Origin: Verrucomicrobiales bacterium
GTDB lineage: Bacteria > Verrucomicrobiota > Verrucomicrobiia > Limisphaerales > F1-12-MAGs170
Direction: 5' to 3'
Length of the DNA: 56,321 nucleotides
Assembly (NCBI GenBank): GCA_005777315.1
Contig: SXMN01000051.1
Span: 1 to 56,321 of the forward strand
The translations under genes were made by a program, and so were the position numbers. Positions 1 through 56,321 of the stretch are shown one piece after another; the first letter of the stretch is position 1; each line of letters begins with the position of its first letter. Below the pieces are notes generated by a model. It ran no database searches and was not told where the DNA came from. It saw nothing but the letters and a program-made list of their open reading frames with translations.

Positions 1-204
1 CGCTTGGTGATGGCGTTCAAAAACCTCAAGCCTTGCCCTTCCTGAAGTCGCTGAACCACCGAAATTCACCAGAAATCAGATGCTCGCCATGGCCATTCAA
101 CTCTCAACTGTTTTCTCCAATGACTTTGTCACAGCCGTGGAAGCAACACATCACGCCAGCGAGGCATGATTGACTTAAGTTCTCGCTCTCTTTTCAATTA
201 GGAG
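1..204. other. Upstream region of LysR gene, no gene seen
   Basis: I see no convincing reading frame here. The last bases hold the ribosome binding site of the LysR gene: AGGAG at 200-204 touches the ATG at 205 with no spacer, which is unusually close. A LysR operator (T-N11-A type) could lie here, but I could not pick out a clear dyad. Confidence 0.4.
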
Positions 205-1107
205 ATGCAAATTGAAAGTCTAAAAGTCTTTTGCGATCTCGCGGAAACGGAAAGCTTCACCAAAGCGGCTCAAGTCAACGCCATAACTCAGTCTGCCGTC
301 AGCCAGCAGATCAGCTCCCTCGAGAAACAGTTCAAGACGCTGCTCATCGAGCGGAGCAAGAAAAAATTCCGGCTTACCCGCGAGGGACAGCTCCTCTACC
401 AGCACAGCAAGCAGATCGTTCAGACTTACGATACGCTCCACTCCGAACTTCAGGAAATAAAGGACATCGTTTCGGGCACCATTCGCATCGCCACGATCTA
501 CAGCATCGGTCTTCATGACCTGCCGCCGTACATCAAACGATTCCTCAAAAGCTACCCGACGGTCCACGTCAACGTGGAGTACCGGCGCTCCAATCAGGTG
601 TATGAAGACGTTCTGGGAAACGTGGTGGACCTGGGCCTTGTTGCCTTCCCCGGGAAGGATTCCAAACTGGAAGTCGTCCCCCTGCGCCGCGACAAACTTG
701 TGCTGATCTGCCATCCCCAGCATGCGTTGGCGAAATCATCGAGCATTGCGGTAAAAGATCTTGCCGGCCAGAAGTTCATCGGCTTCGGCCCCGATATTCC
801 AACACGCAAGGCGATCGACAAGATTCTCAAGGATCAGAACGTGGCCGTTAAACATGTGATGGATTTTGACAACATCGAAACCGTCAAACGCGCCGTCGAG
901 ATCGATGCCGGAATCTCAATCGTTCCCCAGGGCTCCATCGTCCACGAAATTTCCCGGCACAGTCTCGTCGAAGTGGCACTCGCCGGAGGGGAGTTTATTC
1001 GTCCGCTCGCAGCAATTCACAAGAAGAACAAAGTCCTCTCCCCTGCCATCAAGCAGTTCCTAGCTATTTTGAAGGATGCTTCCGTTGCTGCTGAGGAATC
1101 CCGCTAG
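205..1107 (+). CDS. LysR-family transcriptional regulator
   Basis: This is a 300-residue one-component DNA-binding regulator, the normal length for LysR proteins. Residues 1-62 form the winged helix-turn-helix (FTKAAQVNAITQSAVSQQIS, then the LEKQF linker). Residues 90-290 form the periplasmic-binding-like effector domain with the usual GxIRIATxYS opening strand. The start is fixed by family alignment (MQIESLKVFCDLAE) although AGGAG abuts the ATG. It stops at TAG close to the convergent 3' end of the secreted protein gene at 1201. No divergent partner gene is visible on its left because the window ends, so its target and its ligand cannot be named. Confidence 0.93.
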   Translation: MQIESLKVFCDLAETESFTKAAQVNAITQSAVSQQISSLEKQFKTLLIERSKKKFRLTREGQLLYQHSKQIVQTYDTLHSELQEIKDIVSGTIRIATIYSIGLHDLPPYIKRFLKSYPTVHVNVEYRRSNQVYEDVLGNVVDLGLVAFPGKDSKLEVVPLRRDKLVLICHPQHALAKSSSIAVKDLAGQKFIGFGPDIPTRKAIDKILKDQNVAVKHVMDFDNIETVKRAVEIDAGISIVPQGSIVHEISRHSLVEVALAGGEFIRPLAAIHKKNKVLSPAIKQFLAILKDASVAAEESR

Positions 1108-1200
1108 TCGATGCTCAAGGCTTTCCTGGAAGCCGATGGCGGTGGCTCAGGCTGCCGTGAGATCACCCGGAATGTTGCTTCCGCAGCAACAGCCTCCTGT

Positions 1201-3372
1201 CTATTGCCGAACCCTAAAGTACTTTGCGATGCCGACTAAATTATTCACCTGGTAACCACTCGCGGCACCTGTAACCAAGCTCCATGGGCCTGAGACGTTA
1301 TCAGCGAATTCAAGTTTCCCATCCCCATCCCAGTTGAGTTTCAGTCCGTCGGCGACGATTTCGTACGTGAGCCTGGGCGGAGTGGTGGGGTTTGTATTTT
1401 GGTCAGGAGGAGTGTCCCCGAAGGCGACATTGTCGATAAAGAAATAGTAGCTGTCCGAACCAGTCGCCAGAAAGCGGAGCCGAACATCAGCTTTGTTTGC
1501 GGCGGCAGGCAGGCGAAAGATTTCAATTCGTTTCCCCTCGGAGCTGTTGTCATCCACGCGGGGAACGATGTAATCACCGATCGATTCATCGATCGGAGCG
1601 GCAATGGCGTCGCCAAACGATCCGCCTCTTACCACTCCATTTACTGTCCAAAGGGACGAATCGCTCTGCGTGGCATTGAGCGTCTTTACACCATCCACGG
1701 CCCCGTCGCTTTTCAGGATTATGTCCGCGCTATCAAGAAAATAGACCACCGGAAGCCAGGCATTCCCTCCATCGACCGAATACTCGACGCCTCCGAAACT
1801 GTCCTGGTTCTGCACATAGCCACATCCAAAGGAGAGCATGGGATCCTTCACGGTCGAAAGTTTGAACGCAGGGCTTACGATGAACTGAGTCTGTCCAAAG
1901 CTGTCAGCGATTCCGGCAAGAACCTCCTGTCGTGATTCACCGCTGCACCTTCCGTCCGATTCCGCGTAAAGAACTCTACCCGATCTGAGCATGTCAATCG
2001 TGAGCGGCCTGTCGTTGAGCTTCTCCGCCGGATTGACGCTCACAATGCCTTCCTGATCGACGAATGGAATCGTGCCGGTCCCGATCACGACCCAGTTCTT
2101 GTACGTGTCCGATTTTTGATTCGTAATGTCCTCACCGGGTTGGCATCCCACCGTAAAATTGGCTGCCACCCAGCCCTCAGGTCGCGCGCCTTCCGCAACC
2201 GCATCAAAAGTCTCCATCACCACAGGGGCTGGCAGAACCACATTCTTCCAGTTGCGAAAACTCCATTTCTCCACACGGCTGAATCCTCCCGTGCCCTTGA
2301 ACACCAGCTCGGCGGTGTGTGATTCAGATGAGAATTGGATTCTCTCGGGCGCGTAGGTCAACGTCACCCTCCTGCCATCACGCTTCATTCCCGACGCAGC
2401 CCTGCCATCAATCTTCAAATCAATCGACGCGTCGTCGATGGCAACATCATCGCCGTCATGGATTACAACTTCCACGGCGGATGCCGCTTGATTGAGCTGC
2501 CTGAGTGCGCGCCCGGGCTTCACTGACTGCACGTAAGGTTCCCTCGGTCCGGCTGTGGCTGCGCGATATGCCTTGATCCCGCCATGCTCCAGATCATTGA
2601 TCAAAGTTCTGGCTCCGTCAGCCTTCACTGTAAACCATTCGATGCTGGCTCCGCCTTCGCCTTCCTCCCAGAGAAGGCGGAAGGGATAGACTCCCGCTTC
2701 CTGAACCGTGAAAGAAAAAATCGTGTCCGCATTCGCACGCCCACCATCAAACTCGCCCAGGACCAATCCTTGAAACGCGTCGTGGAGGTTGCCGGCGCTG
2801 GCTCGAAAGCCTTCATCAGAATTCACCCCCATCGTGATGACTCCGGCGGGCAGCTCAAGAAACGTGATGATCTCCGCGGCGATGCCGTCGTTGCCTTGGT
2901 CCAGTGTTGGAATGCCCGGCATCTGGAGGTCGGGAGTGAAAGCGCCATTACCGTCACCTTGCGTTTGACTCAGATTGATCGCCGATTCAATGGCGAACTC
3001 GATCGGTGCGTTCGTGGGAATGGGAGCGAGGGAAGGCGCGATCGCCGCCCCTCGAGCCGCCGGGTCTGCGCGATTGGGAAGCGGATTGCCGACAGCATCC
3101 TTGAGCGCCCCAGCCAGGGCTGCTTCCGCCCTTGCGAGACTGTTGTCCGTGTTGTTCGAATTCGCGAACACGCGCCAGGCGAACCCGGGCTTGCTCAAGT
3201 CTGGAGTGACTCGCGAACTGAGTGGCAGCGTGGGCTGCGCTTCCACGTTGAGCAGTCCAACTCCGGCCAAAAGAACCGTCCGCAATGCGCGGATGATGCC
3301 GCCTTCCCTAACCCAAGGTAACCCGGCAACCGCTCCCATGATGATTTGGGGAACTGTCCTGTCTAAAGTCAT
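1201..3372 (-). CDS. Secreted PA14-like / jelly-roll protein with verrucomicrobial C-terminal tail
   Basis: This is a 723-residue exported protein of unknown substrate. A hydrophobic stretch near residues 27-45 (IIRALRTVLLAGVGLLNVEA) looks like a signal peptide, so the true start may be downstream of the listed ATG. Residues about 100-260 resemble the PA14-like beta-barrel common in large verrucomicrobial secreted proteins, including a GVNSDEGFR motif and VYPFRLLWEEGEGGAS. Residues about 385-660 look like a concanavalin/MAM-type jelly roll. The last 50 residues carry the 'W....LEFADNVSGPW..V....FRV' tail that also ends the two giant proteins at 42-52 kb. It begins 16 bases after the stop of the M29 aminopeptidase gene and may be co-transcribed with it. 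I infer a carbohydrate- or surface-binding role; the function is not established. Confidence 0.75.
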   Translation of the reverse strand: MTLDRTVPQIIMGAVAGLPWVREGGIIRALRTVLLAGVGLLNVEAQPTLPLSSRVTPDLSKPGFAWRVFANSNNTDNSLARAEAALAGALKDAVGNPLPNRADPAARGAAIAPSLAPIPTNAPIEFAIESAINLSQTQGDGNGAFTPDLQMPGIPTLDQGNDGIAAEIITFLELPAGVITMGVNSDEGFRASAGNLHDAFQGLVLGEFDGGRANADTIFSFTVQEAGVYPFRLLWEEGEGGASIEWFTVKADGARTLINDLEHGGIKAYRAATAGPREPYVQSVKPGRALRQLNQAASAVEVVIHDGDDVAIDDASIDLKIDGRAASGMKRDGRRVTLTYAPERIQFSSESHTAELVFKGTGGFSRVEKWSFRNWKNVVLPAPVVMETFDAVAEGARPEGWVAANFTVGCQPGEDITNQKSDTYKNWVVIGTGTIPFVDQEGIVSVNPAEKLNDRPLTIDMLRSGRVLYAESDGRCSGESRQEVLAGIADSFGQTQFIVSPAFKLSTVKDPMLSFGCGYVQNQDSFGGVEYSVDGGNAWLPVVYFLDSADIILKSDGAVDGVKTLNATQSDSSLWTVNGVVRGGSFGDAIAAPIDESIGDYIVPRVDDNSSEGKRIEIFRLPAAANKADVRLRFLATGSDSYYFFIDNVAFGDTPPDQNTNPTTPPRLTYEIVADGLKLNWDGDGKLEFADNVSGPWSLVTGAASGYQVNNLVGIAKYFRVRQ

Positions 3373-3388
3373 CGAGTGTGGCGCACAA

Positions 3389-4498
3389 CTATTTCAACTT
3401 GTTTGGATTCAGCGGCAGAAGATCGCCTGGCACAAACCGCCCGTCCTTGCGTATCAGTTCGTCGTCAAACCAGACCTCTCCCCCACCCCACTCGGGCCTT
3501 TGAATCAACACCATGTCCCAATGAACTGCCGATCGGTTTCCATTGTCGCAATCCTCGTACGCCTGACCGGGGGTCAAGTGCAACGAGCCGGCGATCTTTT
3601 CGTCAAACAGGATGTCGCACATGGGATTCAAAATGTAGGGATTAAACCCAAGGGAAAATTCTCCAGTGTAACGAGCGCCGGGATCCGTATCGAGAATCTC
3701 GTTGAGCCGTTTCGTGTTGCTGCCTGTGGCATTTACTATTTTGCCCGCCTTGAACTCAAGTCGCACATTCTCGAATTTCGTGCCCGAGTAAAGCGTGGGT
3801 GTGTTGAATTGAATCGCGCCGTTGATCGAGTCCTTCACCGGGCAACTGAAAACCTCCCCATCAGGAATGTTGCGATCGCCCTTGCACATCTTTGCCCCGA
3901 TTCCCTTGATGCTGAATGATAGATCGGTGCCAGGCGCGGTGATCCGCACACGGTCGGCCTGCTTCATCCGCCGCTCCAGCGGCACCATCGCTTTCGCCAT
4001 TTTTAGGTAATCCATCGTGCAGACATCGAAGTAGAGATTCTCAAACGCTTCCGTACTCATTCCGGCGCTTTGAGCCATGCTCGGGGTCGGCCATCTCAAA
4101 ACACACCATTTCGTCTTGTTGACCCGGTAATTGAGAACGGGGCGAAGAGTCTTCGAGTACAGCGCCAGTTTCGCACCTGGCACGTCCGAAGACTCGCTGG
4201 CATTGGCGGCACCGCGGATGGCGATGTAAGCATCCACCTTTTTCATCCGGAACATTTCGATCTCACGCACGGTTTTGGCGTGTGCTTCATCCGTTCCGAG
4301 GAGCACCTCGCGAGTGACCCGTGAATGTCGCACTTCCACCAGTGGAATAGCATGCACCACACGAACCGCGCGCATTAGTTCCACCGTGAATTCGTCTGGC
4401 ACATCGATCATGTCCAGCAGTATCCGCTCGTTCCTTTTGAGCGCAGTCGAGTACTCTATCAAAAGCCGGGCCAACTTGGAATATCGCGGGTCTGTCAT
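3389..4498 (-). CDS. M29 family (thermophilic-type) metallo-aminopeptidase
   Basis: This 369-residue cytoplasmic exopeptidase of the AmpS/PepS (M29) family removes N-terminal residues using two metal ions. The metal-binding residues known for the family are visible in order: the Glu of PDGEVFSCP, the Glu of TGEFSLGFNP, the His and Tyr of GSLHLTPGQAYED, and the His and Asp of VHWDMVLI. The length is slightly shorter than the usual 400-410 residues, mostly at the N-terminus. The gene lies 86 bases downstream of the E2 gene on the same strand and 16 bases ahead of the PA14-like gene, so it may be part of that run. The assignment is firm; substrate preference cannot be read from the sequence. Confidence 0.88.
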   Translation of the reverse strand: MTDPRYSKLARLLIEYSTALKRNERILLDMIDVPDEFTVELMRAVRVVHAIPLVEVRHSRVTREVLLGTDEAHAKTVREIEMFRMKKVDAYIAIRGAANASESSDVPGAKLALYSKTLRPVLNYRVNKTKWCVLRWPTPSMAQSAGMSTEAFENLYFDVCTMDYLKMAKAMVPLERRMKQADRVRITAPGTDLSFSIKGIGAKMCKGDRNIPDGEVFSCPVKDSINGAIQFNTPTLYSGTKFENVRLEFKAGKIVNATGSNTKRLNEILDTDPGARYTGEFSLGFNPYILNPMCDILFDEKIAGSLHLTPGQAYEDCDNGNRSAVHWDMVLIQRPEWGGGEVWFDDELIRKDGRFVPGDLLPLNPNKLK

Positions 4499-4584
4499 AT
4501 TAGAAATGTCGCGAAACTACCCGTGGAGTCGATATTGTCGAGAGGGTTCTCCACAACGTCGCGTCGCCGATGCGGACCGGAATC

Positions 4585-5808
4585 TTAGAGCTTCTTCGGC
4601 TCACAGAGGAGTGATGCCACACGTGCCAGCAACCGCCCGGCCGCGCCGCCGTCGAGAACGCGATGGTCGAAACTCAGAGTCAGATTGGCCTCTGTTACTG
4701 GCAGGAACTGGCCTCTTGCTTCATTCCAATCCGGAACTTTCCGACCTGCCCCCATTCCAAGAACGAGCGTCTGTTCAGGCAGCGGAATTGGCGTCGCCCA
4801 CGTCAGGCCGAACGTGCCGAAGTTCGTCACGGTGGCGATTGATCCGCCGGTCGCATCGGGTGGCAGCCGACGCTGCCGGGCCAGTGAGACAAGTTCGTTG
4901 TAGCGGACGAGCAATTCCGAGAGCGGGCGCTTGTCTGCTTTGCGCAATACCGGTACGAGCACGCCATCCTCCGCTTCGACAGCGAAACCCACGTCGATGG
5001 AGGAAGGATGCACGATGCGGCTTCCCACCAGACGTCCAGCCGGAGCGCTGTTCTCACCCAAAGCCAGTGCCAGGGCGCGAAGCGCGTAGAGTGCGGGACC
5101 AGGTTTCAGGTCGGAATTCTTGCGATGAACCAGCATCGGATCGAGACACACCGGCAGCGCAACGGTAGCTAATGGCCGCGTCCAGCTCCGGCGCATCGCG
5201 TCCGCTACAGCCACACGCATGGTCGAGGCCGGACTCATTCGGCTCCGCTCCAGGTTGGCTATGAATTTCTCAAAATCTTCGATCGTCACGCGCCCCGCCG
5301 CACCGCTGCCGGCGATGCCTGCCAGATCCGCCGCGTGCAAACCGAGTTCAGCCATCCGCGCTTTCATCCTCGGCGACATATAACTCGCCCCCGCCACGTG
5401 CGCCGGCACCGGCAGTCCTCGAACCGTTGGCTCCACGGATCGCTGGCGTGCTTCTCCTTCATTACTCAGAGTTGCATCCAAATCCGATTCGTTCGATGCA
5501 TGTCCGACTTGCGCGTCACCCATCGAAGGGGTTGTAGCGTCCAATCCCAGCCGCGCCGCATCTTCCGTACTGGCGTCGAGGTGACCGAGGATCGATCCGA
5601 CAGTGTAACTCTCATTTAACTTCACCAGCCATTTGCTTACCCGGCCACGGCAGGGGGCGGCCACGTTCATCGTCGCTTTGTTTGTCTCCACCTCGAGCAC
5701 GTCCTGATCAGCCTCCACACCCTCGCCCTCCTGCGTCAAAATCGAGATGACGGTGGCTTCCGCGATGGATTCGCCAAGTTGCGGCATGATGATGGGAATC
5801 TTTGGCAT
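4585..5808 (-). CDS. 2-oxoacid dehydrogenase E2 component (dihydrolipoyllysine acyltransferase)
   Basis: This is the 407-residue core enzyme of a pyruvate or branched-chain 2-oxoacid dehydrogenase complex, moving the acyl group from lipoamide to CoA. Residues 1-78 are one lipoyl domain with the lipoylated Lys44 in VETNKATM (the family more often has ETDK). A flexible linker follows, then a peripheral-subunit-binding domain at about 143-180 (SPRMKARMAELGL...GRVTIEDFEKF). The C-terminal catalytic domain ends with the active-site motif FDHRVLDGG. The gene follows E1-beta with a 29-base gap and is clearly co-transcribed with it. There is no E3 (lipoamide dehydrogenase) in the window. Pyruvate versus branched-chain specificity cannot be decided from sequence alone. 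Confidence 0.93.
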   Translation of the reverse strand: MPKIPIIMPQLGESIAEATVISILTQEGEGVEADQDVLEVETNKATMNVAAPCRGRVSKWLVKLNESYTVGSILGHLDASTEDAARLGLDATTPSMGDAQVGHASNESDLDATLSNEGEARQRSVEPTVRGLPVPAHVAGASYMSPRMKARMAELGLHAADLAGIAGSGAAGRVTIEDFEKFIANLERSRMSPASTMRVAVADAMRRSWTRPLATVALPVCLDPMLVHRKNSDLKPGPALYALRALALALGENSAPAGRLVGSRIVHPSSIDVGFAVEAEDGVLVPVLRKADKRPLSELLVRYNELVSLARQRRLPPDATGGSIATVTNFGTFGLTWATPIPLPEQTLVLGMGAGRKVPDWNEARGQFLPVTEANLTLSFDHRVLDGGAAGRLLARVASLLCEPKKL

Positions 5809-5837
5809 GGGATTATTTCACTTTCCATTCATTCGCT

Positions 5838-6803
5838 TCATGTCCTCAAAAGATTTCTCGCCGCCAGCGCAATTGTCCTGGCAGTCGGACGATGCGCCGC
5901 CCAAAGGCTCGGGTGATAGGGAATCGGCGTGTCTTTCGCATTCAACCGCTGCGGCGGCGCATCCAGCAATGCAAAACCTTCGCTGGCCACACGCGCAACA
6001 ACCTCCGCAGTCACCCCACCCCATGGAAACGCTTCACCCACCGCGAGCAATCGTCCCGTGCGCGCCACTGACGCCATTACCGTGTCGGTGTCCAGCGGCT
6101 TCACCGTGCGCAGATCGACAACTTCAACTTCCGTGCCTTCCGTCGCCAGTTCCTCCGCGACCGCGAGTGCTTCATGCACCATGGCGCTGTACGCGACGAT
6201 TGTAAGATCCCGGCCCTCACGGGCGATTCGTGCTTTACCCACAGGCATCGCTTCAGTGGGCAGCTTCTCAGCCTTGAGATGGTAATAGAGAAACTTGTGC
6301 TCGCAAAAAATCACCGGGTCATCGATGGCCACGGCTTCGATCAACATGCTGTAGGCATCCTCGACCGTGGCGGGTGTCATGACGATCAACCCCGGGTAAT
6401 GCGCGTAGAGCGCTTCCATGCTCTGACTGTGAAATGGACCGCCCCCAGAAGTGCCGCCCGAGGGCAGGCGCACGACGATGGGACAAGGCACTTTCGTTCG
6501 CCAGAAAAGCGTGGCCGCCTGATTAATGATCTGGTTGAAACCGACCGTCGAGAAGTCCGCGAATTGCATCTCTATGATGGGCCGCATCCCCTCGATTGCC
6601 GCGCCAACCGCCGAGCCGATCATCGCGTCCTCACTGATTGGCGAATCGATCACGCGACCGGCGAACTCCTGCGCGAGATTCTTCGTGGCTTTGAAAGCCC
6701 CGCCAAACGCCCCCACATCCTGGCCGTAGATATAGACGCGCGGATCTTCCCGCAACGCCCTTGCCTGGGCTTCGCGAATCGCTTCGAGATAGGTGATGCT
6801 CAT
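5838..6803 (-). CDS. 2-oxoacid dehydrogenase E1 component, beta subunit
   Basis: This is the 321-residue beta subunit of the thiamine-diphosphate-dependent E1 decarboxylase. Family landmarks include GQDVGAFGGAFK, the SPISEDAMIGSAVGAA segment that contains the conserved ThDP-activating Glu, QFADF, RLPSGGTSGGGPFHSQS and the C-terminal VGEAFPWGG transketolase-C region. The length is normal for PdhB/BkdB/AcoB. It lies 29 bases upstream of E2. Its alpha partner is not adjacent; an E1-alpha gene lies about 5 kb away on the other strand (11837-12877). An MFS transporter ends 90 bases upstream on the same strand. Confidence 0.93.
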   Translation of the reverse strand: MSITYLEAIREAQARALREDPRVYIYGQDVGAFGGAFKATKNLAQEFAGRVIDSPISEDAMIGSAVGAAIEGMRPIIEMQFADFSTVGFNQIINQAATLFWRTKVPCPIVVRLPSGGTSGGGPFHSQSMEALYAHYPGLIVMTPATVEDAYSMLIEAVAIDDPVIFCEHKFLYYHLKAEKLPTEAMPVGKARIAREGRDLTIVAYSAMVHEALAVAEELATEGTEVEVVDLRTVKPLDTDTVMASVARTGRLLAVGEAFPWGGVTAEVVARVASEGFALLDAPPQRLNAKDTPIPYHPSLWAAHRPTARTIALAARNLLRT

Positions 6804-6893
6804 TCAGTTCGTCACGAGCCGGGTCTGGCACGGACTCGATGAAGCAGACGGAGGGATGCTAACGGTCGAAAACGGATGACGGCAAATGCGAAA

Positions 6894-8126
6894 TTATTCG
6901 GATACTTCCTCATTCAAAGCCTGGGCACCCCTCCCGCGCCGTCCAAATCGAATCTCTGGCAACAGCAGCAGGCTCGCGCTGAAGATCATTGCCGCGGCGA
7001 TCCATCCCAGAGTCGTCACCTGATAAGTCTGCACCAGATGAAACGCGGCGAGCGGCGCCACGATTCCGCGCAAACCAGTGAAAAACGTATGGACCGACAT
7101 ATAATCCGCCACGTGTTCCGGCGGTGAAAACTTCGTCACCCACAAACTCCACGCCACATCGCCCCCTGCGTTCGAGATGCCGAAAACCAAGGCCCCGATG
7201 ATCAGCCCTTTCACGTCGGAGCTCGTGAAGAACGCGAGGATGCCAATGGCGAAACCCGCGTTCAGCGTGACGCGGAGCATGAAGAAGTTCATGCGGTCAA
7301 AGAGCCAGCCCCAGATCGGACTCATCACAAGGCGCGCCGCATTCGGCACCACTCCCGTGAGAAAGGCGATCTCACCCACGGTCAACGCCAGGTTGTATTT
7401 GGGATTTGCCAGATACTCGACGCGCATCGGCAGCATCATCAGGTTGGCGAACCCCATGAGCATCCAACTGATCAGCGTCCGGCGAAACAGCTTGTCCTCG
7501 CGCACGAAACGAAGCGCCCGGAGAGGATGAGTGCCGCCAGTCGCAGTCAACGGGCGGGATGGACAATTCGCCAGACAGTGCGCCGAAAGCGCGAAGCAAC
7601 CAGCGAATATCAGGAGCAGCAGTCGAAAGTACTCGATGTGCCGCGACATGAGCTGGCCTGCGAACTCACTGAAGAGCGCCGCCGTTCCTATTCGAATGAC
7701 GAACGCGCGAGAGAAGAGGTGTCCACGTTCTGACGCAGGATAGTTCTCCTGGTAGATTTGGGTGAGAAGCGGGATGGCAGCCGCAGAACAGGTCAGCGCC
7801 AGGATGCTGCCCACGACAAACACAGGTAGCACCGGGATGATCGCCATGGTCAGAAAACATGCCGCGCCACACATCGCGAGGCGCGAGGCGGCAATGGAAG
7901 TTTTCCAACCCAGCCGCGCGACCGCCGACACCACGAGAGGAGAAATGAAGAGACCGACGCTGCCGCCGCCCGCAACCAGAGCCTTGGCGGTCGGGCCCGC
8001 ATCGATGAACCAACGGACCACGACGAGCAGGAGAAATGTATTGCCGGCCGTTTCAAGAATGCCGCTCGCCACCGCCCGCCGCCTTTCATAGCGGTAGGTG
8101 ATGTCAGCGATGCTCGGCGTTCCCAC
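6894..8126 (-). CDS. MFS transporter
   Basis: This 410-residue integral membrane protein has about twelve hydrophobic segments in two halves, which fits the major facilitator superfamily. The N-terminus (TYRYERRRAVASGILETAGN) resembles a verrucomicrobial MFS group often found near peptide or sugar genes. The loop after the sixth segment carries basic residues (LRALRFVREDKLFRR), as usual between the two MFS halves. The start codon is GTG at 8126, with tandem REP-like hairpins about 90-130 bases upstream. The gene ends 90 bases before E1-beta and could lead that transcription unit. The transported compound is unknown. Confidence 0.85.
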   Translation of the reverse strand: MGTPSIADITYRYERRRAVASGILETAGNTFLLLVVVRWFIDAGPTAKALVAGGGSVGLFISPLVVSAVARLGWKTSIAASRLAMCGAACFLTMAIIPVLPVFVVGSILALTCSAAAIPLLTQIYQENYPASERGHLFSRAFVIRIGTAALFSEFAGQLMSRHIEYFRLLLLIFAGCFALSAHCLANCPSRPLTATGGTHPLRALRFVREDKLFRRTLISWMLMGFANLMMLPMRVEYLANPKYNLALTVGEIAFLTGVVPNAARLVMSPIWGWLFDRMNFFMLRVTLNAGFAIGILAFFTSSDVKGLIIGALVFGISNAGGDVAWSLWVTKFSPPEHVADYMSVHTFFTGLRGIVAPLAAFHLVQTYQVTTLGWIAAAMIFSASLLLLPEIRFGRRGRGAQALNEEVSE

Positions 8127-8214
8127 ACCGCGAGGTTACGCGGCGGGAAACGCAGCGGGCAAAGGGAATCTTGGAGAACGCGTGTGCCAACTCGCATTTT
8201 TCATAGTCGCGGGT

Positions 8215-8255
8215 GGCACGGGCAACTTGCCCGTGCCGTCGGGCTACCAGCCCGA
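8215..8255. repeat. Tandem REP-like hairpins
   Basis: Two back-to-back perfect hairpins lie in the gap between the MFS start and the next gene. The first has 11-base arms (GGCACGGGCAA at 8215-8225 and its complement at 8227-8237) around a single base. The second has 7-base arms (TCGGGCT at 8239-8245, AGCCCGA at 8249-8255). Both are very GC-rich and are not followed by a T run, so a dispersed REP-like element fits better than a terminator. Confidence 0.6.
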
Positions 8256-8346
8256 TGAAAAGTGAGATGACTCCACGTGGAAAAGGATTCCCCTTGTTGT
8301 AATTTCCGCCCCCTTTCTCGCTCCGGTCAATGCTATGCCTGCTTCG

Positions 8347-8652
8347 TTAGGCATTTTTGGCCTTTCGCCTGAGGCTAAGGAAAAGCGCGACTAGCGCGAG
8401 CGGCAGCGGCGAAAGCATGATGACTGAGAAGAAGTCGAAATACGGCGGCTCCGCACCATGGAGAAAGCACAAGAAACCGCCGACCATAATTCCAAGCGAC
8501 GAGCAAACTAGACCTGAGACGGATCTCTTGTCATTCTTCTTTCGAAAGCCTGCGACAAGCGCCGCCAGGCTGATCGCAATTGCGCCAACGCCCACCGCCA
8601 GGATGAAGGCGAGAACTTGCTGCCCGTGTGCAAGAATGACCGGGGATTTCAA
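8347..8652 (-). CDS. Small hypothetical membrane protein
   Basis: I do not recognise a family. This 101-residue product has three likely membrane segments (about residues 11-36, 46-63 and 74-92) separated by short charged loops (FRKKNDKR and RRKAKN). That gives a plausible real protein rather than a random frame. It sits alone between REP-like hairpins and a 580-base non-coding stretch, so context gives no clue to function. Confidence 0.55.
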   Translation of the reverse strand: MKSPVILAHGQQVLAFILAVGVGAIAISLAALVAGFRKKNDKRSVSGLVCSSLGIMVGGFLCFLHGAEPPYFDFFSVIMLSPLPLALVALFLSLRRKAKNA

Positions 8653-8893
8653 TGTACTTTGCCTGCGAGTTAAGTGACCAGGGCATTTGCGGTTGGATTG
8701 ATCACTATTTGCTTGTAGGTATTGCCGTCATGGTTGTCGAGGAGGGACTTGGATTGACGCGTATGAAATCTGCGCCAACCGACATCCAGCATACATTCGT
8801 CCTCAAACGTGAACCAGCCGCTATCTCCATGACTTGAATTCATTTGGCTCCATCCCTGGTCGGGCTGGACGAATCGAGAGCGGCGGTTCCCGC

Positions 8894-8963
8894 CACAGTC
8901 ACAGAGCCTGAGGCAATCCCTGATCGGTACCGAGGGTGGATGCCGGAGGCTCTGTGACTGCTG
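8894..8963. repeat. Long imperfect inverted repeat (MITE/REP-like)
   Basis: Arms of about 21 bases flank a loop of about 26 bases. CACAGTCACAGAGCCT followed by GGCA on the left is mirrored by TGCC followed by AGGCTCTGTGACTG on the right, with a perfect 12-base core (8898-8909 against 8947-8958). The RNA would fold into a long stem on either strand. It encodes nothing that I can see. Confidence 0.6.
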
Positions 8964-8997
8964 TGAGAATCACAGCTCTTCGGTCCAGACAGGAGGG

Positions 8998-9019
8998 GCG
9001 CGGACGGCCACGTCCGCGC
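8998..9019. repeat. REP-like GC-rich palindrome
   Basis: Perfect 9-base arms (GCGCGGACG and CGTCCGCGC) surround the 4-base loop GCCA. It is one of several such elements within 150 bases, which argues for a dispersed repeat family rather than a gene-specific terminator. Confidence 0.55.
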
Positions 9020-9067
9020 AAACAAAATCCCCACGGCCATATCCGCGCGCGGGGGGCGGCAGGGCGC

Positions 9068-9140
9068 TGTGTCCTCACTGCGCCGTGGCGTTGGCGGGGT
9101 GCGGCAGTCCATTCGACCTTCGCGGCGGTGTGAGGACACA
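9068..9140. repeat. Inverted repeat with 11-base arms
   Basis: TGTGTCCTCAC at 9068-9078 is the exact complement of GTGAGGACACA at 9130-9140, with 51 bases between. It lies about 100 bases downstream of the 3' end of the AraC gene and could stop its transcription, but no T tract follows the stem on that strand, so a dispersed element is as likely. Confidence 0.5.
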
Positions 9141-9236
9141 CCAGCCCTACCCGGTCGGTTTGGTGGCAGGTTGTGGGTTTCAGGATCGCGACTGCCCCGA
9201 TCGAGTGAAGGCGCGGGATGGAGGGCTGTTTGTGCT

Positions 9237-10229
9237 TTATCCCGCTTCGGCCGCCCGTTGCGTCTGCGTTTTTAGCGGATACAGACCGGGACAGCAGCCG
9301 AAGGTCTGGTGGAACGCCGCGCTGAAGTGGCTCAAACTGTTATAGCCAACTTCCAACGCCACTTCTGTCACGTTGCCTCGCCCGGTGCGCAGGAGTTCCG
9401 CCGCGCGTTCCATGCGAATCTGCCGGAGATACTGCTGGATCGTCATGCCGGTCTCTTGTGAAAAAGTCCGGCTCAGATAATACGGGCTGCATCCCACTTC
9501 GCGTCCCAGCTCCTCCAACGATGGCGGACTGTTGAACTTCTCACGAAGGACCGCGCGAGCCCGTTCCACACGCTCAAGGGCGGCGCGTTGTTGCCGCGTG
9601 CAAAACAGTTCCCCGGCGGCAGGTCGAAAAAACAACTGCGCCGCCAGCTCCAGCGCCTTGCACTGAAACCAGACGGCCTGAGCCGGCGCGAAGACAGGCG
9701 GATGCCGCAAGCTCTCGATCAATTGTGCGAGCGTCGTGTGCAAAGGCTCCGGCACACCGATTTGCGACCGGGGCGAATCGTTCCGCACCACGGCGCTCAC
9801 CAGCGGGAGCAGATCGTTCACTGTCTTCTCAAAATGCCTTTCCAGAAACTCGCATGAAAATTCGACCGTGATGAACTGATGCCGCTCACCGGCATTGCGC
9901 ACGGCCAGGAGCGGCGGTTCACCCTGGTAATAGAAAGCGAAGGTGCGCGGGGCCACAGTGACGCGCCTCGTGCCGTCCCGAAGCACGGCATTGCCCTGCA
10001 AGTTCAGACACAATTCGACGCTGCCGGGATGAAAACTGCGCGCCCAGTCCAGTTCCTGTAAACAATCAAAGTCGTGCCACTCGAAGCTGAATCCCGCCGT
10101 CCGAAACCCTCCAAACAGTGGATGCCATCCCCCACCGACCGAGCGCCAGGCGTCAACTTCGCTGAACGGCCGCGCTTCGCGAGGCGGTGTGTTGTCTGTG
10201 ACTGGTTGACGGGCTTTGGCCATCCGCAT
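9237..10229 (-). CDS. AraC-family transcriptional regulator
   Basis: This 330-residue regulator has a C-terminal double helix-turn-helix of the AraC/XylS type, residues about 218-318: LREKFNSPPSLEELGREVGC with PYYLSRTFSQETGMT, then VTEVALEVGYNSLSHFSAAF. Residues about 20-200 are a poorly conserved sensor domain, probably cupin-like. The start at 10229 has a second in-frame ATG two codons later. The gene runs alone on the minus strand, downstream of the pseudopilin gene with a 187-base gap. The target operon is unknown. Confidence 0.9.
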   Translation of the reverse strand: MRMAKARQPVTDNTPPREARPFSEVDAWRSVGGGWHPLFGGFRTAGFSFEWHDFDCLQELDWARSFHPGSVELCLNLQGNAVLRDGTRRVTVAPRTFAFYYQGEPPLLAVRNAGERHQFITVEFSCEFLERHFEKTVNDLLPLVSAVVRNDSPRSQIGVPEPLHTTLAQLIESLRHPPVFAPAQAVWFQCKALELAAQLFFRPAAGELFCTRQQRAALERVERARAVLREKFNSPPSLEELGREVGCSPYYLSRTFSQETGMTIQQYLRQIRMERAAELLRTGRGNVTEVALEVGYNSLSHFSAAFHQTFGCCPGLYPLKTQTQRAAEAG

Positions 10230-10416
10230 GGACTTTTGGGCACGATCCAGGCGAATGCAAGACTGGCTGCGTCCTGTCAGAAAAACTCACCTTGATGCAC
10301 GAGCGAAGCGGATCACTCCGCTCGCATTGGGTGGACTTGTCGCGTCGAAAAACGCCCCGATGGTTTCCGTTGTCCGAAGAGCGCCGATGACCGACACAGA
10401 ACAACAACGCCTTGAG

Positions 10417-11301
10417 TCAACGAACCGTCGGGTCGAAATGTCCATTCCACCAGGCGTTGTTCACGCGAGTTGAGCCCGCTTTTCCGCCATCCAACTGCGC
10501 CGCAGTCATTGCTTCGGCGTGGCCATCGACCAACATAACATTGACTCGTCCGTCATTTCGGGCGGAGGGCGTGGCGCGGTGGGCATCTGAGCCGTCATCG
10601 CCACCTTCGTAATAAGCGTTGCCAGAACCGGGCGTCACGCTGGTTTTCCGGCTGCCCATCGAGCCGAGCGCTTGCGAGCCGAGCGGAGGGTCGAGCACAT
10701 AGACCCCGGAACCGTCCGCGCCGAAGGGCAGGCTGGGAGATCCTTTGCGCGCGCCTTTTGTATCGCCGAGCACCACCGTGTTCGCCGGAGCCGCGATGGA
10801 AGCGTCTGAAGCGTGGAACGGCGGCACTCCACCGGGAGTCCGCGTGTTGCCAAGATACTGATAATTGAACCCGTAGCCTCCGTAGTATCGGGTAACTCCC
10901 GGAGTTTCGACGCCGCCAGGAGCCGTGTGCGCGAATGGTTTGCTCATAAAGGATCGTTCCTCCGGGCGAAGCTGCGGGCTGAGATACACCTCCATGTTTT
11001 GCATGTAAGTGAAGATAAGGTCCGCCCAACGGACCCGTGCCTCGCCCGGCACGGAGGGCAACGAGTGGCCGGGGAAACGTGTGTTGAAGTCGTCGCGGTA
11101 AAGCGTCAAACCCAGCCCAAGCTGTCGCAGATTGTTAAGGCTCGCGATGGATCTGGCCTTTACCTTGGCGCGCGCCAGCGCCGGCATGAGCATGCCCGCC
11201 AGGATCGCGATGATGGCAATAACCACCAGCAGTTCAATCAAAGTGAACCCGGTGGCGGAGTTCGACGACCGGCCCATCCTTCTGGCTGATTTCGTTTTCA
11301 T
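10417..11301 (-). CDS. Type II secretion-like pseudopilin (prepilin-type cleavage domain, H-X9-DG tail)
   Basis: The protein has a type III (prepilin) signal: a short basic leader, then [20 protein letters not shown], cut after the Gly and N-methylated by a prepilin peptidase. I chose the ATG at 11301 ([13 protein letters not shown]) over an upstream frame start because it gives a normal leader. The globular part has [16 protein letters not shown] and near the C-terminus [14 protein letters not shown], the hallmarks of the large planctomycete/verrucomicrobial pseudopilin family. Members are present in many copies per genome and are thought to act in secretion or surface structures. It is an isolated gene, divergent from the ferredoxin gene. 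The length (294 residues) is typical. Confidence 0.9.
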
Positions 11302-11463
11302 GGCGCTGACGATACACAAAAGCTTCTAAGGCTGCTGCCGGTAGGTTGCGAATCTTTAGCGGTGGAATGCGCCCGTGAGAAGACCGTCGCGCCCTGCAAT
11401 CGTTGACATCAGCGTGTCCGGCGATAACTGTCTGCGCCGTTAATCGAGTTGTCCTTCGAGATT

Positions 11464-11751
11464 ATGCCTAAAGTAACCGTGTTGCCTGCCAATGTGTCCG
11501 CCGAGGTCGAGCCGGGAGTGCTGCTGCTTGACGCTGGCGAGAAGGCGGGTGTCGAAATGGAGGCCGGTTGCTTCAACTGCTCCTGCGGCACGTGCGTCGC
11601 CGAAGTGGTGAGCGGCCTGGAGAACCTTGAAGATCCCACTCCCGAGGAACTCGAGGTGCTGGATTCCTGGAACCGGGATCCGGAGAAATTTCGTCTGACG
11701 TGTTGCGTGAAGGTCAAGGATGGCGACGTCGTGATCCGACAGTGCCATTGA
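11464..11751 (+). CDS. [2Fe-2S] ferredoxin
   Basis: This 95-residue plant/adrenodoxin-fold electron carrier shows the cluster ligands Cys-x4-Cys-x2-Cys in CFNCSCGTC, and the fourth ligand in LTCCVKV near the C-terminus. The ATG at 11464 is preferred to an upstream in-frame TTG at 11449 because MPKVTVLPANV begins the first beta strand. The gene sits 85 bases upstream of E1-alpha on the same strand and is probably co-transcribed with it, an uncommon pairing because ThDP/lipoyl E1 enzymes do not need ferredoxin. Confidence 0.9.
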   Translation: MPKVTVLPANVSAEVEPGVLLLDAGEKAGVEMEAGCFNCSCGTCVAEVVSGLENLEDPTPEELEVLDSWNRDPEKFRLTCCVKVKDGDVVIRQCH

Positions 11752-11836
11752 TCCAACCGTCCCCCTGCTCCGCTCCATTCGATCCCGGTTCAAAGAAAGT
11801 TTGCACCGGGAGACGGTCGGGACGTAGGTTTTCCAC

Positions 11837-12877
11837 ATGGTTCCAAGTTTGGTGTCACCGAAACCTGAGTCTGTCCCGCGCTCGGCTTCCGGAATTCCCA
11901 CCGATTCCAGGCAGGAAGAACGGGTTCGCGCATTTCGCTGGATGCTTCTGGCACGGGCACTGGATGATAAGTTTGCCAGCCTGTATCGCGCGGGAAAGAT
12001 TCATGGCGGCGTTTTCATGGGGCGCGGCCAGGAGGCACTGAGCGTTTCCGTCGGACAAAACCTTCACAAAGGCGATGTCTTCGCGCCTTTGATTCGAGAC
12101 CTGGCCGGCAGGCTGGCGTTCGGCGAACCGATCCTGGACAGCGTCCGCAATTATCTTGGCTCACCGATGGGGCCGATGCGCGCACGGGATGGCAATGTCC
12201 ATCGTGGCCGTCCGTTGGAAGGATTGCTGCCAATGATCAGCCATCTCGGAGCGACGATCAGCCTGGTCAATGGTTGTTTGATGGCGCGAAAGTTCAAGCA
12301 GCACGCCGGGCACGTGGGCGCGGCGTGCGTGGGAGACGGCGCCACTTCCACCGGCGCATTTCATGAAGCGCTGAACCAGGCTGCGGTCGAAAAGCTTCCT
12401 CTCGTCCTGATCGTGGCGGACAACCAGTATGCCTACTCCACCCCGACACGGCTCCAATTCGCGTGCCGGGATCTCGTGGACAAAGCGCCGGGTTACGGAG
12501 TCACCGGCCATTCCGTCGATGGCACCAACCTCGATCAATGCCTCCGCATCGTGGGCGGGGCGATCCAGAACGCACGCGGCGGGAATGGACCGCAACTGGT
12601 CGTCGCCAGCCTGCTTCGCCTATGCGGCCACGGCGAGCACGACGACGCTCAGTATATCGAGCCGAATCTCAAACAATCCCCGATCGGTCGCGAGTGCGTG
12701 GAGGAAGCTGAGAAGTTTCTGATCCAGGAAGAATTGGCGGATGGCGCCGCGATCAAGGTCTGGAGAAGCCAGATCGCACAAAGCATCGATGAAGCGGTGG
12801 CAATCGTGCAACGCGAGACCGGTCCCGATCCCTACAAGGAAGATTGGTGTGCCTTGGCGACAAGGCATCTGATCTGA
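11837..12877 (+). CDS. 2-oxoacid dehydrogenase E1 component, alpha subunit
   Basis: This 346-residue alpha subunit of a ThDP-dependent 2-oxoacid decarboxylase carries the ThDP/Mg-binding motif: GDGATSTGAFHEALN followed by VLIVADNQYAYST. HGGVFMGRGQEA and GHGEHDD are further family landmarks. It lacks an adjacent beta subunit; the only E1-beta and E2 genes seen are at 4.6-6.8 kb on the opposite strand. I infer that the two loci supply one complex, but a second, unlinked complex is possible. The gene ends just before a strong hairpin that probably serves as a two-way terminator. Confidence 0.92.
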   Translation: MVPSLVSPKPESVPRSASGIPTDSRQEERVRAFRWMLLARALDDKFASLYRAGKIHGGVFMGRGQEALSVSVGQNLHKGDVFAPLIRDLAGRLAFGEPILDSVRNYLGSPMGPMRARDGNVHRGRPLEGLLPMISHLGATISLVNGCLMARKFKQHAGHVGAACVGDGATSTGAFHEALNQAAVEKLPLVLIVADNQYAYSTPTRLQFACRDLVDKAPGYGVTGHSVDGTNLDQCLRIVGGAIQNARGGNGPQLVVASLLRLCGHGEHDDAQYIEPNLKQSPIGRECVEEAEKFLIQEELADGAAIKVWRSQIAQSIDEAVAIVQRETGPDPYKEDWCALATRHLI

Positions 12878-12883
12878 AGCATA

Positions 12884-12921
12884 ACCGAGGAGACCGTGGG
12901 ATAGCCGACAGTCTCCTCGGT
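12884..12921. terminator. Bidirectional terminator hairpin
   Basis: Perfect 11-base arms ACCGAGGAGAC (12884-12894) and GTCTCCTCGGT (12911-12921) lie in the 70-base gap between two convergent genes (E1-alpha ends at 12877, the lactonase-like gene at 12948). A short TTGCTTTT follows on the plus strand. Its placement makes a shared terminator the natural reading. Confidence 0.7.
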
Positions 12922-12947
12922 GAACCTGGTTGCTTTTGCGTGGACGC

Positions 12948-14159
12948 TCAGTGAGTAGCCACGAACTTTACGCACACCGGTTTGCCGACAGTGATGGTCT
13001 GGCCTGCGGAGGCGAGCTTTCCGGTGACCGAATCGATTGCGAAGACTGCCACCGAATCGGATTCTTGATTTGCCGCGAGCAGCCACCGGCCTGAAGGATC
13101 AATGCCAAAGCTCCTTGGAATCTTGCCGAGAGTGGATTGGTGCTGGACGAGGGAAACTTTGCCACTTGCCTCATCAATGCCGAAGACAGCAATGGTGTTA
13201 TGGCCTCGATTCGAGCCATAAACAAACTTTCCACCCGGATGCACCTCGATCTCAGCGGTGCTGTACTCGGGTCGCATCGACTCTCCAGCCGGCAATGTGG
13301 AAACCGTCTGAATCGGTTGCAGGGCTCCTTTGGAAGCGTCGTATTTGAATGCCGTCAAGGTGCAGGTGATCTCGTTGATCACGTAGCCGTGGTTGTTCTT
13401 TGGATCGAACGCGAAATGTCGCGGGCCTGAGCCTGCCGGCACCACGCCTCCCGGAGGGTTGTTCGCCACGATTGTTCCCTTGGCGGAGTCATATTTGAAA
13501 ACGAGCACCTGATCGAGGCCAAGATCGGCTATGAACGCGAAGCGATTGGCGTTGTCGAGCGTCGCGCAATGCGCGTGGGGTTTTTCCTGCCGGCTCTTGT
13601 TCACGCTCGAACCGGTGTGCTGCACGAAAGCGGATGCCGCCCCCAATCGCCGGTCTTTCCCGACCGGGAGGACCGTGGTGCTGCCGCCTCCGTAATTGGC
13701 CACAATCACATGAGCGCCCGCCTTATCGACGATGATATGGCACGGGCCGTCACCGATGGATGGCTGCTGGTTGAGCTGGGACAGTCTGCCGGTCGAGGAA
13801 TCGATCGAATACCCCGTGACCGCTCCGCTCCTTTTTCCCTGGAAGTCCGCCACTTCATTCACCGCGTAGAGATGCTTACCGTCGGGATGAATCGCTAGAA
13901 AGGAGGGGCTGGAGGTTTCAGCCGCAAGCGCGGGTTCGCCGAGCTTACCCGTTCGCCCATCAAACCGTGAGACATAGATCCCCTTGCTTTTACCGCCCGT
14001 ATAAGTGCCGAAGTAAACGAGCATTTCGCTGCTGTCAGCGGCGGACACTGTTGAGGGTGGAAAGGAAATGAGCATGGCAGCGGTGAGGATGAGTGAGCGC
14101 AGAAGCGCGGTGACCTTCAGGAGGTTGCTGGAATCGGAGTTCGAGGGGCGCGAGTTCAT
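12948..14159 (-). CDS. Secreted lactonase-family seven-bladed beta-propeller (6-phosphogluconolactonase-like)
   Basis: This 403-residue protein has an N-terminal signal peptide (hydrophobic LLRSLILTAAMLISFPP ending at VSAAD) and then a lactonase (YbhE/Pgl-type) propeller. Repeated family motifs are visible: FGTYTGGKSKGIY, PSFLAIHPDGKHLYAVNE, GDGPCHI, KPHAHCA, GPRHFAFDP, GSNRGHNTIAVF and IPRSFGIDPSGRWLLAANQ. Export makes a role in central 6-phosphogluconolactone hydrolysis unlikely; periplasmic lactone hydrolysis of sugar acids is an inference. It is transcribed alone, with a 213-base divergent spacer before the Acg-like gene. Confidence 0.88.
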   Translation of the reverse strand: MNSRPSNSDSSNLLKVTALLRSLILTAAMLISFPPSTVSAADSSEMLVYFGTYTGGKSKGIYVSRFDGRTGKLGEPALAAETSSPSFLAIHPDGKHLYAVNEVADFQGKRSGAVTGYSIDSSTGRLSQLNQQPSIGDGPCHIIVDKAGAHVIVANYGGGSTTVLPVGKDRRLGAASAFVQHTGSSVNKSRQEKPHAHCATLDNANRFAFIADLGLDQVLVFKYDSAKGTIVANNPPGGVVPAGSGPRHFAFDPKNNHGYVINEITCTLTAFKYDASKGALQPIQTVSTLPAGESMRPEYSTAEIEVHPGGKFVYGSNRGHNTIAVFGIDEASGKVSLVQHQSTLGKIPRSFGIDPSGRWLLAANQESDSVAVFAIDSVTGKLASAGQTITVGKPVCVKFVATH

Positions 14160-14372
14160 GTTGGTGGTGAAGTGTTGGAGTGTGGTTGCGTTTCAGGGAT
14201 TGGAGTATCAAACGCAAACAAGTCCTACAAGCTGGGAGTATTCAAGAGGGGCGGCAAACCTGAAGGTTCGTCATCGCGAATCAAGTTCAGTCCATAAAAT
14301 GACAACGTTCGTGTGGTTGATTATTGAGTGTTGTCCGAAGCTGCAGATGGTGAGTCAGTTCACCTGATTATT

Positions 14373-15440
14373 ATGATGAACAAACCCGACTTTGCGATCC
14401 ATTCTCCCGCGCTTCCGAAGAGTTCACCTGTCGCTCTGTGGGATGTTTCAGCGGAGGATTTCCCGCACGAGGGCACGACGCTGGAGAAATGGAAGTTCCT
14501 GCTGAAGTACGCGGTCCTCGCGCCATCGAGCCACAACTCACAACCCTGGCTTTTCCATATCCGGGGCAATGAAGTCGAGCTATATGCGGACCGCACGCGT
14601 TCCTGTCACGTCGTCGATCCGGATGATCGGGAGATGATCATCAGTTGTGGTTGCGCGCTTTTCCATTTGAGGGCCGCGATGGCACATTTCGCATACGCGG
14701 GCGAGATTGCCATCCTGCCGGACTCGAATGATCCAGATCTGCTGGCCCGGGTGCGGTTGGGAACTGACGAGGAGAAGTCCGCGGAGGAAAGCATCCTGTT
14801 CTACGCGATCCCAAAACGGCGCACGAACCGCCAGCCTTTCATGCAGGATCCCGTGCCGCCTTCGTTGCTCCATGCGTTGAGCGACGCGGCCAGGTCGGAG
14901 AACTCCTGGTTGGAGGTGATTCGGACTGAAGAGATGCGGCACTCACTGGCGGAGTTGATTGCCGAAGGCGACCGGAGACAGTGGGCGAACAAGAGCTTCC
15001 GTCTGGAACTCGCCGCGTGGATTCACCCAAACCGCGGTTGGGCTCGCGACGGCATCCCTGGTTACGCACAGGGCATTGAAGACCTGATCTCCTACGCGGG
15101 TCCGCTCGTGGTGCGGACGTTCAACATGGGAGAGGGGCAGGCCGCGATGGACCACGAACTCGCCACCGGCTCGCCCGCGCTGGTGGTTCTCGGAACCAAT
15201 AATGACACCGTCCTGGATTGGATTCACGCGGGTCAGGCGCTGGCGAGAGTGTTGCTCAGAGCCCGGGTCGAAGATGTGTGGGCTTCCTTCCTGGACCAGG
15301 CAATCGAAGTTCCCGACTTGCGCACGCGCTTCGCCACGGCCATGGGCTCGACGTCCTACCCACAGGCGTGCCTTCGCCTGGGATTCAGCGCCGATGTCAA
15401 ACCGACGCCCCGACGGGACGTTGAAGAAATGTTGATCTAA
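14373..15440 (+). CDS. Acg-like nitroreductase-fold flavoprotein
   Basis: This is a 355-residue member of the Acg (nitroreductase-like, DosR-regulon type) family, thought to bind FMN without being a proven reductase. Evidence is the N-terminal KYAVLAPSSHNSQPW motif, the LYADRTR...DPDDREMIISCGCALF segment, PKRRTNRQPF, and the C-terminal YPQACLRLGF. Two adjacent ATGs (14373 and 14376) begin the protein; the longer frame starting at 14328 has no family homology. It is followed after 42 bases by a small unknown gene on the same strand. No two-component genes are nearby, so hypoxia regulation as in mycobacteria cannot be assumed. Confidence 0.85.
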   Translation: MMNKPDFAIHSPALPKSSPVALWDVSAEDFPHEGTTLEKWKFLLKYAVLAPSSHNSQPWLFHIRGNEVELYADRTRSCHVVDPDDREMIISCGCALFHLRAAMAHFAYAGEIAILPDSNDPDLLARVRLGTDEEKSAEESILFYAIPKRRTNRQPFMQDPVPPSLLHALSDAARSENSWLEVIRTEEMRHSLAELIAEGDRRQWANKSFRLELAAWIHPNRGWARDGIPGYAQGIEDLISYAGPLVVRTFNMGEGQAAMDHELATGSPALVVLGTNNDTVLDWIHAGQALARVLLRARVEDVWASFLDQAIEVPDLRTRFATAMGSTSYPQACLRLGFSADVKPTPRRDVEEMLI

Positions 15441-15482
15441 CCCCATCAACCCTTGAGAACGCTCAGCGAAAGAAGTGAGATC

Positions 15483-15809
15483 GTGAACACCAGAAGTGTG
15501 GCGGATTCCATCTTCGAGGTGTGCGCAACGGCGCGATCCGTCTTCGACGATGAAACTTCCAGACTTTCCATCGAGCTTCGAAGTTTCATTCGCCGGGTGA
15601 ACATGCGCGGACGTGATGATTATCTTCACCCAGCGTGGTTGCCAAAGGACGATCAGGTTGTTGACACAGTTCCTTTGGAAGAAGCCTCCACCGAGTCCAA
15701 GGAGGTTTTTCGGCGGTGGGCTCGCAAAGTTCGTGAATCCATTCCCGCAGGAAGCGAATTCGATTCAAGCCTTACTGAGTGCCAGCCACGTGACACCGCC
15801 GAAGCGTAA
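15483..15809 (+). CDS. Small hypothetical protein
   Basis: I recognise no family. This is about 108 residues, mostly helical and charged, with SADSIF-like start (NTRSVADSIFEV), a Trp-containing centre (DDYLHPAWLPKDDQ) and a C-terminal EVFRRWARKVRES helix. The GTG at 15483 is a plausible start; a TTG at 15453 is the alternative. It follows the Acg-like gene and may be co-transcribed. Codon use looks like real coding sequence, but confidence is moderate. Confidence 0.45.
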   Translation: MNTRSVADSIFEVCATARSVFDDETSRLSIELRSFIRRVNMRGRDDYLHPAWLPKDDQVVDTVPLEEASTESKEVFRRWARKVRESIPAGSEFDSSLTECQPRDTAEA

Positions 15810-15889
15810 CAGCCGCAACAATTCGCAGGAGCGCCGAATGAATTCCCAAGGCGCAGAAGGCGAATCAGTTTCTCGAATCTCGAGGATGT

Positions 15890-17344
15890 TCAGCCGCCGA
15901 TCCAGGCTGACCGGTCCTCCTCGAGACTTTCCATTGTGACAGGCTTGCCATCGACGGCATCCGCATCCGTGTCACTGACTATGTGAAAAAAACTGTGCCC
16001 CCAGCGGTCACGATTCCCGCGCTTGAGGCAGGTAAAAGCTGCAATATCCCGCAAGTGGGAACAAGCCGCGTGAACAAGCACCGCCCAATGCCCCGTCGGT
16101 TCATTGAACTTCACTTCCCAGCCGTTCAACTGCGTGACGAAATCAACGCCGAGCCCGAGATCCTGGATGTACCTGACAAGTTCACTGTGGTTGAGGATGT
16201 CGTCCCGCACATTTTCGGAGATCGGGTTCGCCACCAGTTGCATCAGTTCGGCGACACTCTGAAGGCGCATGCTTCGCAGCGTTGTCGCACGGGCAATGGC
16301 CTCGGCAAGCCAGTTCAGTTCAGCCGGAAGTTGCTCGGTAATGAGGGTCGTTCCGGTTTCGAGAATGAGTCGATGCCGCTCATCCTCGGCCAGCGTCTCC
16401 CAATCGGGAACCTCATGAGTCAGGAGCGCTTTGACCAGATACCAGATCTCGGAGAAAAGAATGCTGCGTTGTCGCAACTGGGTTTCCACGCGCGGAAGGA
16501 GCTCCTTCAAATGTGGATATGCGTGCCACACATCCTTGATCTGTGTGTCACGGAAGCGATAGAGCTCCGGAAGCGCCAGCAACTGGTCGCCCGTGGCATC
16601 CGCAATCGCCAGGCGGGAGCGTCCCGTCGTCATCTCGAACAACGCCACGCCCGCCGCGAAAATATCCGAGGACTGGCTCAAAGGGATTCCTGTCTGCACA
16701 TTTGAGGTGTCGATCACCAGCTCCGCATAATCGGGCGTGGCAGAATACACATACTTGTCCGCCTCCCGGCTGTGGCGCGGCGTGAAGAACGCCCCAAGAT
16801 CCACAAACTTGATGCGCCCGTCCGGCAGCCGGATCACATTGTCCGGCTTGAAATCGATCAGCACGATTCCATGCTCGTGGAACTTCGTGACAATCGTCAG
16901 GGTTTCATAAATCGCGGCGCGAAGCTGATCGGTCCAGCCCTCAAATGGCGCGTTCGTGGACGCCTGGCACCAATCCATGAGATTCTCGCCATTGAGAAAC
17001 TCCATCGCGATGTATGCCTGCTTCTTTTCGTAATCGATGTTGGCGCCGTAAAAGCGCGGCACGCATTTCTGCAATTGCCCGATCGCGTCGATGTCCTGGA
17101 AATTCTCCTTCTCGAGATTGAACGCAACGTAAGGCCCATAGCTCACCTCGTCTGCCTTGCCGCACTGGAGATCGAACATCTTCACGACGACTCCGGGATG
17201 ATCGACCCTGTAAACGGACGTTTCCCCGTGCTCACTCATCAGCGTGCTCAGTCGCATCCGCCCAAGCCCGCGCAATTCCACGGGCACGCCCGTAAACTTC
17301 CCGTCGTTCGATTTGTTGCTCTCAATTTCGGCCATAGACGACAT
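15890..17344 (-). CDS. Atypical Hanks-type serine/threonine protein kinase with unknown C-terminal domain
   Basis: This protein has about 484 residues. The N-terminal kinase fold has a beta-3 Lys (VVVKMF, about Lys55), a catalytic loop reading IDFKPDN (Asp164, Lys166, Asn169) and a metal-binding DLG (Asp182) in place of DFG. The His and Arg of the HRD motif are missing (LID instead), so it is a non-RD kinase, but the catalytic Asp, Lys and Asn remain and activity is plausible. Residues after about 330 form a helical region with no family that I know, ending with a 'WGHSFFHIVSD' segment. There is no transmembrane helix and no PASTA repeat, so it looks cytoplasmic. Start: ATG at 17344 or 17335, as the frame upstream lacks homology. 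Confidence 0.8.
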   Translation of the reverse strand: MSSMAEIESNKSNDGKFTGVPVELRGLGRMRLSTLMSEHGETSVYRVDHPGVVVKMFDLQCGKADEVSYGPYVAFNLEKENFQDIDAIGQLQKCVPRFYGANIDYEKKQAYIAMEFLNGENLMDWCQASTNAPFEGWTDQLRAAIYETLTIVTKFHEHGIVLIDFKPDNVIRLPDGRIKFVDLGAFFTPRHSREADKYVYSATPDYAELVIDTSNVQTGIPLSQSSDIFAAGVALFEMTTGRSRLAIADATGDQLLALPELYRFRDTQIKDVWHAYPHLKELLPRVETQLRQRSILFSEIWYLVKALLTHEVPDWETLAEDERHRLILETGTTLITEQLPAELNWLAEAIARATTLRSMRLQSVAELMQLVANPISENVRDDILNHSELVRYIQDLGLGVDFVTQLNGWEVKFNEPTGHWAVLVHAACSHLRDIAAFTCLKRGNRDRWGHSFFHIVSDTDADAVDGKPVTMESLEEDRSAWIGG

Positions 17345-17569
17345 CCCGGCGGCGGTGCGGACCAAATGATGAATCTGTGCACGTGCCGGGATTGGCGTTG
17401 TTTGTAGGCGGTCGATCACCTTTCGTCGAGGGGGAAACAGAAATCTCAATCAGACGCTGGTGCCATGTCTCAGATATGAGCGTCAGTTGCGGATACAGAA
17501 GTGTGATCAATCGAAGCGATGGGATTGCACCGTTCGATGAATTCCGCACCTCAGCTGCATGGCCACGGA

Positions 17570-18328
17570 TCAAACCATCGTCACTGGCTCCGGACGGCTT
17601 GGGCGAGAACCCGGCTGGGCGCCGCGTTTCAGGCAATTGATGAAGTAGGGAAGCAACTGTTTCTTTCGGGAAACAACACCCGCCATTTCATAGATGCCCG
17701 ATTCGCTCGATGGATAATCGATTGACTTCATGAAAGCCGGATCGCCTGACACAAGCAGCATCGAGCTTTTTCTGACTACATCCGTGATGAACAGCGCGGC
17801 GAAAAAATAGTTGGATGCCCGCCTGTGGCTCTCAAGCGCTTTCAGGAGATCCGCCTTGCGTTTCCAAAACTGGTCAAAACCGAGTTCCTCGATTTGAGCG
17901 ACGGAGAATTTGCGTCCCGACTCTTCAAACTCCTTGCAGTCAATTTTGATGGCTTGCTCGGGCGGCACCGATGTCAAAACCGAACCCGATGCGAATAATT
18001 TCTCAGTAAACTCAGCCGCGCTGACCCCGGTGATCTGCTCCAGTGTCTTCAACATCTGAACATCCCGTTCGGTCGTCGTGGGCGAAGTCAGATTGAGCGT
18101 GTCCGAAACCATACCCGCCAGAAGGAGGCCGGCGATCGGCACCGGGAGTTCCACGTGATTGCGCAAGAAACATTCCGCGACAATCGTACTCGTGGACCCG
18201 ACGGGCTCGTTTCGAAACAAGATCGGCTGGGAAGTTGTGAGCGCGCCGAGGCGATGGTGGTCAATGATCTCCACGATCTCAATCTGGTCGGCGCCTTCGA
18301 CCGCCTGCGAGAGTTCGTTGTGGTCCAC
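17570..18328 (-). CDS. Family II inorganic pyrophosphatase, segment 3 of 3 (DHH C-part and DHHA2)
   Basis: This is the C-terminal part of a manganese-dependent inorganic pyrophosphatase whose reading frame is cut by TAG codons. Coding similarity actually starts at 18364, immediately after the second TAG: FLKKVDRKLILVDHNE. The metal- and substrate-binding motifs are intact: LVDHNE, IDHHRLG (the DHH signature), SDTLNLTSPTTTERD, and in the DHHA2 domain FWKRKADLL and SRKKQLLP. Intact motifs after two stops suggest either very recent inactivation or that the stops are passed in translation. If translation restarts, the GTG at 18328 (within VDHNE) would be a poor start, because it removes the first strand. 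Confidence 0.8.
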   Translation of the reverse strand: MDHNELSQAVEGADQIEIVEIIDHHRLGALTTSQPILFRNEPVGSTSTIVAECFLRNHVELPVPIAGLLLAGMVSDTLNLTSPTTTERDVQMLKTLEQITGVSAAEFTEKLFASGSVLTSVPPEQAIKIDCKEFEESGRKFSVAQIEELGFDQFWKRKADLLKALESHRRASNYFFAALFITDVVRKSSMLLVSGDPAFMKSIDYPSSESGIYEMAGVVSRKKQLLPYFINCLKRGAQPGSRPSRPEPVTMV

Positions 18329-18364
18329 GAGAATCAGCTTGCGATCGACCTTCTTCAGAAAATC

Positions 18365-18367
18365 CTA
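18365..18367 (-). other. Internal in-frame TAG in pyrophosphatase gene (second)
   Basis: The reading frame runs GGA ATC CTC GCC AAG TAG GAT TTT CTG with no frame change. The protein on each side continues a normal CBS-to-DHH junction (GILAK*DFLKKVDRK). From memory of the family a Ser or Thr is expected at this point. A single C-to-A change in TCG would give TAG. Confidence 0.75.
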
Positions 18368-18919
18368 CTTGGCGAGGATTCCCACCATCCGTCCGCCGGC
18401 ATCCATCACAGGAAACACATGAAAGTTGGAATTTGCCGCATCAGGCTGGATCTCCCTCAGAACTTCGTCCTCGCGGAACGAAAGAAAGTTTTCGTGAACC
18501 ATGTGCCGCATCGTGACGGAGGCCCGGCAGAGCATGGTGGTGGTCGTGGTGTCGTGAGGAGAATGCAGGATCGTCACACGCTTGTTTCGGGCGCGCTCGA
18601 TCAGACCGGCGTCCACCGCCGATACACCAGTAGTGATCATCACGCGGACTCCTGCCTCGACGGCTGCTTCCTGGATGTCCGCCCGATCCCCCACGACAGC
18701 GACAATTTGAGTGCGGGCAAATTTCCGGACTCGCTCCGCAAACGACTCCCTGCTCATCACCGTCACGATCATGGTCAGGTCTTCCTCAATCTCCAGATCC
18801 TCCCCCGTGATGATTTCCGCCTGGAGCGTCCGGGCCATGCTGTTGATCGAGGCGAGAATCCGGCGGGATTCGACAAGGCGGGACCGATCGGGACAAAAGA
18901 CCTTGTTCATCTTGAACAC
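18365..18919 (-). CDS. Family II inorganic pyrophosphatase, segment 2 of 3 (end of CBS1, DRTGG, CBS2)
   Basis: This is the middle, regulatory part of the same enzyme, exactly in frame with the pieces on both sides. It completes the first CBS repeat (VFKMNKVFCP), continues with a DRTGG domain (MARTLQAEIITG...VGDRADIQEAAVEAGVRVMI) and then a second CBS repeat (CRASVTMRHM...VFPVMDAGGRMVGILAK). CBS repeats in this family bind adenine nucleotides and control activity. The segment is ended by TAG at 18365-18367. A separate initiation codon is doubtful: the only candidate is a GTG directly after the first TAG. Confidence 0.8.
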   Translation of the reverse strand: MFKMNKVFCPDRSRLVESRRILASINSMARTLQAEIITGEDLEIEEDLTMIVTVMSRESFAERVRKFARTQIVAVVGDRADIQEAAVEAGVRVMITTGVSAVDAGLIERARNKRVTILHSPHDTTTTTMLCRASVTMRHMVHENFLSFREDEVLREIQPDAANSNFHVFPVMDAGGRMVGILAK

Positions 18920-18922
18920 CTA
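18920..18922 (-). other. Internal in-frame TAG in pyrophosphatase gene (first)
   Basis: The frame reads GTC TGC AAG GGG CTG GCC TAG GTG TTC AAG ATG with no shift. The flanking residues are those of one continuous CBS repeat, so the stop interrupts a domain rather than separating two genes. Confidence 0.75.
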
Positions 18923-19270
18923 GGCCAGCCCCTTGCAGACGCCGCCTTCTCCAACCACCGGCAGGACGCGGATCCCTCGCTGATCCATGAGTGACAACGC
19001 TTCGAAAAGCGTCGCTTCCAGCGTCACAACCGCCGGATCAGGCGTCATCACGTCGCTCACTTTCGGTGAAACGTCGGCGATGAGCCTCGGGGCAGCCACC
19101 CCAAATGTCTGGAGCACGAAAGCAATGCGGTCGTTGATGTCGCCACACCTCGCAGCCTCGGCATTCGCAAATCCCGTCCTTCGCTTGAATTCGGCATATC
19201 CGATCGCGGAACAAATCGCATCCGTATCAGGATTGCGATGTCCGATGACAATAAGTTCTGAGCAGTTCAT
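18920..19270 (-). CDS. Family II inorganic pyrophosphatase, segment 1 of 3 (DHH N-part, start of CBS1)
   Basis: This is the N-terminal part. MNCSELIVIGHRNPDTDAIC carries the first metal-binding motif (His and two Asp of GHxNPDTD), and the first CBS repeat begins at VSDVMTPDPAVVTLEATLFE. The ATG at 19270 is chosen over an upstream GTG because it directly precedes the first strand. Translation meets a TAG at 18920-18922 inside the CBS repeat (VCKGLA*VFKM), where relatives have a small residue, usually Ser. Without readthrough only a 116-residue fragment with no active site would be made. Confidence 0.8.
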   Translation of the reverse strand: MNCSELIVIGHRNPDTDAICSAIGYAEFKRRTGFANAEAARCGDINDRIAFVLQTFGVAAPRLIADVSPKVSDVMTPDPAVVTLEATLFEALSLMDQRGIRVLPVVGEGGVCKGLA

Positions 19271-20049
19271 GAGCTGATTGTTGTTGATGATACAGGCAGG
19301 CTCTTCACCTCGCACGACATTTCAGGCGGGAAACAGGGATGAGCCGGGCATTTACAGGTTGGCGGTAAGGGAATGGAGTCTCTCACTTCCGGCTGCGTTG
19401 GCAGGGCGCCGGTGGTGACGGCGCTTTCCCGCAGGAGAGAATGTAGAGCGAAATGCGAAATGGGTGCAGGCGCTATCAACCACATCAGTCCAAAGAACGA
19501 CTTCAACCACCACCAGCTTTTGATTGCACCAGGCGAGAGGTGGCTCCGCAAAGCATTGTGCCATCAAGAACCCGGGACAATTGATCACCATACAGAGCTT
19601 GTAGGACGAAGCCTGACTCGGTTGTCGGTTGTCCTCTGGCAAGGTGGGATTTCGAGCATGTTCACCGGACAATTTGGAGGTTGGATAAGAGACGAATTAA
19701 CAGTGAAAACCGGGAAAGAACTGCATGGTGGTGACGAGAATCGCCGGGCAAAAGATTCCGAGCGAAGACTCCGTCGAGTTCTACGCGGGCAATCGTCAGA
19801 GTCTGAACTACGGAAATGTGGGGCATTCGGATGATTCTGCTTGTGGGAGCAAATCTGGCAGTCCGTTTGCTGATGTCGTGTCGAACTTAGCTGGCAGATG
19901 AAATGGATTTCATCGCGAGCCGATTTAACCGGAAGCCGCCGCCATGGATGGATGCGCAAGCTTCGGACGATCTGCATCACGACTGGGTGGGATCCTTCTT
20001 CAGGCTGCGAAGACAGCAAGCGCTATTAACATACGAACACTGAAAGCCT
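19271..20049. other. Long non-coding gap between pyrophosphatase and sigma factor genes
   Basis: These 779 bases contain several short open frames on both strands, none with recognisable domains, a good start site or coding-like composition. Base composition is lower in GC than the neighbouring genes. The gap should hold the promoters of both divergent genes. I could not identify a confident -35/-10 pair, a repeat or an RNA gene. Confidence 0.4.
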
Positions 20050-20904
20050 ATGACCCCCACACTGCTACAAATAGACACCCGCACTCCCGCGACTGGTCTG
20101 GAGATGGAAGCCAGCTTTGACTGCAAGCAAACATCCGAGAGCGACCTTCCGAATCTCTGGAAGCGTTATGCGCGTGCCGGACAAGGCAGCGCCGCGGAAG
20201 ACACTCTGGTGCAATATTTCCTGCCATTGGTGCGTGCCGTTGTGGGACGCATCGCCTCAACCCTGCCTCCGCATGTCAGCTCGGAAGATCTCCATAGCGC
20301 AGGGTTGGTCGGCTTGCTGGATGCCGTCAGAAGGTATGACTCAAAATGCGGAACTGCTTTCCCGACATACGCCCGTGTTCGCATCCGGGGTGCCGCGTTT
20401 GATGAGCTGCGCCGGCTCGATTGGGTTCCTCGCTCCGTCCATGAGAAGAGCAGAAAAGTTGAGAAGGCGATGCGGGATTTCGAACAGCGCAACGGCAAGG
20501 CGCCCAATGAGGTCGAAATGGCAAAGGCGTTGAGCATGAAGCTGGACGATTATCAGGATCTGCTGGAAGAGATCAAACCTGCGACGTTCGTGTGTCTGGA
20601 TTCACTGCGGAACGCGGAAGCAGAAGACGGCTCCTCCCAGTATGAGACCATTGCTGACGAGTCACAGGCCGATCCGAGCGAGGGCGTGATGGCCAATGAG
20701 ATGTCTCACATGATCGCCGATCGCCTGGACCAACTACCGGAAATGCAGCGTCGCGTGCTTGCCCTCTACTATTTCGAGGATCTGCGGCTTCGCGAGATCG
20801 CGGAGATCTTTGGGGTGACCGAATCCCGTATCTGCCAGATTCACTCGCAGGCGATTCAAAATCTGAAGTCCTTCCTGCGACAAGATGATCTTATGGCAGC
20901 TTGA
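20050..20904 (+). CDS. FliA/WhiG-type (sigma-28 family) RNA polymerase sigma factor
   Basis: This 284-residue group 3 sigma factor has region 2 at about 58-130 (YFLPLVRAVVGRIASTLP, SSEDLHSAGLVGLLDAVRRY, FPTYARVRIRGAAFDELRR), region 3 at about 135-180 (KVEKAMRDFEQRNGKAPNEV) and region 4 at about 225-278 (LPEMQRRVLALYYFEDLRLR, EIAEIFGVTESRICQIHSQA). The N-terminal 40 residues are extra compared with FliA. An ATG at 20104 is an alternative start. No flagellar, chemotaxis or anti-sigma gene is near, so a non-flagellar regulon is likely. Confidence 0.92.
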   Translation: MTPTLLQIDTRTPATGLEMEASFDCKQTSESDLPNLWKRYARAGQGSAAEDTLVQYFLPLVRAVVGRIASTLPPHVSSEDLHSAGLVGLLDAVRRYDSKCGTAFPTYARVRIRGAAFDELRRLDWVPRSVHEKSRKVEKAMRDFEQRNGKAPNEVEMAKALSMKLDDYQDLLEEIKPATFVCLDSLRNAEAEDGSSQYETIADESQADPSEGVMANEMSHMIADRLDQLPEMQRRVLALYYFEDLRLREIAEIFGVTESRICQIHSQAIQNLKSFLRQDDLMAA

Positions 20905-21009
20905 GGAGCGGGGTGGCCTGACTCGCTGGGGAATTGATCCAGTAGAGGGGCCGGGGAGATCGGCATGATTTGAATGATTTGGTGTTGAGGTTGTGTGTTG
21001 TGTTGCCGT

Positions 21010-21037
21010 AGCCGGCGAGTGGAAACGCTCGCCGGCT
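21010..21037. repeat. REP-like hairpin downstream of sigma factor
   Basis: Perfect 10-base arms AGCCGGCGAG (21010-21019) and CTCGCCGGCT (21028-21037) surround an 8-base loop. It lies 105 bases after the sigma factor stop and just before the transposase remnant. It may stop transcription, but it also looks like the other dispersed GC-rich palindromes in this window. Confidence 0.55.
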
Positions 21038-21129
21038 GCGTGTGTTTTGTGGCAAGCAGATTGGCCTCAAGGTCGGCGGCAACTTCCTCCAATGAGCCGA
21101 CCGTCGGAGAGGGATCTGTCACCCGCAAC

Positions 21130-21279
21130 CGCGAACTCATCAACCGCAGGGACTTTGCCACCCGCAGCCAGGCCCGCACCGAGATCTTCGATTACATCGA
21201 ATGCTTCTACAATTCCCAGCGCTCTCACAGCGCCCTCAACTACTCTTCTCCCGTTGACTTCGAACTCCTAAACAACTAA
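21130..21279 (+). pseudogene. IS3-family transposase (OrfB) C-terminal remnant
   Basis: The frame ends in RRDFATRSQARTEIFDYIEC followed by FYNSQRSHSALNYSSPVDFE, the classic end of the IS3-group DDE transposase (FYNxxRxHSALxYxSPxxFE). It includes the last helix after the catalytic Glu; the catalytic triad and the whole of OrfA are gone. About 50 residues survive and stop at TAA. I see no terminal inverted repeats, so it is a decayed scar rather than a movable element. Confidence 0.85.
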
Positions 21280-21659
21280 CCAAATGCTCCAACTTTTCTC
21301 TCCGTTTTTTCGAAGCAAGCCCACATGAGACTGCGGTGTCCGCGCCGACGAAAGTTTCCGACCATTGCAACAGCCGCAAATCGTACACGCTTGCCGCGCG
21401 CTCACGCTCGGATGCGCAGGCGGTTGGGAACGGTGGTTCCATGGATTTCTGAGATCGCTTTGTATTTATTGAGTTTAGCGGAAGAATGTATGGGCGATTG
21501 ATCTCTGGGGTGTTGTCGCGCGCATTCGCGCACTCATCGAGAGCATGAATTCGATGCGGATGGAGAATGGATGACTTCGTCGCCCCCACCCAAACTGAAC
21601 GGACAGTTTTCCAACACCCATCTTTCAACTTCGTGGCTGTCGATGAACAGCCACAGGCC
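21280..21659. other. Non-coding gap, nothing recognised
   Basis: This lies between the transposase remnant and the 3' end of the esterase/SMP-30 gene. A minus-strand open frame crosses it but overlaps the transposase remnant and has no homology or coding character. It may be further decayed insertion-sequence material. Confidence 0.35.
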
Positions 21660-23579
21660 CTAAAGCCGCGGGGTTGGTGGACGGATGGGATCGCGCGCTG
21701 ACAAGACTCCTCTTACCTTGGTCTTGCGCTTGAAAACTTTGTCGGAGCACGTGACGAACAGCGTGTCCAAATTCTCCCCACCAAACACTGTATGCGACAG
21801 CCAACGGTTTTGCGGTTTGGGGATGATGCCGTTGACCCGGCCGGCCTGATCACAGAATTGCACGCCAAGCGTCGTCGCCACATAGAGGCGTCCCTGCGTA
21901 TCGTAAGTCATCCCGTCCGCCCCGCTCTCACCCGAGCCAGCCGGCGTGTGCAGATGAAAGTAAGGTTGTTTGTGCGCCAACGTTCCATCTTCCTGAATCT
22001 GGTACGAATAGACAAACTCTCCCCTCGTGTCGGCCACGATGAGGAGCGATTGATCCGGCGATAATCGCACGCCGTTGGGAAATGCGATTCCCGTGTCCAC
22101 TTCCTTCTTTTCGCTCCCCGCCTTGATCAACCAGAGCCTTTTGTTGCCTGGATCGGTGACGTAAACGTTCCCGTTCCGCGCCACGCAGAGATCGTTGCTT
22201 TCCAATCCCTCGGCCACCACGCGCTCCGTGCCATCGGCTTTGAAGGCGCTGATCCGTTTGCGCCCGTTCTGACAAACGTAGAGATCTCCATCGGGGCCAA
22301 ACATCAGCCCGTTCGCCCCACCGGTATCATCCTTGAACACCGACACTTTCCCATTGAGCCCGATCTTGTGAATCCTGTTGTTGGGGATGTCCGTGAAGAA
22401 TACTTCACGACGCTCGTTGACGGCCGGGCCTTCCGTGAACTTGAATCCCTCCGCAACAAGCTGCCAGCCTTCGCCGGGAACCAGCACGTCCATCAAAGGC
22501 TGTTTTGAATCCTGCCCGGCCTTGATCGGTTCTGGATATCCCCGCCAGAGCCAGCGCATCGCATCAGGAAAGATGGAGCCGCCATGTTTTCCGTTATGCC
22601 CGCCGTCGCCCCACTCCGTTTTGAAATCGTAACCGGCGAACTGCAGGGCGGACGCCATGTCCTGATTCGCCTGCCACCAGTTTCCGCCATAGATGTTCAA
22701 GTCGCCGGTGCCATCTTGAAGGAATACACGAAGGGGCTTCGGTTCCGTTTTGCGGACCAGGGTCGGATACTCGTTGCCACCGCGCAGGCCGACATACGTT
22801 CCAATCGTGCTGAACACCCGGCTGAATTCCCCCGGACGCTCCCAGGCCGCCGTGAACGCGCAGATCGCTCCTGAACTGGCACCTGCTATTGCCCGGCTGT
22901 TGCCGTCCGCCTTCAACTGATACTTCGCAGCCACCGCAGGCAGAATTTCATCGAGGAGGAAGCGCGCGTAACGATCCCCTCGTTCGTCGTATTCCCAGCT
23001 TCGATTAAACCGTGCCAGTGCGTTCGTTGTCCGGGCAGGAACCACTCCAGGGTTGATGAAAACACCAATGGTGACGGGCATCTCCTTGCGATGAATCAGG
23101 TTGTCGAAAACCACAGGGACGCGGTACTGGCCGTTCGTGCTGACATATCCGCCACCGTCCTGGAAGATCATCACGCAGGCCGACTCGGATGCAGTGTATT
23201 GGAAAGGAACGTAAATCCAGTAATCCCGCTCTGTTCCTGGAAAAATCTTGCTGCTGGTCCAATGTTCCTTCGTCACCGTACCCTTTGGCACGCCATCTTG
23301 AGGCATCGAATCCGGACCAAGCTTGTAGTCGTCAACGGCCCGTGCGGATTGCACCAGTAGAGCCAAGACCGCGGGAAAAACTACCAATGACAGCAAGCGC
23401 CACGGGTGCAGGTTCGAGGCGCGAACTCGGGAAGATGCCCACAGCGACCTCTGATCAAGTGCGCAACGGAACAAATGAGCCCGCGCCGCTGCCGGGATTT
23501 GTAGCATATCCCGCAGTCTTGTGAGTAGTTGAAGCGCCACGAAGGCGATGGCTGATAGGGGTATCAATGGTGATTTCAT
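21660..23579 (-). CDS. Exported esterase / SMP-30 gluconolactonase fusion protein
   Basis: This 639-residue two-domain protein has a hydrophobic export signal ending near residue 85 (LLSLVVFPAVLALLVQSARA). The listed ATG may be too early; an ATG at 23507 is another choice. Residues about 95-345 are an alpha/beta hydrolase of the esterase D/Fes type, with the nucleophile in AGASSGAICAF and the likely catalytic His in GDGGHNGKHGG. Residues about 370-620 are an SMP-30/gluconolactonase propeller with EGPAVNERREVFFTDI, GGANGLMFGPDGDLYVCQNG, SNDLCVARNGNVYVTDP and FPNGVRLSPDQSLL. This combination, also known in planctomycetes and Verrucomicrobiota, suggests hydrolysis of an ester and then a lactone on plant-derived sugars in the periplasm; that is an inference. 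Confidence 0.88.
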   Translation of the reverse strand: MKSPLIPLSAIAFVALQLLTRLRDMLQIPAAARAHLFRCALDQRSLWASSRVRASNLHPWRLLSLVVFPAVLALLVQSARAVDDYKLGPDSMPQDGVPKGTVTKEHWTSSKIFPGTERDYWIYVPFQYTASESACVMIFQDGGGYVSTNGQYRVPVVFDNLIHRKEMPVTIGVFINPGVVPARTTNALARFNRSWEYDERGDRYARFLLDEILPAVAAKYQLKADGNSRAIAGASSGAICAFTAAWERPGEFSRVFSTIGTYVGLRGGNEYPTLVRKTEPKPLRVFLQDGTGDLNIYGGNWWQANQDMASALQFAGYDFKTEWGDGGHNGKHGGSIFPDAMRWLWRGYPEPIKAGQDSKQPLMDVLVPGEGWQLVAEGFKFTEGPAVNERREVFFTDIPNNRIHKIGLNGKVSVFKDDTGGANGLMFGPDGDLYVCQNGRKRISAFKADGTERVVAEGLESNDLCVARNGNVYVTDPGNKRLWLIKAGSEKKEVDTGIAFPNGVRLSPDQSLLIVADTRGEFVYSYQIQEDGTLAHKQPYFHLHTPAGSGESGADGMTYDTQGRLYVATTLGVQFCDQAGRVNGIIPKPQNRWLSHTVFGGENLDTLFVTCSDKVFKRKTKVRGVLSARDPIRPPTPRL

Positions 23580-23727
23580 GGGTGATCAAGGCGCAGCGTA
23601 GGCGTTCAAGAAACCCGTGGTCAAGGACTCGAAGGGATCGGCCACTTCCTGGGGCGCATCTCCATAGTAGAGTTAAGGCTGGTCGGGGAGAGAACGTGTC
23701 CGCAATCTGTATCAAACCACGAAGCGT

Positions 23728-25080
23728 ATGAAAGTCATGCAAGGAGGTTACCGTCCAAAAAGCAGGCTCAGATGGTTGCGCCGTCTTGTCAAAGTAGCAG
23801 TGTTCAGCAGCCTCCTTATTTTGGTGGCGGGCGCTTTCTGGCTTCGGGACGCTCTCTACAACCATTTTGTGCGCTATCCAAAGGAGGCGGCTGCGTGGCA
23901 GGCAATCCGGGCCTCGCGTGAACCGGTGGCGGACCACGCCGGATGGAACGAGTATCGGGGAATCCTGCACAGCCATTCCCATTTCTCGCATGATTCCGAA
24001 ATGTCCTTCGAAAACATCCAACTGGCGATGACTGCGGCAAACCTGGACTTTATCTGCCTGAGCGATCATTGCGTCGAAGGGCGCGCTGATTTCTCGTGGC
24101 AATGGCGCGGGTTGCGTGACGGCAGGCTGTTCATCCCCGGCTTTGAAATGAACCAGGGTTTCATGCCGTTTGGCGTCGCAGCCGGCGTGGTATTGAGCAA
24201 TGCCACGAATCGGGCCGTTCTCGCGCGGCAGATCGTTGAAAATGGCGGCGTGCTGTTCTACGCGCACCCGGAGGAACCGCGCGATTGGGAAAGGCCGGAA
24301 CTCACCGGCATGGAAATCTACAATCTGCACGCTGATTTCAAACAGATGCTCGGCGGCCTCAGTTCGCTGCTTCCGGACCTATTGCTCAACCTCAACCGCT
24401 ACCCCGACCAGATTTATCGGAGGATGTTTCGACGTCCGGTGGATTTCCTGCGTCGTTGGGACGAGCTAAATGCCACACGACACATCACCGGCATCGCGGG
24501 GAACGATTGTCACCAGAACGTGGGCTTCCGCGCCTACTACCAAACCAACGATACAATCCGCATCGAAGATACCAGTCCGAAAACGCTCCGTGAGATCCAT
24601 CTGAACTCGTTCACCCGGTTGCTGGCCCGTGCGCTGTTGGGTCCGCTCGAACCGGACCGGACGTTGTTTCACATTCAGCTCGATCCATACGAACGCTCGG
24701 CCCGGTTCGTAAACACTCATGTGCTGACCCACGAACTCAGCGAAACAGCCGTGCTCGACGCGTTGCGTGCCGGCCGTGTGTTCATTGGCTTTGACATGGT
24801 CGCCGACAGTTCGGGCTTTCGCTGGTTTGCCCGCGATGTTTCCAGGACGATTGTCATGGGTGAAGCCGGCCTTTTGACCGACAGCACCCGGTTGCACGCC
24901 CTGTCGCCGCTGCCCTGTCGATTCACAATTCTCCGCGACGGGAAGGAAGTTCACCAAGCCGAAGGACGGTCTCTGGAGTGGAGAGCGCCAGTGAAGGGCA
25001 AGTACCGCGTCGAAGTGGAGTTGAAAATTCGCGAAGAGTGGACGCCCTGGGTTTACGCCAATCCGATCGAGTTGCGGTGA
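23728..25080 (+). CDS. Membrane-anchored PHP-domain (CehA/McbA-like) metallohydrolase
   Basis: This 450-residue protein has a basic N-terminus followed by one membrane anchor (residues about 21-40, VKVAVFSSLLILVAGAFW). The following PHP domain has the metal-binding motifs HSHSHFSHDSE (His81, His83), CLSDHC, PGFEMN, YAHPEE and GNDCHQN. The C-terminal 100 residues look like a beta-sandwich. Related proteins hydrolyse phosphoesters or carbamate-type bonds; no substrate can be assigned. An ATG three codons in is an alternative start. The gene is divergent from the esterase gene and convergent with the ceramidase-like gene, whose 3' end is 16 bases away. Confidence 0.85.
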   Translation: MKVMQGGYRPKSRLRWLRRLVKVAVFSSLLILVAGAFWLRDALYNHFVRYPKEAAAWQAIRASREPVADHAGWNEYRGILHSHSHFSHDSEMSFENIQLAMTAANLDFICLSDHCVEGRADFSWQWRGLRDGRLFIPGFEMNQGFMPFGVAAGVVLSNATNRAVLARQIVENGGVLFYAHPEEPRDWERPELTGMEIYNLHADFKQMLGGLSSLLPDLLLNLNRYPDQIYRRMFRRPVDFLRRWDELNATRHITGIAGNDCHQNVGFRAYYQTNDTIRIEDTSPKTLREIHLNSFTRLLARALLGPLEPDRTLFHIQLDPYERSARFVNTHVLTHELSETAVLDALRAGRVFIGFDMVADSSGFRWFARDVSRTIVMGEAGLLTDSTRLHALSPLPCRFTILRDGKEVHQAEGRSLEWRAPVKGKYRVEVELKIREEWTPWVYANPIELR

Positions 25081-25096
25081 CGCGGGCCCGCGCATT

Positions 25097-26524
25097 TCAT
25101 TTGTCGGCGAGAACGGGAATCATCGCCCGGATTATATCTTCGAAATAGTCCGGCACATACTGACCGTAAAAGGACATCGTGCGCGGCTCATATCCATCGA
25201 GATGATAGTAACGCGGCAGGATCACGTAGCCCACGTAATCGCCGTTGAAACTCGTGATCGTGACATTTATTCCACGGGCGCGAAATGAATCCTTGATCCC
25301 CAACGCCAGTTCACCGCTGAAGTCGCAGGGTGTCGAAACCCAGCAGACATCTCCCAGACGGAATGTTTGTAGAAAAGTGTTTCCGTCAGTTCGCAGAAGT
25401 TGTTTTGCCACCCACGGGCGCAACCTGATGCTGTCCGTCAAGCGGACATTGAACGGTGGGAGGGTCACTTCCAGACCAAGCATTCCAAAGCTGATTGAAT
25501 TGGTCAGCGGTGTTTGAGGCAGTTGCTCCAGCAAGCGGGACGCAAGGTTCCGCCCCATGTGCTCGGTACCCGCGAATCCCTTGCCCTCCGGCACGGGAGA
25601 GTGGCTGCCCACTCCGCCGGCGAGGAAAACCGCCATGCCTCCGGTCTGCTCCTCGATGGCGCGCTGCCAGCAGCCCGGATAGTCACCACTGAACTCCATT
25701 TGGTTGCCCGACAGGATCGTGGCGTGAGCGCCGAAAGCACCCAGCACGCCGATCCTTCCCTGATTCTGCTTCACAATGATGTAGCTGAATTCCGGATCCA
25801 CCCGACCCCGTTCGCCCACCACACGATTACGGACAAATTGCGGTGCGGCAAAGCGCCCGTGCCCAAACTGCGCCGCCTTGATGTCTTCAATCGCATCCAG
25901 CACGGCCGCCACGATGCAATCTGAAAACCAGATTCGCGTGCCGGGCTGGAAACCGCCGGCAAATGCCTCTCCAACCATTCCCTCGCCCCATCCGCCGAAA
26001 CTCGAATGCGTATGCGTCGCGCTCAGGTAAAGTTGCTCGCGCGACAAACCAGCCTCCTTTTGAAGCCGCTGCGTTGCCATTGCAGTCACTTCCGGTGGAA
26101 TGATGAGTGCATCGGCTCCCACCATCACGCCAATCCGGTCGCCAAGTTTCAGAGCCACGGCTTTCACGAACAGATCGTCGTGGGTTCCCCCGGCGGGTTT
26201 GCCTTTGCGATTGCCGTAACCGGCCAATGGCAACGAGCGGAACGTTCCCTTCTCCGGGATGTCTGCCGGAGCATTTACGGTGGGAGTCAATCTCGCCTTG
26301 CCGAACCCGGCCGAGAATTCACCCCTCACCAACACCTTTGTGCCATCACTTGCTCGAAGGCGGGCCATCGTCTCCGCATAATATGACTCCCGCAGGTAGG
26401 GACGATGATCGACAAGATCCAGCGACACGAGCATCAGGATCCCGAGCAACACCGCAAGCACTCCACCAATGCGCAGAAGGACGCGAAGTGTATTCTTCAC
26501 GACAGGATGGTATGGACGCGACAT
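25097..26524 (-). CDS. Neutral/alkaline ceramidase-like protein, membrane-anchored
   Basis: This is about 475 residues. The ATG at 26524 (MSRPYHPVVKNTLRVL) gives a short basic leader followed by one hydrophobic segment (IGGVLAVLLGILMLVSL), so the protein is anchored or exported. The body matches the N-terminal domain of neutral/alkaline non-lysosomal ceramidase: AGFGKARLTP, LYLSATHTHSSFGG (zinc-site histidines), GAHATILSGNQMEFSGDYPG and FLAGGVGSHSP. The C-terminal immunoglobulin-like domain of true ceramidases is absent. Many bacterial proteins with this domain have unknown amidase or lipid substrates, so 'ceramidase' describes fold rather than proven function. Confidence 0.85.
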   Translation of the reverse strand: MSRPYHPVVKNTLRVLLRIGGVLAVLLGILMLVSLDLVDHRPYLRESYYAETMARLRASDGTKVLVRGEFSAGFGKARLTPTVNAPADIPEKGTFRSLPLAGYGNRKGKPAGGTHDDLFVKAVALKLGDRIGVMVGADALIIPPEVTAMATQRLQKEAGLSREQLYLSATHTHSSFGGWGEGMVGEAFAGGFQPGTRIWFSDCIVAAVLDAIEDIKAAQFGHGRFAAPQFVRNRVVGERGRVDPEFSYIIVKQNQGRIGVLGAFGAHATILSGNQMEFSGDYPGCWQRAIEEQTGGMAVFLAGGVGSHSPVPEGKGFAGTEHMGRNLASRLLEQLPQTPLTNSISFGMLGLEVTLPPFNVRLTDSIRLRPWVAKQLLRTDGNTFLQTFRLGDVCWVSTPCDFSGELALGIKDSFRARGINVTITSFNGDYVGYVILPRYYHLDGYEPRTMSFYGQYVPDYFEDIIRAMIPVLADK

Positions 26525-26697
26525 GACTTTGGCGATCAGAGAACGCGTCACACACAGCGTTGGCCGGTAGAGTTCGCGCAAGAGCAGCTTCGCAGCGAAT
26601 TCTCACCCCACCCCTCTCCCATCCGCTGGTGGCAAAGTCATATTCATCATCAAGCGGTGGCTTGACGTCATCACCGTTTCCCAGTGAATTGACGCGA

Positions 26698-27984
26698 ATG
26701 AAATCTGCAAGCCATCCCGCGCGTTCGCTTTTTATTTCAATCGCTCTCGGCTGCACACTGGCTATGGGAGCCGACTGGCCACAATGGCGCGGACCACTCC
26801 GCTCGGGCCACGTGCCGTCTGGCGACAAGATTCCATTGGTTCTTCCGGCTACACCCGTCGATGTGTGGCGTCTGAAGGTTGGAGAAGGACTGGCATCGCC
26901 GGTAGTCGCGGCAGGAACCGTGTTCTACTTCGACGCGATCGCAGGAAAGGAAACGCTTCATGCCATCGAAGCCGCCAGTGCCCGCGAACTGTGGCAGGCC
27001 ACGGTCGATGACACATTTCGAGATTCGCAGGGACCGGCCGGACCGCGCTGCACGCCGGTGGTGGATGGGGATCGGGTCTATGCGCTCTCCTGCAAAGGCG
27101 AACTTCAATGCCGGAAGACAATCGACGGCAGCCTGCTCTGGCATGTCAATTTTACCAACGAGCTGGGAGCGATGTTCATTGGTGAAAAGGGCAATGCCGC
27201 TGGTGCCGCCCGGCACGGAAACAACGGTTCACCCTTGGTGGCAGGTGATCGTTTGTATGCTCAGGTGGGTGGAACGAATGGCGCAGGCATCGTGTGCTTC
27301 GACAAGAAAGCCGGCACGGTGATCTGGAAGTCTCAGAATGACCTGGCGGGCTACGCTCCTCCAATCATGGCAAAGATTGGCGGAGTGGAGCAGGTGATTT
27401 GTTTCACGGCGGACGGCCTCATCGGCTTGCGCGAGTCCGATGGAAGCTTGCTGTGGTGCGTGCCGATGAAGACGGGCTACGGGCGGCACGTAACGACGCC
27501 AGTGGTTTTGGATGACATTGTGGTTGTAGCCTCACACCAGGTCGGACTCATCGGCACGAGGATCGTGAAGACCGACGGCGGCTTTCGCTCGGAGCAGGCA
27601 TGGTCAAGCAAGGAGTTGGCGATCAATTTCTCGAGTCCAGTCCTGTTCGGGAAACACCTTTTCGGGCTTGGTCCGGCAAAGAATTTGATATGCGTGGAAG
27701 CACTCACCGGAAAACTCGCATGGTCGCAAGATGGCTACTTCAACGCATCGGCGGACAAAGCCCACGCAAGCTTCATCGTGCTGGGGGAAAACATTCTCAC
27801 ACTCACCGACGGCGGGGAGCTCGTGCTGTTCCGCGCGACTGCCGCGGAGTTCAAGGAAGTGTCACGCGTCCAGATTTGTGCCGTGAATTGGTGCAATCCG
27901 GCTTATGCCAACGGGAAGCTGTTTGTGCGCGACGGCATCAAGACAACGGGTGAACTGCTCTGCCTGGATCTGATGCCACGCTGA
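26698..27984 (+). CDS. Secreted PQQ-type beta-propeller protein (outer membrane BamB-like repeats)
   Basis: This 429-residue exported protein starts at ATG 26698 with a signal peptide (SLFISIALGCTLAMGADWPQ). DWPQWRGP immediately after the cleavage region is the usual opening of verrucomicrobial and planctomycete PQQ-repeat propellers. Blade motifs recur: SPVVAAGTVFYFDA, CTPVVDGDRVYALSCKGELQ, GSPLVAGDRLYAQVGG and GIVCFDKKAGTVIWKS. The dehydrogenase active-site residues of quinoproteins are not evident, so binding or scaffold function is more likely than catalysis. It stands alone on the plus strand. Confidence 0.87.
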   Translation: MKSASHPARSLFISIALGCTLAMGADWPQWRGPLRSGHVPSGDKIPLVLPATPVDVWRLKVGEGLASPVVAAGTVFYFDAIAGKETLHAIEAASARELWQATVDDTFRDSQGPAGPRCTPVVDGDRVYALSCKGELQCRKTIDGSLLWHVNFTNELGAMFIGEKGNAAGAARHGNNGSPLVAGDRLYAQVGGTNGAGIVCFDKKAGTVIWKSQNDLAGYAPPIMAKIGGVEQVICFTADGLIGLRESDGSLLWCVPMKTGYGRHVTTPVVLDDIVVVASHQVGLIGTRIVKTDGGFRSEQAWSSKELAINFSSPVLFGKHLFGLGPAKNLICVEALTGKLAWSQDGYFNASADKAHASFIVLGENILTLTDGGELVLFRATAAEFKEVSRVQICAVNWCNPAYANGKLFVRDGIKTTGELLCLDLMPR

Positions 27985-28040
27985 AACACCTCAGCCTGCC
28001 CCAGAAGGAACCGGGGACCACACCGGGCAGACCGCCAGCT

Positions 28041-28691
28041 CTACCTGGAAGCAACCGCAACCCGCCAGGCTTCCGCGAATGCGCGGCACTGTGATTCCAC
28101 CCAGTGCCAATCGTCCGCCTCGATACGCTTCCGATCGAAGAGCGGATTGCCGATGCCTGCTCCGTCTGCTCCGGCGCGCATGAATTCCGGGAGCGTCTTC
28201 AAATCGACGCCGCCAGTGGGCAGGAGTTTGATGCGTGGCAAGGGCGCCTTGATCGCCCGGATGTACGCCGGACCGTAAAGTTCTGCCGGGAAGATCTTCA
28301 CCATCGTGGCCCCGTGATCCCAAGCGCAGGCAATTTCGGTTGGAGAAAGCGCTCCGGGAAACACTGGCGTTCGCAAACGCACGCATTGATCCAGGACATC
28401 GACCGTCAATGTCGGTGTGACAATGAACGATGCCCCGGCACCCAATGCTTCATCCAGCAGACAGCGTGATGTCACCGTACCCGCGCCGATGTTCAGGGCT
28501 CCTTTGGCGCACTCGACCGCAAGCCGGATCAGCCCGGCAGCATCCGGACTGTTCATTGTGATCTCCAGGTTCTGCAATCCCCCATGCACCGCCGCCGAGA
28601 TGAGCGGTTCGATCTGGTGCATCGCAAAACCCCGGAGGATTCCGATCAAGGGCACTTCCTGAAATCGATGATGGTTGAAACCCATACTCAT
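28041..28691 (-). CDS. KDPG/KDPGal-type aldolase (2-dehydro-3-deoxy-6-phosphogalactonate aldolase)
   Basis: This 216-residue class I aldolase splits a 2-keto-3-deoxy-6-phospho-sugar acid into pyruvate and glyceraldehyde 3-phosphate. The Schiff-base Lys132 is in MVKIFPAE and the catalytic Glu43 in LEITMNSP; GAGTV and LPTGGVDL form the phosphate site. The start overlaps the dgoK stop by ATGA, so the two are translationally coupled. That pairing points to the galactonate (De Ley-Doudoroff) pathway, so the function of DgoA is more likely than that of Eda. A dedicated galactonate dehydratase is not adjacent; the UxaA-type enzyme at 38.5 kb could take part. Confidence 0.93.
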   Translation of the reverse strand: MSMGFNHHRFQEVPLIGILRGFAMHQIEPLISAAVHGGLQNLEITMNSPDAAGLIRLAVECAKGALNIGAGTVTSRCLLDEALGAGASFIVTPTLTVDVLDQCVRLRTPVFPGALSPTEIACAWDHGATMVKIFPAELYGPAYIRAIKAPLPRIKLLPTGGVDLKTLPEFMRAGADGAGIGNPLFDRKRIEADDWHWVESQCRAFAEAWRVAVASR

Positions 28692-29719
28692 GGTTTTCGC
28701 GAATCAATCCATGTCTTCAAGAACATTCCCTGTCCCCGGATCGTCGCACGGGCCATCGTCCCGGGTTGGACGCATTGCCAGCCTGTGTCCGCGCCTAGAA
28801 GTTCCCCAAGTGCGATGCTGTAGAGATTCGCCAGCGCTCCAGTCGCGGCGATAAAAATGGGACATGTCACGGACTGAAGTGGGATCAACTCGGAACCGAT
28901 AACAAGTCCGCTGAAGAACCGTGTATTCTCACCCACCGCGCTCCGATCGAGAACAGACCGGGTGCGTACACGAAAAAGTCCGCCTGCCAATCCACACTGC
29001 CGGGCGTGGCGGACTCCCTCCTCGAATGCTGTCCGATCCCCGCCAGGCAATTCGACAGAAGGACTCGCACCGCCCGTTGAATCCACTTGAACGGATGCCC
29101 GCAACAGACTGTGCCGCCCGAGGACGTCAAACAACTCTCCGGTCATGTAGGTTTGAAAATCCACAACAGCGCCGCCACGAACGTGAATGTGTTTGGAATG
29201 TGTTCCGGGAAGGACAAGCAGCGACGCTTCGCGAGCCGCGGACATCTCCTCGGAAGCCATGATGCCAACCACTTCAATTTCCTCACCGCGCATGATGTCG
29301 GCGGAATGTGCCGCGCCCGAAATCAGATGCGTGTTTGAAATCCAATCCGGTCCCGCCCATTTGATTTCCGCATGGCTCAGGCCGCTTCCATTGAGTTGGA
29401 AGGGCAATGCTGCGTAGGGCAATTCACGCCAGCCCACGGTCGATGAGGCCATGCCGGAAACCACGAGGGGCACGGGTTCCGCGAACCTCCCCTGCCCTTC
29501 CACAAGTTTTTCCAACTGCTGCCGCAAGTACGCTTCAAAGATCGCCCCCCGCTCCGCCTGGGCCAACGCACCCGTCGATTGCGCTTGCTCATACAATGCG
29601 CGGACACCACTGCTCTCGCGGATTTCCCTGACCACGACGCGGCCCGCGTCAAACACCCAGCGAAGTCGAAACGTGGAAGTTCCCCAATCGCAAGATATGA
29701 ATTCCAGATGGTCGCTCAT
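28688..29719 (-). CDS. dgoK: 2-dehydro-3-deoxygalactonokinase
   Basis: This 343-residue sugar-acid kinase has an ASKHA-type fold. It phosphorylates 2-keto-3-deoxygalactonate at the 6-OH to give the substrate of the coupled aldolase. Family motifs are SCDWGTSTFRLRWV at the N-terminus, LVVSGMASSTVGWRELPYA, VLPGTHSKHIHVRGG and FQTYMTGELFDVL. It lies 18 bases after trmL and overlaps the aldolase gene by four bases, giving a compact operon. The upstream genes are housekeeping tRNA and DNA genes, an odd transcriptional neighbourhood for a catabolic pair. Confidence 0.94.
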   Translation of the reverse strand: MSDHLEFISCDWGTSTFRLRWVFDAGRVVVREIRESSGVRALYEQAQSTGALAQAERGAIFEAYLRQQLEKLVEGQGRFAEPVPLVVSGMASSTVGWRELPYAALPFQLNGSGLSHAEIKWAGPDWISNTHLISGAAHSADIMRGEEIEVVGIMASEEMSAAREASLLVLPGTHSKHIHVRGGAVVDFQTYMTGELFDVLGRHSLLRASVQVDSTGGASPSVELPGGDRTAFEEGVRHARQCGLAGGLFRVRTRSVLDRSAVGENTRFFSGLVIGSELIPLQSVTCPIFIAATGALANLYSIALGELLGADTGWQCVQPGTMARATIRGQGMFLKTWIDSRKP

Positions 29720-29737
29720 GGTGAATTGCCGGAAAGT

Positions 29738-30205
29738 CTATTTCATCGCGCCTGGAAACGCGAGCTGTCGCAGCGCTTCATAGAGGACGATCGCGACGCA
29801 ATTCGAGAGGTTCAATGAACGCGCATCTGTGTTGAACATTGGCAGGCGAATCCAGCTCTCATGACGGCTCCTGAGAAGCACTTCCGGCAGTCCGGCGGTC
29901 TCGCGCCCAAACACGAGGTAATCCTCCGCGGAGTATTTCACCGCAGAGTAGAGCTGGGGGCCGTTGGATTCCACCAGCCAAAGTCGCGCGCACTGTGGCA
30001 GGCCCGCCTCAAACTCCTTCCAGTTCGTCCAGCGTTTCCAATTGACGTGTTCCCAATAATCCATTCCCGCGCGCTTGAGCTGCTTGTCATCGAGCTTGAA
30101 TCCGAACGGTTCGATGAGGTGGAGCGTGGAGCGCGTCGCGGCGCAGAGGCGCGCGACGTTGCCGGTATTGGGCGGAATTTCAGGCTCAACCAGGACGATG
30201 TGCAT
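29738..30205 (-). CDS. trmL: tRNA (cytidine(34)-2'-O)-methyltransferase
   Basis: This 155-residue SPOUT methyltransferase, TrmL/YibK type, methylates the wobble 2'-OH of Leu tRNAs. MHIVLVEPEIPPNTGNVARL is the diagnostic N-terminus, so the ATG at 30205 is the right start. The knot motifs LVFGRETAGLPE and RLPMFNTDARSLNLSNCVAI form the SAM site. The start lies inside the 3' end of truA (20-base overlap), which implies coupled translation. Confidence 0.95.
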   Translation of the reverse strand: MHIVLVEPEIPPNTGNVARLCAATRSTLHLIEPFGFKLDDKQLKRAGMDYWEHVNWKRWTNWKEFEAGLPQCARLWLVESNGPQLYSAVKYSAEDYLVFGRETAGLPEVLLRSRHESWIRLPMFNTDARSLNLSNCVAIVLYEALRQLAFPGAMK

Positions 30206-30992
30206 CTGACACTTTGAGTTTCGGTTTCCGGACCTTGGGGTGGTAGAAGACCTTCCAAAGCACCAGCCCATGTGCGGGCGCTGTCATCCCGGCAGCGCTG
30301 CGGTCCTTCTTCTCCAGCATAGACGAGACTGCGGTAGCGTCGAACTTGCCGAGCCCGATCTGGATCAATGTGCCCACGATTCCCCGGCACATCTTGTAGA
30401 GGAATCCATCGCCCTCGATGATGAACGTCAACAACGGTCCGCTTCGGCGAATATCGCATCGGGTCAGCCGGCGCACCGTGCTTTCGGGCTTGTAGTTTCG
30501 GTTCGCTGCGAACGATTCGAAGTCATGGCCGCCGATGAACAACGCGCTCGCGGCGCGCATCGCGGCCAGGTTTAGTTCCTTGGGAACATGCCATGTCTCC
30601 CGCCGCAGAAGCGGCTGATGCGAGTGATGATTCCAGACAAAGTAACGATACTGTTTGCCAGACGCGTCGAACCTTGCGTGAAACTCCGCCGGACACCGGG
30701 AGGCGGCGACGATCCTGACATCTTCAGGAAGGTTCGCATTGATCGCGAGCGCGAGCCTCGCCAATGGCATCTTGAATTGTTCCTGGGGGATTTCCACGTG
30801 CGCAACCATTCCAATCGCATGAACACCCGTGTCCGTGCGGCTCGAACTGTGAATCCGTTTCACGCCTGGAAAAAGCCGTTGCAAAGCACTTTCAATCTTC
30901 TCCTGAACGCCGGTGCCGATCTTCTGAACCTGCCACCCGGCGTAATTGGTCCCATCATAGGCGATGGTGAGTTTGAATTTGAGCGTATCCAT
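30186..30992 (-). CDS. truA: tRNA pseudouridine(38-40) synthase
   Basis: This protein of about 268 residues converts uridines 38-40 of the anticodon arm to pseudouridine. The catalytic Asp54 is in SRTDTGVHA, and KLTIAYDGTNYAGWQ is the usual first strand. The ATG at 30992 is preferred because the longer frame from 31064 overlaps ruvX and has no homology. GDGFLYKMCRGIVGTLI is the C-terminal signature. The gene starts 16 bases after ruvX. Confidence 0.95.
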   Translation of the reverse strand: MDTLKFKLTIAYDGTNYAGWQVQKIGTGVQEKIESALQRLFPGVKRIHSSSRTDTGVHAIGMVAHVEIPQEQFKMPLARLALAINANLPEDVRIVAASRCPAEFHARFDASGKQYRYFVWNHHSHQPLLRRETWHVPKELNLAAMRAASALFIGGHDFESFAANRNYKPESTVRRLTRCDIRRSGPLLTFIIEGDGFLYKMCRGIVGTLIQIGLGKFDATAVSSMLEKKDRSAAGMTAPAHGLVLWKVFYHPKVRKPKLKVSDAHRPG

Positions 30993-31008
30993 TCGGTTTC
31001 CACCGCCC

Positions 31009-31422
31009 TCAGGCCGACAAACTCTCGAGATAACTCTGGAGCAGAATCGCAGCAGCGGCGCCATCGACGCGTTCCTTGCGCTCCGCCCGGCGGACGTTTG
31101 ACTGGATCAACAGGCGGTTTGCTTGAGTGGAAGTCAACCGCTCGTCCCATGTTCGGATTGGCACAGCCACCTCCTCCTGCAATGCGGCGATAAACTCGCG
31201 CACTTTCTCCGCCGCCGGGCCGTAGCTGCCGTCCATGTTGCGGGGCATCCCCACCACGATGAGTTCGACCTCCTTCGCGAGCAGCAAAGCCTTCAGCTTC
31301 ACAAGGGCGTCAGCGAACGGCTGCGCCGGGATGAAATCCAACGGCTGCGCCAGCATTTTCAACTCGTCGCTGACGGCGACGCCGATGCGTTTGGTTCCGT
31401 GGTCAAGAGCGAGAATTCTCAT
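31009..31422 (-). CDS. ruvX: Putative Holliday junction resolvase RuvX/YqgF
   Basis: This 137-residue RNase H-like nuclease acts in recombination or 16S rRNA 5'-end processing, depending on the organism. The acidic active-site residues are visible: Asp7 in LALDHGTKRIG, Glu in TWDERLTSTQA and Asp in VDGAAAAILLQSYL. VVGMPRNMDGSYG is conserved. Its start overlaps the stop of the PIN toxin gene by ATGA. Confidence 0.94.
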   Translation of the reverse strand: MRILALDHGTKRIGVAVSDELKMLAQPLDFIPAQPFADALVKLKALLLAKEVELIVVGMPRNMDGSYGPAAEKVREFIAALQEEVAVPIRTWDERLTSTQANRLLIQSNVRRAERKERVDGAAAAILLQSYLESLSA

Positions 31423-31907
31423 GGTTTCTTCCGATGTTGATCCTGCACCAGCGCAGCGGCCAACACTTCCGGCGAGATGAAAAAGTTCGTGGTTTGCAAT
31501 CTGCCGAAGGCGACAGGAAGTTCAACCAGGCCAATTTCCGCAGCACGCTCAAGCAGCCCCACCGTCCCGATGACAGTGATGCCAAGCCGCCGCGCTTGCT
31601 GACGTCCCTCCATGTCGTCCATCAGAACGCCACCAGCCTTGGTTTGCAAAGCCAGTTGCAGTGCTTCAGCTTCACCCGGGTGCAAGCCCGCCATCGGACA
31701 AAACTGCGACACACGTTCAACCCGCAACCAGTTCTTCGAGGCGGACAGCCATTCCTTTACCTTTTGCGGCGTATTGCTCTGCATCAATTCGTCACGCACT
31801 CCGGTGGGAATGAGAACAAAGTCGAACAGCGCGCCAAGCACTTCAGCACTGTCGATCAGGATCAGATAATGCAGGGGGCCGGCATCGGCTACAACGATGC
31901 TGCTCAT
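31419..31907 (-). CDS. DUF3368-like PIN-domain protein, probable toxin
   Basis: This 162-residue PIN-fold ribonuclease candidate has acidic positions seen in VADAGPL (Asp8), LHPGEAEALQLAL (Glu) and VLMDDMEGRQQARRLG (two Asp), then VIGTVGLLERAAEIGL, the signature of the DUF3368 family that usually pairs with a UPF0175 antitoxin. The ATG directly follows the TAG of the antitoxin gene with no spacer and in the same frame. The stop overlaps ruvX. The RNA target is unknown. Confidence 0.85.
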   Translation of the reverse strand: MSSIVVADAGPLHYLILIDSAEVLGALFDFVLIPTGVRDELMQSNTPQKVKEWLSASKNWLRVERVSQFCPMAGLHPGEAEALQLALQTKAGGVLMDDMEGRQQARRLGITVIGTVGLLERAAEIGLVELPVAFGRLQTTNFFISPEVLAAALVQDQHRKKP

Positions 31908-32174
31908 CTAATTGCCTATTCGCCGAAGGGCGACAGAATCCGACTCGAACTCGCCAGCTTCTGCCGGTCGAAACGCCTGGGAGGTCTTGAGAAACGCATC
32001 CGTACGCCAGCGATCCATTCCGAGAATTTCGCCCGCCTGAGCGTGACTGATGGTGCCAGCGCGGTAGGCCTGCGCCACCAACGCTTCGATTGTCCGGCGC
32101 GGAAACTCGGCAGGTTCTTCTCCCAACATTTTCAGCAGGGCGTCGGGAATGGATATTTCTATCGTCGCGGACAT
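31908..32174 (-). CDS. UPF0175-family antitoxin
   Basis: This 88-residue small DNA-binding protein begins MSATIEISIPDALLKMLG (ATG at 32174). The segment RRTIEALVAQAYRAGTISHA followed by QAGEILGMDRWRTDAFL is a helix-turn-helix typical of UPF0175 proteins, which neutralise DUF3368/PIN partners and repress their own promoter. The last codon AAT is followed by TAG and then at once by the toxin ATG. The 114-base gap to the hemL stop upstream should hold the promoter of the long operon. Confidence 0.85.
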   Translation of the reverse strand: MSATIEISIPDALLKMLGEEPAEFPRRTIEALVAQAYRAGTISHAQAGEILGMDRWRTDAFLKTSQAFRPAEAGEFESDSVALRRIGN

Positions 32175-32288
32175 ATCACTGACAGGTTGAATCTGCCACC
32201 GGGGAAAGTTTGGAACAAGCACGCAATTTGTCTCTGACGGCACTTTCGCTGCGACGGATTCCTCGGGCAGGGCGAGGATGCGGATGTA

Positions 32289-33635
32289 TCACAAGTTCTT
32301 CATCACCTTCGCCGCCGCCTGGATCGTCGTCTCCATATCGGACTCGGAATGCGCCACAGATAGGAAGCCCGCTTCAAACTGTGAAGGGGCCAGATAGACG
32401 CCTGCATCCAGCATTCCGTGGAAGAATTTCTTGAATCGCTCACGGTCGCTCTTCATCGCGTCACCGAGATTCAAGACTGGTTCGCTCGTGAAGTAGCCAC
32501 AGAACATCGAGCCGCACCGGTTGAAGGTGACCGACACACCGGCGGACTTCGCCGCGTCACGCATTCCGGCTTCGAGTTGAGAGCCGAGTTGTTCGAGGCG
32601 CTCGTAAACCGTCCCCCTCTCGCAGCCTTCTGACATTGCCTTATCTTTGGACGTAGAGATGGTCGGGGTAAGAGTTGCTCCGAGTCCTTCCAGAGTTGCA
32701 AGGCCCGCGGCCATTGCCAGCGGATTGCCGCTCAACGTGCCGGCCTGATACACGGGACCGAGCGGCGCGAGACAATCCATGATCTCAGCACGACCACCGA
32801 ACGCTCCAACAGGCAGACCGCCTCCGATGATCTTCCCGAAGCAGGACAAATCGGGCGTGATCCCAAATCGTTGCTGCGCGCCACCGAGCGCCAGTCGAAA
32901 ACCCGTCATCACTTCGTCGAAGATGAGCAGAGCGCCATTCTCGGAAGTAACTGTGCGGAGAAATTCGAGGTAGCCGGGTCTCGGCAGGTAAAGACCGGCG
33001 TTGCCTGGCACTGGCTCGATGATGATGCCAGCAATCTGGTTCTGGTTGGCGGCGAAGGCGGCTTTCACCGCCTCTTCATCATTGAACGGCAGAACGATCG
33101 TATGCTGCGTGAACGAGGCAGGCACACCAGCACTGTCCGGATGCCCGAACGTCAACGCTCCAGAGCCAGCTTTCACCAGCAACGAATCAGCATGCCCGTG
33201 GTAACAGCCGTCAAACTTCACGATCTTGTCGCGCCTGGTGAAGCCACGCGCGAGGCGGATGGCGCTCATGCAAGCTTCAGTCCCGGAGTTGCACATGCGA
33301 ACCTTCTTCACACTCGGCACAATCGACGTGATCAGCTTCGCCATCGTGACCTCGTACGGATTGGGAATTCCAAAGCTGGTGCCGTTCACGGCCGCCTGTT
33401 GAACCGCCGCAATGACCTTTGGATGCGCGTGCCCTAGAATCGCCGGCCCCCATGTCCCGACGTAATCGATCAGTTCATTACCATCCACATCGAAGACGTG
33501 CGCCCCACTCGCGCGATTGACGAAGAACGGTTGGCCACCCACCGCTCGGAAGGCGCGGACTGGGGAATTCACACCGCCGGGGATGTGTTTCAAGGCTTCG
33601 GCGAAGAGTTGTTCCGATCTGGCGCGGCTGATCAT
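32289..33635 (-). CDS. hemL: Glutamate-1-semialdehyde 2,1-aminomutase
   Basis: This PLP enzyme converts glutamate-1-semialdehyde to 5-aminolevulinate in the C5 heme pathway. The PLP Lys268 is in [43 protein letters not shown] and [16 protein letters not shown] are family signatures. The ATG at 33635 ([11 protein letters not shown]) matches the normal N-terminus. It carries an extra 18 or so residues at about 320-338 (polar, Thr/Ser/Lys-rich) not found in the E. coli enzyme, which makes it 448 residues long. It is divergent from the efflux operon. Confidence 0.95.
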
Positions 33636-33946
33636 GTGGAGTTTGTGGCACCTTGGCTTGACCGCTTGCAAGCCAAGACTCGAACTACAGCCTGCAATTG
33701 GAAGGAAGCTCGAAACAAAGGCCGCTTTGGCAAACCTGTCGGAAATCAGGCAGTGCCCTAATCTTACTCATCCTCTTAACCTTTGGCGCTGATGGAGTAT
33801 GATTAGGATTACGAGCAAGATTATGACAATGCCGGAAATCGTTTCGGATGAACTTTGAGCGAACTGAATCCGGCCCATGCCCGTCACACAAAAAGGATTC
33901 GTCAACGCGACCTGGGCTTGTCACATTCCATTTCAACGATCCATTG
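33636..33946. promoter_or_regulatory. Divergent spacer between hemL and the RND efflux genes
   Basis: No gene is visible in these 311 bases. The centre (about 33760-33845) is AT-richer than its surroundings and contains short ATTA-containing repeats (TGATTAGGATTACGAGCAAG), a likely place for the two divergent promoters. No operator could be assigned. Confidence 0.4.
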
Positions 33947-35224
33947 ATGACTGCAAATCAACAGAAACAATCCCGCGTCACCGCCGCGTTGCTTGGTGCG
34001 ATTGTCGTGCTTCTCCTCGGGGCGTGCGAGCGCAACAATGCCCCCGATTCCACGTCGAAGAAGCCGGACGCACCCGGCAAGACCGTCCATGCCACACGGG
34101 TCCACCTTGCGCCGGTCGAGCGAATCGTCAAATCGTTCGGCTCCCTCTCGGCGCACGAGCAAGCCACACTCAGCACAAAGGTTCCGGGCCGATTGGAGAA
34201 TCTGCTGGTGGACCTGGGCGCGGTGCTCCGCAAGGACGACGTCATCGCCCAGTTGGATCAAAAAGATTACAAGCTGCGCCTGCAACAGGCCGAAGCTTTG
34301 CTGGCGCAGGCAAGAGTCCGGCTTGGATTGCCTCTCCAGGGCGAGGACGACAGCATCGCCCCTGAAGACACCAGCCAGGCGCGCCAGGCCAAAGCCGTGC
34401 TGGATGAAGCCCGCACCACGCGGGAACGCATCAGAAACCTCTCCGAGCAGAAGATCATCTCAAAGTCCGAAGTCGAAACCGCCGAGGCAGCGTACATCGT
34501 CGCCCTGGGCAAGCATCAAGCGACTGTTGAAGAAGCCCGCACTCAACAGGCGCTCGTCGCCCAAAGGAGGGCGGAAGTCAGGATCGCCCGTCAGGCACTG
34601 GAGGATACGACGATCACCGCACCGTTTGACGGCGCAGTCCAGGAACGACGTGCCAACATAGGTGAGTATCTTTCAGCCAGCTCGCCGATCATTACACTGG
34701 TGCGGATGGACCCGTTGCGCCTCCGGCTTGAGGTGGCGGAAGCCGAAGCTCCAAGAATTGCCGTCGGCCAGAAAGTGCGGCTGACTCTTCAAGGCACCAC
34801 GAACATTTACTCGGGAGAAATCAAACGCCTGAGTCCCGCCCTCGACGAGCGCTCGCGCATGTTGCGCATCGAAGCGGACGTTCCAAACCCTGGCCCGCTT
34901 CGTCCCGGATCATTTGTCACTGCCGAGATTGTCATCAACCCGAAGGACATGGCGGTGACTGTGCCGTCGCGCGCGCTGGTGACCTTCGCCGGGATCGAAA
35001 AGATTTTCGTCTTTGAAAGCGGCAAAGCCATCGAACGGAGCGTGACCACCGGGCAACGTTTCGGCCAGACCATCGAGATCATTTCCGGGATCTCCGCGGG
35101 CGATGTGGTCATCCTGGAACCGGGCGCTGTGCAAAACGGAGCGTCCGTCACCGCGTCCGTAGGTGAATCGAGCGGCGCACCCGCGTCATCGTTGAACAAG
35201 ATCACCAGCAAACCGAACGGCTAG
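33947..35224 (+). CDS. RND efflux periplasmic adaptor (membrane fusion) lipoprotein
   Basis: This protein of about 425 residues links an RND pump to an outer membrane channel. The ATG at 33947 gives a lipoprotein signal with the lipobox LLLGAC (lipidated Cys27); the longer frame upstream lacks sense. Order of parts: lipoyl/barrel-sandwich (STKVPGRLENLLVDLGAVLR), a long coiled-coil hairpin at about 95-190, the second lipoyl half (DTTITAPFDGAVQERRANIG), then beta-barrel and membrane-proximal domains. It ends at TAG, 12 bases before the pump ATG and in the same frame. No outer membrane factor gene is in the window. Confidence 0.92.
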   Translation: MTANQQKQSRVTAALLGAIVVLLLGACERNNAPDSTSKKPDAPGKTVHATRVHLAPVERIVKSFGSLSAHEQATLSTKVPGRLENLLVDLGAVLRKDDVIAQLDQKDYKLRLQQAEALLAQARVRLGLPLQGEDDSIAPEDTSQARQAKAVLDEARTTRERIRNLSEQKIISKSEVETAEAAYIVALGKHQATVEEARTQQALVAQRRAEVRIARQALEDTTITAPFDGAVQERRANIGEYLSASSPIITLVRMDPLRLRLEVAEAEAPRIAVGQKVRLTLQGTTNIYSGEIKRLSPALDERSRMLRIEADVPNPGPLRPGSFVTAEIVINPKDMAVTVPSRALVTFAGIEKIFVFESGKAIERSVTTGQRFGQTIEIISGISAGDVVILEPGAVQNGASVTASVGESSGAPASSLNKITSKPNG

Positions 35225-35236
35225 GCGCGCCTCCAC

Positions 35237-38200
35237 ATGCAGAAACTTGCCGAGATTTGCATCAAGCGTCCCGTGTTCGCCACGATGCTCATCCTCACGC
35301 TCGTCGTCGTTGGCGTGGCCGGTTACATGCATCTGGGAGTGGATCGCTATCCATCGGTCGATCTGCCAACCGTGCGCATCGGCACGCGGCTTCCGGGCGC
35401 TTCTCCACAAGAAGTGGAATCGCTCGTCGCGCAGCGAATCGAGGAAGCCGTCAACACCGTGCAGGGTGTCACGGAACTCCGATCCATTTCCTTCGCAGGC
35501 AATTCATTCATCATCGCGACGTTCAACCTGAACCGCGACATAGACAACGCGGCGCAGGATGTCCGTGATCGCGTGGCGCAAATCGCACGGGATCTGCCGC
35601 GGGATGCCGACCCACCCTCCGTCTCCAAATTCGACAACGACCAGATGCCCATCATGACGATTGCAATCTCTGGCAATCGCAGCCCAAGGGAACTCACGGA
35701 GCTCGCGGACAAGGTGGTCAAAATGCAGCTCGAACGCATCTCTGGGGTTGGAGAAGTCGAGATCATGGGCGGCGCGGAACGCTCGATCAATGTCTGGATC
35801 AATGCCGAAAGACTGGCCGCGTACCAGATTCCGATCACAGCCGTCCGGGAGGCAATCATCCGGCAAAACGCCAATGTGCCCGGCGGGAATGTCACCGGCA
35901 CGCTCCGGGAGCACGCCCTCCGAACGGTGGGCCGCATCACCGACTCGCGCGCTTTTAATGATCTCGTGGTGGCGACGGTCAACGGTTCTCCAATACGGAT
36001 TCGTGATCTCGGCTCGGCTGAGGACGGGGAGAAGGAACGTCGCAGTGTCTCGCGGCTCGATGGTGTTCCCACTGTTTCGCTGATGATCCGGCGTCAGTCC
36101 GGCGCCAACACGGTTGCGGTAATTGAAGCCACGACGGCGCGAATGGCGTTGTTGAAATCTCAACTGCCGCCAGACGTGAAACTCGAGGTGATTCGCGACC
36201 AGTCAAGATACATCTACGAGGCGTTGCACGAAATCAGCGTCCACCTGATCCTCGGCAGCATCCTGGCCAGCCTCGTCGTGCTTGCGTTCATGCGGAGCTG
36301 GCGCTCCACACTGATCGCGGCAATCGCCATTCCCACCTCTGTCATCTCGACCTTCGGTGTAATGTGGGCTCTGGGTTTCACTTTGAACTCCGTCACCATG
36401 CTGGCGCTGGTGCTCATGGTCGGCATTGTCATCGATGATGCCATCGTCGTGCTTGAAAACATCTTCCGGTTTATTGAGGAAAAGAAAATGCCGCCGTTCG
36501 AGGCGGCAAAGGCGGCGACGGCTGAAATCGGCTTTGCGGTGCTTGCAACCACCTTGAGCCTTGTCGTGATTTTCGTCCCGGTGTCGTTCATGTCCAGCAT
36601 CTCAGGACGATTTCTGTTTCAGTTCGGGATCACGGCGGCTGTTGCCGTCCTGGTAAGCATGCTCGTGTCTTTCACTCTCACGCCAATGATGAGCGCCCGG
36701 TTGTTGCGGAAGGAACACATCGGCGGAAGCACGCCCCACGGGTCTGCTCGATCCCGGCAAGGATTTTATGGATGGATCGAACGGTTCTACATGACGCTGC
36801 TCGGATGGTCCATGCGCCACCGGCTCGCGGTCTGGTCTCTGGCGACAGCCATCGTCCTGTCCTCGATTCCCCTCTACAAAGTCGTTCGCCAGGAGTTCAC
36901 CCCGGGCAATACCGATGAAGGAGAATTTGACGTTGAAATCCTGGCGCGTGAGGGGACGAGCGTCACTTCGATGAATGAAGCCCTCAGCGCCGTCGAGTCG
37001 GAGCTTCGCTCGATGCCTGCGATTCGTCTCGTGCTTGCATCGATTGGCGGCGGTCCGGGGATGATCAACTCCGGCGGATTCTACGTGCGCCTGGCGCCTC
37101 ACTCAGAAAGAACTTTTACCTGGAAGAGGCTTCTGAGTCTGCATCCATGGGATGCGTTCAAAGGCAATTACACTCAACGCGACGTCACACAGGAGATTCG
37201 GAATCGTCTGAAGAAGTTCTCTGATCTGAGAATCTCCGTCCGCAGCTCATCGTCATCCATAAATCTCGGTGGCGGACGCAATCACGACATTGATTTCTCC
37301 ATCCTCGGTCCGGAACTGGAATCTCTCGCCCGCTACGCGGAGATCCTACGCAAGAAAGCTCCTGACATTGGAGTGCTGGATGCCGACACCACCTTACGCC
37401 TGGACAAGCCTGAGCTTCGTGTCGAAATCGACCGCGCCCGCGCCGCGGCGCTTGATGTGGACACGGAGGACATCGCAACCGCGCTTCGAATCATGGTGGG
37501 CGGAGATCAACGGGTGTCGCGTTACCGTGATCCACTGATGAACGAGGATTACGACGTGCAATTGCGCCTGGCTGAGGGCGGACGCAACGACCCGACGACG
37601 ATCTCACGCCTCTTTGTCCCATCCGCCAACGGAGGTCTCGTGCGCCTCGACAACCTCGTTCAGATTGTCCCCGGCGTTACGGCTTCGCGAATCGACCGCC
37701 TGGACCGCCAGCGTCAGGTCGGCCTGCGAGGTTCGGTGGCACCCGGCTTCGCTCTCGCAGACCGCCTTGAAGCCATCCAGGATACCGTCAAGAAGATGAA
37801 TCTTCCACCCACCTACTCAACCAAAGTGAGTGGCCGCGGTCGTGAACTCGAGAAAACCTTCAAGGAGTTTTTATGGGCGTTCTCGCTGTCAGTTGTTTTC
37901 ATGTACCTGATCCTGGCGTCGCAATTCGAGAGCGTCATCCACCCTTTCACAATCCTGCTGTCGTTGCCTCTTTCGGTGCCATTCGCATTGCTGTCACTGT
38001 TGGCGACGGGAAACACCATCAATCTCTATTCAGCGCTGGGGGTTCTCGTCCTCTTCGGCGTCGTCAAGAAAAACGCCATCCTCCAGATCGATCACATGAA
38101 CAAGCTTCGCGAAGCCGGCATGGACAGGCTCGCAGCCATCATGCAGGGAAATCGCGACCGCCTGCGGCCGATCCTGATGACAACCCTGGCTCTTGTCGCG

Positions 38201-38416
38201 GGGATGCTGCCGCTTGCCCTGGGAGCCGGACCAGGCGCCGAGGAACGCCGCGCTGTGGCGGTCGTGGTCATCGGAGGCCAGACGCTCTCGCTCCTGCTCA
38301 CACTGCTCGTGACACCCGTGGCTTACTCCATTCTCGACGATGTGAAAGAGAAGTTTCGCCGACGCACCGCTTCCGCCTTTGCGAACACTTCCCCTGCCCC
38401 GGTTGTCGGCAAATGA
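35237..38416 (+). CDS. RND-family (AcrB/HAE1-type) efflux pump
   Basis: This 1059-residue inner membrane antiporter exports drugs or hydrophobic compounds with proton influx. The first helix follows CIKRPVFATMLILTLVVVGV; the proton-relay acidic pair is in GIVIDDAIVVLENIF of the fourth membrane segment. VDRYPSVDLPTVRIGTRLPG and the C-terminal GVVKKNAILQIDHMNKLREA with RPILMTTLALVAGMLPLALG are family signatures. Twelve membrane segments and two large periplasmic loops are evident, and the length is normal. It is co-transcribed with the adaptor. Substrate is unknown. Confidence 0.95.
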   Translation: MQKLAEICIKRPVFATMLILTLVVVGVAGYMHLGVDRYPSVDLPTVRIGTRLPGASPQEVESLVAQRIEEAVNTVQGVTELRSISFAGNSFIIATFNLNRDIDNAAQDVRDRVAQIARDLPRDADPPSVSKFDNDQMPIMTIAISGNRSPRELTELADKVVKMQLERISGVGEVEIMGGAERSINVWINAERLAAYQIPITAVREAIIRQNANVPGGNVTGTLREHALRTVGRITDSRAFNDLVVATVNGSPIRIRDLGSAEDGEKERRSVSRLDGVPTVSLMIRRQSGANTVAVIEATTARMALLKSQLPPDVKLEVIRDQSRYIYEALHEISVHLILGSILASLVVLAFMRSWRSTLIAAIAIPTSVISTFGVMWALGFTLNSVTMLALVLMVGIVIDDAIVVLENIFRFIEEKKMPPFEAAKAATAEIGFAVLATTLSLVVIFVPVSFMSSISGRFLFQFGITAAVAVLVSMLVSFTLTPMMSARLLRKEHIGGSTPHGSARSRQGFYGWIERFYMTLLGWSMRHRLAVWSLATAIVLSSIPLYKVVRQEFTPGNTDEGEFDVEILAREGTSVTSMNEALSAVESELRSMPAIRLVLASIGGGPGMINSGGFYVRLAPHSERTFTWKRLLSLHPWDAFKGNYTQRDVTQEIRNRLKKFSDLRISVRSSSSSINLGGGRNHDIDFSILGPELESLARYAEILRKKAPDIGVLDADTTLRLDKPELRVEIDRARAAALDVDTEDIATALRIMVGGDQRVSRYRDPLMNEDYDVQLRLAEGGRNDPTTISRLFVPSANGGLVRLDNLVQIVPGVTASRIDRLDRQRQVGLRGSVAPGFALADRLEAIQDTVKKMNLPPTYSTKVSGRGRELEKTFKEFLWAFSLSVVFMYLILASQFESVIHPFTILLSLPLSVPFALLSLLATGNTINLYSALGVLVLFGVVKKNAILQIDHMNKLREAGMDRLAAIMQGNRDRLRPILMTTLALVAGMLPLALGAGPGAEERRAVAVVVIGGQTLSLLLTLLVTPVAYSILDDVKEKFRRRTASAFANTSPAPVVGK

Positions 38417-38542
38417 AATCGATCCATTTTGTGAATCTGGAGTCTGACTTTACGCCAGGCAGAAGCGCCCCTCCGGGAATCCACCAGGAACGCTACATCT
38501 GATCATCGAATCCACTTCAATTACGATAGATTCTTTGTCCCT

Positions 38543-40093
38543 ATGGCTACCTCTCTGAACCAATCCACCCTCCGCCTCCATGAGTCTGACAATGTTGCCG
38601 TCCTCAAACGGGCGCTCAAGCTGGGCGCTGAACTCACCGACGGCGATACCCGCATCGTCCTCACGCGCGACGTGCCAGCAGGACACAAGATAGCGGTTGC
38701 CCCAATCGCCGACAGCGAGCCAGTAAGGAAATACGGCCAGATCATCGGATTTGCGAAAGGCAACATCTCGCCTGGCGATCAGGTCCACACTCACAACGTC
38801 GTCGTACGAGACTTCGGACGCGATTATGGATTTTGCGCGGATGCCCGTCAGTTCCCCCTTTACCCGAAAGAACGAGCCAGGACATTCCAAGGCTTTGCCC
38901 GTCCAGGAGACCGGGTGGGCACGAGGAATTATCTAGCCGTGATTTCGAGCGTCAATTGTTCCGCCTCGGTCTCGCAGTATGTCGCGGATCGGTTCCGCAC
39001 GGCGGACTTCAAACGCGATTTTCCAAACGTCGATGGAGTGATTGCCTTCAAGCACAAGGGTGGATGCGCCATGTCGGCGGATGAACCCACGCGTTTGCTT
39101 CAGCGAATCCTGGCCGGCATCGCCCGGCATCCGAACATATCCGGTTACGTCCTGATCGGACTTGGATGCGAAACGAATCAGATCCAGGCCCTCGCCCGCG
39201 CTGAAAAACTGGATCAACTCAAGCCAGGAGAAATCGCTCCCGCCTTGATGACCATCCAAGGCACGGGCGGCATCGCCAAGACAGTTGAAGCTGGCGTGTC
39301 TGCCATCACGAAGATGCTGCCCTTCGCCGGCGCTCTCACTCGCTCGCCTCATCCATTGAGCAAGCTGATTCTCGCAATGAATTGTGGCGGATCGGATGGC
39401 AACAGCGGCATCACCGCCAACCCGGCTTTGGGTGTCGCTTCCGATGAACTTGTCCGTCATGGCGGCGCATCCGTCCTGGCAGAGACCCCCGAGATTTACG
39501 GTGCCGAACACCTGCTCACGCGTCGTGCGGTCACACGGGAAGTCGGGGAGAAGCTCGTGTCGCTCATCCGCTGGTGGGAGAATTATGTTCGCCTCTTCAA
39601 CGACTCAATCGACAACAATCCGTCCGTCGGAAACAAGGAAGGCGGACTGACCACCATCTATGAGAAGAGCCTCGGAGCCGTGGCCAAAGGCGGCCAGGCG
39701 CCTCTGGCTGCCGTTTACAATTACGCGGAGCAAATCTCGACGCCTGGTTTCAGTTTCATGGACACGCCAGGGTACGATCCCGTGAGCATGACGGGGTTGG
39801 TCGCGGGCGGTTGCAATGTCGGTGTCTTCACCACAGGCCGTGGCAGTGTTTATGGCTGCAAACCCGCGCCCTGCATCAAAGTCGCCACCAACACGCCGCT
39901 CTACAACTGGATGCAGGACGACATGGACATCAACGCCGGCACAATCTTGGATGGGACGGAAACAGTCTCTGAAGTGGGCATGAGGATCTTCGAGAAAATC
40001 ATCGCCGTCGCAAACGGAGAAAGAACCAAGAGCGAACTCGCGGGGATAGGCGATGAAGAGTTTGCTCCGTGGCAGATCGGGCCGGTGCTGTAG
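38543..40093 (+). CDS. UxaA-family sugar-acid dehydratase with N-terminal SAF domain (altronate/galactarate type)
   Basis: This is a 516-residue fused dehydratase. Residues about 8-90 are an SAF domain (RDVPAGHKIAVAPIADSEPV, DQVHTHNV), in some relatives a separate small subunit. Residues about 115-516 form the UxaA/GarD catalytic part, with RVGTRNYLAVISSVNCSASV, FKHKGGCAM, GLGCETNQIQ, MNCGGSDGNSGITANPALG and GCNVGVFTTGRGSVYGC; the conserved Cys and His residues bind iron or zinc. It dehydrates altronate, galactarate or a related aldonate to a 2-keto-3-deoxy acid, which would suit the DgoK/aldolase pair 9 kb away. Precise substrate is not resolved. It follows the RND gene by 126 bases but is functionally unrelated. 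Confidence 0.9.
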   Translation: MATSLNQSTLRLHESDNVAVLKRALKLGAELTDGDTRIVLTRDVPAGHKIAVAPIADSEPVRKYGQIIGFAKGNISPGDQVHTHNVVVRDFGRDYGFCADARQFPLYPKERARTFQGFARPGDRVGTRNYLAVISSVNCSASVSQYVADRFRTADFKRDFPNVDGVIAFKHKGGCAMSADEPTRLLQRILAGIARHPNISGYVLIGLGCETNQIQALARAEKLDQLKPGEIAPALMTIQGTGGIAKTVEAGVSAITKMLPFAGALTRSPHPLSKLILAMNCGGSDGNSGITANPALGVASDELVRHGGASVLAETPEIYGAEHLLTRRAVTREVGEKLVSLIRWWENYVRLFNDSIDNNPSVGNKEGGLTTIYEKSLGAVAKGGQAPLAAVYNYAEQISTPGFSFMDTPGYDPVSMTGLVAGGCNVGVFTTGRGSVYGCKPAPCIKVATNTPLYNWMQDDMDINAGTILDGTETVSEVGMRIFEKIIAVANGERTKSELAGIGDEEFAPWQIGPVL

Positions 40094-40112
40094 ATCAGCA
40101 AGGAATTCGCGC

Positions 40113-42074
40113 TCAGAATTTCCAGGTCACCTTCCCGTAAACACCGCGCGCCACCTCTGTCCGCGCCGGAAACCCGGGGCTGCGATTGAATTCCAGCCGC
40201 TGGTTGTCGAGGAGATTCTGGCCGACTATCGCTAACTCCAGATTGGGCCGTGGATGAAAGGCGAGCCGGAGATCCAGGCTCATGTATTGATCGATGCCAA
40301 ATGCTGGAAGGCTGTCCACGAATCGCAGAATTGAATCGAACTCCCATTTATTGCCCAGGTTCATCGAGGACCAGAGCATGAACTGCTGCTGCGGGCTTTG
40401 TCCCTCCTGGCGCACTGAAGCGGTATCCGTTGTGCCGGGTTCAAGATGGAGCCGCAGGAATAACACGCTGTAATTGGCCCGCCACCGCCACCACTCGGCC
40501 GCCTGCCACAGCACCGAACCTTCGACACCATAGGATTCGCCGTTCATCCGGTTTGACGGAGTAACAACCACCGTGGGTGGCAACGCAAGCCGAACGGACT
40601 CGGCGGTGGAAAGTTTGTCATACTCATTGTAGAAGGCCGCCAGATCCAAAGTGAGCGACTCAGCCAGACGGGAACGATATCCTGCCTCGTACGCGATCAA
40701 TTCGGTCAGAGGACGGTCCCGGGTTGGGATGCTTCGGAACGCCACCGCACCAGGAGCGTCGATGGTCAGATCCCGATCGGCAATTCCCGGCAATTGCAAC
40801 CCGCGCGAAACCGCCGCCCAAAGTGTCTGCCGGGCCGTGGGCGTGAACGTGAGTCTTGCGTTCGGCAAAAGATCCCATTCGGAAAACGTGTTGTACTCCA
40901 GCTTGGTTCCGGCGGAGAAGCGAAGACGCTCCGGCACCAGCGTGACCTGGTCCTCGACAAACAATGACGCCTGTTGAATTCCACGGCGAATCGGGTCGTA
41001 ATTATGCCCGATACGGCCCCTGGCTTCGTTGACGAGATACCGGTAATGCAGGCCCCAGTTGATCTGCTGTCGTGAGCCGAGCGCGAACCGGTGGCTGGCC
41101 TCAATATCACCGGTGTCCGTATTCGCGGTAGCAGGTTTGGAATCGCGCCTCACCGCGTCATAGTAAACCTGAACGTTGACATCCGACTCCTCGGAGAACG
41201 CATGACCCCATCGCCCCATCAGGTTTCCTCCCAGCGTGGTGAACAGATCTCGTGCGCCACCAGTGTACTGGAGCAGTTCACCACCAAAGAAATCCCCCTG
41301 CACTGTCAGATGGTCCGCATCATTGGGATGGGAGTCCACCCGGAATCCAGCGCGTGCCTGGGACCAGTCGTCGCCCGCGTCAGAACCATTGGCCAGGAGA
41401 GTATCCCCTCGGTAAAACGCCTTGGCATAAACCCGGTAAAAGGTGTGCTCATTCAGTTTTCCACCTTGACGCACGGCACCGAAGCCGCGCTCGCTGGTGC
41501 CGCCACCGCCGGTAACAAGGCTGCCCTGGGTATCGCGGGCATCCTTGGTCAGGATGTTGATGACGCCATTCACCGCATTCACACCCCATGCGGTGCCACC
41601 GGGGCCGCGCACGACTTCGATGCGTTCCACGTCTTCAAACAGCACATCCTGCGCGTCCCAGAACGTCCCACCAAACTGCGGCGTGTAAAGCGAACGTCCG
41701 TCCTGCAGCACCAGAAACTTGTTCGCGAACTCACCGTTGAACCCTCGAACGCTGACGGCATGGCGTTGCGAGTTGATGCGGGCCACATCCACGCCGGGGG
41801 CCAGCCTCAACGCTTCTGGAAGACTCGTAACCCCTGAACGCCGCAGATCTTCGCCCGTGATCACGTGAACCGCCGCGGCAGCCTCCGAGAGTTTCTCCCC
41901 GCGCCGGGAGACAGAGATGATCTCGATCTTGGAAAGTTCATCGAAGGAGAGGTTTGCCAGGATGGGGGAATCGGTCGCGCCCGCCGACAGACACCTCAAG
42001 CCAGCCAGCAGGCCAATCAGGCATTTCCTGACGGGTTGCGAACAGAAAATGGATTTCGCCTCCCTGATGTCCAT
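40113..42074 (-). CDS. TonB-dependent outer membrane receptor
   Basis: This beta-barrel importer has about 653 residues. The ATG at 42074 gives a signal peptide (VRKCLIGLLAGLRCLSAGAT). A short conserved piece LSFDELSKIEIISVSRRGEK, including a TonB-box-like IEIISVS, precedes the plug domain (AAVHVITGEDLRRSGVTSLP, VSVRGFNGEFANKFLVLQDG, VERIEVVRGPGGTAWGVNAV). The barrel follows and ends in an aromatic residue (YGKVTWKF), as outer membrane proteins require. The N-terminal pattern resembles the 'LSLEELMNIEV' group often tied to iron, vitamin or glycan uptake. It is downstream of the giant surface gene with a 359-base gap. Confidence 0.92.
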   Translation of the reverse strand: MDIREAKSIFCSQPVRKCLIGLLAGLRCLSAGATDSPILANLSFDELSKIEIISVSRRGEKLSEAAAAVHVITGEDLRRSGVTSLPEALRLAPGVDVARINSQRHAVSVRGFNGEFANKFLVLQDGRSLYTPQFGGTFWDAQDVLFEDVERIEVVRGPGGTAWGVNAVNGVINILTKDARDTQGSLVTGGGGTSERGFGAVRQGGKLNEHTFYRVYAKAFYRGDTLLANGSDAGDDWSQARAGFRVDSHPNDADHLTVQGDFFGGELLQYTGGARDLFTTLGGNLMGRWGHAFSEESDVNVQVYYDAVRRDSKPATANTDTGDIEASHRFALGSRQQINWGLHYRYLVNEARGRIGHNYDPIRRGIQQASLFVEDQVTLVPERLRFSAGTKLEYNTFSEWDLLPNARLTFTPTARQTLWAAVSRGLQLPGIADRDLTIDAPGAVAFRSIPTRDRPLTELIAYEAGYRSRLAESLTLDLAAFYNEYDKLSTAESVRLALPPTVVVTPSNRMNGESYGVEGSVLWQAAEWWRWRANYSVLFLRLHLEPGTTDTASVRQEGQSPQQQFMLWSSMNLGNKWEFDSILRFVDSLPAFGIDQYMSLDLRLAFHPRPNLELAIVGQNLLDNQRLEFNRSPGFPARTEVARGVYGKVTWKF

Positions 42075-42110
42075 GCACGGATCGTATGCTCTGAACTGCA
42101 TCGGCGTCAA

Positions 42111-42433
42111 TTCCTGGAAATGGGAGACGGCCTCGAAACCGGTGCCTTCGAAGTTGTCCGTGCCGAGAAGACCTCAAGACCAGGCGTGGCCGGGCATGGT
42201 GCCGGGGCGCGGAATTCATGCTGCCGGAACGTTCGCCTTGTGAGACGCATTGGCTGAGGACAGAGCACTCTTCCACTCCGATGCTTCCTGCGGACTAAAG
42301 TCCGCGCTCCTTGCGCCGTGGTTCGTGTAGAGTCCAGACATCCTTGTCCGCGCTCCTGACCGTCTTGAGCGGACCGACACCTTTATCGCGCCCACCCTGA
42401 AGCGGTGTCTCACCGAAGCGACTCTCCGCCATC
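42111..42433. other. Gap between giant surface gene and TonB receptor, with REP-like element
   Basis: No convincing gene is present. A small perfect palindrome GCGGACTAAAGTCCGC sits at 42290-42305 and a related GTCCGCGCTCC word recurs about 45 bases later, which looks like a dispersed repeat family. The TonB receptor promoter should lie at 42075-42200. Confidence 0.45.
42290..42305. repeat. REP-like palindrome
   Basis: Seven-base arms GCGGACT and AGTCCGC surround the two-base loop AA. The wording is close to short palindromes that I associate with Pedosphaera-type genomes; family membership would need a genome search. Confidence 0.5.
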
Positions 42434-45400
42434 TCACGGACGAATGCGGTAGAACTTCTGAGATCCATCGCCGGTGTTGACGTTCAGGGTCGGTGCGCCA
42501 GCCGGCACATCTGTCCACGGCCCCAATAGGCTGTCGGAGACCTGTAGTTTTTGCGACGGCGGCCAGGAAATGGTGAGCGTGTTTCCGACCGGGGTCAGCG
42601 AGATTTTAGCGCAGTTTACCGTCACGCTGAACGAGCAGATCAGCGGCGTGGATGAGCCTTTGTAAACACAGGTCACCTGGGTCTTGCCCACCGGGAACAA
42701 TCCCGGTGGTGGGTTGCATTCCATCGGCAACTCCTCGCAGCCGATGCTGACGAATGCCTTGAAATCCACAAATGCTCCATTGTCATCAATGCACGGGACA
42801 ACGATGTCCTGCGGACAATGAACCACCGGTTTTGCATTGGGATCGGGCGGCGGGCCGATGACGATGAATTTCGTCACACACGAACCTGTATTGCCACGGC
42901 CATCGGTGACGCTGAGAACGATGTCATGCTGGCCCGGTCCGACGAGCGTTCCCGGTGGCGGCTCCTGGTTCACCGATGCGATGCCTGCAGTCCCGGCGGC
43001 CGAAGACTGCGGGCAGTTGTCGGTGTAGGTCACCTTCTGCCGCAGATCGGGCACCGGGGTTTTGCAAGGCACCCCTCCAACACTCAAAGGTGTCTTGTTC
43101 AAATCCACCGTAATTGAGTCGGGGCACTTCACAACAGGCGGAGTGGTGTCGCCAAAGGAGAAGCAGACGGGCCAGCCGTAGGATTCGTAATCGGACCAGC
43201 CGTACTGGGTGAGCCCGACCGGCTGGGGCGAGAGAACACTGTGAACGCCGGGCGTGACAGGAACGCTTGCGCCAGAAAAGCCGCTCAAGCCGATCGCGGA
43301 GAAGAATCCAGGCGGAATTGGCGCGCCGTCCATTTGCACCAGTCCGGCGCTGGCGGTCGCGCTCGGGGCGATCACGTTGATGAAGTGCGAAGCAAATCCG
43401 CTTTCCGGCGCACAGAACCGATACTGCGTGTTGAAGAGTGCCCGATGCGGCAGTTGCATCATGAAGGGATCGGACTGCTTGACGAGATCGAAGTCAGAGC
43501 TGTTCGCGTACTGCGTGACGTGAATCGGACCGTTCGCCGTGATACGCACGCCAAACCCGAGAACGATTTGGAACATCCTGCCACGGTCAAGAGTCGCCAC
43601 ATTGAAGCCATTGATGAAGACCTGGGTGTCGTCTGCCGCCGCAAGAACTCGAATCGTGTCGCCCTTCGAGCGTGTCTTGAGAGGAAAGGTGAAGTACTCG
43701 GTGCCCCAGCGTTTGGTTGGGATCAGTTGTTCAACAAGGTAATCACAGAAGGAGCGTGAAGTGGACTGGATGTTCGCGCAGGCATGACCGCCAAAGGCGG
43801 CGACCGGCTTGTCCGCCGAGATCAGCGTGCCGGAAAGATCCTGCGGTGGGCCGTTCAGGTTCCGCAGTTGGTAGGTTTCGCCCTGCTGCAACTTGATGAC
43901 GTAAGGAAATCCTGAATCGTATCCTTGAGTCACCACGGACGGAATGATCGTGACCGTGGTGTCATTCTCGGTGGCGACAAGGGCGAATTGTGTGCCATTC
44001 AATTCTGGCTGTGGCGAATTGGAATTGGAAAAACTCTGGATGATATAATCCAAACCGAGCGCCTCTGTCTGGATGGCAAGGAACCCGTCGGACGTGTACT
44101 TCACCTTGCTCAAGCCATGAACACTGACTGGCTGGCTCGCGATGAGGTGAATGCCCTTCTTCTCGATCAAATCATTGGCATCACCGAGATCCGCGTCCTC
44201 CGGCAAGAGGATCGTCACGCAACCCACTGCGGGAATCGTGACGGCCTTTTGGAATTTCAAACCGGCTATCTGCACCGTCACCGATGTCCCTGGATTCCCC
44301 ACCACGGACAACTCTGGCCTCACCGGATTCGCCGGATCGGGAGCGTAATTCCCGGGAAACGTCAGCCAGAAATCGGTGCCCGCGCAGGTCAGGTCGCAAT
44401 TCTCCCCACGCTCGATCTCGACGCGGTAATCCTCCACCTCGCCGATGGGCGAAAAGCCGGTGAAATCGAGACCGCCCTCGCGGCTGAAGCGGAATCGCGC
44501 GAAGGTGACGCCCGGTTTCACCCGAAGAGGAACCATGAACTTGAGGACGTTCACCCCGGGCACGAGTGCCTGGTTTGTGAAAATGCGATCTTCAGGATCG
44601 GCCCAAGAAAAATTCGCGTTGAAATCGATCCACGCGTCCAGACGACCGGTGGTGCTGGCAATGACTTCAATGCTTGCCTCGCCTCCGGGCATGAGGGGAG
44701 TCAGAAACCGGACCCCATCCTCGTCATCCAAAGCCGGATCAACGCCATCGTCACCAAGCGCGGCAGGATCAGGCTGCCCATCCAATTCACCGTCAATCAA
44801 CTTGCCGAGGAAAAAATTCGGGTTGATGCCGTGACGGGCGCCGTTCCGCGAGAGGGTCGTCGGATAACCGCCCGAGAGCAGATCGGATAGAAGCTGAGGC
44901 GCATCGCCGAAGTCCAGCAACTGGCCGCTGATCGCGACCTTGTAGTCCTCGACTTCGCCAATGGGTGCCAAACCGTCAAAATTCAGACCTCCTTCACGAC
45001 TGAACCGGAATCGTGCATACGTCTCACCTGCTTTTGCCGAAGCGGGAACCGGGAATGTCAGGGTGTTTGCGCCTGCCACCAACGCCTGGCTGGTGAAAAT
45101 CTTTTCACCTGCGTCCGCCCACGAAAAGTTCGCGTTGAAATCCACCCACGCGTCCAGGCGTCCGCTTTGGGATGCTGTAACAACCACGGTCGCAATCGCG
45201 CCAGAGTTCAGCGGCCCTGGGAAGACCACTCCGTCTTCGTCGTCTGAAATAGAAGAGGATGCGCCATCGTCACCCAGGGCGTCAGAGCCAGGCTTTCCGT
45301 CTGGCTCGCCGTCGATCAGTTTGCCGAGAACAAATTTCGGGTCGATGGCATGCCGCGCGCCATTCCTCGACAGCGTTGTCGGATAACCTCCCGCGAGCAT

Positions 45401-47830
45401 GTCGGATTGCAGCTGCGGCGCGTCGCCAAAATCCAGCAACGAGCCACTGATCGTCACCTTGTAATCCTCGACCTCGCCAACAGGAGCCAAGCCGTCGAAG
45501 CTCAATCCTCCTTCCCTGCTGAAACGGAACCGCGCGTAAGTCTCAACCGCCTTTGCAGAGGCGGGAACCGGGAACGTCAGGGTGTTTGCGCCTGCCACAA
45601 GTGCCTGACTGGTGAAAATCTTCTCACCCGCATCCGCCCATGAAAAGTTCGCGTTGAAATCCATCCACGCGTCCAGACGACCGCTTTGGGAGGCGGTGAC
45701 AATCACGGTCGCTGTCGTGCCAGTGTTCAGCGCCCCGGAGAAGATCACCCCATCCTCATCGTCCGGGACAGCGGTGGATGCGGCGGCGGCGCCGAGTGCG
45801 TCCAGGCTGGGCTGGCCGTCAGGCTCGCCGTCGATCAATTTGCCGAGAACAAATTTCGGGTCGATGACATGTCGCGCGCCATTTCGCGAGAGTGTTGTCG
45901 GATAACCGCTCACCGCAAGTCCGGCCGGGAATTCCGGAGCGTCGCCGAAGTCGAACAACTGCGCACTGATGGCAACCCTGTAATCCTCGACCTCGCCGTC
46001 CGGCGCGGAGCCATCGAAACTCTTTACCCCCTCACGGCTGAAACGAAACCGGGCAAATGTGTCCCCTCCTTTCGCACCCGCCGGAACGTTGAAAGAAATC
46101 GTGTTCACACCGGGCACGAGAGATTGTCCGGCAAAAACCCGCTCGTTTGTTTCAACCCACGATCCATTGCCATTGAAATCAAGCCAGGCGTCCAATCTCC
46201 CGGATACGGATGCCACGACTTCGATCTTCACAGTTTCACCGGCATTCAGCGGCGTCAGGAAGCGGACTCCATCTTCGTCGTCGAGAACGGTGGGCGACGC
46301 TCCATCATCGCCGAGCGCATCAGCGCTTGGTTTCCCGTCCGGTTCGGCGTCTATGAGCTTTCCAAGGAAAACATCCTTCACAATCCGATGCCGGGCACCG
46401 TTGTTTTTGAGCGTGGTCGGGAAGGTCGGGTCAGGCACATCGCCAAAATCGAATTGGATCAACTGAACCGTGAGCCTCGCCGGATTACTGATGACAGCGC
46501 CGTTTTGATTGCTCACAACCACGTCATAGTTCCCTGCCCGGCTGGCTTGGACCGCAGGCAGAAGCAACGCTGCACCCGTTTCACCCGGCAGCGCCCTCTG
46601 ATTGAATCTCCATTGGAAAGCCAACGGAGGATCGCCCGCCGCGTCCACCTTCAGAACTACGTCGGCTCCCTCATCCACGGTCTGGCTCGCGGGATGATTG
46701 ACGATCGTCGGCGGTGAGCCCTTCCTGTTCACGGTGAAAACAAACGTGTCTGTTGCCGAAGCGGAACCGTCGCTCACGGAGACGGAAATCGTCGCAACTC
46801 CGCTTTGCCCGGAGGCCGGCTGGATGGCGATGGTTCTGTTCACGCCTGAACCACCAAGAGAAATGGCGCCGTCGGGAACCAAGTTCTGGTCTGACGATTT
46901 CGCACTCACAGTCAACGATGCGGCCTGATTGTCGATGTCATTCACTGCGAACGCCACCGGGCTGAGACTTGATCCCTGATCGACCGCCTGGTTCGGAATG
47001 TCAGATATCGTCGCAGGATCATTCACGGGAGCAACCGTTACAGTGAAGGTCGTGCTTGCCGTGCTGTTAGGGGAGGCGCCGTCATTCACCGTCACCGTGA
47101 TCGTCGCCGCTCCGTTGGCGTTCGACACAGGCGCGAAACCCAATGAACCCGTCGTATTCGGACTCGTGTAGCTCACGCTGGGATTGGGAATTAACCCCGT
47201 GTTGTCCGATGTCGCCGTGACGACGAGTGTCTGGCTCTCGTTGCTCGCTCCTGAACTGATCCCGGACAGCCCCACCGTTTGAGTTCCGGCATCCTCGTTG
47301 ATTGTAAGGTTCGAGAGCGAGTTGACCGTGGGAGGATCGTTCACCGGAGTGACTGTCACCGTGAAGCTCCGAGTGGCTGTCGTGTTCGAGCCATCGCTGA
47401 CGCTTACACTGATGTTGGCCGAGCCGTTCGCGTTTGGTGCTGGCGCGAAACTCAGGCTGCCGGCCGCACCAGGACTGCTGTAGTTCACGCCAGGATTGGG
47501 AATCAACCCGGTGTTGTCCGATGTGGCGGTCACAACCAGCGTCTGACTCTCATTGCTCGCGCCGGAGGTGATCCCCGTCAGATTCACCGTCTGCGTCCCG
47601 GCATCTTCGTTGATCGTCAGGCTGGAGATCGCGTCGAGCGTCGGCGGGTCATCCACTGGAGTAACCACCACAGTGAACGACACGCTCGCCGTGTTGTTCG
47701 CCGCGCCGCCATCATTGACTGTCACCGTGATCACCGCGCTCCCATTCGCGTTCGCCACGGGTGCGAAACTCAGGCTGCCCGTTGCACTCGGACTGCTGTA
47801 GTTCACGCTGGGATTGGGAATGAGCGACAT
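42434..47830 (-). CDS. Giant surface protein, segment after internal TAG: cadherin-like, Ig, four GEVED, IgGFc-binding, HYR, C-terminal tail
   Basis: This is the larger part of one roughly 2300-residue protein; its frame continues unbroken from 47881 after the TAG at 47882-47884. In order: three more cadherin-like repeats (NESQTL...TGLIPNPSV...NANGSA), one repeat of another type (ISDIPNQAVDQG), an Ig-like domain (PPTIVNHPASQTVDEGADVV), four GEVED domains at about 46460-44400 (DFGDAP...DEDGV...GRLDAWxDFN...GEVEDY), an IgGFc-binding-type domain (DFWLTFPGNYAPDP, IHLIASQPVSVHG), an HYR-like domain (VTYTDNCPQSS) and a tail ending in KFYRIRP. All parts are extracellular adhesion or binding folds. 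On its own this segment lacks a signal peptide, so it needs readthrough of the TAG to be exported. Confidence 0.8.
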   Translation of the reverse strand: MSLIPNPSVNYSSPSATGSLSFAPVANANGSAVITVTVNDGGAANNTASVSFTVVVTPVDDPPTLDAISSLTINEDAGTQTVNLTGITSGASNESQTLVVTATSDNTGLIPNPGVNYSSPGAAGSLSFAPAPNANGSANISVSVSDGSNTTATRSFTVTVTPVNDPPTVNSLSNLTINEDAGTQTVGLSGISSGASNESQTLVVTATSDNTGLIPNPSVSYTSPNTTGSLGFAPVSNANGAATITVTVNDGASPNSTASTTFTVTVAPVNDPATISDIPNQAVDQGSSLSPVAFAVNDIDNQAASLTVSAKSSDQNLVPDGAISLGGSGVNRTIAIQPASGQSGVATISVSVSDGSASATDTFVFTVNRKGSPPTIVNHPASQTVDEGADVVLKVDAAGDPPLAFQWRFNQRALPGETGAALLLPAVQASRAGNYDVVVSNQNGAVISNPARLTVQLIQFDFGDVPDPTFPTTLKNNGARHRIVKDVFLGKLIDAEPDGKPSADALGDDGASPTVLDDEDGVRFLTPLNAGETVKIEVVASVSGRLDAWLDFNGNGSWVETNERVFAGQSLVPGVNTISFNVPAGAKGGDTFARFRFSREGVKSFDGSAPDGEVEDYRVAISAQLFDFGDAPEFPAGLAVSGYPTTLSRNGARHVIDPKFVLGKLIDGEPDGQPSLDALGAAAASTAVPDDEDGVIFSGALNTGTTATVIVTASQSGRLDAWMDFNANFSWADAGEKIFTSQALVAGANTLTFPVPASAKAVETYARFRFSREGGLSFDGLAPVGEVEDYKVTISGSLLDFGDAPQLQSDMLAGGYPTTLSRNGARHAIDPKFVLGKLIDGEPDGKPGSDALGDDGASSSISDDEDGVVFPGPLNSGAIATVVVTASQSGRLDAWVDFNANFSWADAGEKIFTSQALVAGANTLTFPVPASAKAGETYARFRFSREGGLNFDGLAPIGEVEDYKVAISGQLLDFGDAPQLLSDLLSGGYPTTLSRNGARHGINPNFFLGKLIDGELDGQPDPAALGDDGVDPALDDEDGVRFLTPLMPGGEASIEVIASTTGRLDAWIDFNANFSWADPEDRIFTNQALVPGVNVLKFMVPLRVKPGVTFARFRFSREGGLDFTGFSPIGEVEDYRVEIERGENCDLTCAGTDFWLTFPGNYAPDPANPVRPELSVVGNPGTSVTVQIAGLKFQKAVTIPAVGCVTILLPEDADLGDANDLIEKKGIHLIASQPVSVHGLSKVKYTSDGFLAIQTEALGLDYIIQSFSNSNSPQPELNGTQFALVATENDTTVTIIPSVVTQGYDSGFPYVIKLQQGETYQLRNLNGPPQDLSGTLISADKPVAAFGGHACANIQSTSRSFCDYLVEQLIPTKRWGTEYFTFPLKTRSKGDTIRVLAAADDTQVFINGFNVATLDRGRMFQIVLGFGVRITANGPIHVTQYANSSDFDLVKQSDPFMMQLPHRALFNTQYRFCAPESGFASHFINVIAPSATASAGLVQMDGAPIPPGFFSAIGLSGFSGASVPVTPGVHSVLSPQPVGLTQYGWSDYESYGWPVCFSFGDTTPPVVKCPDSITVDLNKTPLSVGGVPCKTPVPDLRQKVTYTDNCPQSSAAGTAGIASVNQEPPPGTLVGPGQHDIVLSVTDGRGNTGSCVTKFIVIGPPPDPNAKPVVHCPQDIVVPCIDDNGAFVDFKAFVSIGCEELPMECNPPPGLFPVGKTQVTCVYKGSSTPLICSFSVTVNCAKISLTPVGNTLTISWPPSQKLQVSDSLLGPWTDVPAGAPTLNVNTGDGSQKFYRIRP
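44400..46460 (-). repeat. Four tandem GEVED repeats, about 520 bases each
   Basis: The units begin at about 46455, 45960, 45440 and 44925. The two central units are nearly identical over long stretches (for example SWADAGEKIFTSQALVAGAN and TYARFRFSREGGL), while the outer two differ more. This pattern is what recent duplication or gene conversion would give. Confidence 0.8.
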
Positions 47831-48460
47831 GTTGCCCGATGCAGCCGTGACGGTGAGCGTCTGGCTCTCGTTGCCCGCTCCCTAACTGATTCCAGACAGC
47901 GCCACCGCCTGCGTCCCGGCATCTTCGCTGATTGTGAGCGTCGGCAGCCGGTTGATCGTGGGCGGGTTGTTCACTGAACTCACCGTCACCGTAAATGTCC
48001 GGCTTGCCGGTGGATTGCTTCCACCATCGCTCACCGACACCGTGATGTTGGCCGAGCCGTTCGCGTTTGATGCTGGCGCAAAACTCAGGCTCCCGGTCGC
48101 GTTCTGGCTCGTGTAACTCACGCTCGGATTGGGAATCAACCCGGTGTTGTCCGATGTTGCTGTGACAGTGAGCGTCTGGCTCTCGTTGCTCGCACCAGAG
48201 TTGATCCCCGTCAGGTTCACCGTCTGGGTTCCGGCATTCTCACTGATCGTCAAATTTCCAATCGCGTCGAGTGTCGGCGGGTCATCCACTGGAGTAACCA
48301 CCACAGTGAACGACACGCTCGCCGTGTTGTTCGCCGCGCCGCCGTCATCGACTGTCACCGTGATCACCGCGCTCCCATTCGCGTTCGCCACAGGTGCGAA
48401 GCTCAGGCTGCCCGTTGCACTCGGACTGCTGTAGTTCACGCTCGGATTGGGAATCAAGCT
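47640..48460 (-). repeat. Near-identical repeats 633 bases apart in cadherin-like region
   Basis: The stretch starting at 47650 (on the plus strand CATCCACTGGAGTAACCACC) recurs at 48283 with only a few differences over about 170 bases. The offset of 633 bases equals two cadherin-like units, so a two-unit block has been copied. The internal TAG lies within this region. Confidence 0.75.
47882..47884 (-). other. Internal in-frame TAG in giant surface gene
   Basis: The frame reads GGA ATC AGT TAG GGA GCG GGC AAC GAG AGC. The equivalent position in the sister repeats of the same protein is Ser in three cases (codons TCC, TCA and TCT in GITSGASNES, GISSGASNES, GINSGASNES) and Ala in one. The reading frame is unchanged on both sides. 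Confidence 0.85.
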
Positions 48461-49348
48461 CGTGTTGCTCGAAGTGGCGTTAATGGAGAGCGTCTGACTC
48501 TCGTTGCTGGGGCCGGCGGAAATGCCGGACAAGGGCACAGACTGTGCGCCCGCGTCCTCGTTGATCGTGAGTGTGGTCAATCGGTTGATCGTGGGGCGGT
48601 CGTTCACAGAGTTGACGATCAACGTGAAGGAGCTCGTGGCGCTGGCTTGTCCGTCCGAAACGGTAATGGTGATCGTGGTCTGGCCATTTTGATTTCCTGC
48701 CGGAGTCACCGTGATGGTTCTGGATGCTGGAGACGTCGCTCCCACACCCAGAGCGATGCCGGTATCGGGAACGAGTGTCTTGTCTGCGGCGCTTGCACTC
48801 ACTGAGAGCGATGTGAGCGAAGAATCGATATCCCCGATGATGAATGAAATGGCTCCTGTTGATGAATCCTCATCGATCACCTGAGTGGCAATGCTCGAGG
48901 CCGTTGGGGGATCGTTCACTGCATTGACTCTCAGAGTGAAGCGCGTGATGGCGCTCAACGAGCCATCACTGACCGTCAACACGATCAGCGCGGAGCCAGA
49001 CTGATTCGCGGCGGGAGTCACGGTAACGGTCCGCGCTCTTCCTCTGCCGCCGAGAGAGATCGCCCCGGAAGGAACCAGTGTCGTGTTGTCAGAGGAAGCG
49101 GTCACGGTGAGCAGATCAGGAGAAGTCTCAAGATCGTTGACAGTGAAATCAACCGGCCCGGCCACTTTGTCCTCGTCAACGTTCTGGCTGGCGATTGTCG
49201 AGATGGTCGGCGCAGTGTTGCGAATCTGAGCCTGGACATTCCACGCCTGCAAGAGCACGGCAACCGCGGCAACGCCGCACAGATCTGTCGCCGCCATTCT
49301 GGCCGCCGCGGCAATCCTGATCCAGAGCGTTGACTTGAGCTTGTTCAC
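47882..49348 (-). CDS. Giant surface protein, N-terminal segment before internal TAG (signal peptide, cadherin-like repeats)
   Basis: These are the first 488 residues of the giant protein. The GTG at 49348 is chosen as start because it gives VNKLKSTLWIRIAAAARMAA followed by a hydrophobic stretch and cleavage near VQAQ, a signal peptide of normal shape; GGAG lies 14 bases upstream. The mature part has two repeats of the DxxxVDEDKxxGPxxFxVxD type and then cadherin-like repeats (INEDAGAQSV, ISENAGTQTV, ISEDAGTQAV). It ends at the TAG inside a repeat. The gene starts 17 bases after the stop of the 1033-residue protein and is surely in the same operon. Confidence 0.8.
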   Translation of the reverse strand: MNKLKSTLWIRIAAAARMAATDLCGVAAVAVLLQAWNVQAQIRNTAPTISTIASQNVDEDKVAGPVDFTVNDLETSPDLLTVTASSDNTTLVPSGAISLGGRGRARTVTVTPAANQSGSALIVLTVSDGSLSAITRFTLRVNAVNDPPTASSIATQVIDEDSSTGAISFIIGDIDSSLTSLSVSASAADKTLVPDTGIALGVGATSPASRTITVTPAGNQNGQTTITITVSDGQASATSSFTLIVNSVNDRPTINRLTTLTINEDAGAQSVPLSGISAGPSNESQTLSINATSSNTSLIPNPSVNYSSPSATGSLSFAPVANANGSAVITVTVDDGGAANNTASVSFTVVVTPVDDPPTLDAIGNLTISENAGTQTVNLTGINSGASNESQTLTVTATSDNTGLIPNPSVSYTSQNATGSLSFAPASNANGSANITVSVSDGGSNPPASRTFTVTVSSVNNPPTINRLPTLTISEDAGTQAVALSGIS

Positions 49349-49365
49349 GACTCGGCTGAATTCTC

Positions 49366-52300
49366 CTATTTGATCCGGTAAAATCGTTGCTTCGACTCCG
49401 ATGTACGGATTGTGACCGCCTTGCCGCCCACCGGGACATCCACCCACGGACCGCCGGGGCTGTCCGCGGCCTGGAGAGCGCCGCCGCCCGACCACGACAT
49501 GGTGAATTGCGAATTATTGGGGACAGGCGTCAGGCTGATCTGACCGCAGGTCACGGTGACTTTGAATGCGCACATCAAAGGCGGCGTTGAGCCCGGCAAC
49601 GTGCCGATCACCGTCGTGGTTCCGACGGGGAAAAGGCTGTTCGGCGGCGGCACACAATCGAGCGGCACTTCCTCGCAATCAATTGTCGCAAATGCTTTGA
49701 AATCGACGATGGCACCGTCGTCGTCAGCGCACTTCACCAGGATGTCCTGTGGGCAATGCAGGACCGGCACGGCATCCGGATCGGAGATCGGATCGATCAC
49801 TGTAAAAGTAGTCGCGCACATCCCGACGTTCCCGCGAGAGTCGGCGACACTGCACACGACCTCATGCACGCCAGGACCAACGAGCGTGCCGGGTGGCGGA
49901 TCCTGAGTCACCACACCGCCCACTCCTCCAACTGCACTTAGGGGCCCGGGGCAGTTATCAGTAAATGTCACTTTGGATCGAAAATCCGGAACCGGAGCCT
50001 TGCAAACCTGCAAGCCTGTCAGGTTCGCGCTCAAGGTCACAACCGCAGGCGGTGGGCAATTCACCGTTGGAGGCGTCGTGTCGCCAAAAAAGAGACAAGT
50101 GGGCCAGCCATACGATTCGTATTTGTTCCATCCGTAAAGGGTGACGCCGACGGGTTGGGCCGCAGTGAGATTGTGAACGCCGGTGGCCACAACCTTCGTC
50201 GCCTCTGAATAGGCGGTCCCGGCAATCGGGGTGAACCCGCCCATCGCCACACCATCGAGCAGGACGCTGCCCACAAAGGCGGTCGGCGCAATCACGTTGA
50301 TATGGTGCGTGAGAAACCCGAGGGTCGGCACAAGGATCTTCTGCTGCGGAACAAACAGCGGCCTTCCTGGTACGAGCGACATGAAGGGATCGCTGTTTGC
50401 CACAGCGTCGAAGTCCGAGCTGTTCGAGTACTGCGCCACAAGGGCCGGGCGGCTGGTTGTGATCTGTGTGCCGTTCAGCGCCGCCGCCGCCGGACGGACG
50501 CTTTCGTAAAAATGTCCCGCATTCAGGTTCGCAACAGGCACGCCGTTGACCGAAACAACCGTGTTGTCTTGACCCGCCAGAACCCGAAGCGTGTCCCCCT
50601 TCGACCGAGTCGCCAGCCGCCGCATGTAGAACTCGGATGCCCAGCGGTTCACCGGCGGAAGTTGTTCGACGACGTAATCGCAAAATGCCGAACTAGCAGA
50701 TCGGATGTTCGCACAAGCATGGCCACCGAAAACAGCGATTGGTTTGTCCGAGAGCAAATGGGTTCCCGTGAGGTCCGCTCCGACACCCGCGGCACGGAGC
50801 TGATACGTCTCGCCCGCGCCCAGCAGCACAGGGAAAGGAACTCCCGCGGCATGCGTGCCAGTCACCGCACTCGGAACGACGATCACCGTCGTATCAGGCT
50901 CCGTGGCGACGATGGCGAATTGCGTCCCGTCCAGTTCCGGCACACCTGCCTGCTCATTGCCATAGGCCATCACAAAATACTCCGTGCCCAACACCTCCGT
51001 CGGCAACGCCAGGTAGCCATCGCTCGAAAACTGAACCTTGCTCATCCCGTGAATCCCCACCGGCTCGGTCGATGTGACGTGGATCCCCTTGTCATCGATG
51101 AAGTCGCTCTTGTCGCCCAGGTCGGCTTCCTTGGGCAGATTGATATTGGCAAAACCGGCGGCTGGAATGACCACGTTCACATTGAAGCCGGTCCCCGGAA
51201 TCTCAACCGTCACTTTCGTGCCCGGATTGCCGAGCACCCAGAAGCTCGGTTTCACCGGGTTCGCCGGATCCGGCGCATAATTCCCAGGGAACGTCAGCCA
51301 GAAATCCCTCCCTTCGCAGCCAAGGTCGCATCTGCCCGCTTTCTCGATCCGGGCAATGTGGTCTTCAACCTCCCCAACTCCACCGGCGCCATCAAAATTC
51401 AATTTACCTTCGCGGCTGAAACGGAACCGGGCGAACGCCGAGCCCGGTTGAGCGGTCGCAGGAACTGGAAAACTCAGCACGTTCACGCCGGCCGCCACGG
51501 CCTGCCCATTGAAGATCCGCTCTGGAGCCTCGGCCCAACTGAGGTTCCGGTTGAAATCAACCCACGCATCGATCCTCCCGCTCGCCGTTGTGCGGATCTC
51601 CACCTGCGCCATGGTTCCTGGCGTCAGCGCGGAGAGGAATCGCACACCGTCCTCGTCGTCGGAACTGCCGCCCGCGTCGTCGCCGCTCGCCGCTGCGTTT
51701 GGCTGGCCGTTCGGCTCTCCATCTTCAATTCGCCCAAGGTGAAAACCTTTCAGGATATGATGCCGCGCTCCATTCCGCGCGATTGTCGTCGGAAAGCCGC
51801 CATTCTCTGTCTCAGGTGCGTCCCCGAAATCGAGCAAATCGGATTCGATGTTCACGCTGTAATCCTCGACCTCGCCATCCTTTGCCGCGCCAGCGAACGA
51901 AAGCTTCGGTTCGTGGCTCCACCGAAATCGAGCGAAAGCGCGTCCCTGTTTGGCGGAAGCAGGCACTTGAAAACTCAGCGTGTGTGCTCCTGTCGCAAGC
52001 GAAAGGTCGTTGAATACACGCTCCCCCTCGTCGGCCCAACTGCCATTGCCATTGAAGTCCACCCACGCGTTGAGCAATCCTTGCCCCAGAACCGTCACAA
52101 CAAGCGTCGCGGCCTGTCCCGGCACGAGCGACGAAGAAAATACGACACCATCTTCGTCGTCCGCCGCGCCTGTCGGCAATGTGTCATCGCCCAGCGCGTC
52201 CGCTTGCGGCTGACCATCGGTCTCCGGATCGATACGGCGACCGAGGACAAATCCCTGAACTACTCCGTGGCGCGCTCCGTTGTTCTTCAACGTTGTGGGA

Positions 52301-52467
52301 TACGGGGAATCAGGAGCATCGCCGAAATCAACACTCCCCGCGGTCGTCGGAGGCGGCACGGTGGAACTGGGGCGCGCTGCAGGAGCGTCAGCCGCCCGCA
52401 GGGCCAGAATTGACAAGTTCACCACAAGCAGATGGCGAAGGAGTCTATGTAGAAAGTTATTCCTCAT
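49366..52467 (-). CDS. Secreted GEVED / IgGFc-binding / HYR protein
   Basis: This 1033-residue protein starts at ATG 52467, inside the end of the RTX gene (ATGAGGAATAA overlap). A signal peptide (FLHRLLRHLLVVNLSILALR ending near AADAP) is followed by two GEVED domains (VDFGDAPDSPYPTTLKNNGA, KDGEVEDYSV; then VGEVEDHIARIE), an IgGFc-binding-type domain (DFWLTFPGNYAPDPANPVKP, VTSTEPVGIHGMSKVQFSSD, FGGHACANI), an HYR-like domain (VTFTDNCPGPL, GTLVGPGVHEVVCSVADSRG) and a C-terminal tail (GALQAADSPGGPWVDV...RFYRIK). It has the same domain order as the back half of the giant protein, so the two are paralogues. A role in adhesion or in binding glycoproteins is an inference from the folds. Confidence 0.88.
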   Translation of the reverse strand: MRNNFLHRLLRHLLVVNLSILALRAADAPAARPSSTVPPPTTAGSVDFGDAPDSPYPTTLKNNGARHGVVQGFVLGRRIDPETDGQPQADALGDDTLPTGAADDEDGVVFSSSLVPGQAATLVVTVLGQGLLNAWVDFNGNGSWADEGERVFNDLSLATGAHTLSFQVPASAKQGRAFARFRWSHEPKLSFAGAAKDGEVEDYSVNIESDLLDFGDAPETENGGFPTTIARNGARHHILKGFHLGRIEDGEPNGQPNAAASGDDAGGSSDDEDGVRFLSALTPGTMAQVEIRTTASGRIDAWVDFNRNLSWAEAPERIFNGQAVAAGVNVLSFPVPATAQPGSAFARFRFSREGKLNFDGAGGVGEVEDHIARIEKAGRCDLGCEGRDFWLTFPGNYAPDPANPVKPSFWVLGNPGTKVTVEIPGTGFNVNVVIPAAGFANINLPKEADLGDKSDFIDDKGIHVTSTEPVGIHGMSKVQFSSDGYLALPTEVLGTEYFVMAYGNEQAGVPELDGTQFAIVATEPDTTVIVVPSAVTGTHAAGVPFPVLLGAGETYQLRAAGVGADLTGTHLLSDKPIAVFGGHACANIRSASSAFCDYVVEQLPPVNRWASEFYMRRLATRSKGDTLRVLAGQDNTVVSVNGVPVANLNAGHFYESVRPAAAALNGTQITTSRPALVAQYSNSSDFDAVANSDPFMSLVPGRPLFVPQQKILVPTLGFLTHHINVIAPTAFVGSVLLDGVAMGGFTPIAGTAYSEATKVVATGVHNLTAAQPVGVTLYGWNKYESYGWPTCLFFGDTTPPTVNCPPPAVVTLSANLTGLQVCKAPVPDFRSKVTFTDNCPGPLSAVGGVGGVVTQDPPPGTLVGPGVHEVVCSVADSRGNVGMCATTFTVIDPISDPDAVPVLHCPQDILVKCADDDGAIVDFKAFATIDCEEVPLDCVPPPNSLFPVGTTTVIGTLPGSTPPLMCAFKVTVTCGQISLTPVPNNSQFTMSWSGGGALQAADSPGGPWVDVPVGGKAVTIRTSESKQRFYRIK

Positions 52468-55400
52468 AGATCGACATGGCGCTGGGATCGGCAGATACGG
52501 AGCGCAACAGCCATCTGGTTGCAGACCTATCAGCAGCAACACTCCACGGATGACTGGTGGCTTGGCTGGCTTTCCCAAGCCCGCCAAGAAGGTTCAATTG
52601 ACTCACCAGGCTTCCTAACGTCAGCCCGCTCGAGTTCAGAACGTTGATCGTTTCAAAACCGCCGAAGAACACTGTCTTGTGGCCCAATGTTGACAATTTT
52701 GTTTGGGTTTGTGTGGTAGCCAGCCCGAGAGCGTCGTAATTCAGCACGTCCTCGGTCCCGCCGCCGCCATCAAGCTCCAGCGTGAGCGCCACGGAAGGAG
52801 TGATGTTGAAACTATCGCTGCCCGCGCTTCCGACAATCTTCTCGATGTTTTCCCCAACGTGCGTTGCCTGGTTGTTACCATCGGTGACCGCCAGTCCAGC
52901 GTTGATCGTCACGGCCACTCCCGCCTCGCTGTCTGCGAAGCTGATTTGATCGCTCCCTTCGGCGACGGCTTCGGCAATCAGATCGATCCCCCAATCAGCG
53001 CCGAACAAATAGCTGTCATCACCTTTGCCGCCCGCAAGTGTATCATCACCCGAACCGCCGTTCAGAATGTCACCGCGAATCCCCCCCTTCAAAGTATCGT
53101 TGCCACCAGCTCCATTGAGCGTCACGCCACCGATGGTGAAGGCTGAAGCGTCCAGCAAATCGTCATTCTCGCCACCCGTGAGTTCGGCGGATTCAATTGA
53201 AAGAAGCGTGTCAGTCTCGGCGCCAACGTGGAGCGCACCATCGTTCAGCACGATATCGGCGTCACGAGTTTCAACCACGCGGTCCACCCCGGCCGGACCG
53301 CCGTTCAACACGTCGTTCCCCTGCCCTCCTGTGAGTGCATCATTGCCGGATCCGCCGCGGAGAGTGTCGCCGCCGTCGCCACCGACCAGCCTGACAGGTC
53401 CGAGCGTGAACGCCGCCGCGTCAAGAATGTTTGGACCAGCGCCACCCGCAAGTGTTGCGGTTTCGATGCCGCTGATGGTGTCGGTTTCCAGGCCGATCTT
53501 GAGCGTTCCGTTGCTCAAAACCATGTTGGAGTCCTTCAAGGCGACGACACGGTCGAGCGCCGAAGTCCCTCCGCGAAGCGTGTCGTTTCCGTCGCCGCCG
53601 GACAGAGTCACGGGACCGAGCGTGAATGCACTCGTGTCGATGACGTTCGCCGACGCACCACCCGAAAAGAATGCTGCCTCGATGCTGGTGATCGAATCGG
53701 TTTCAACACCAATCTTCAGCGTCGTGTTGGTCAGGAGGAAATCCTCGTCGCGAACTTCGGCAACTGTGTCGTTCCCCTCGCCGCCTTTGAGCTTGTCAAC
53801 TCCCGGCCCGCCGATGAACAGGTTGTCGAGATCATTACCGACGATCAGGTCATTCAACGCTCCACCGATCGCATTCTCAATCGAGTTGGCATTGCGGAGT
53901 TCGAGCGCGAGGAAGATCACGTCCGGATCGGGTGCGGTGTTCAGAACGACCGTCTGCCGCGCCGTGGCGGAAAGATCGACTTCAATCGGGAACCCGGTTG
54001 TGGCACTGAAGTCGAGCGTGTCGATCCCGCCGGAAGCGTCACCCGCTTCAAGAATCACATCGCTCCCAAGATCGGTGTCGGCGTCGAAGATGTAACGATC
54101 GTTGCCCGGACCGCCCGCCAGGTGATTCTCGAGCGCGTTGCCTTGAAGGACGTCGTCGCCCGAACCGCCGATGACGTTCTCGATGCGGTCGGCGGCGATC
54201 AAATTAATGAAGAGGCCGGGTTTCACCTGCTGCGCGGCAGGATTGGCGAGACTGATCGTGACACCCGTCGTCGTGGTCGGGGAGAAATCGAGCGTGTCAA
54301 TGCCACCATTGACCGGCAGTTCAACAATCGTGGTGGTGCCTGTTTCCACACCTGCATTGAACCTGTAGGTGTCATCGCCCGGGCCGCCATTGAGCAGATC
54401 GTTTCCGCCGCGGCCTTCGAGAATGTCATCGCCCGCTACCCCGCCGATGACGTCCGCTCCCGGACCTCCCACCAGGTGATTGTCGAGCAGGTTGCCGGTG
54501 ATCGTGTTGCCTGCCCTGCCACCCATGACGTTTTCCACGGAAACGCCCGATGAAAGTTGAAGTTCCAGGTTTCCGTTCACGACCTGTGAAGGCGGAGTGC
54601 CATCCGCAAGATTCACAATGATCGGACCGCCGGTGGTTGATGAGAAATCGAGCGTGTCAATCCCGCCCTCGACGTCGGGCGCTTCGTTGACCGCGTCTGA
54701 GCCAAGCGGCAGGTCTGCATCAAAACTGTAGGTGTCATCGCCACCCTCCCCTGTGAAGGTGTCATTTCCAGCCCCGCCGGCAAACTGGTTGGCGAGTGAG
54801 TTGCCGGTCAGAATGTCCTTGCCAGTGCCGCCGGTGACGTTCTCGATGCCGTGACAGGCAATCAAACGGAGTTGGAGATTTCCATTGACCACCTGCACAT
54901 CGCCCTCGCCAAGATCAACGCTGACAGGCGAGCTGGTGAGCAGGAAATTCAGCGTGTCGTTGCCGCCATTCCCGACATCCTCCCAGATATGATCGAGCCC
55001 CAGCGGTCCGTCGGCGTCGAAGAAATAAACATCGTCACCCATTCCTCCTTGCAGCCAGTCGTCACCAGCCGCACCGGCAAGCGCGTCATTACCTGCGTTA
55101 CCCTCGATGCGGTTGGCCAGGCTGTTCCCAGCCAGAGCGTCGTTCAAAGCCCCGCCTTTTAGATTCTCGATCGCGCTCCCACTGGCAAGCGTCAGAGTGT
55201 GGCGAAGCAGAAAAGCGGGCGCGGGCGTTCGCGCGGCAGGCTGGGCAACAGTGAGCGCAAGACTCGTGGTGACAACGGCGGTTTCCGTGCTGGAGTAATC
55301 CAGGGTATCGATTCCGCCACCGGGTGCTTCCAACACATTGTCAGAGCCGATACCGCTATCGGCATCAAAGACGTAGGTGTCGTCACCGTTGCCGCCGTTA

Positions 55401-56182
55401 AGGATGTCATTATTCGCTCCACCGATCAGGGTGTCCGCACCGGCACCGCCAAGGAGGAAGTCATCCCCGCCCCGGCCATCGAGCGTGGCCTGCCCGGTGA
55501 ACCCGCTCGCGTTGATTGAATTGTCGCTGACACCACCGATCAGGGTTGCGGTCTCGATTCCCACGAGTCCATCAACCTCTCCGCCACCGAACGCAAGCGA
55601 AACGTCGCTCAACACCAAGCTAAGGTTGCGCTCTTCCAGCACCCGATCCACGCCAGGACCACCATCGAGGATGTCGTTGCCTGTCCGACCTGTGAGAACA
55701 TCAGAGCCCTGCATGCCTTCGATCTTGTTCACAAGCGCGTTTCCAATGAGCGTGTCGTTGCCGCGACCGCCTCTGACATTCTCGATCACGCCGACACCGC
55801 TCAACGTCAGATCGAGATTCGAGTTCACCGTCTGGAGAGCCGTTGTGCCAAGATCGACGGCAACACCGACAACCAGCGTGCTGGAGAAATCAAGCGTATC
55901 CAAGCCGCCTGCAAGTGATTCGGTGATATCATCGCCGAAATCAGTGAAGAGAGAGCTGTCCGCGCTGAACAAGTAGGCGTCATCGCCAGCTCCGCCGCGA
56001 AGCGTGTCATCGCCAGCGCCGCCGATGAGCGTATCGGCGCCTGTTGTGCCGATGAGCAAATCGTCGCCCGCGCCTCCGTCGAGCTTCACAGTTCCGGTGG
56101 TGAATGCGGAGGCATCAAGTGTGTTGTTACCATCGCCGCCAGCGAGTTCGACACGTTCGATGGCACCAATGTAGGTGTCGGT
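52457..56182 (-). CDS. RTX-like calcium-binding repeat protein, 3' exon (5' part interrupted by group II intron)
   Basis: These 1241 residues are seen and the N-terminus lies beyond the window. Dozens of hemolysin-type nonapeptides (GGxGxDxLxG, as in GGAGDDLLIGTTGADTLIGG) alternate with a longer unit that includes SFDADxxLGSDxVxEA, GGIDTLDFSSTTG and (I/V)ENVxGGxGND. Several 'DRVVExRDxxxVLxxxxLxxGxETD' blocks are inserted. Such repeats bind calcium outside the cell. The protein ends SVSADPSAMSIYEE, unlike the tail of its two operon partners. Translation upstream of 56182 reads into intron sequence, so an open-frame start at 56278 is not a real N-terminus. Confidence 0.85.
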   Translation of the reverse strand, partial: TDTYIGAIERVELAGGDGNNTLDASAFTTGTVKLDGGAGDDLLIGTTGADTLIGGAGDDTLRGGAGDDAYLFSADSSLFTDFGDDITESLAGGLDTLDFSSTLVVGVAVDLGTTALQTVNSNLDLTLSGVGVIENVRGGRGNDTLIGNALVNKIEGMQGSDVLTGRTGNDILDGGPGVDRVLEERNLSLVLSDVSLAFGGGEVDGLVGIETATLIGGVSDNSINASGFTGQATLDGRGGDDFLLGGAGADTLIGGANNDILNGGNGDDTYVFDADSGIGSDNVLEAPGGGIDTLDYSSTETAVVTTSLALTVAQPAARTPAPAFLLRHTLTLASGSAIENLKGGALNDALAGNSLANRIEGNAGNDALAGAAGDDWLQGGMGDDVYFFDADGPLGLDHIWEDVGNGGNDTLNFLLTSSPVSVDLGEGDVQVVNGNLQLRLIACHGIENVTGGTGKDILTGNSLANQFAGGAGNDTFTGEGGDDTYSFDADLPLGSDAVNEAPDVEGGIDTLDFSSTTGGPIIVNLADGTPPSQVVNGNLELQLSSGVSVENVMGGRAGNTITGNLLDNHLVGGPGADVIGGVAGDDILEGRGGNDLLNGGPGDDTYRFNAGVETGTTTIVELPVNGGIDTLDFSPTTTTGVTISLANPAAQQVKPGLFINLIAADRIENVIGGSGDDVLQGNALENHLAGGPGNDRYIFDADTDLGSDVILEAGDASGGIDTLDFSATTGFPIEVDLSATARQTVVLNTAPDPDVIFLALELRNANSIENAIGGALNDLIVGNDLDNLFIGGPGVDKLKGGEGNDTVAEVRDEDFLLTNTTLKIGVETDSITSIEAAFFSGGASANVIDTSAFTLGPVTLSGGDGNDTLRGGTSALDRVVALKDSNMVLSNGTLKIGLETDTISGIETATLAGGAGPNILDAAAFTLGPVRLVGGDGGDTLRGGSGNDALTGGQGNDVLNGGPAGVDRVVETRDADIVLNDGALHVGAETDTLLSIESAELTGGENDDLLDASAFTIGGVTLNGAGGNDTLKGGIRGDILNGGSGDDTLAGGKGDDSYLFGADWGIDLIAEAVAEGSDQISFADSEAGVAVTINAGLAVTDGNNQATHVGENIEKIVGSAGSDSFNITPSVALTLELDGGGGTEDVLNYDALGLATTQTQTKLSTLGHKTVFFGGFETINVLNSSGLTLGSLVSQLNLLGGLGKASQATSHPWSVAADRSATRWLLRSVSADPSAMSIYEE

Positions 56183-56321
56183 GTCGCGGTAGGGACGCCG
56201 GTTGCCCGGCGCCCCCCGCACAGATCCCGGCGGGCGGTTTTCCCGCACCGGGCTCTTCAGATCAACTCGCTCTCGCATGGGCCAGAGGGGACTTCGGGGG
56301 GGAACAGGAATCCCATGATTC
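56183..56321 (-). mobile_element. Group II intron, 3' end (domain IV tail, domains V and VI)
   Basis: Read on the minus strand, a domain V hairpin lies at about 56256-56222: AGAGCCCGG pairs with CCGGGATCT around an inner GCGG/CCGC stem, and it contains the AGC-type catalytic triad near the 5' side. Domain VI follows, a CGCCGG/CCGGCG stem at 56211-56196, then CCTACCGCGAC with the likely branch-point A at 56190, seven bases from the 3' end. The intron ends in AC at 56183, as group II introns do. The intron-encoded reverse transcriptase, if present, lies outside the window. Confidence 0.8.

Follow-up and report, generated by a model that had tools for sequence, protein, structure and literature searches.

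An extra CBS-DRTGG family II pyrophosphatase gene with two in-frame TAG codons, a probable recent pseudogene, in a Limisphaerales genome

The window analysed here (56,321 nucleotides) is the whole of contig C20 of a Limisphaerales (Verrucomicrobiota) MAG, which amounts to 5.66 Mb in 367 contigs and is 82% complete. Its minus strand carries a single frame of 566 codons, running from an ATG at 19270 to a TGA at 17572-17570, that corresponds to a family II inorganic pyrophosphatase. Exactly two internal stops occur in this frame, both TAG, at codons 117 and 302 (Table 1), and tblastn alignments with more than 120 relatives contain no frameshift. These alignments span both TAG codons and cover about 550 residues, with identities mostly of 54-64%, which is far beyond chance. 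A sequence-only reading had described one frame broken by these two codons, and its coordinates are right.

Table 1. Coordinates of the pyrophosphatase gene, its parts and surroundings, and of the regions compared for RF1.
Feature	Position	Strand	Remarks
Stretch without long colinear match in the congener G001	12883..23670		10.8 kb; flanks match at 84-88%
Extra CBS-DRTGG family II inorganic pyrophosphatase gene	17570..19270	-	566 codons, two TAGs; probable recent pseudogene
Segment 1	18923..19270	-	N-terminal part of DHH domain and most of CBS1 (domain searches)
TAG, codon 117	18920..18922	-	S/T position of the CBS1 ribose-phosphate motif G-h-h-S/T-x-x-D/N
Segment 2	18368..18919	-	End of CBS1, DRTGG, start of CBS2 (domain searches)
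TAG, codon 302	18365..18367	-	Just ahead of the Asp in the CBS2 motif
Segment 3	17570..18364	-	End of CBS2, remaining DHH, DHHA2, stop TGA (domain searches and structure alignment)
RF1 region compared	L194 (C285) 1-2867 and L195 (C151) 1-1932 vs L168 13205-15920

The read-through protein contains the motifs GHRNPDTD, IDHHR, SDTLNLTSPTTT and SRKK, so that the family II signature is intact, as had been claimed, and Pfam and NCBIfam agree on the assignment. Pfam matches are to DHH (E 7e-22), CBS (8e-15), DRTGG (6e-19) and DHHA2 (1e-21). The protein also exceeds the cut-offs that NCBIfam sets for several models of Mn-dependent inorganic diphosphatase (NF011445, NF011443, NF011442), and segments 1, 2 and 3 each match independently. 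The sequence-only reading had listed both CBS repeats along with DRTGG; Pfam bears this out for DRTGG and for one CBS stretch, and the second CBS repeat is read from the sequence. Residues 69-312 align with two regulatory regions of known structure, 3l31 and 3l2b. Two of the features by which the family is recognized are thus present, namely a CBS pair and DRTGG inserted within the DHH domain, and DHH and DHHA2 domains with their catalytic motifs. The uninterrupted frame of a working gene is lacking, and because of the two TAGs we class the gene as a disrupted family relative, not as a working member.

Both stops fall on positions where relatives commonly have serine. In the codon 117 column, every one of the 122 readable relatives has Ser (encoded by TCG in 69 of the 98 whose codons were read), and this column belongs to the ribose-phosphate motif that CBS-PPases carry (PMC11172384). 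The codon 302 column is more variable, with Ser in 65, Thr in 52 and Ala in six. A few of the relatives’ rows are one genome present in two collections, and the named records among them belong mostly to Limisphaerales / Verrucomicrobia subdivision 3. One substitution separates each TAG from a codon for Ser. If random single substitutions produced two TAGs, the probability that both derive from TCG is 0.02-0.06; conditioned on any two nonsense changes, it is 0.005-0.016. Both ranges depend on the mutation model. The coincidence was noticed post hoc, and we consider it a surprise of limited size, only mild. None of the relatives’ copies that were read contains an internal stop, so the two stops are private to the window copy and family-wide programmed stops are ruled out. 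Relatives decayed by frameshifts, which the sequence-only reading had named as a refuting observation, were looked for as well, and again no relative read had an internal stop.

The search for another pyrophosphatase gene that had been proposed was rewarding. An intact copy without stops lies in the same genome at C307:1328-2968, and it is 58% identical to the window copy. It is sister to the copy of the same-genus genome G001 (SH-aLRT 100) and, judging from this placement, is the genus’s vertical copy, which the window copy is not. The latter clusters with copies from other genera (support 95), and an AU test rejects a clade of the window copy and the genus copies (p 0.022; the test was chosen once the first tree was known, and the branch of the window copy is long). 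A within-genus duplicate is thereby ruled out as its origin, and the window copy is most likely an extra gene acquired by transfer (a xenolog) or retained from an old duplication (a paralog). Since the genus’s vertical copy is intact, the window copy would be dispensable. Across the order Limisphaerales the gene was found in 181 of 320 genomes, nearly all with a single match, and phage and plasmid collections contain distant relatives only (about 28-35% in the best rows).

The gene sits in a stretch for which no long colinear counterpart was found in G001 (66% complete), where short pieces of it match elsewhere. This stretch contains genes for a lactonase, an Acg-family oxidoreductase, a kinase-like protein, the pyrophosphatase, a FliA/WhiG sigma factor and an esterase/SGL protein, the kinase-like and sigma factor genes adjoining the pyrophosphatase. 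Wrong binning of the contig is ruled out, because the regions on both sides match the same-genus genome. Also in the window, stretches of about 75-160 bases at 23366-23527 and 11098-11252 recur widely in G001 at 73-87% identity, and the latter falls within a gene with an N-terminal methylation motif. Adjacent genes of 537 and 1798 amino acids at 42434-49513 (minus strand) lie in the same frame with a TAG between them and have partly similar sequences.

Apart from its stops, the window copy looks virtually undamaged. Among 188 columns with conservation of 95% or more it has four sense differences, plus codon 117; the mean over all copies is 2.4, and several copies on comparably long branches have 7-13, so there is no missense excess. 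The divergence of segments 1-3 from relatives is proportional to the divergence among living relatives, with pN of 0.23-0.29 and pS near saturation. We conclude from these comparisons that the copy was under purifying selection until shortly before the present, from which present activity does not follow. The small number of conserved-column missense changes is consistent with a young silencing event, and after so recent an event relaxed constraint would not show yet. In a waiting-time calculation, the second nonsense change precedes any conserved-column missense change with P of about 0.11, and precedes the fifth with P of 0.44-0.48. The expectation that a true pseudogene should also show frameshifts, as the sequence-only reading had put it, therefore fails for a young one.

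TAG is an ordinary stop codon in this genome. It terminates 135 of 617 long ORFs (∼22%), and by a uniform count it makes up 21% of stops here and 18% in relatives, so it is not depleted. There is also no enrichment of backup stops, the next in-frame stop being no nearer behind TAG than behind TAA. Stop usage and next-stop distances together rule out genome-wide reassignment of TAG, which we reject; a weak or rare suppressor is possible. No tRNA with a CUA anticodon was found among 31 tRNA genes of this 82%-complete MAG, from which many expected tRNAs are missing. A survey for a second TAG at a conserved Ser gave none in 131,341 codons with non-self alignments (258 well-covered genes, about 1.6 of 5.66 Mb, with few congener genes). 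Ten high-scoring TAG read-through frames had no clear domain cut by the TAG, and four of them had no Pfam match. Those with strong domains resemble neighbouring genes (e.g., FliP and Bac_export_3), and a coding-potential scan for TAG-interrupted frames returned chiefly neighbouring genes and antisense shadows. At L183 5917, a TAG between two similar adjacent genes is aligned with Ser, Thr or Arg, and we read it as a probable gene boundary. At two further places (L187 10173, plus strand; L150 4027, minus strand) a TGA stands opposite Trp in short protein matches, and these resemble decayed gene remnants.

The release factors found are RF2 and a small protein resembling a release factor. This 82%-complete assembly yielded no RF1; G001 has it, and two further genomes (G015 and G038) are likewise without a full-strength RF1 match. 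The stretches that flank RF1 in G001 lie here on different contigs, near contig ends, and the locus is thus rearranged: one stretch continues into ABC-transporter genes and the other into a transposase. Because TAG is a frequent stop codon here, RF1 probably lies in the missing part of the assembly.

We think it likely that two nonsense substitutions recently silenced this gene, which as a second CBS-pyrophosphatase gene (a xenolog, or else an old paralog) was redundant. An extra copy, under purifying selection until recently, would have lost its function by these two changes. Translation would end at codon 117 and yield a fragment of 116 residues without a complete active site, the parts downstream of the stops would not usefully be made, and pyrophosphate hydrolysis would rest on the C307 copy. 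Recent silencing accounts for stops that are private, an intact copy elsewhere in the genome, normal TAG usage and the near absence of other damage. Serine at both stop sites is the single point that it does not predict. We also count against it that constraint looks unrelaxed in all three segments, with no frameshift, and that the assembly lacks RF1 and several tRNAs, so that a suppressor may have been missed. Among the three origins that the sequence-only reading had offered, double nonsense mutation is the best supported, given the intact vertical copy, and error and readthrough are less favoured.

Amber readthrough, in which a UAG-reading, supD-like tRNA-Ser or leaky termination supplies some full-length enzyme and keeps the gene alive at a low level, is in our judgement unlikely. 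It would explain the two Ser or Ser/Thr columns, for which chance gives a low probability, and the intact frame and conserved residues. It would also fit the missing RF1 with its rearranged neighbourhood, and in-frame stops with dN/dS below 1 have been argued to be widespread in bacteria (PMC7918605). But the tRNA genes found include none with a CUA anticodon, TAG is neither depleted nor backed up by further stops, no other TAG-at-Ser gene emerged from the part surveyed, the read-through frames with clear Pfam matches look like neighbouring genes, and the intact second copy removes the need for it. A bolder form, in which a verrucomicrobial lineage in the wild inserts serine by amber suppression, perhaps with an altered RF1, and TAG is mostly a stop but is read as Ser often enough to keep this gene under selection, we hold to be very improbable. 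An assembly or sequencing error, by which the organism really has sense codons at both sites, is also improbable. The source is a MAG in many contigs, and if TCG was the ancestral codon at both sites, each TAG arose by the same kind of change, from C to A in the coding strand. However, two errors would have to fall in a single gene, on a 56-kb contig that showed no clear interruption elsewhere, and random errors give about 20-30 missense changes per nonsense change, yet so few conserved columns differ. A split gene whose three segments are made separately, or a regulated restart with the TAGs as a switch, has very little to recommend it. GTG follows immediately after the first TAG and ATG lies four codons beyond it, but the nearest start-type codon after the second TAG is 12 codons downstream. 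Since both stops lie inside CBS folds and not at domain borders, a functional split is unlikely; in addition, the N- and C-terminal catalytic motifs would sit on separate chains, and neither stop recurs in the relatives read.

If recent silencing is correct, the gene shows a pseudogene cleanly at a very early age, and it warns against taking intact motifs and a lack of frameshifts as proof of readthrough. Suppression, if true, would give a natural example of a free-living bacterium in which UAG has two uses, one of them the insertion of serine. Amber suppression of the supD type inserts serine and would here restore the relatives’ residue, but no such tRNA was found and TAG is a normal stop. 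Belinky et al. (2021) described genes with in-frame stops under purifying selection, the stops being common to at least two species (PMC7918605). The window gene likewise has in-frame TAGs in otherwise constrained sequence, but its stops occur in no other genome read. Compared with CBS-DRTGG family II pyrophosphatases (CBS-PPases), it is the same in its domains, their order and the catalytic motifs, and differs in its two in-frame TAGs and in being additional to the genus’s own copy. From recent nonsense pseudogenes of redundant bacterial genes it differs in that its two stops are both at Ser sites and that conserved columns show no missense excess, but it shares with them an intact second copy, private stops and little other decay.
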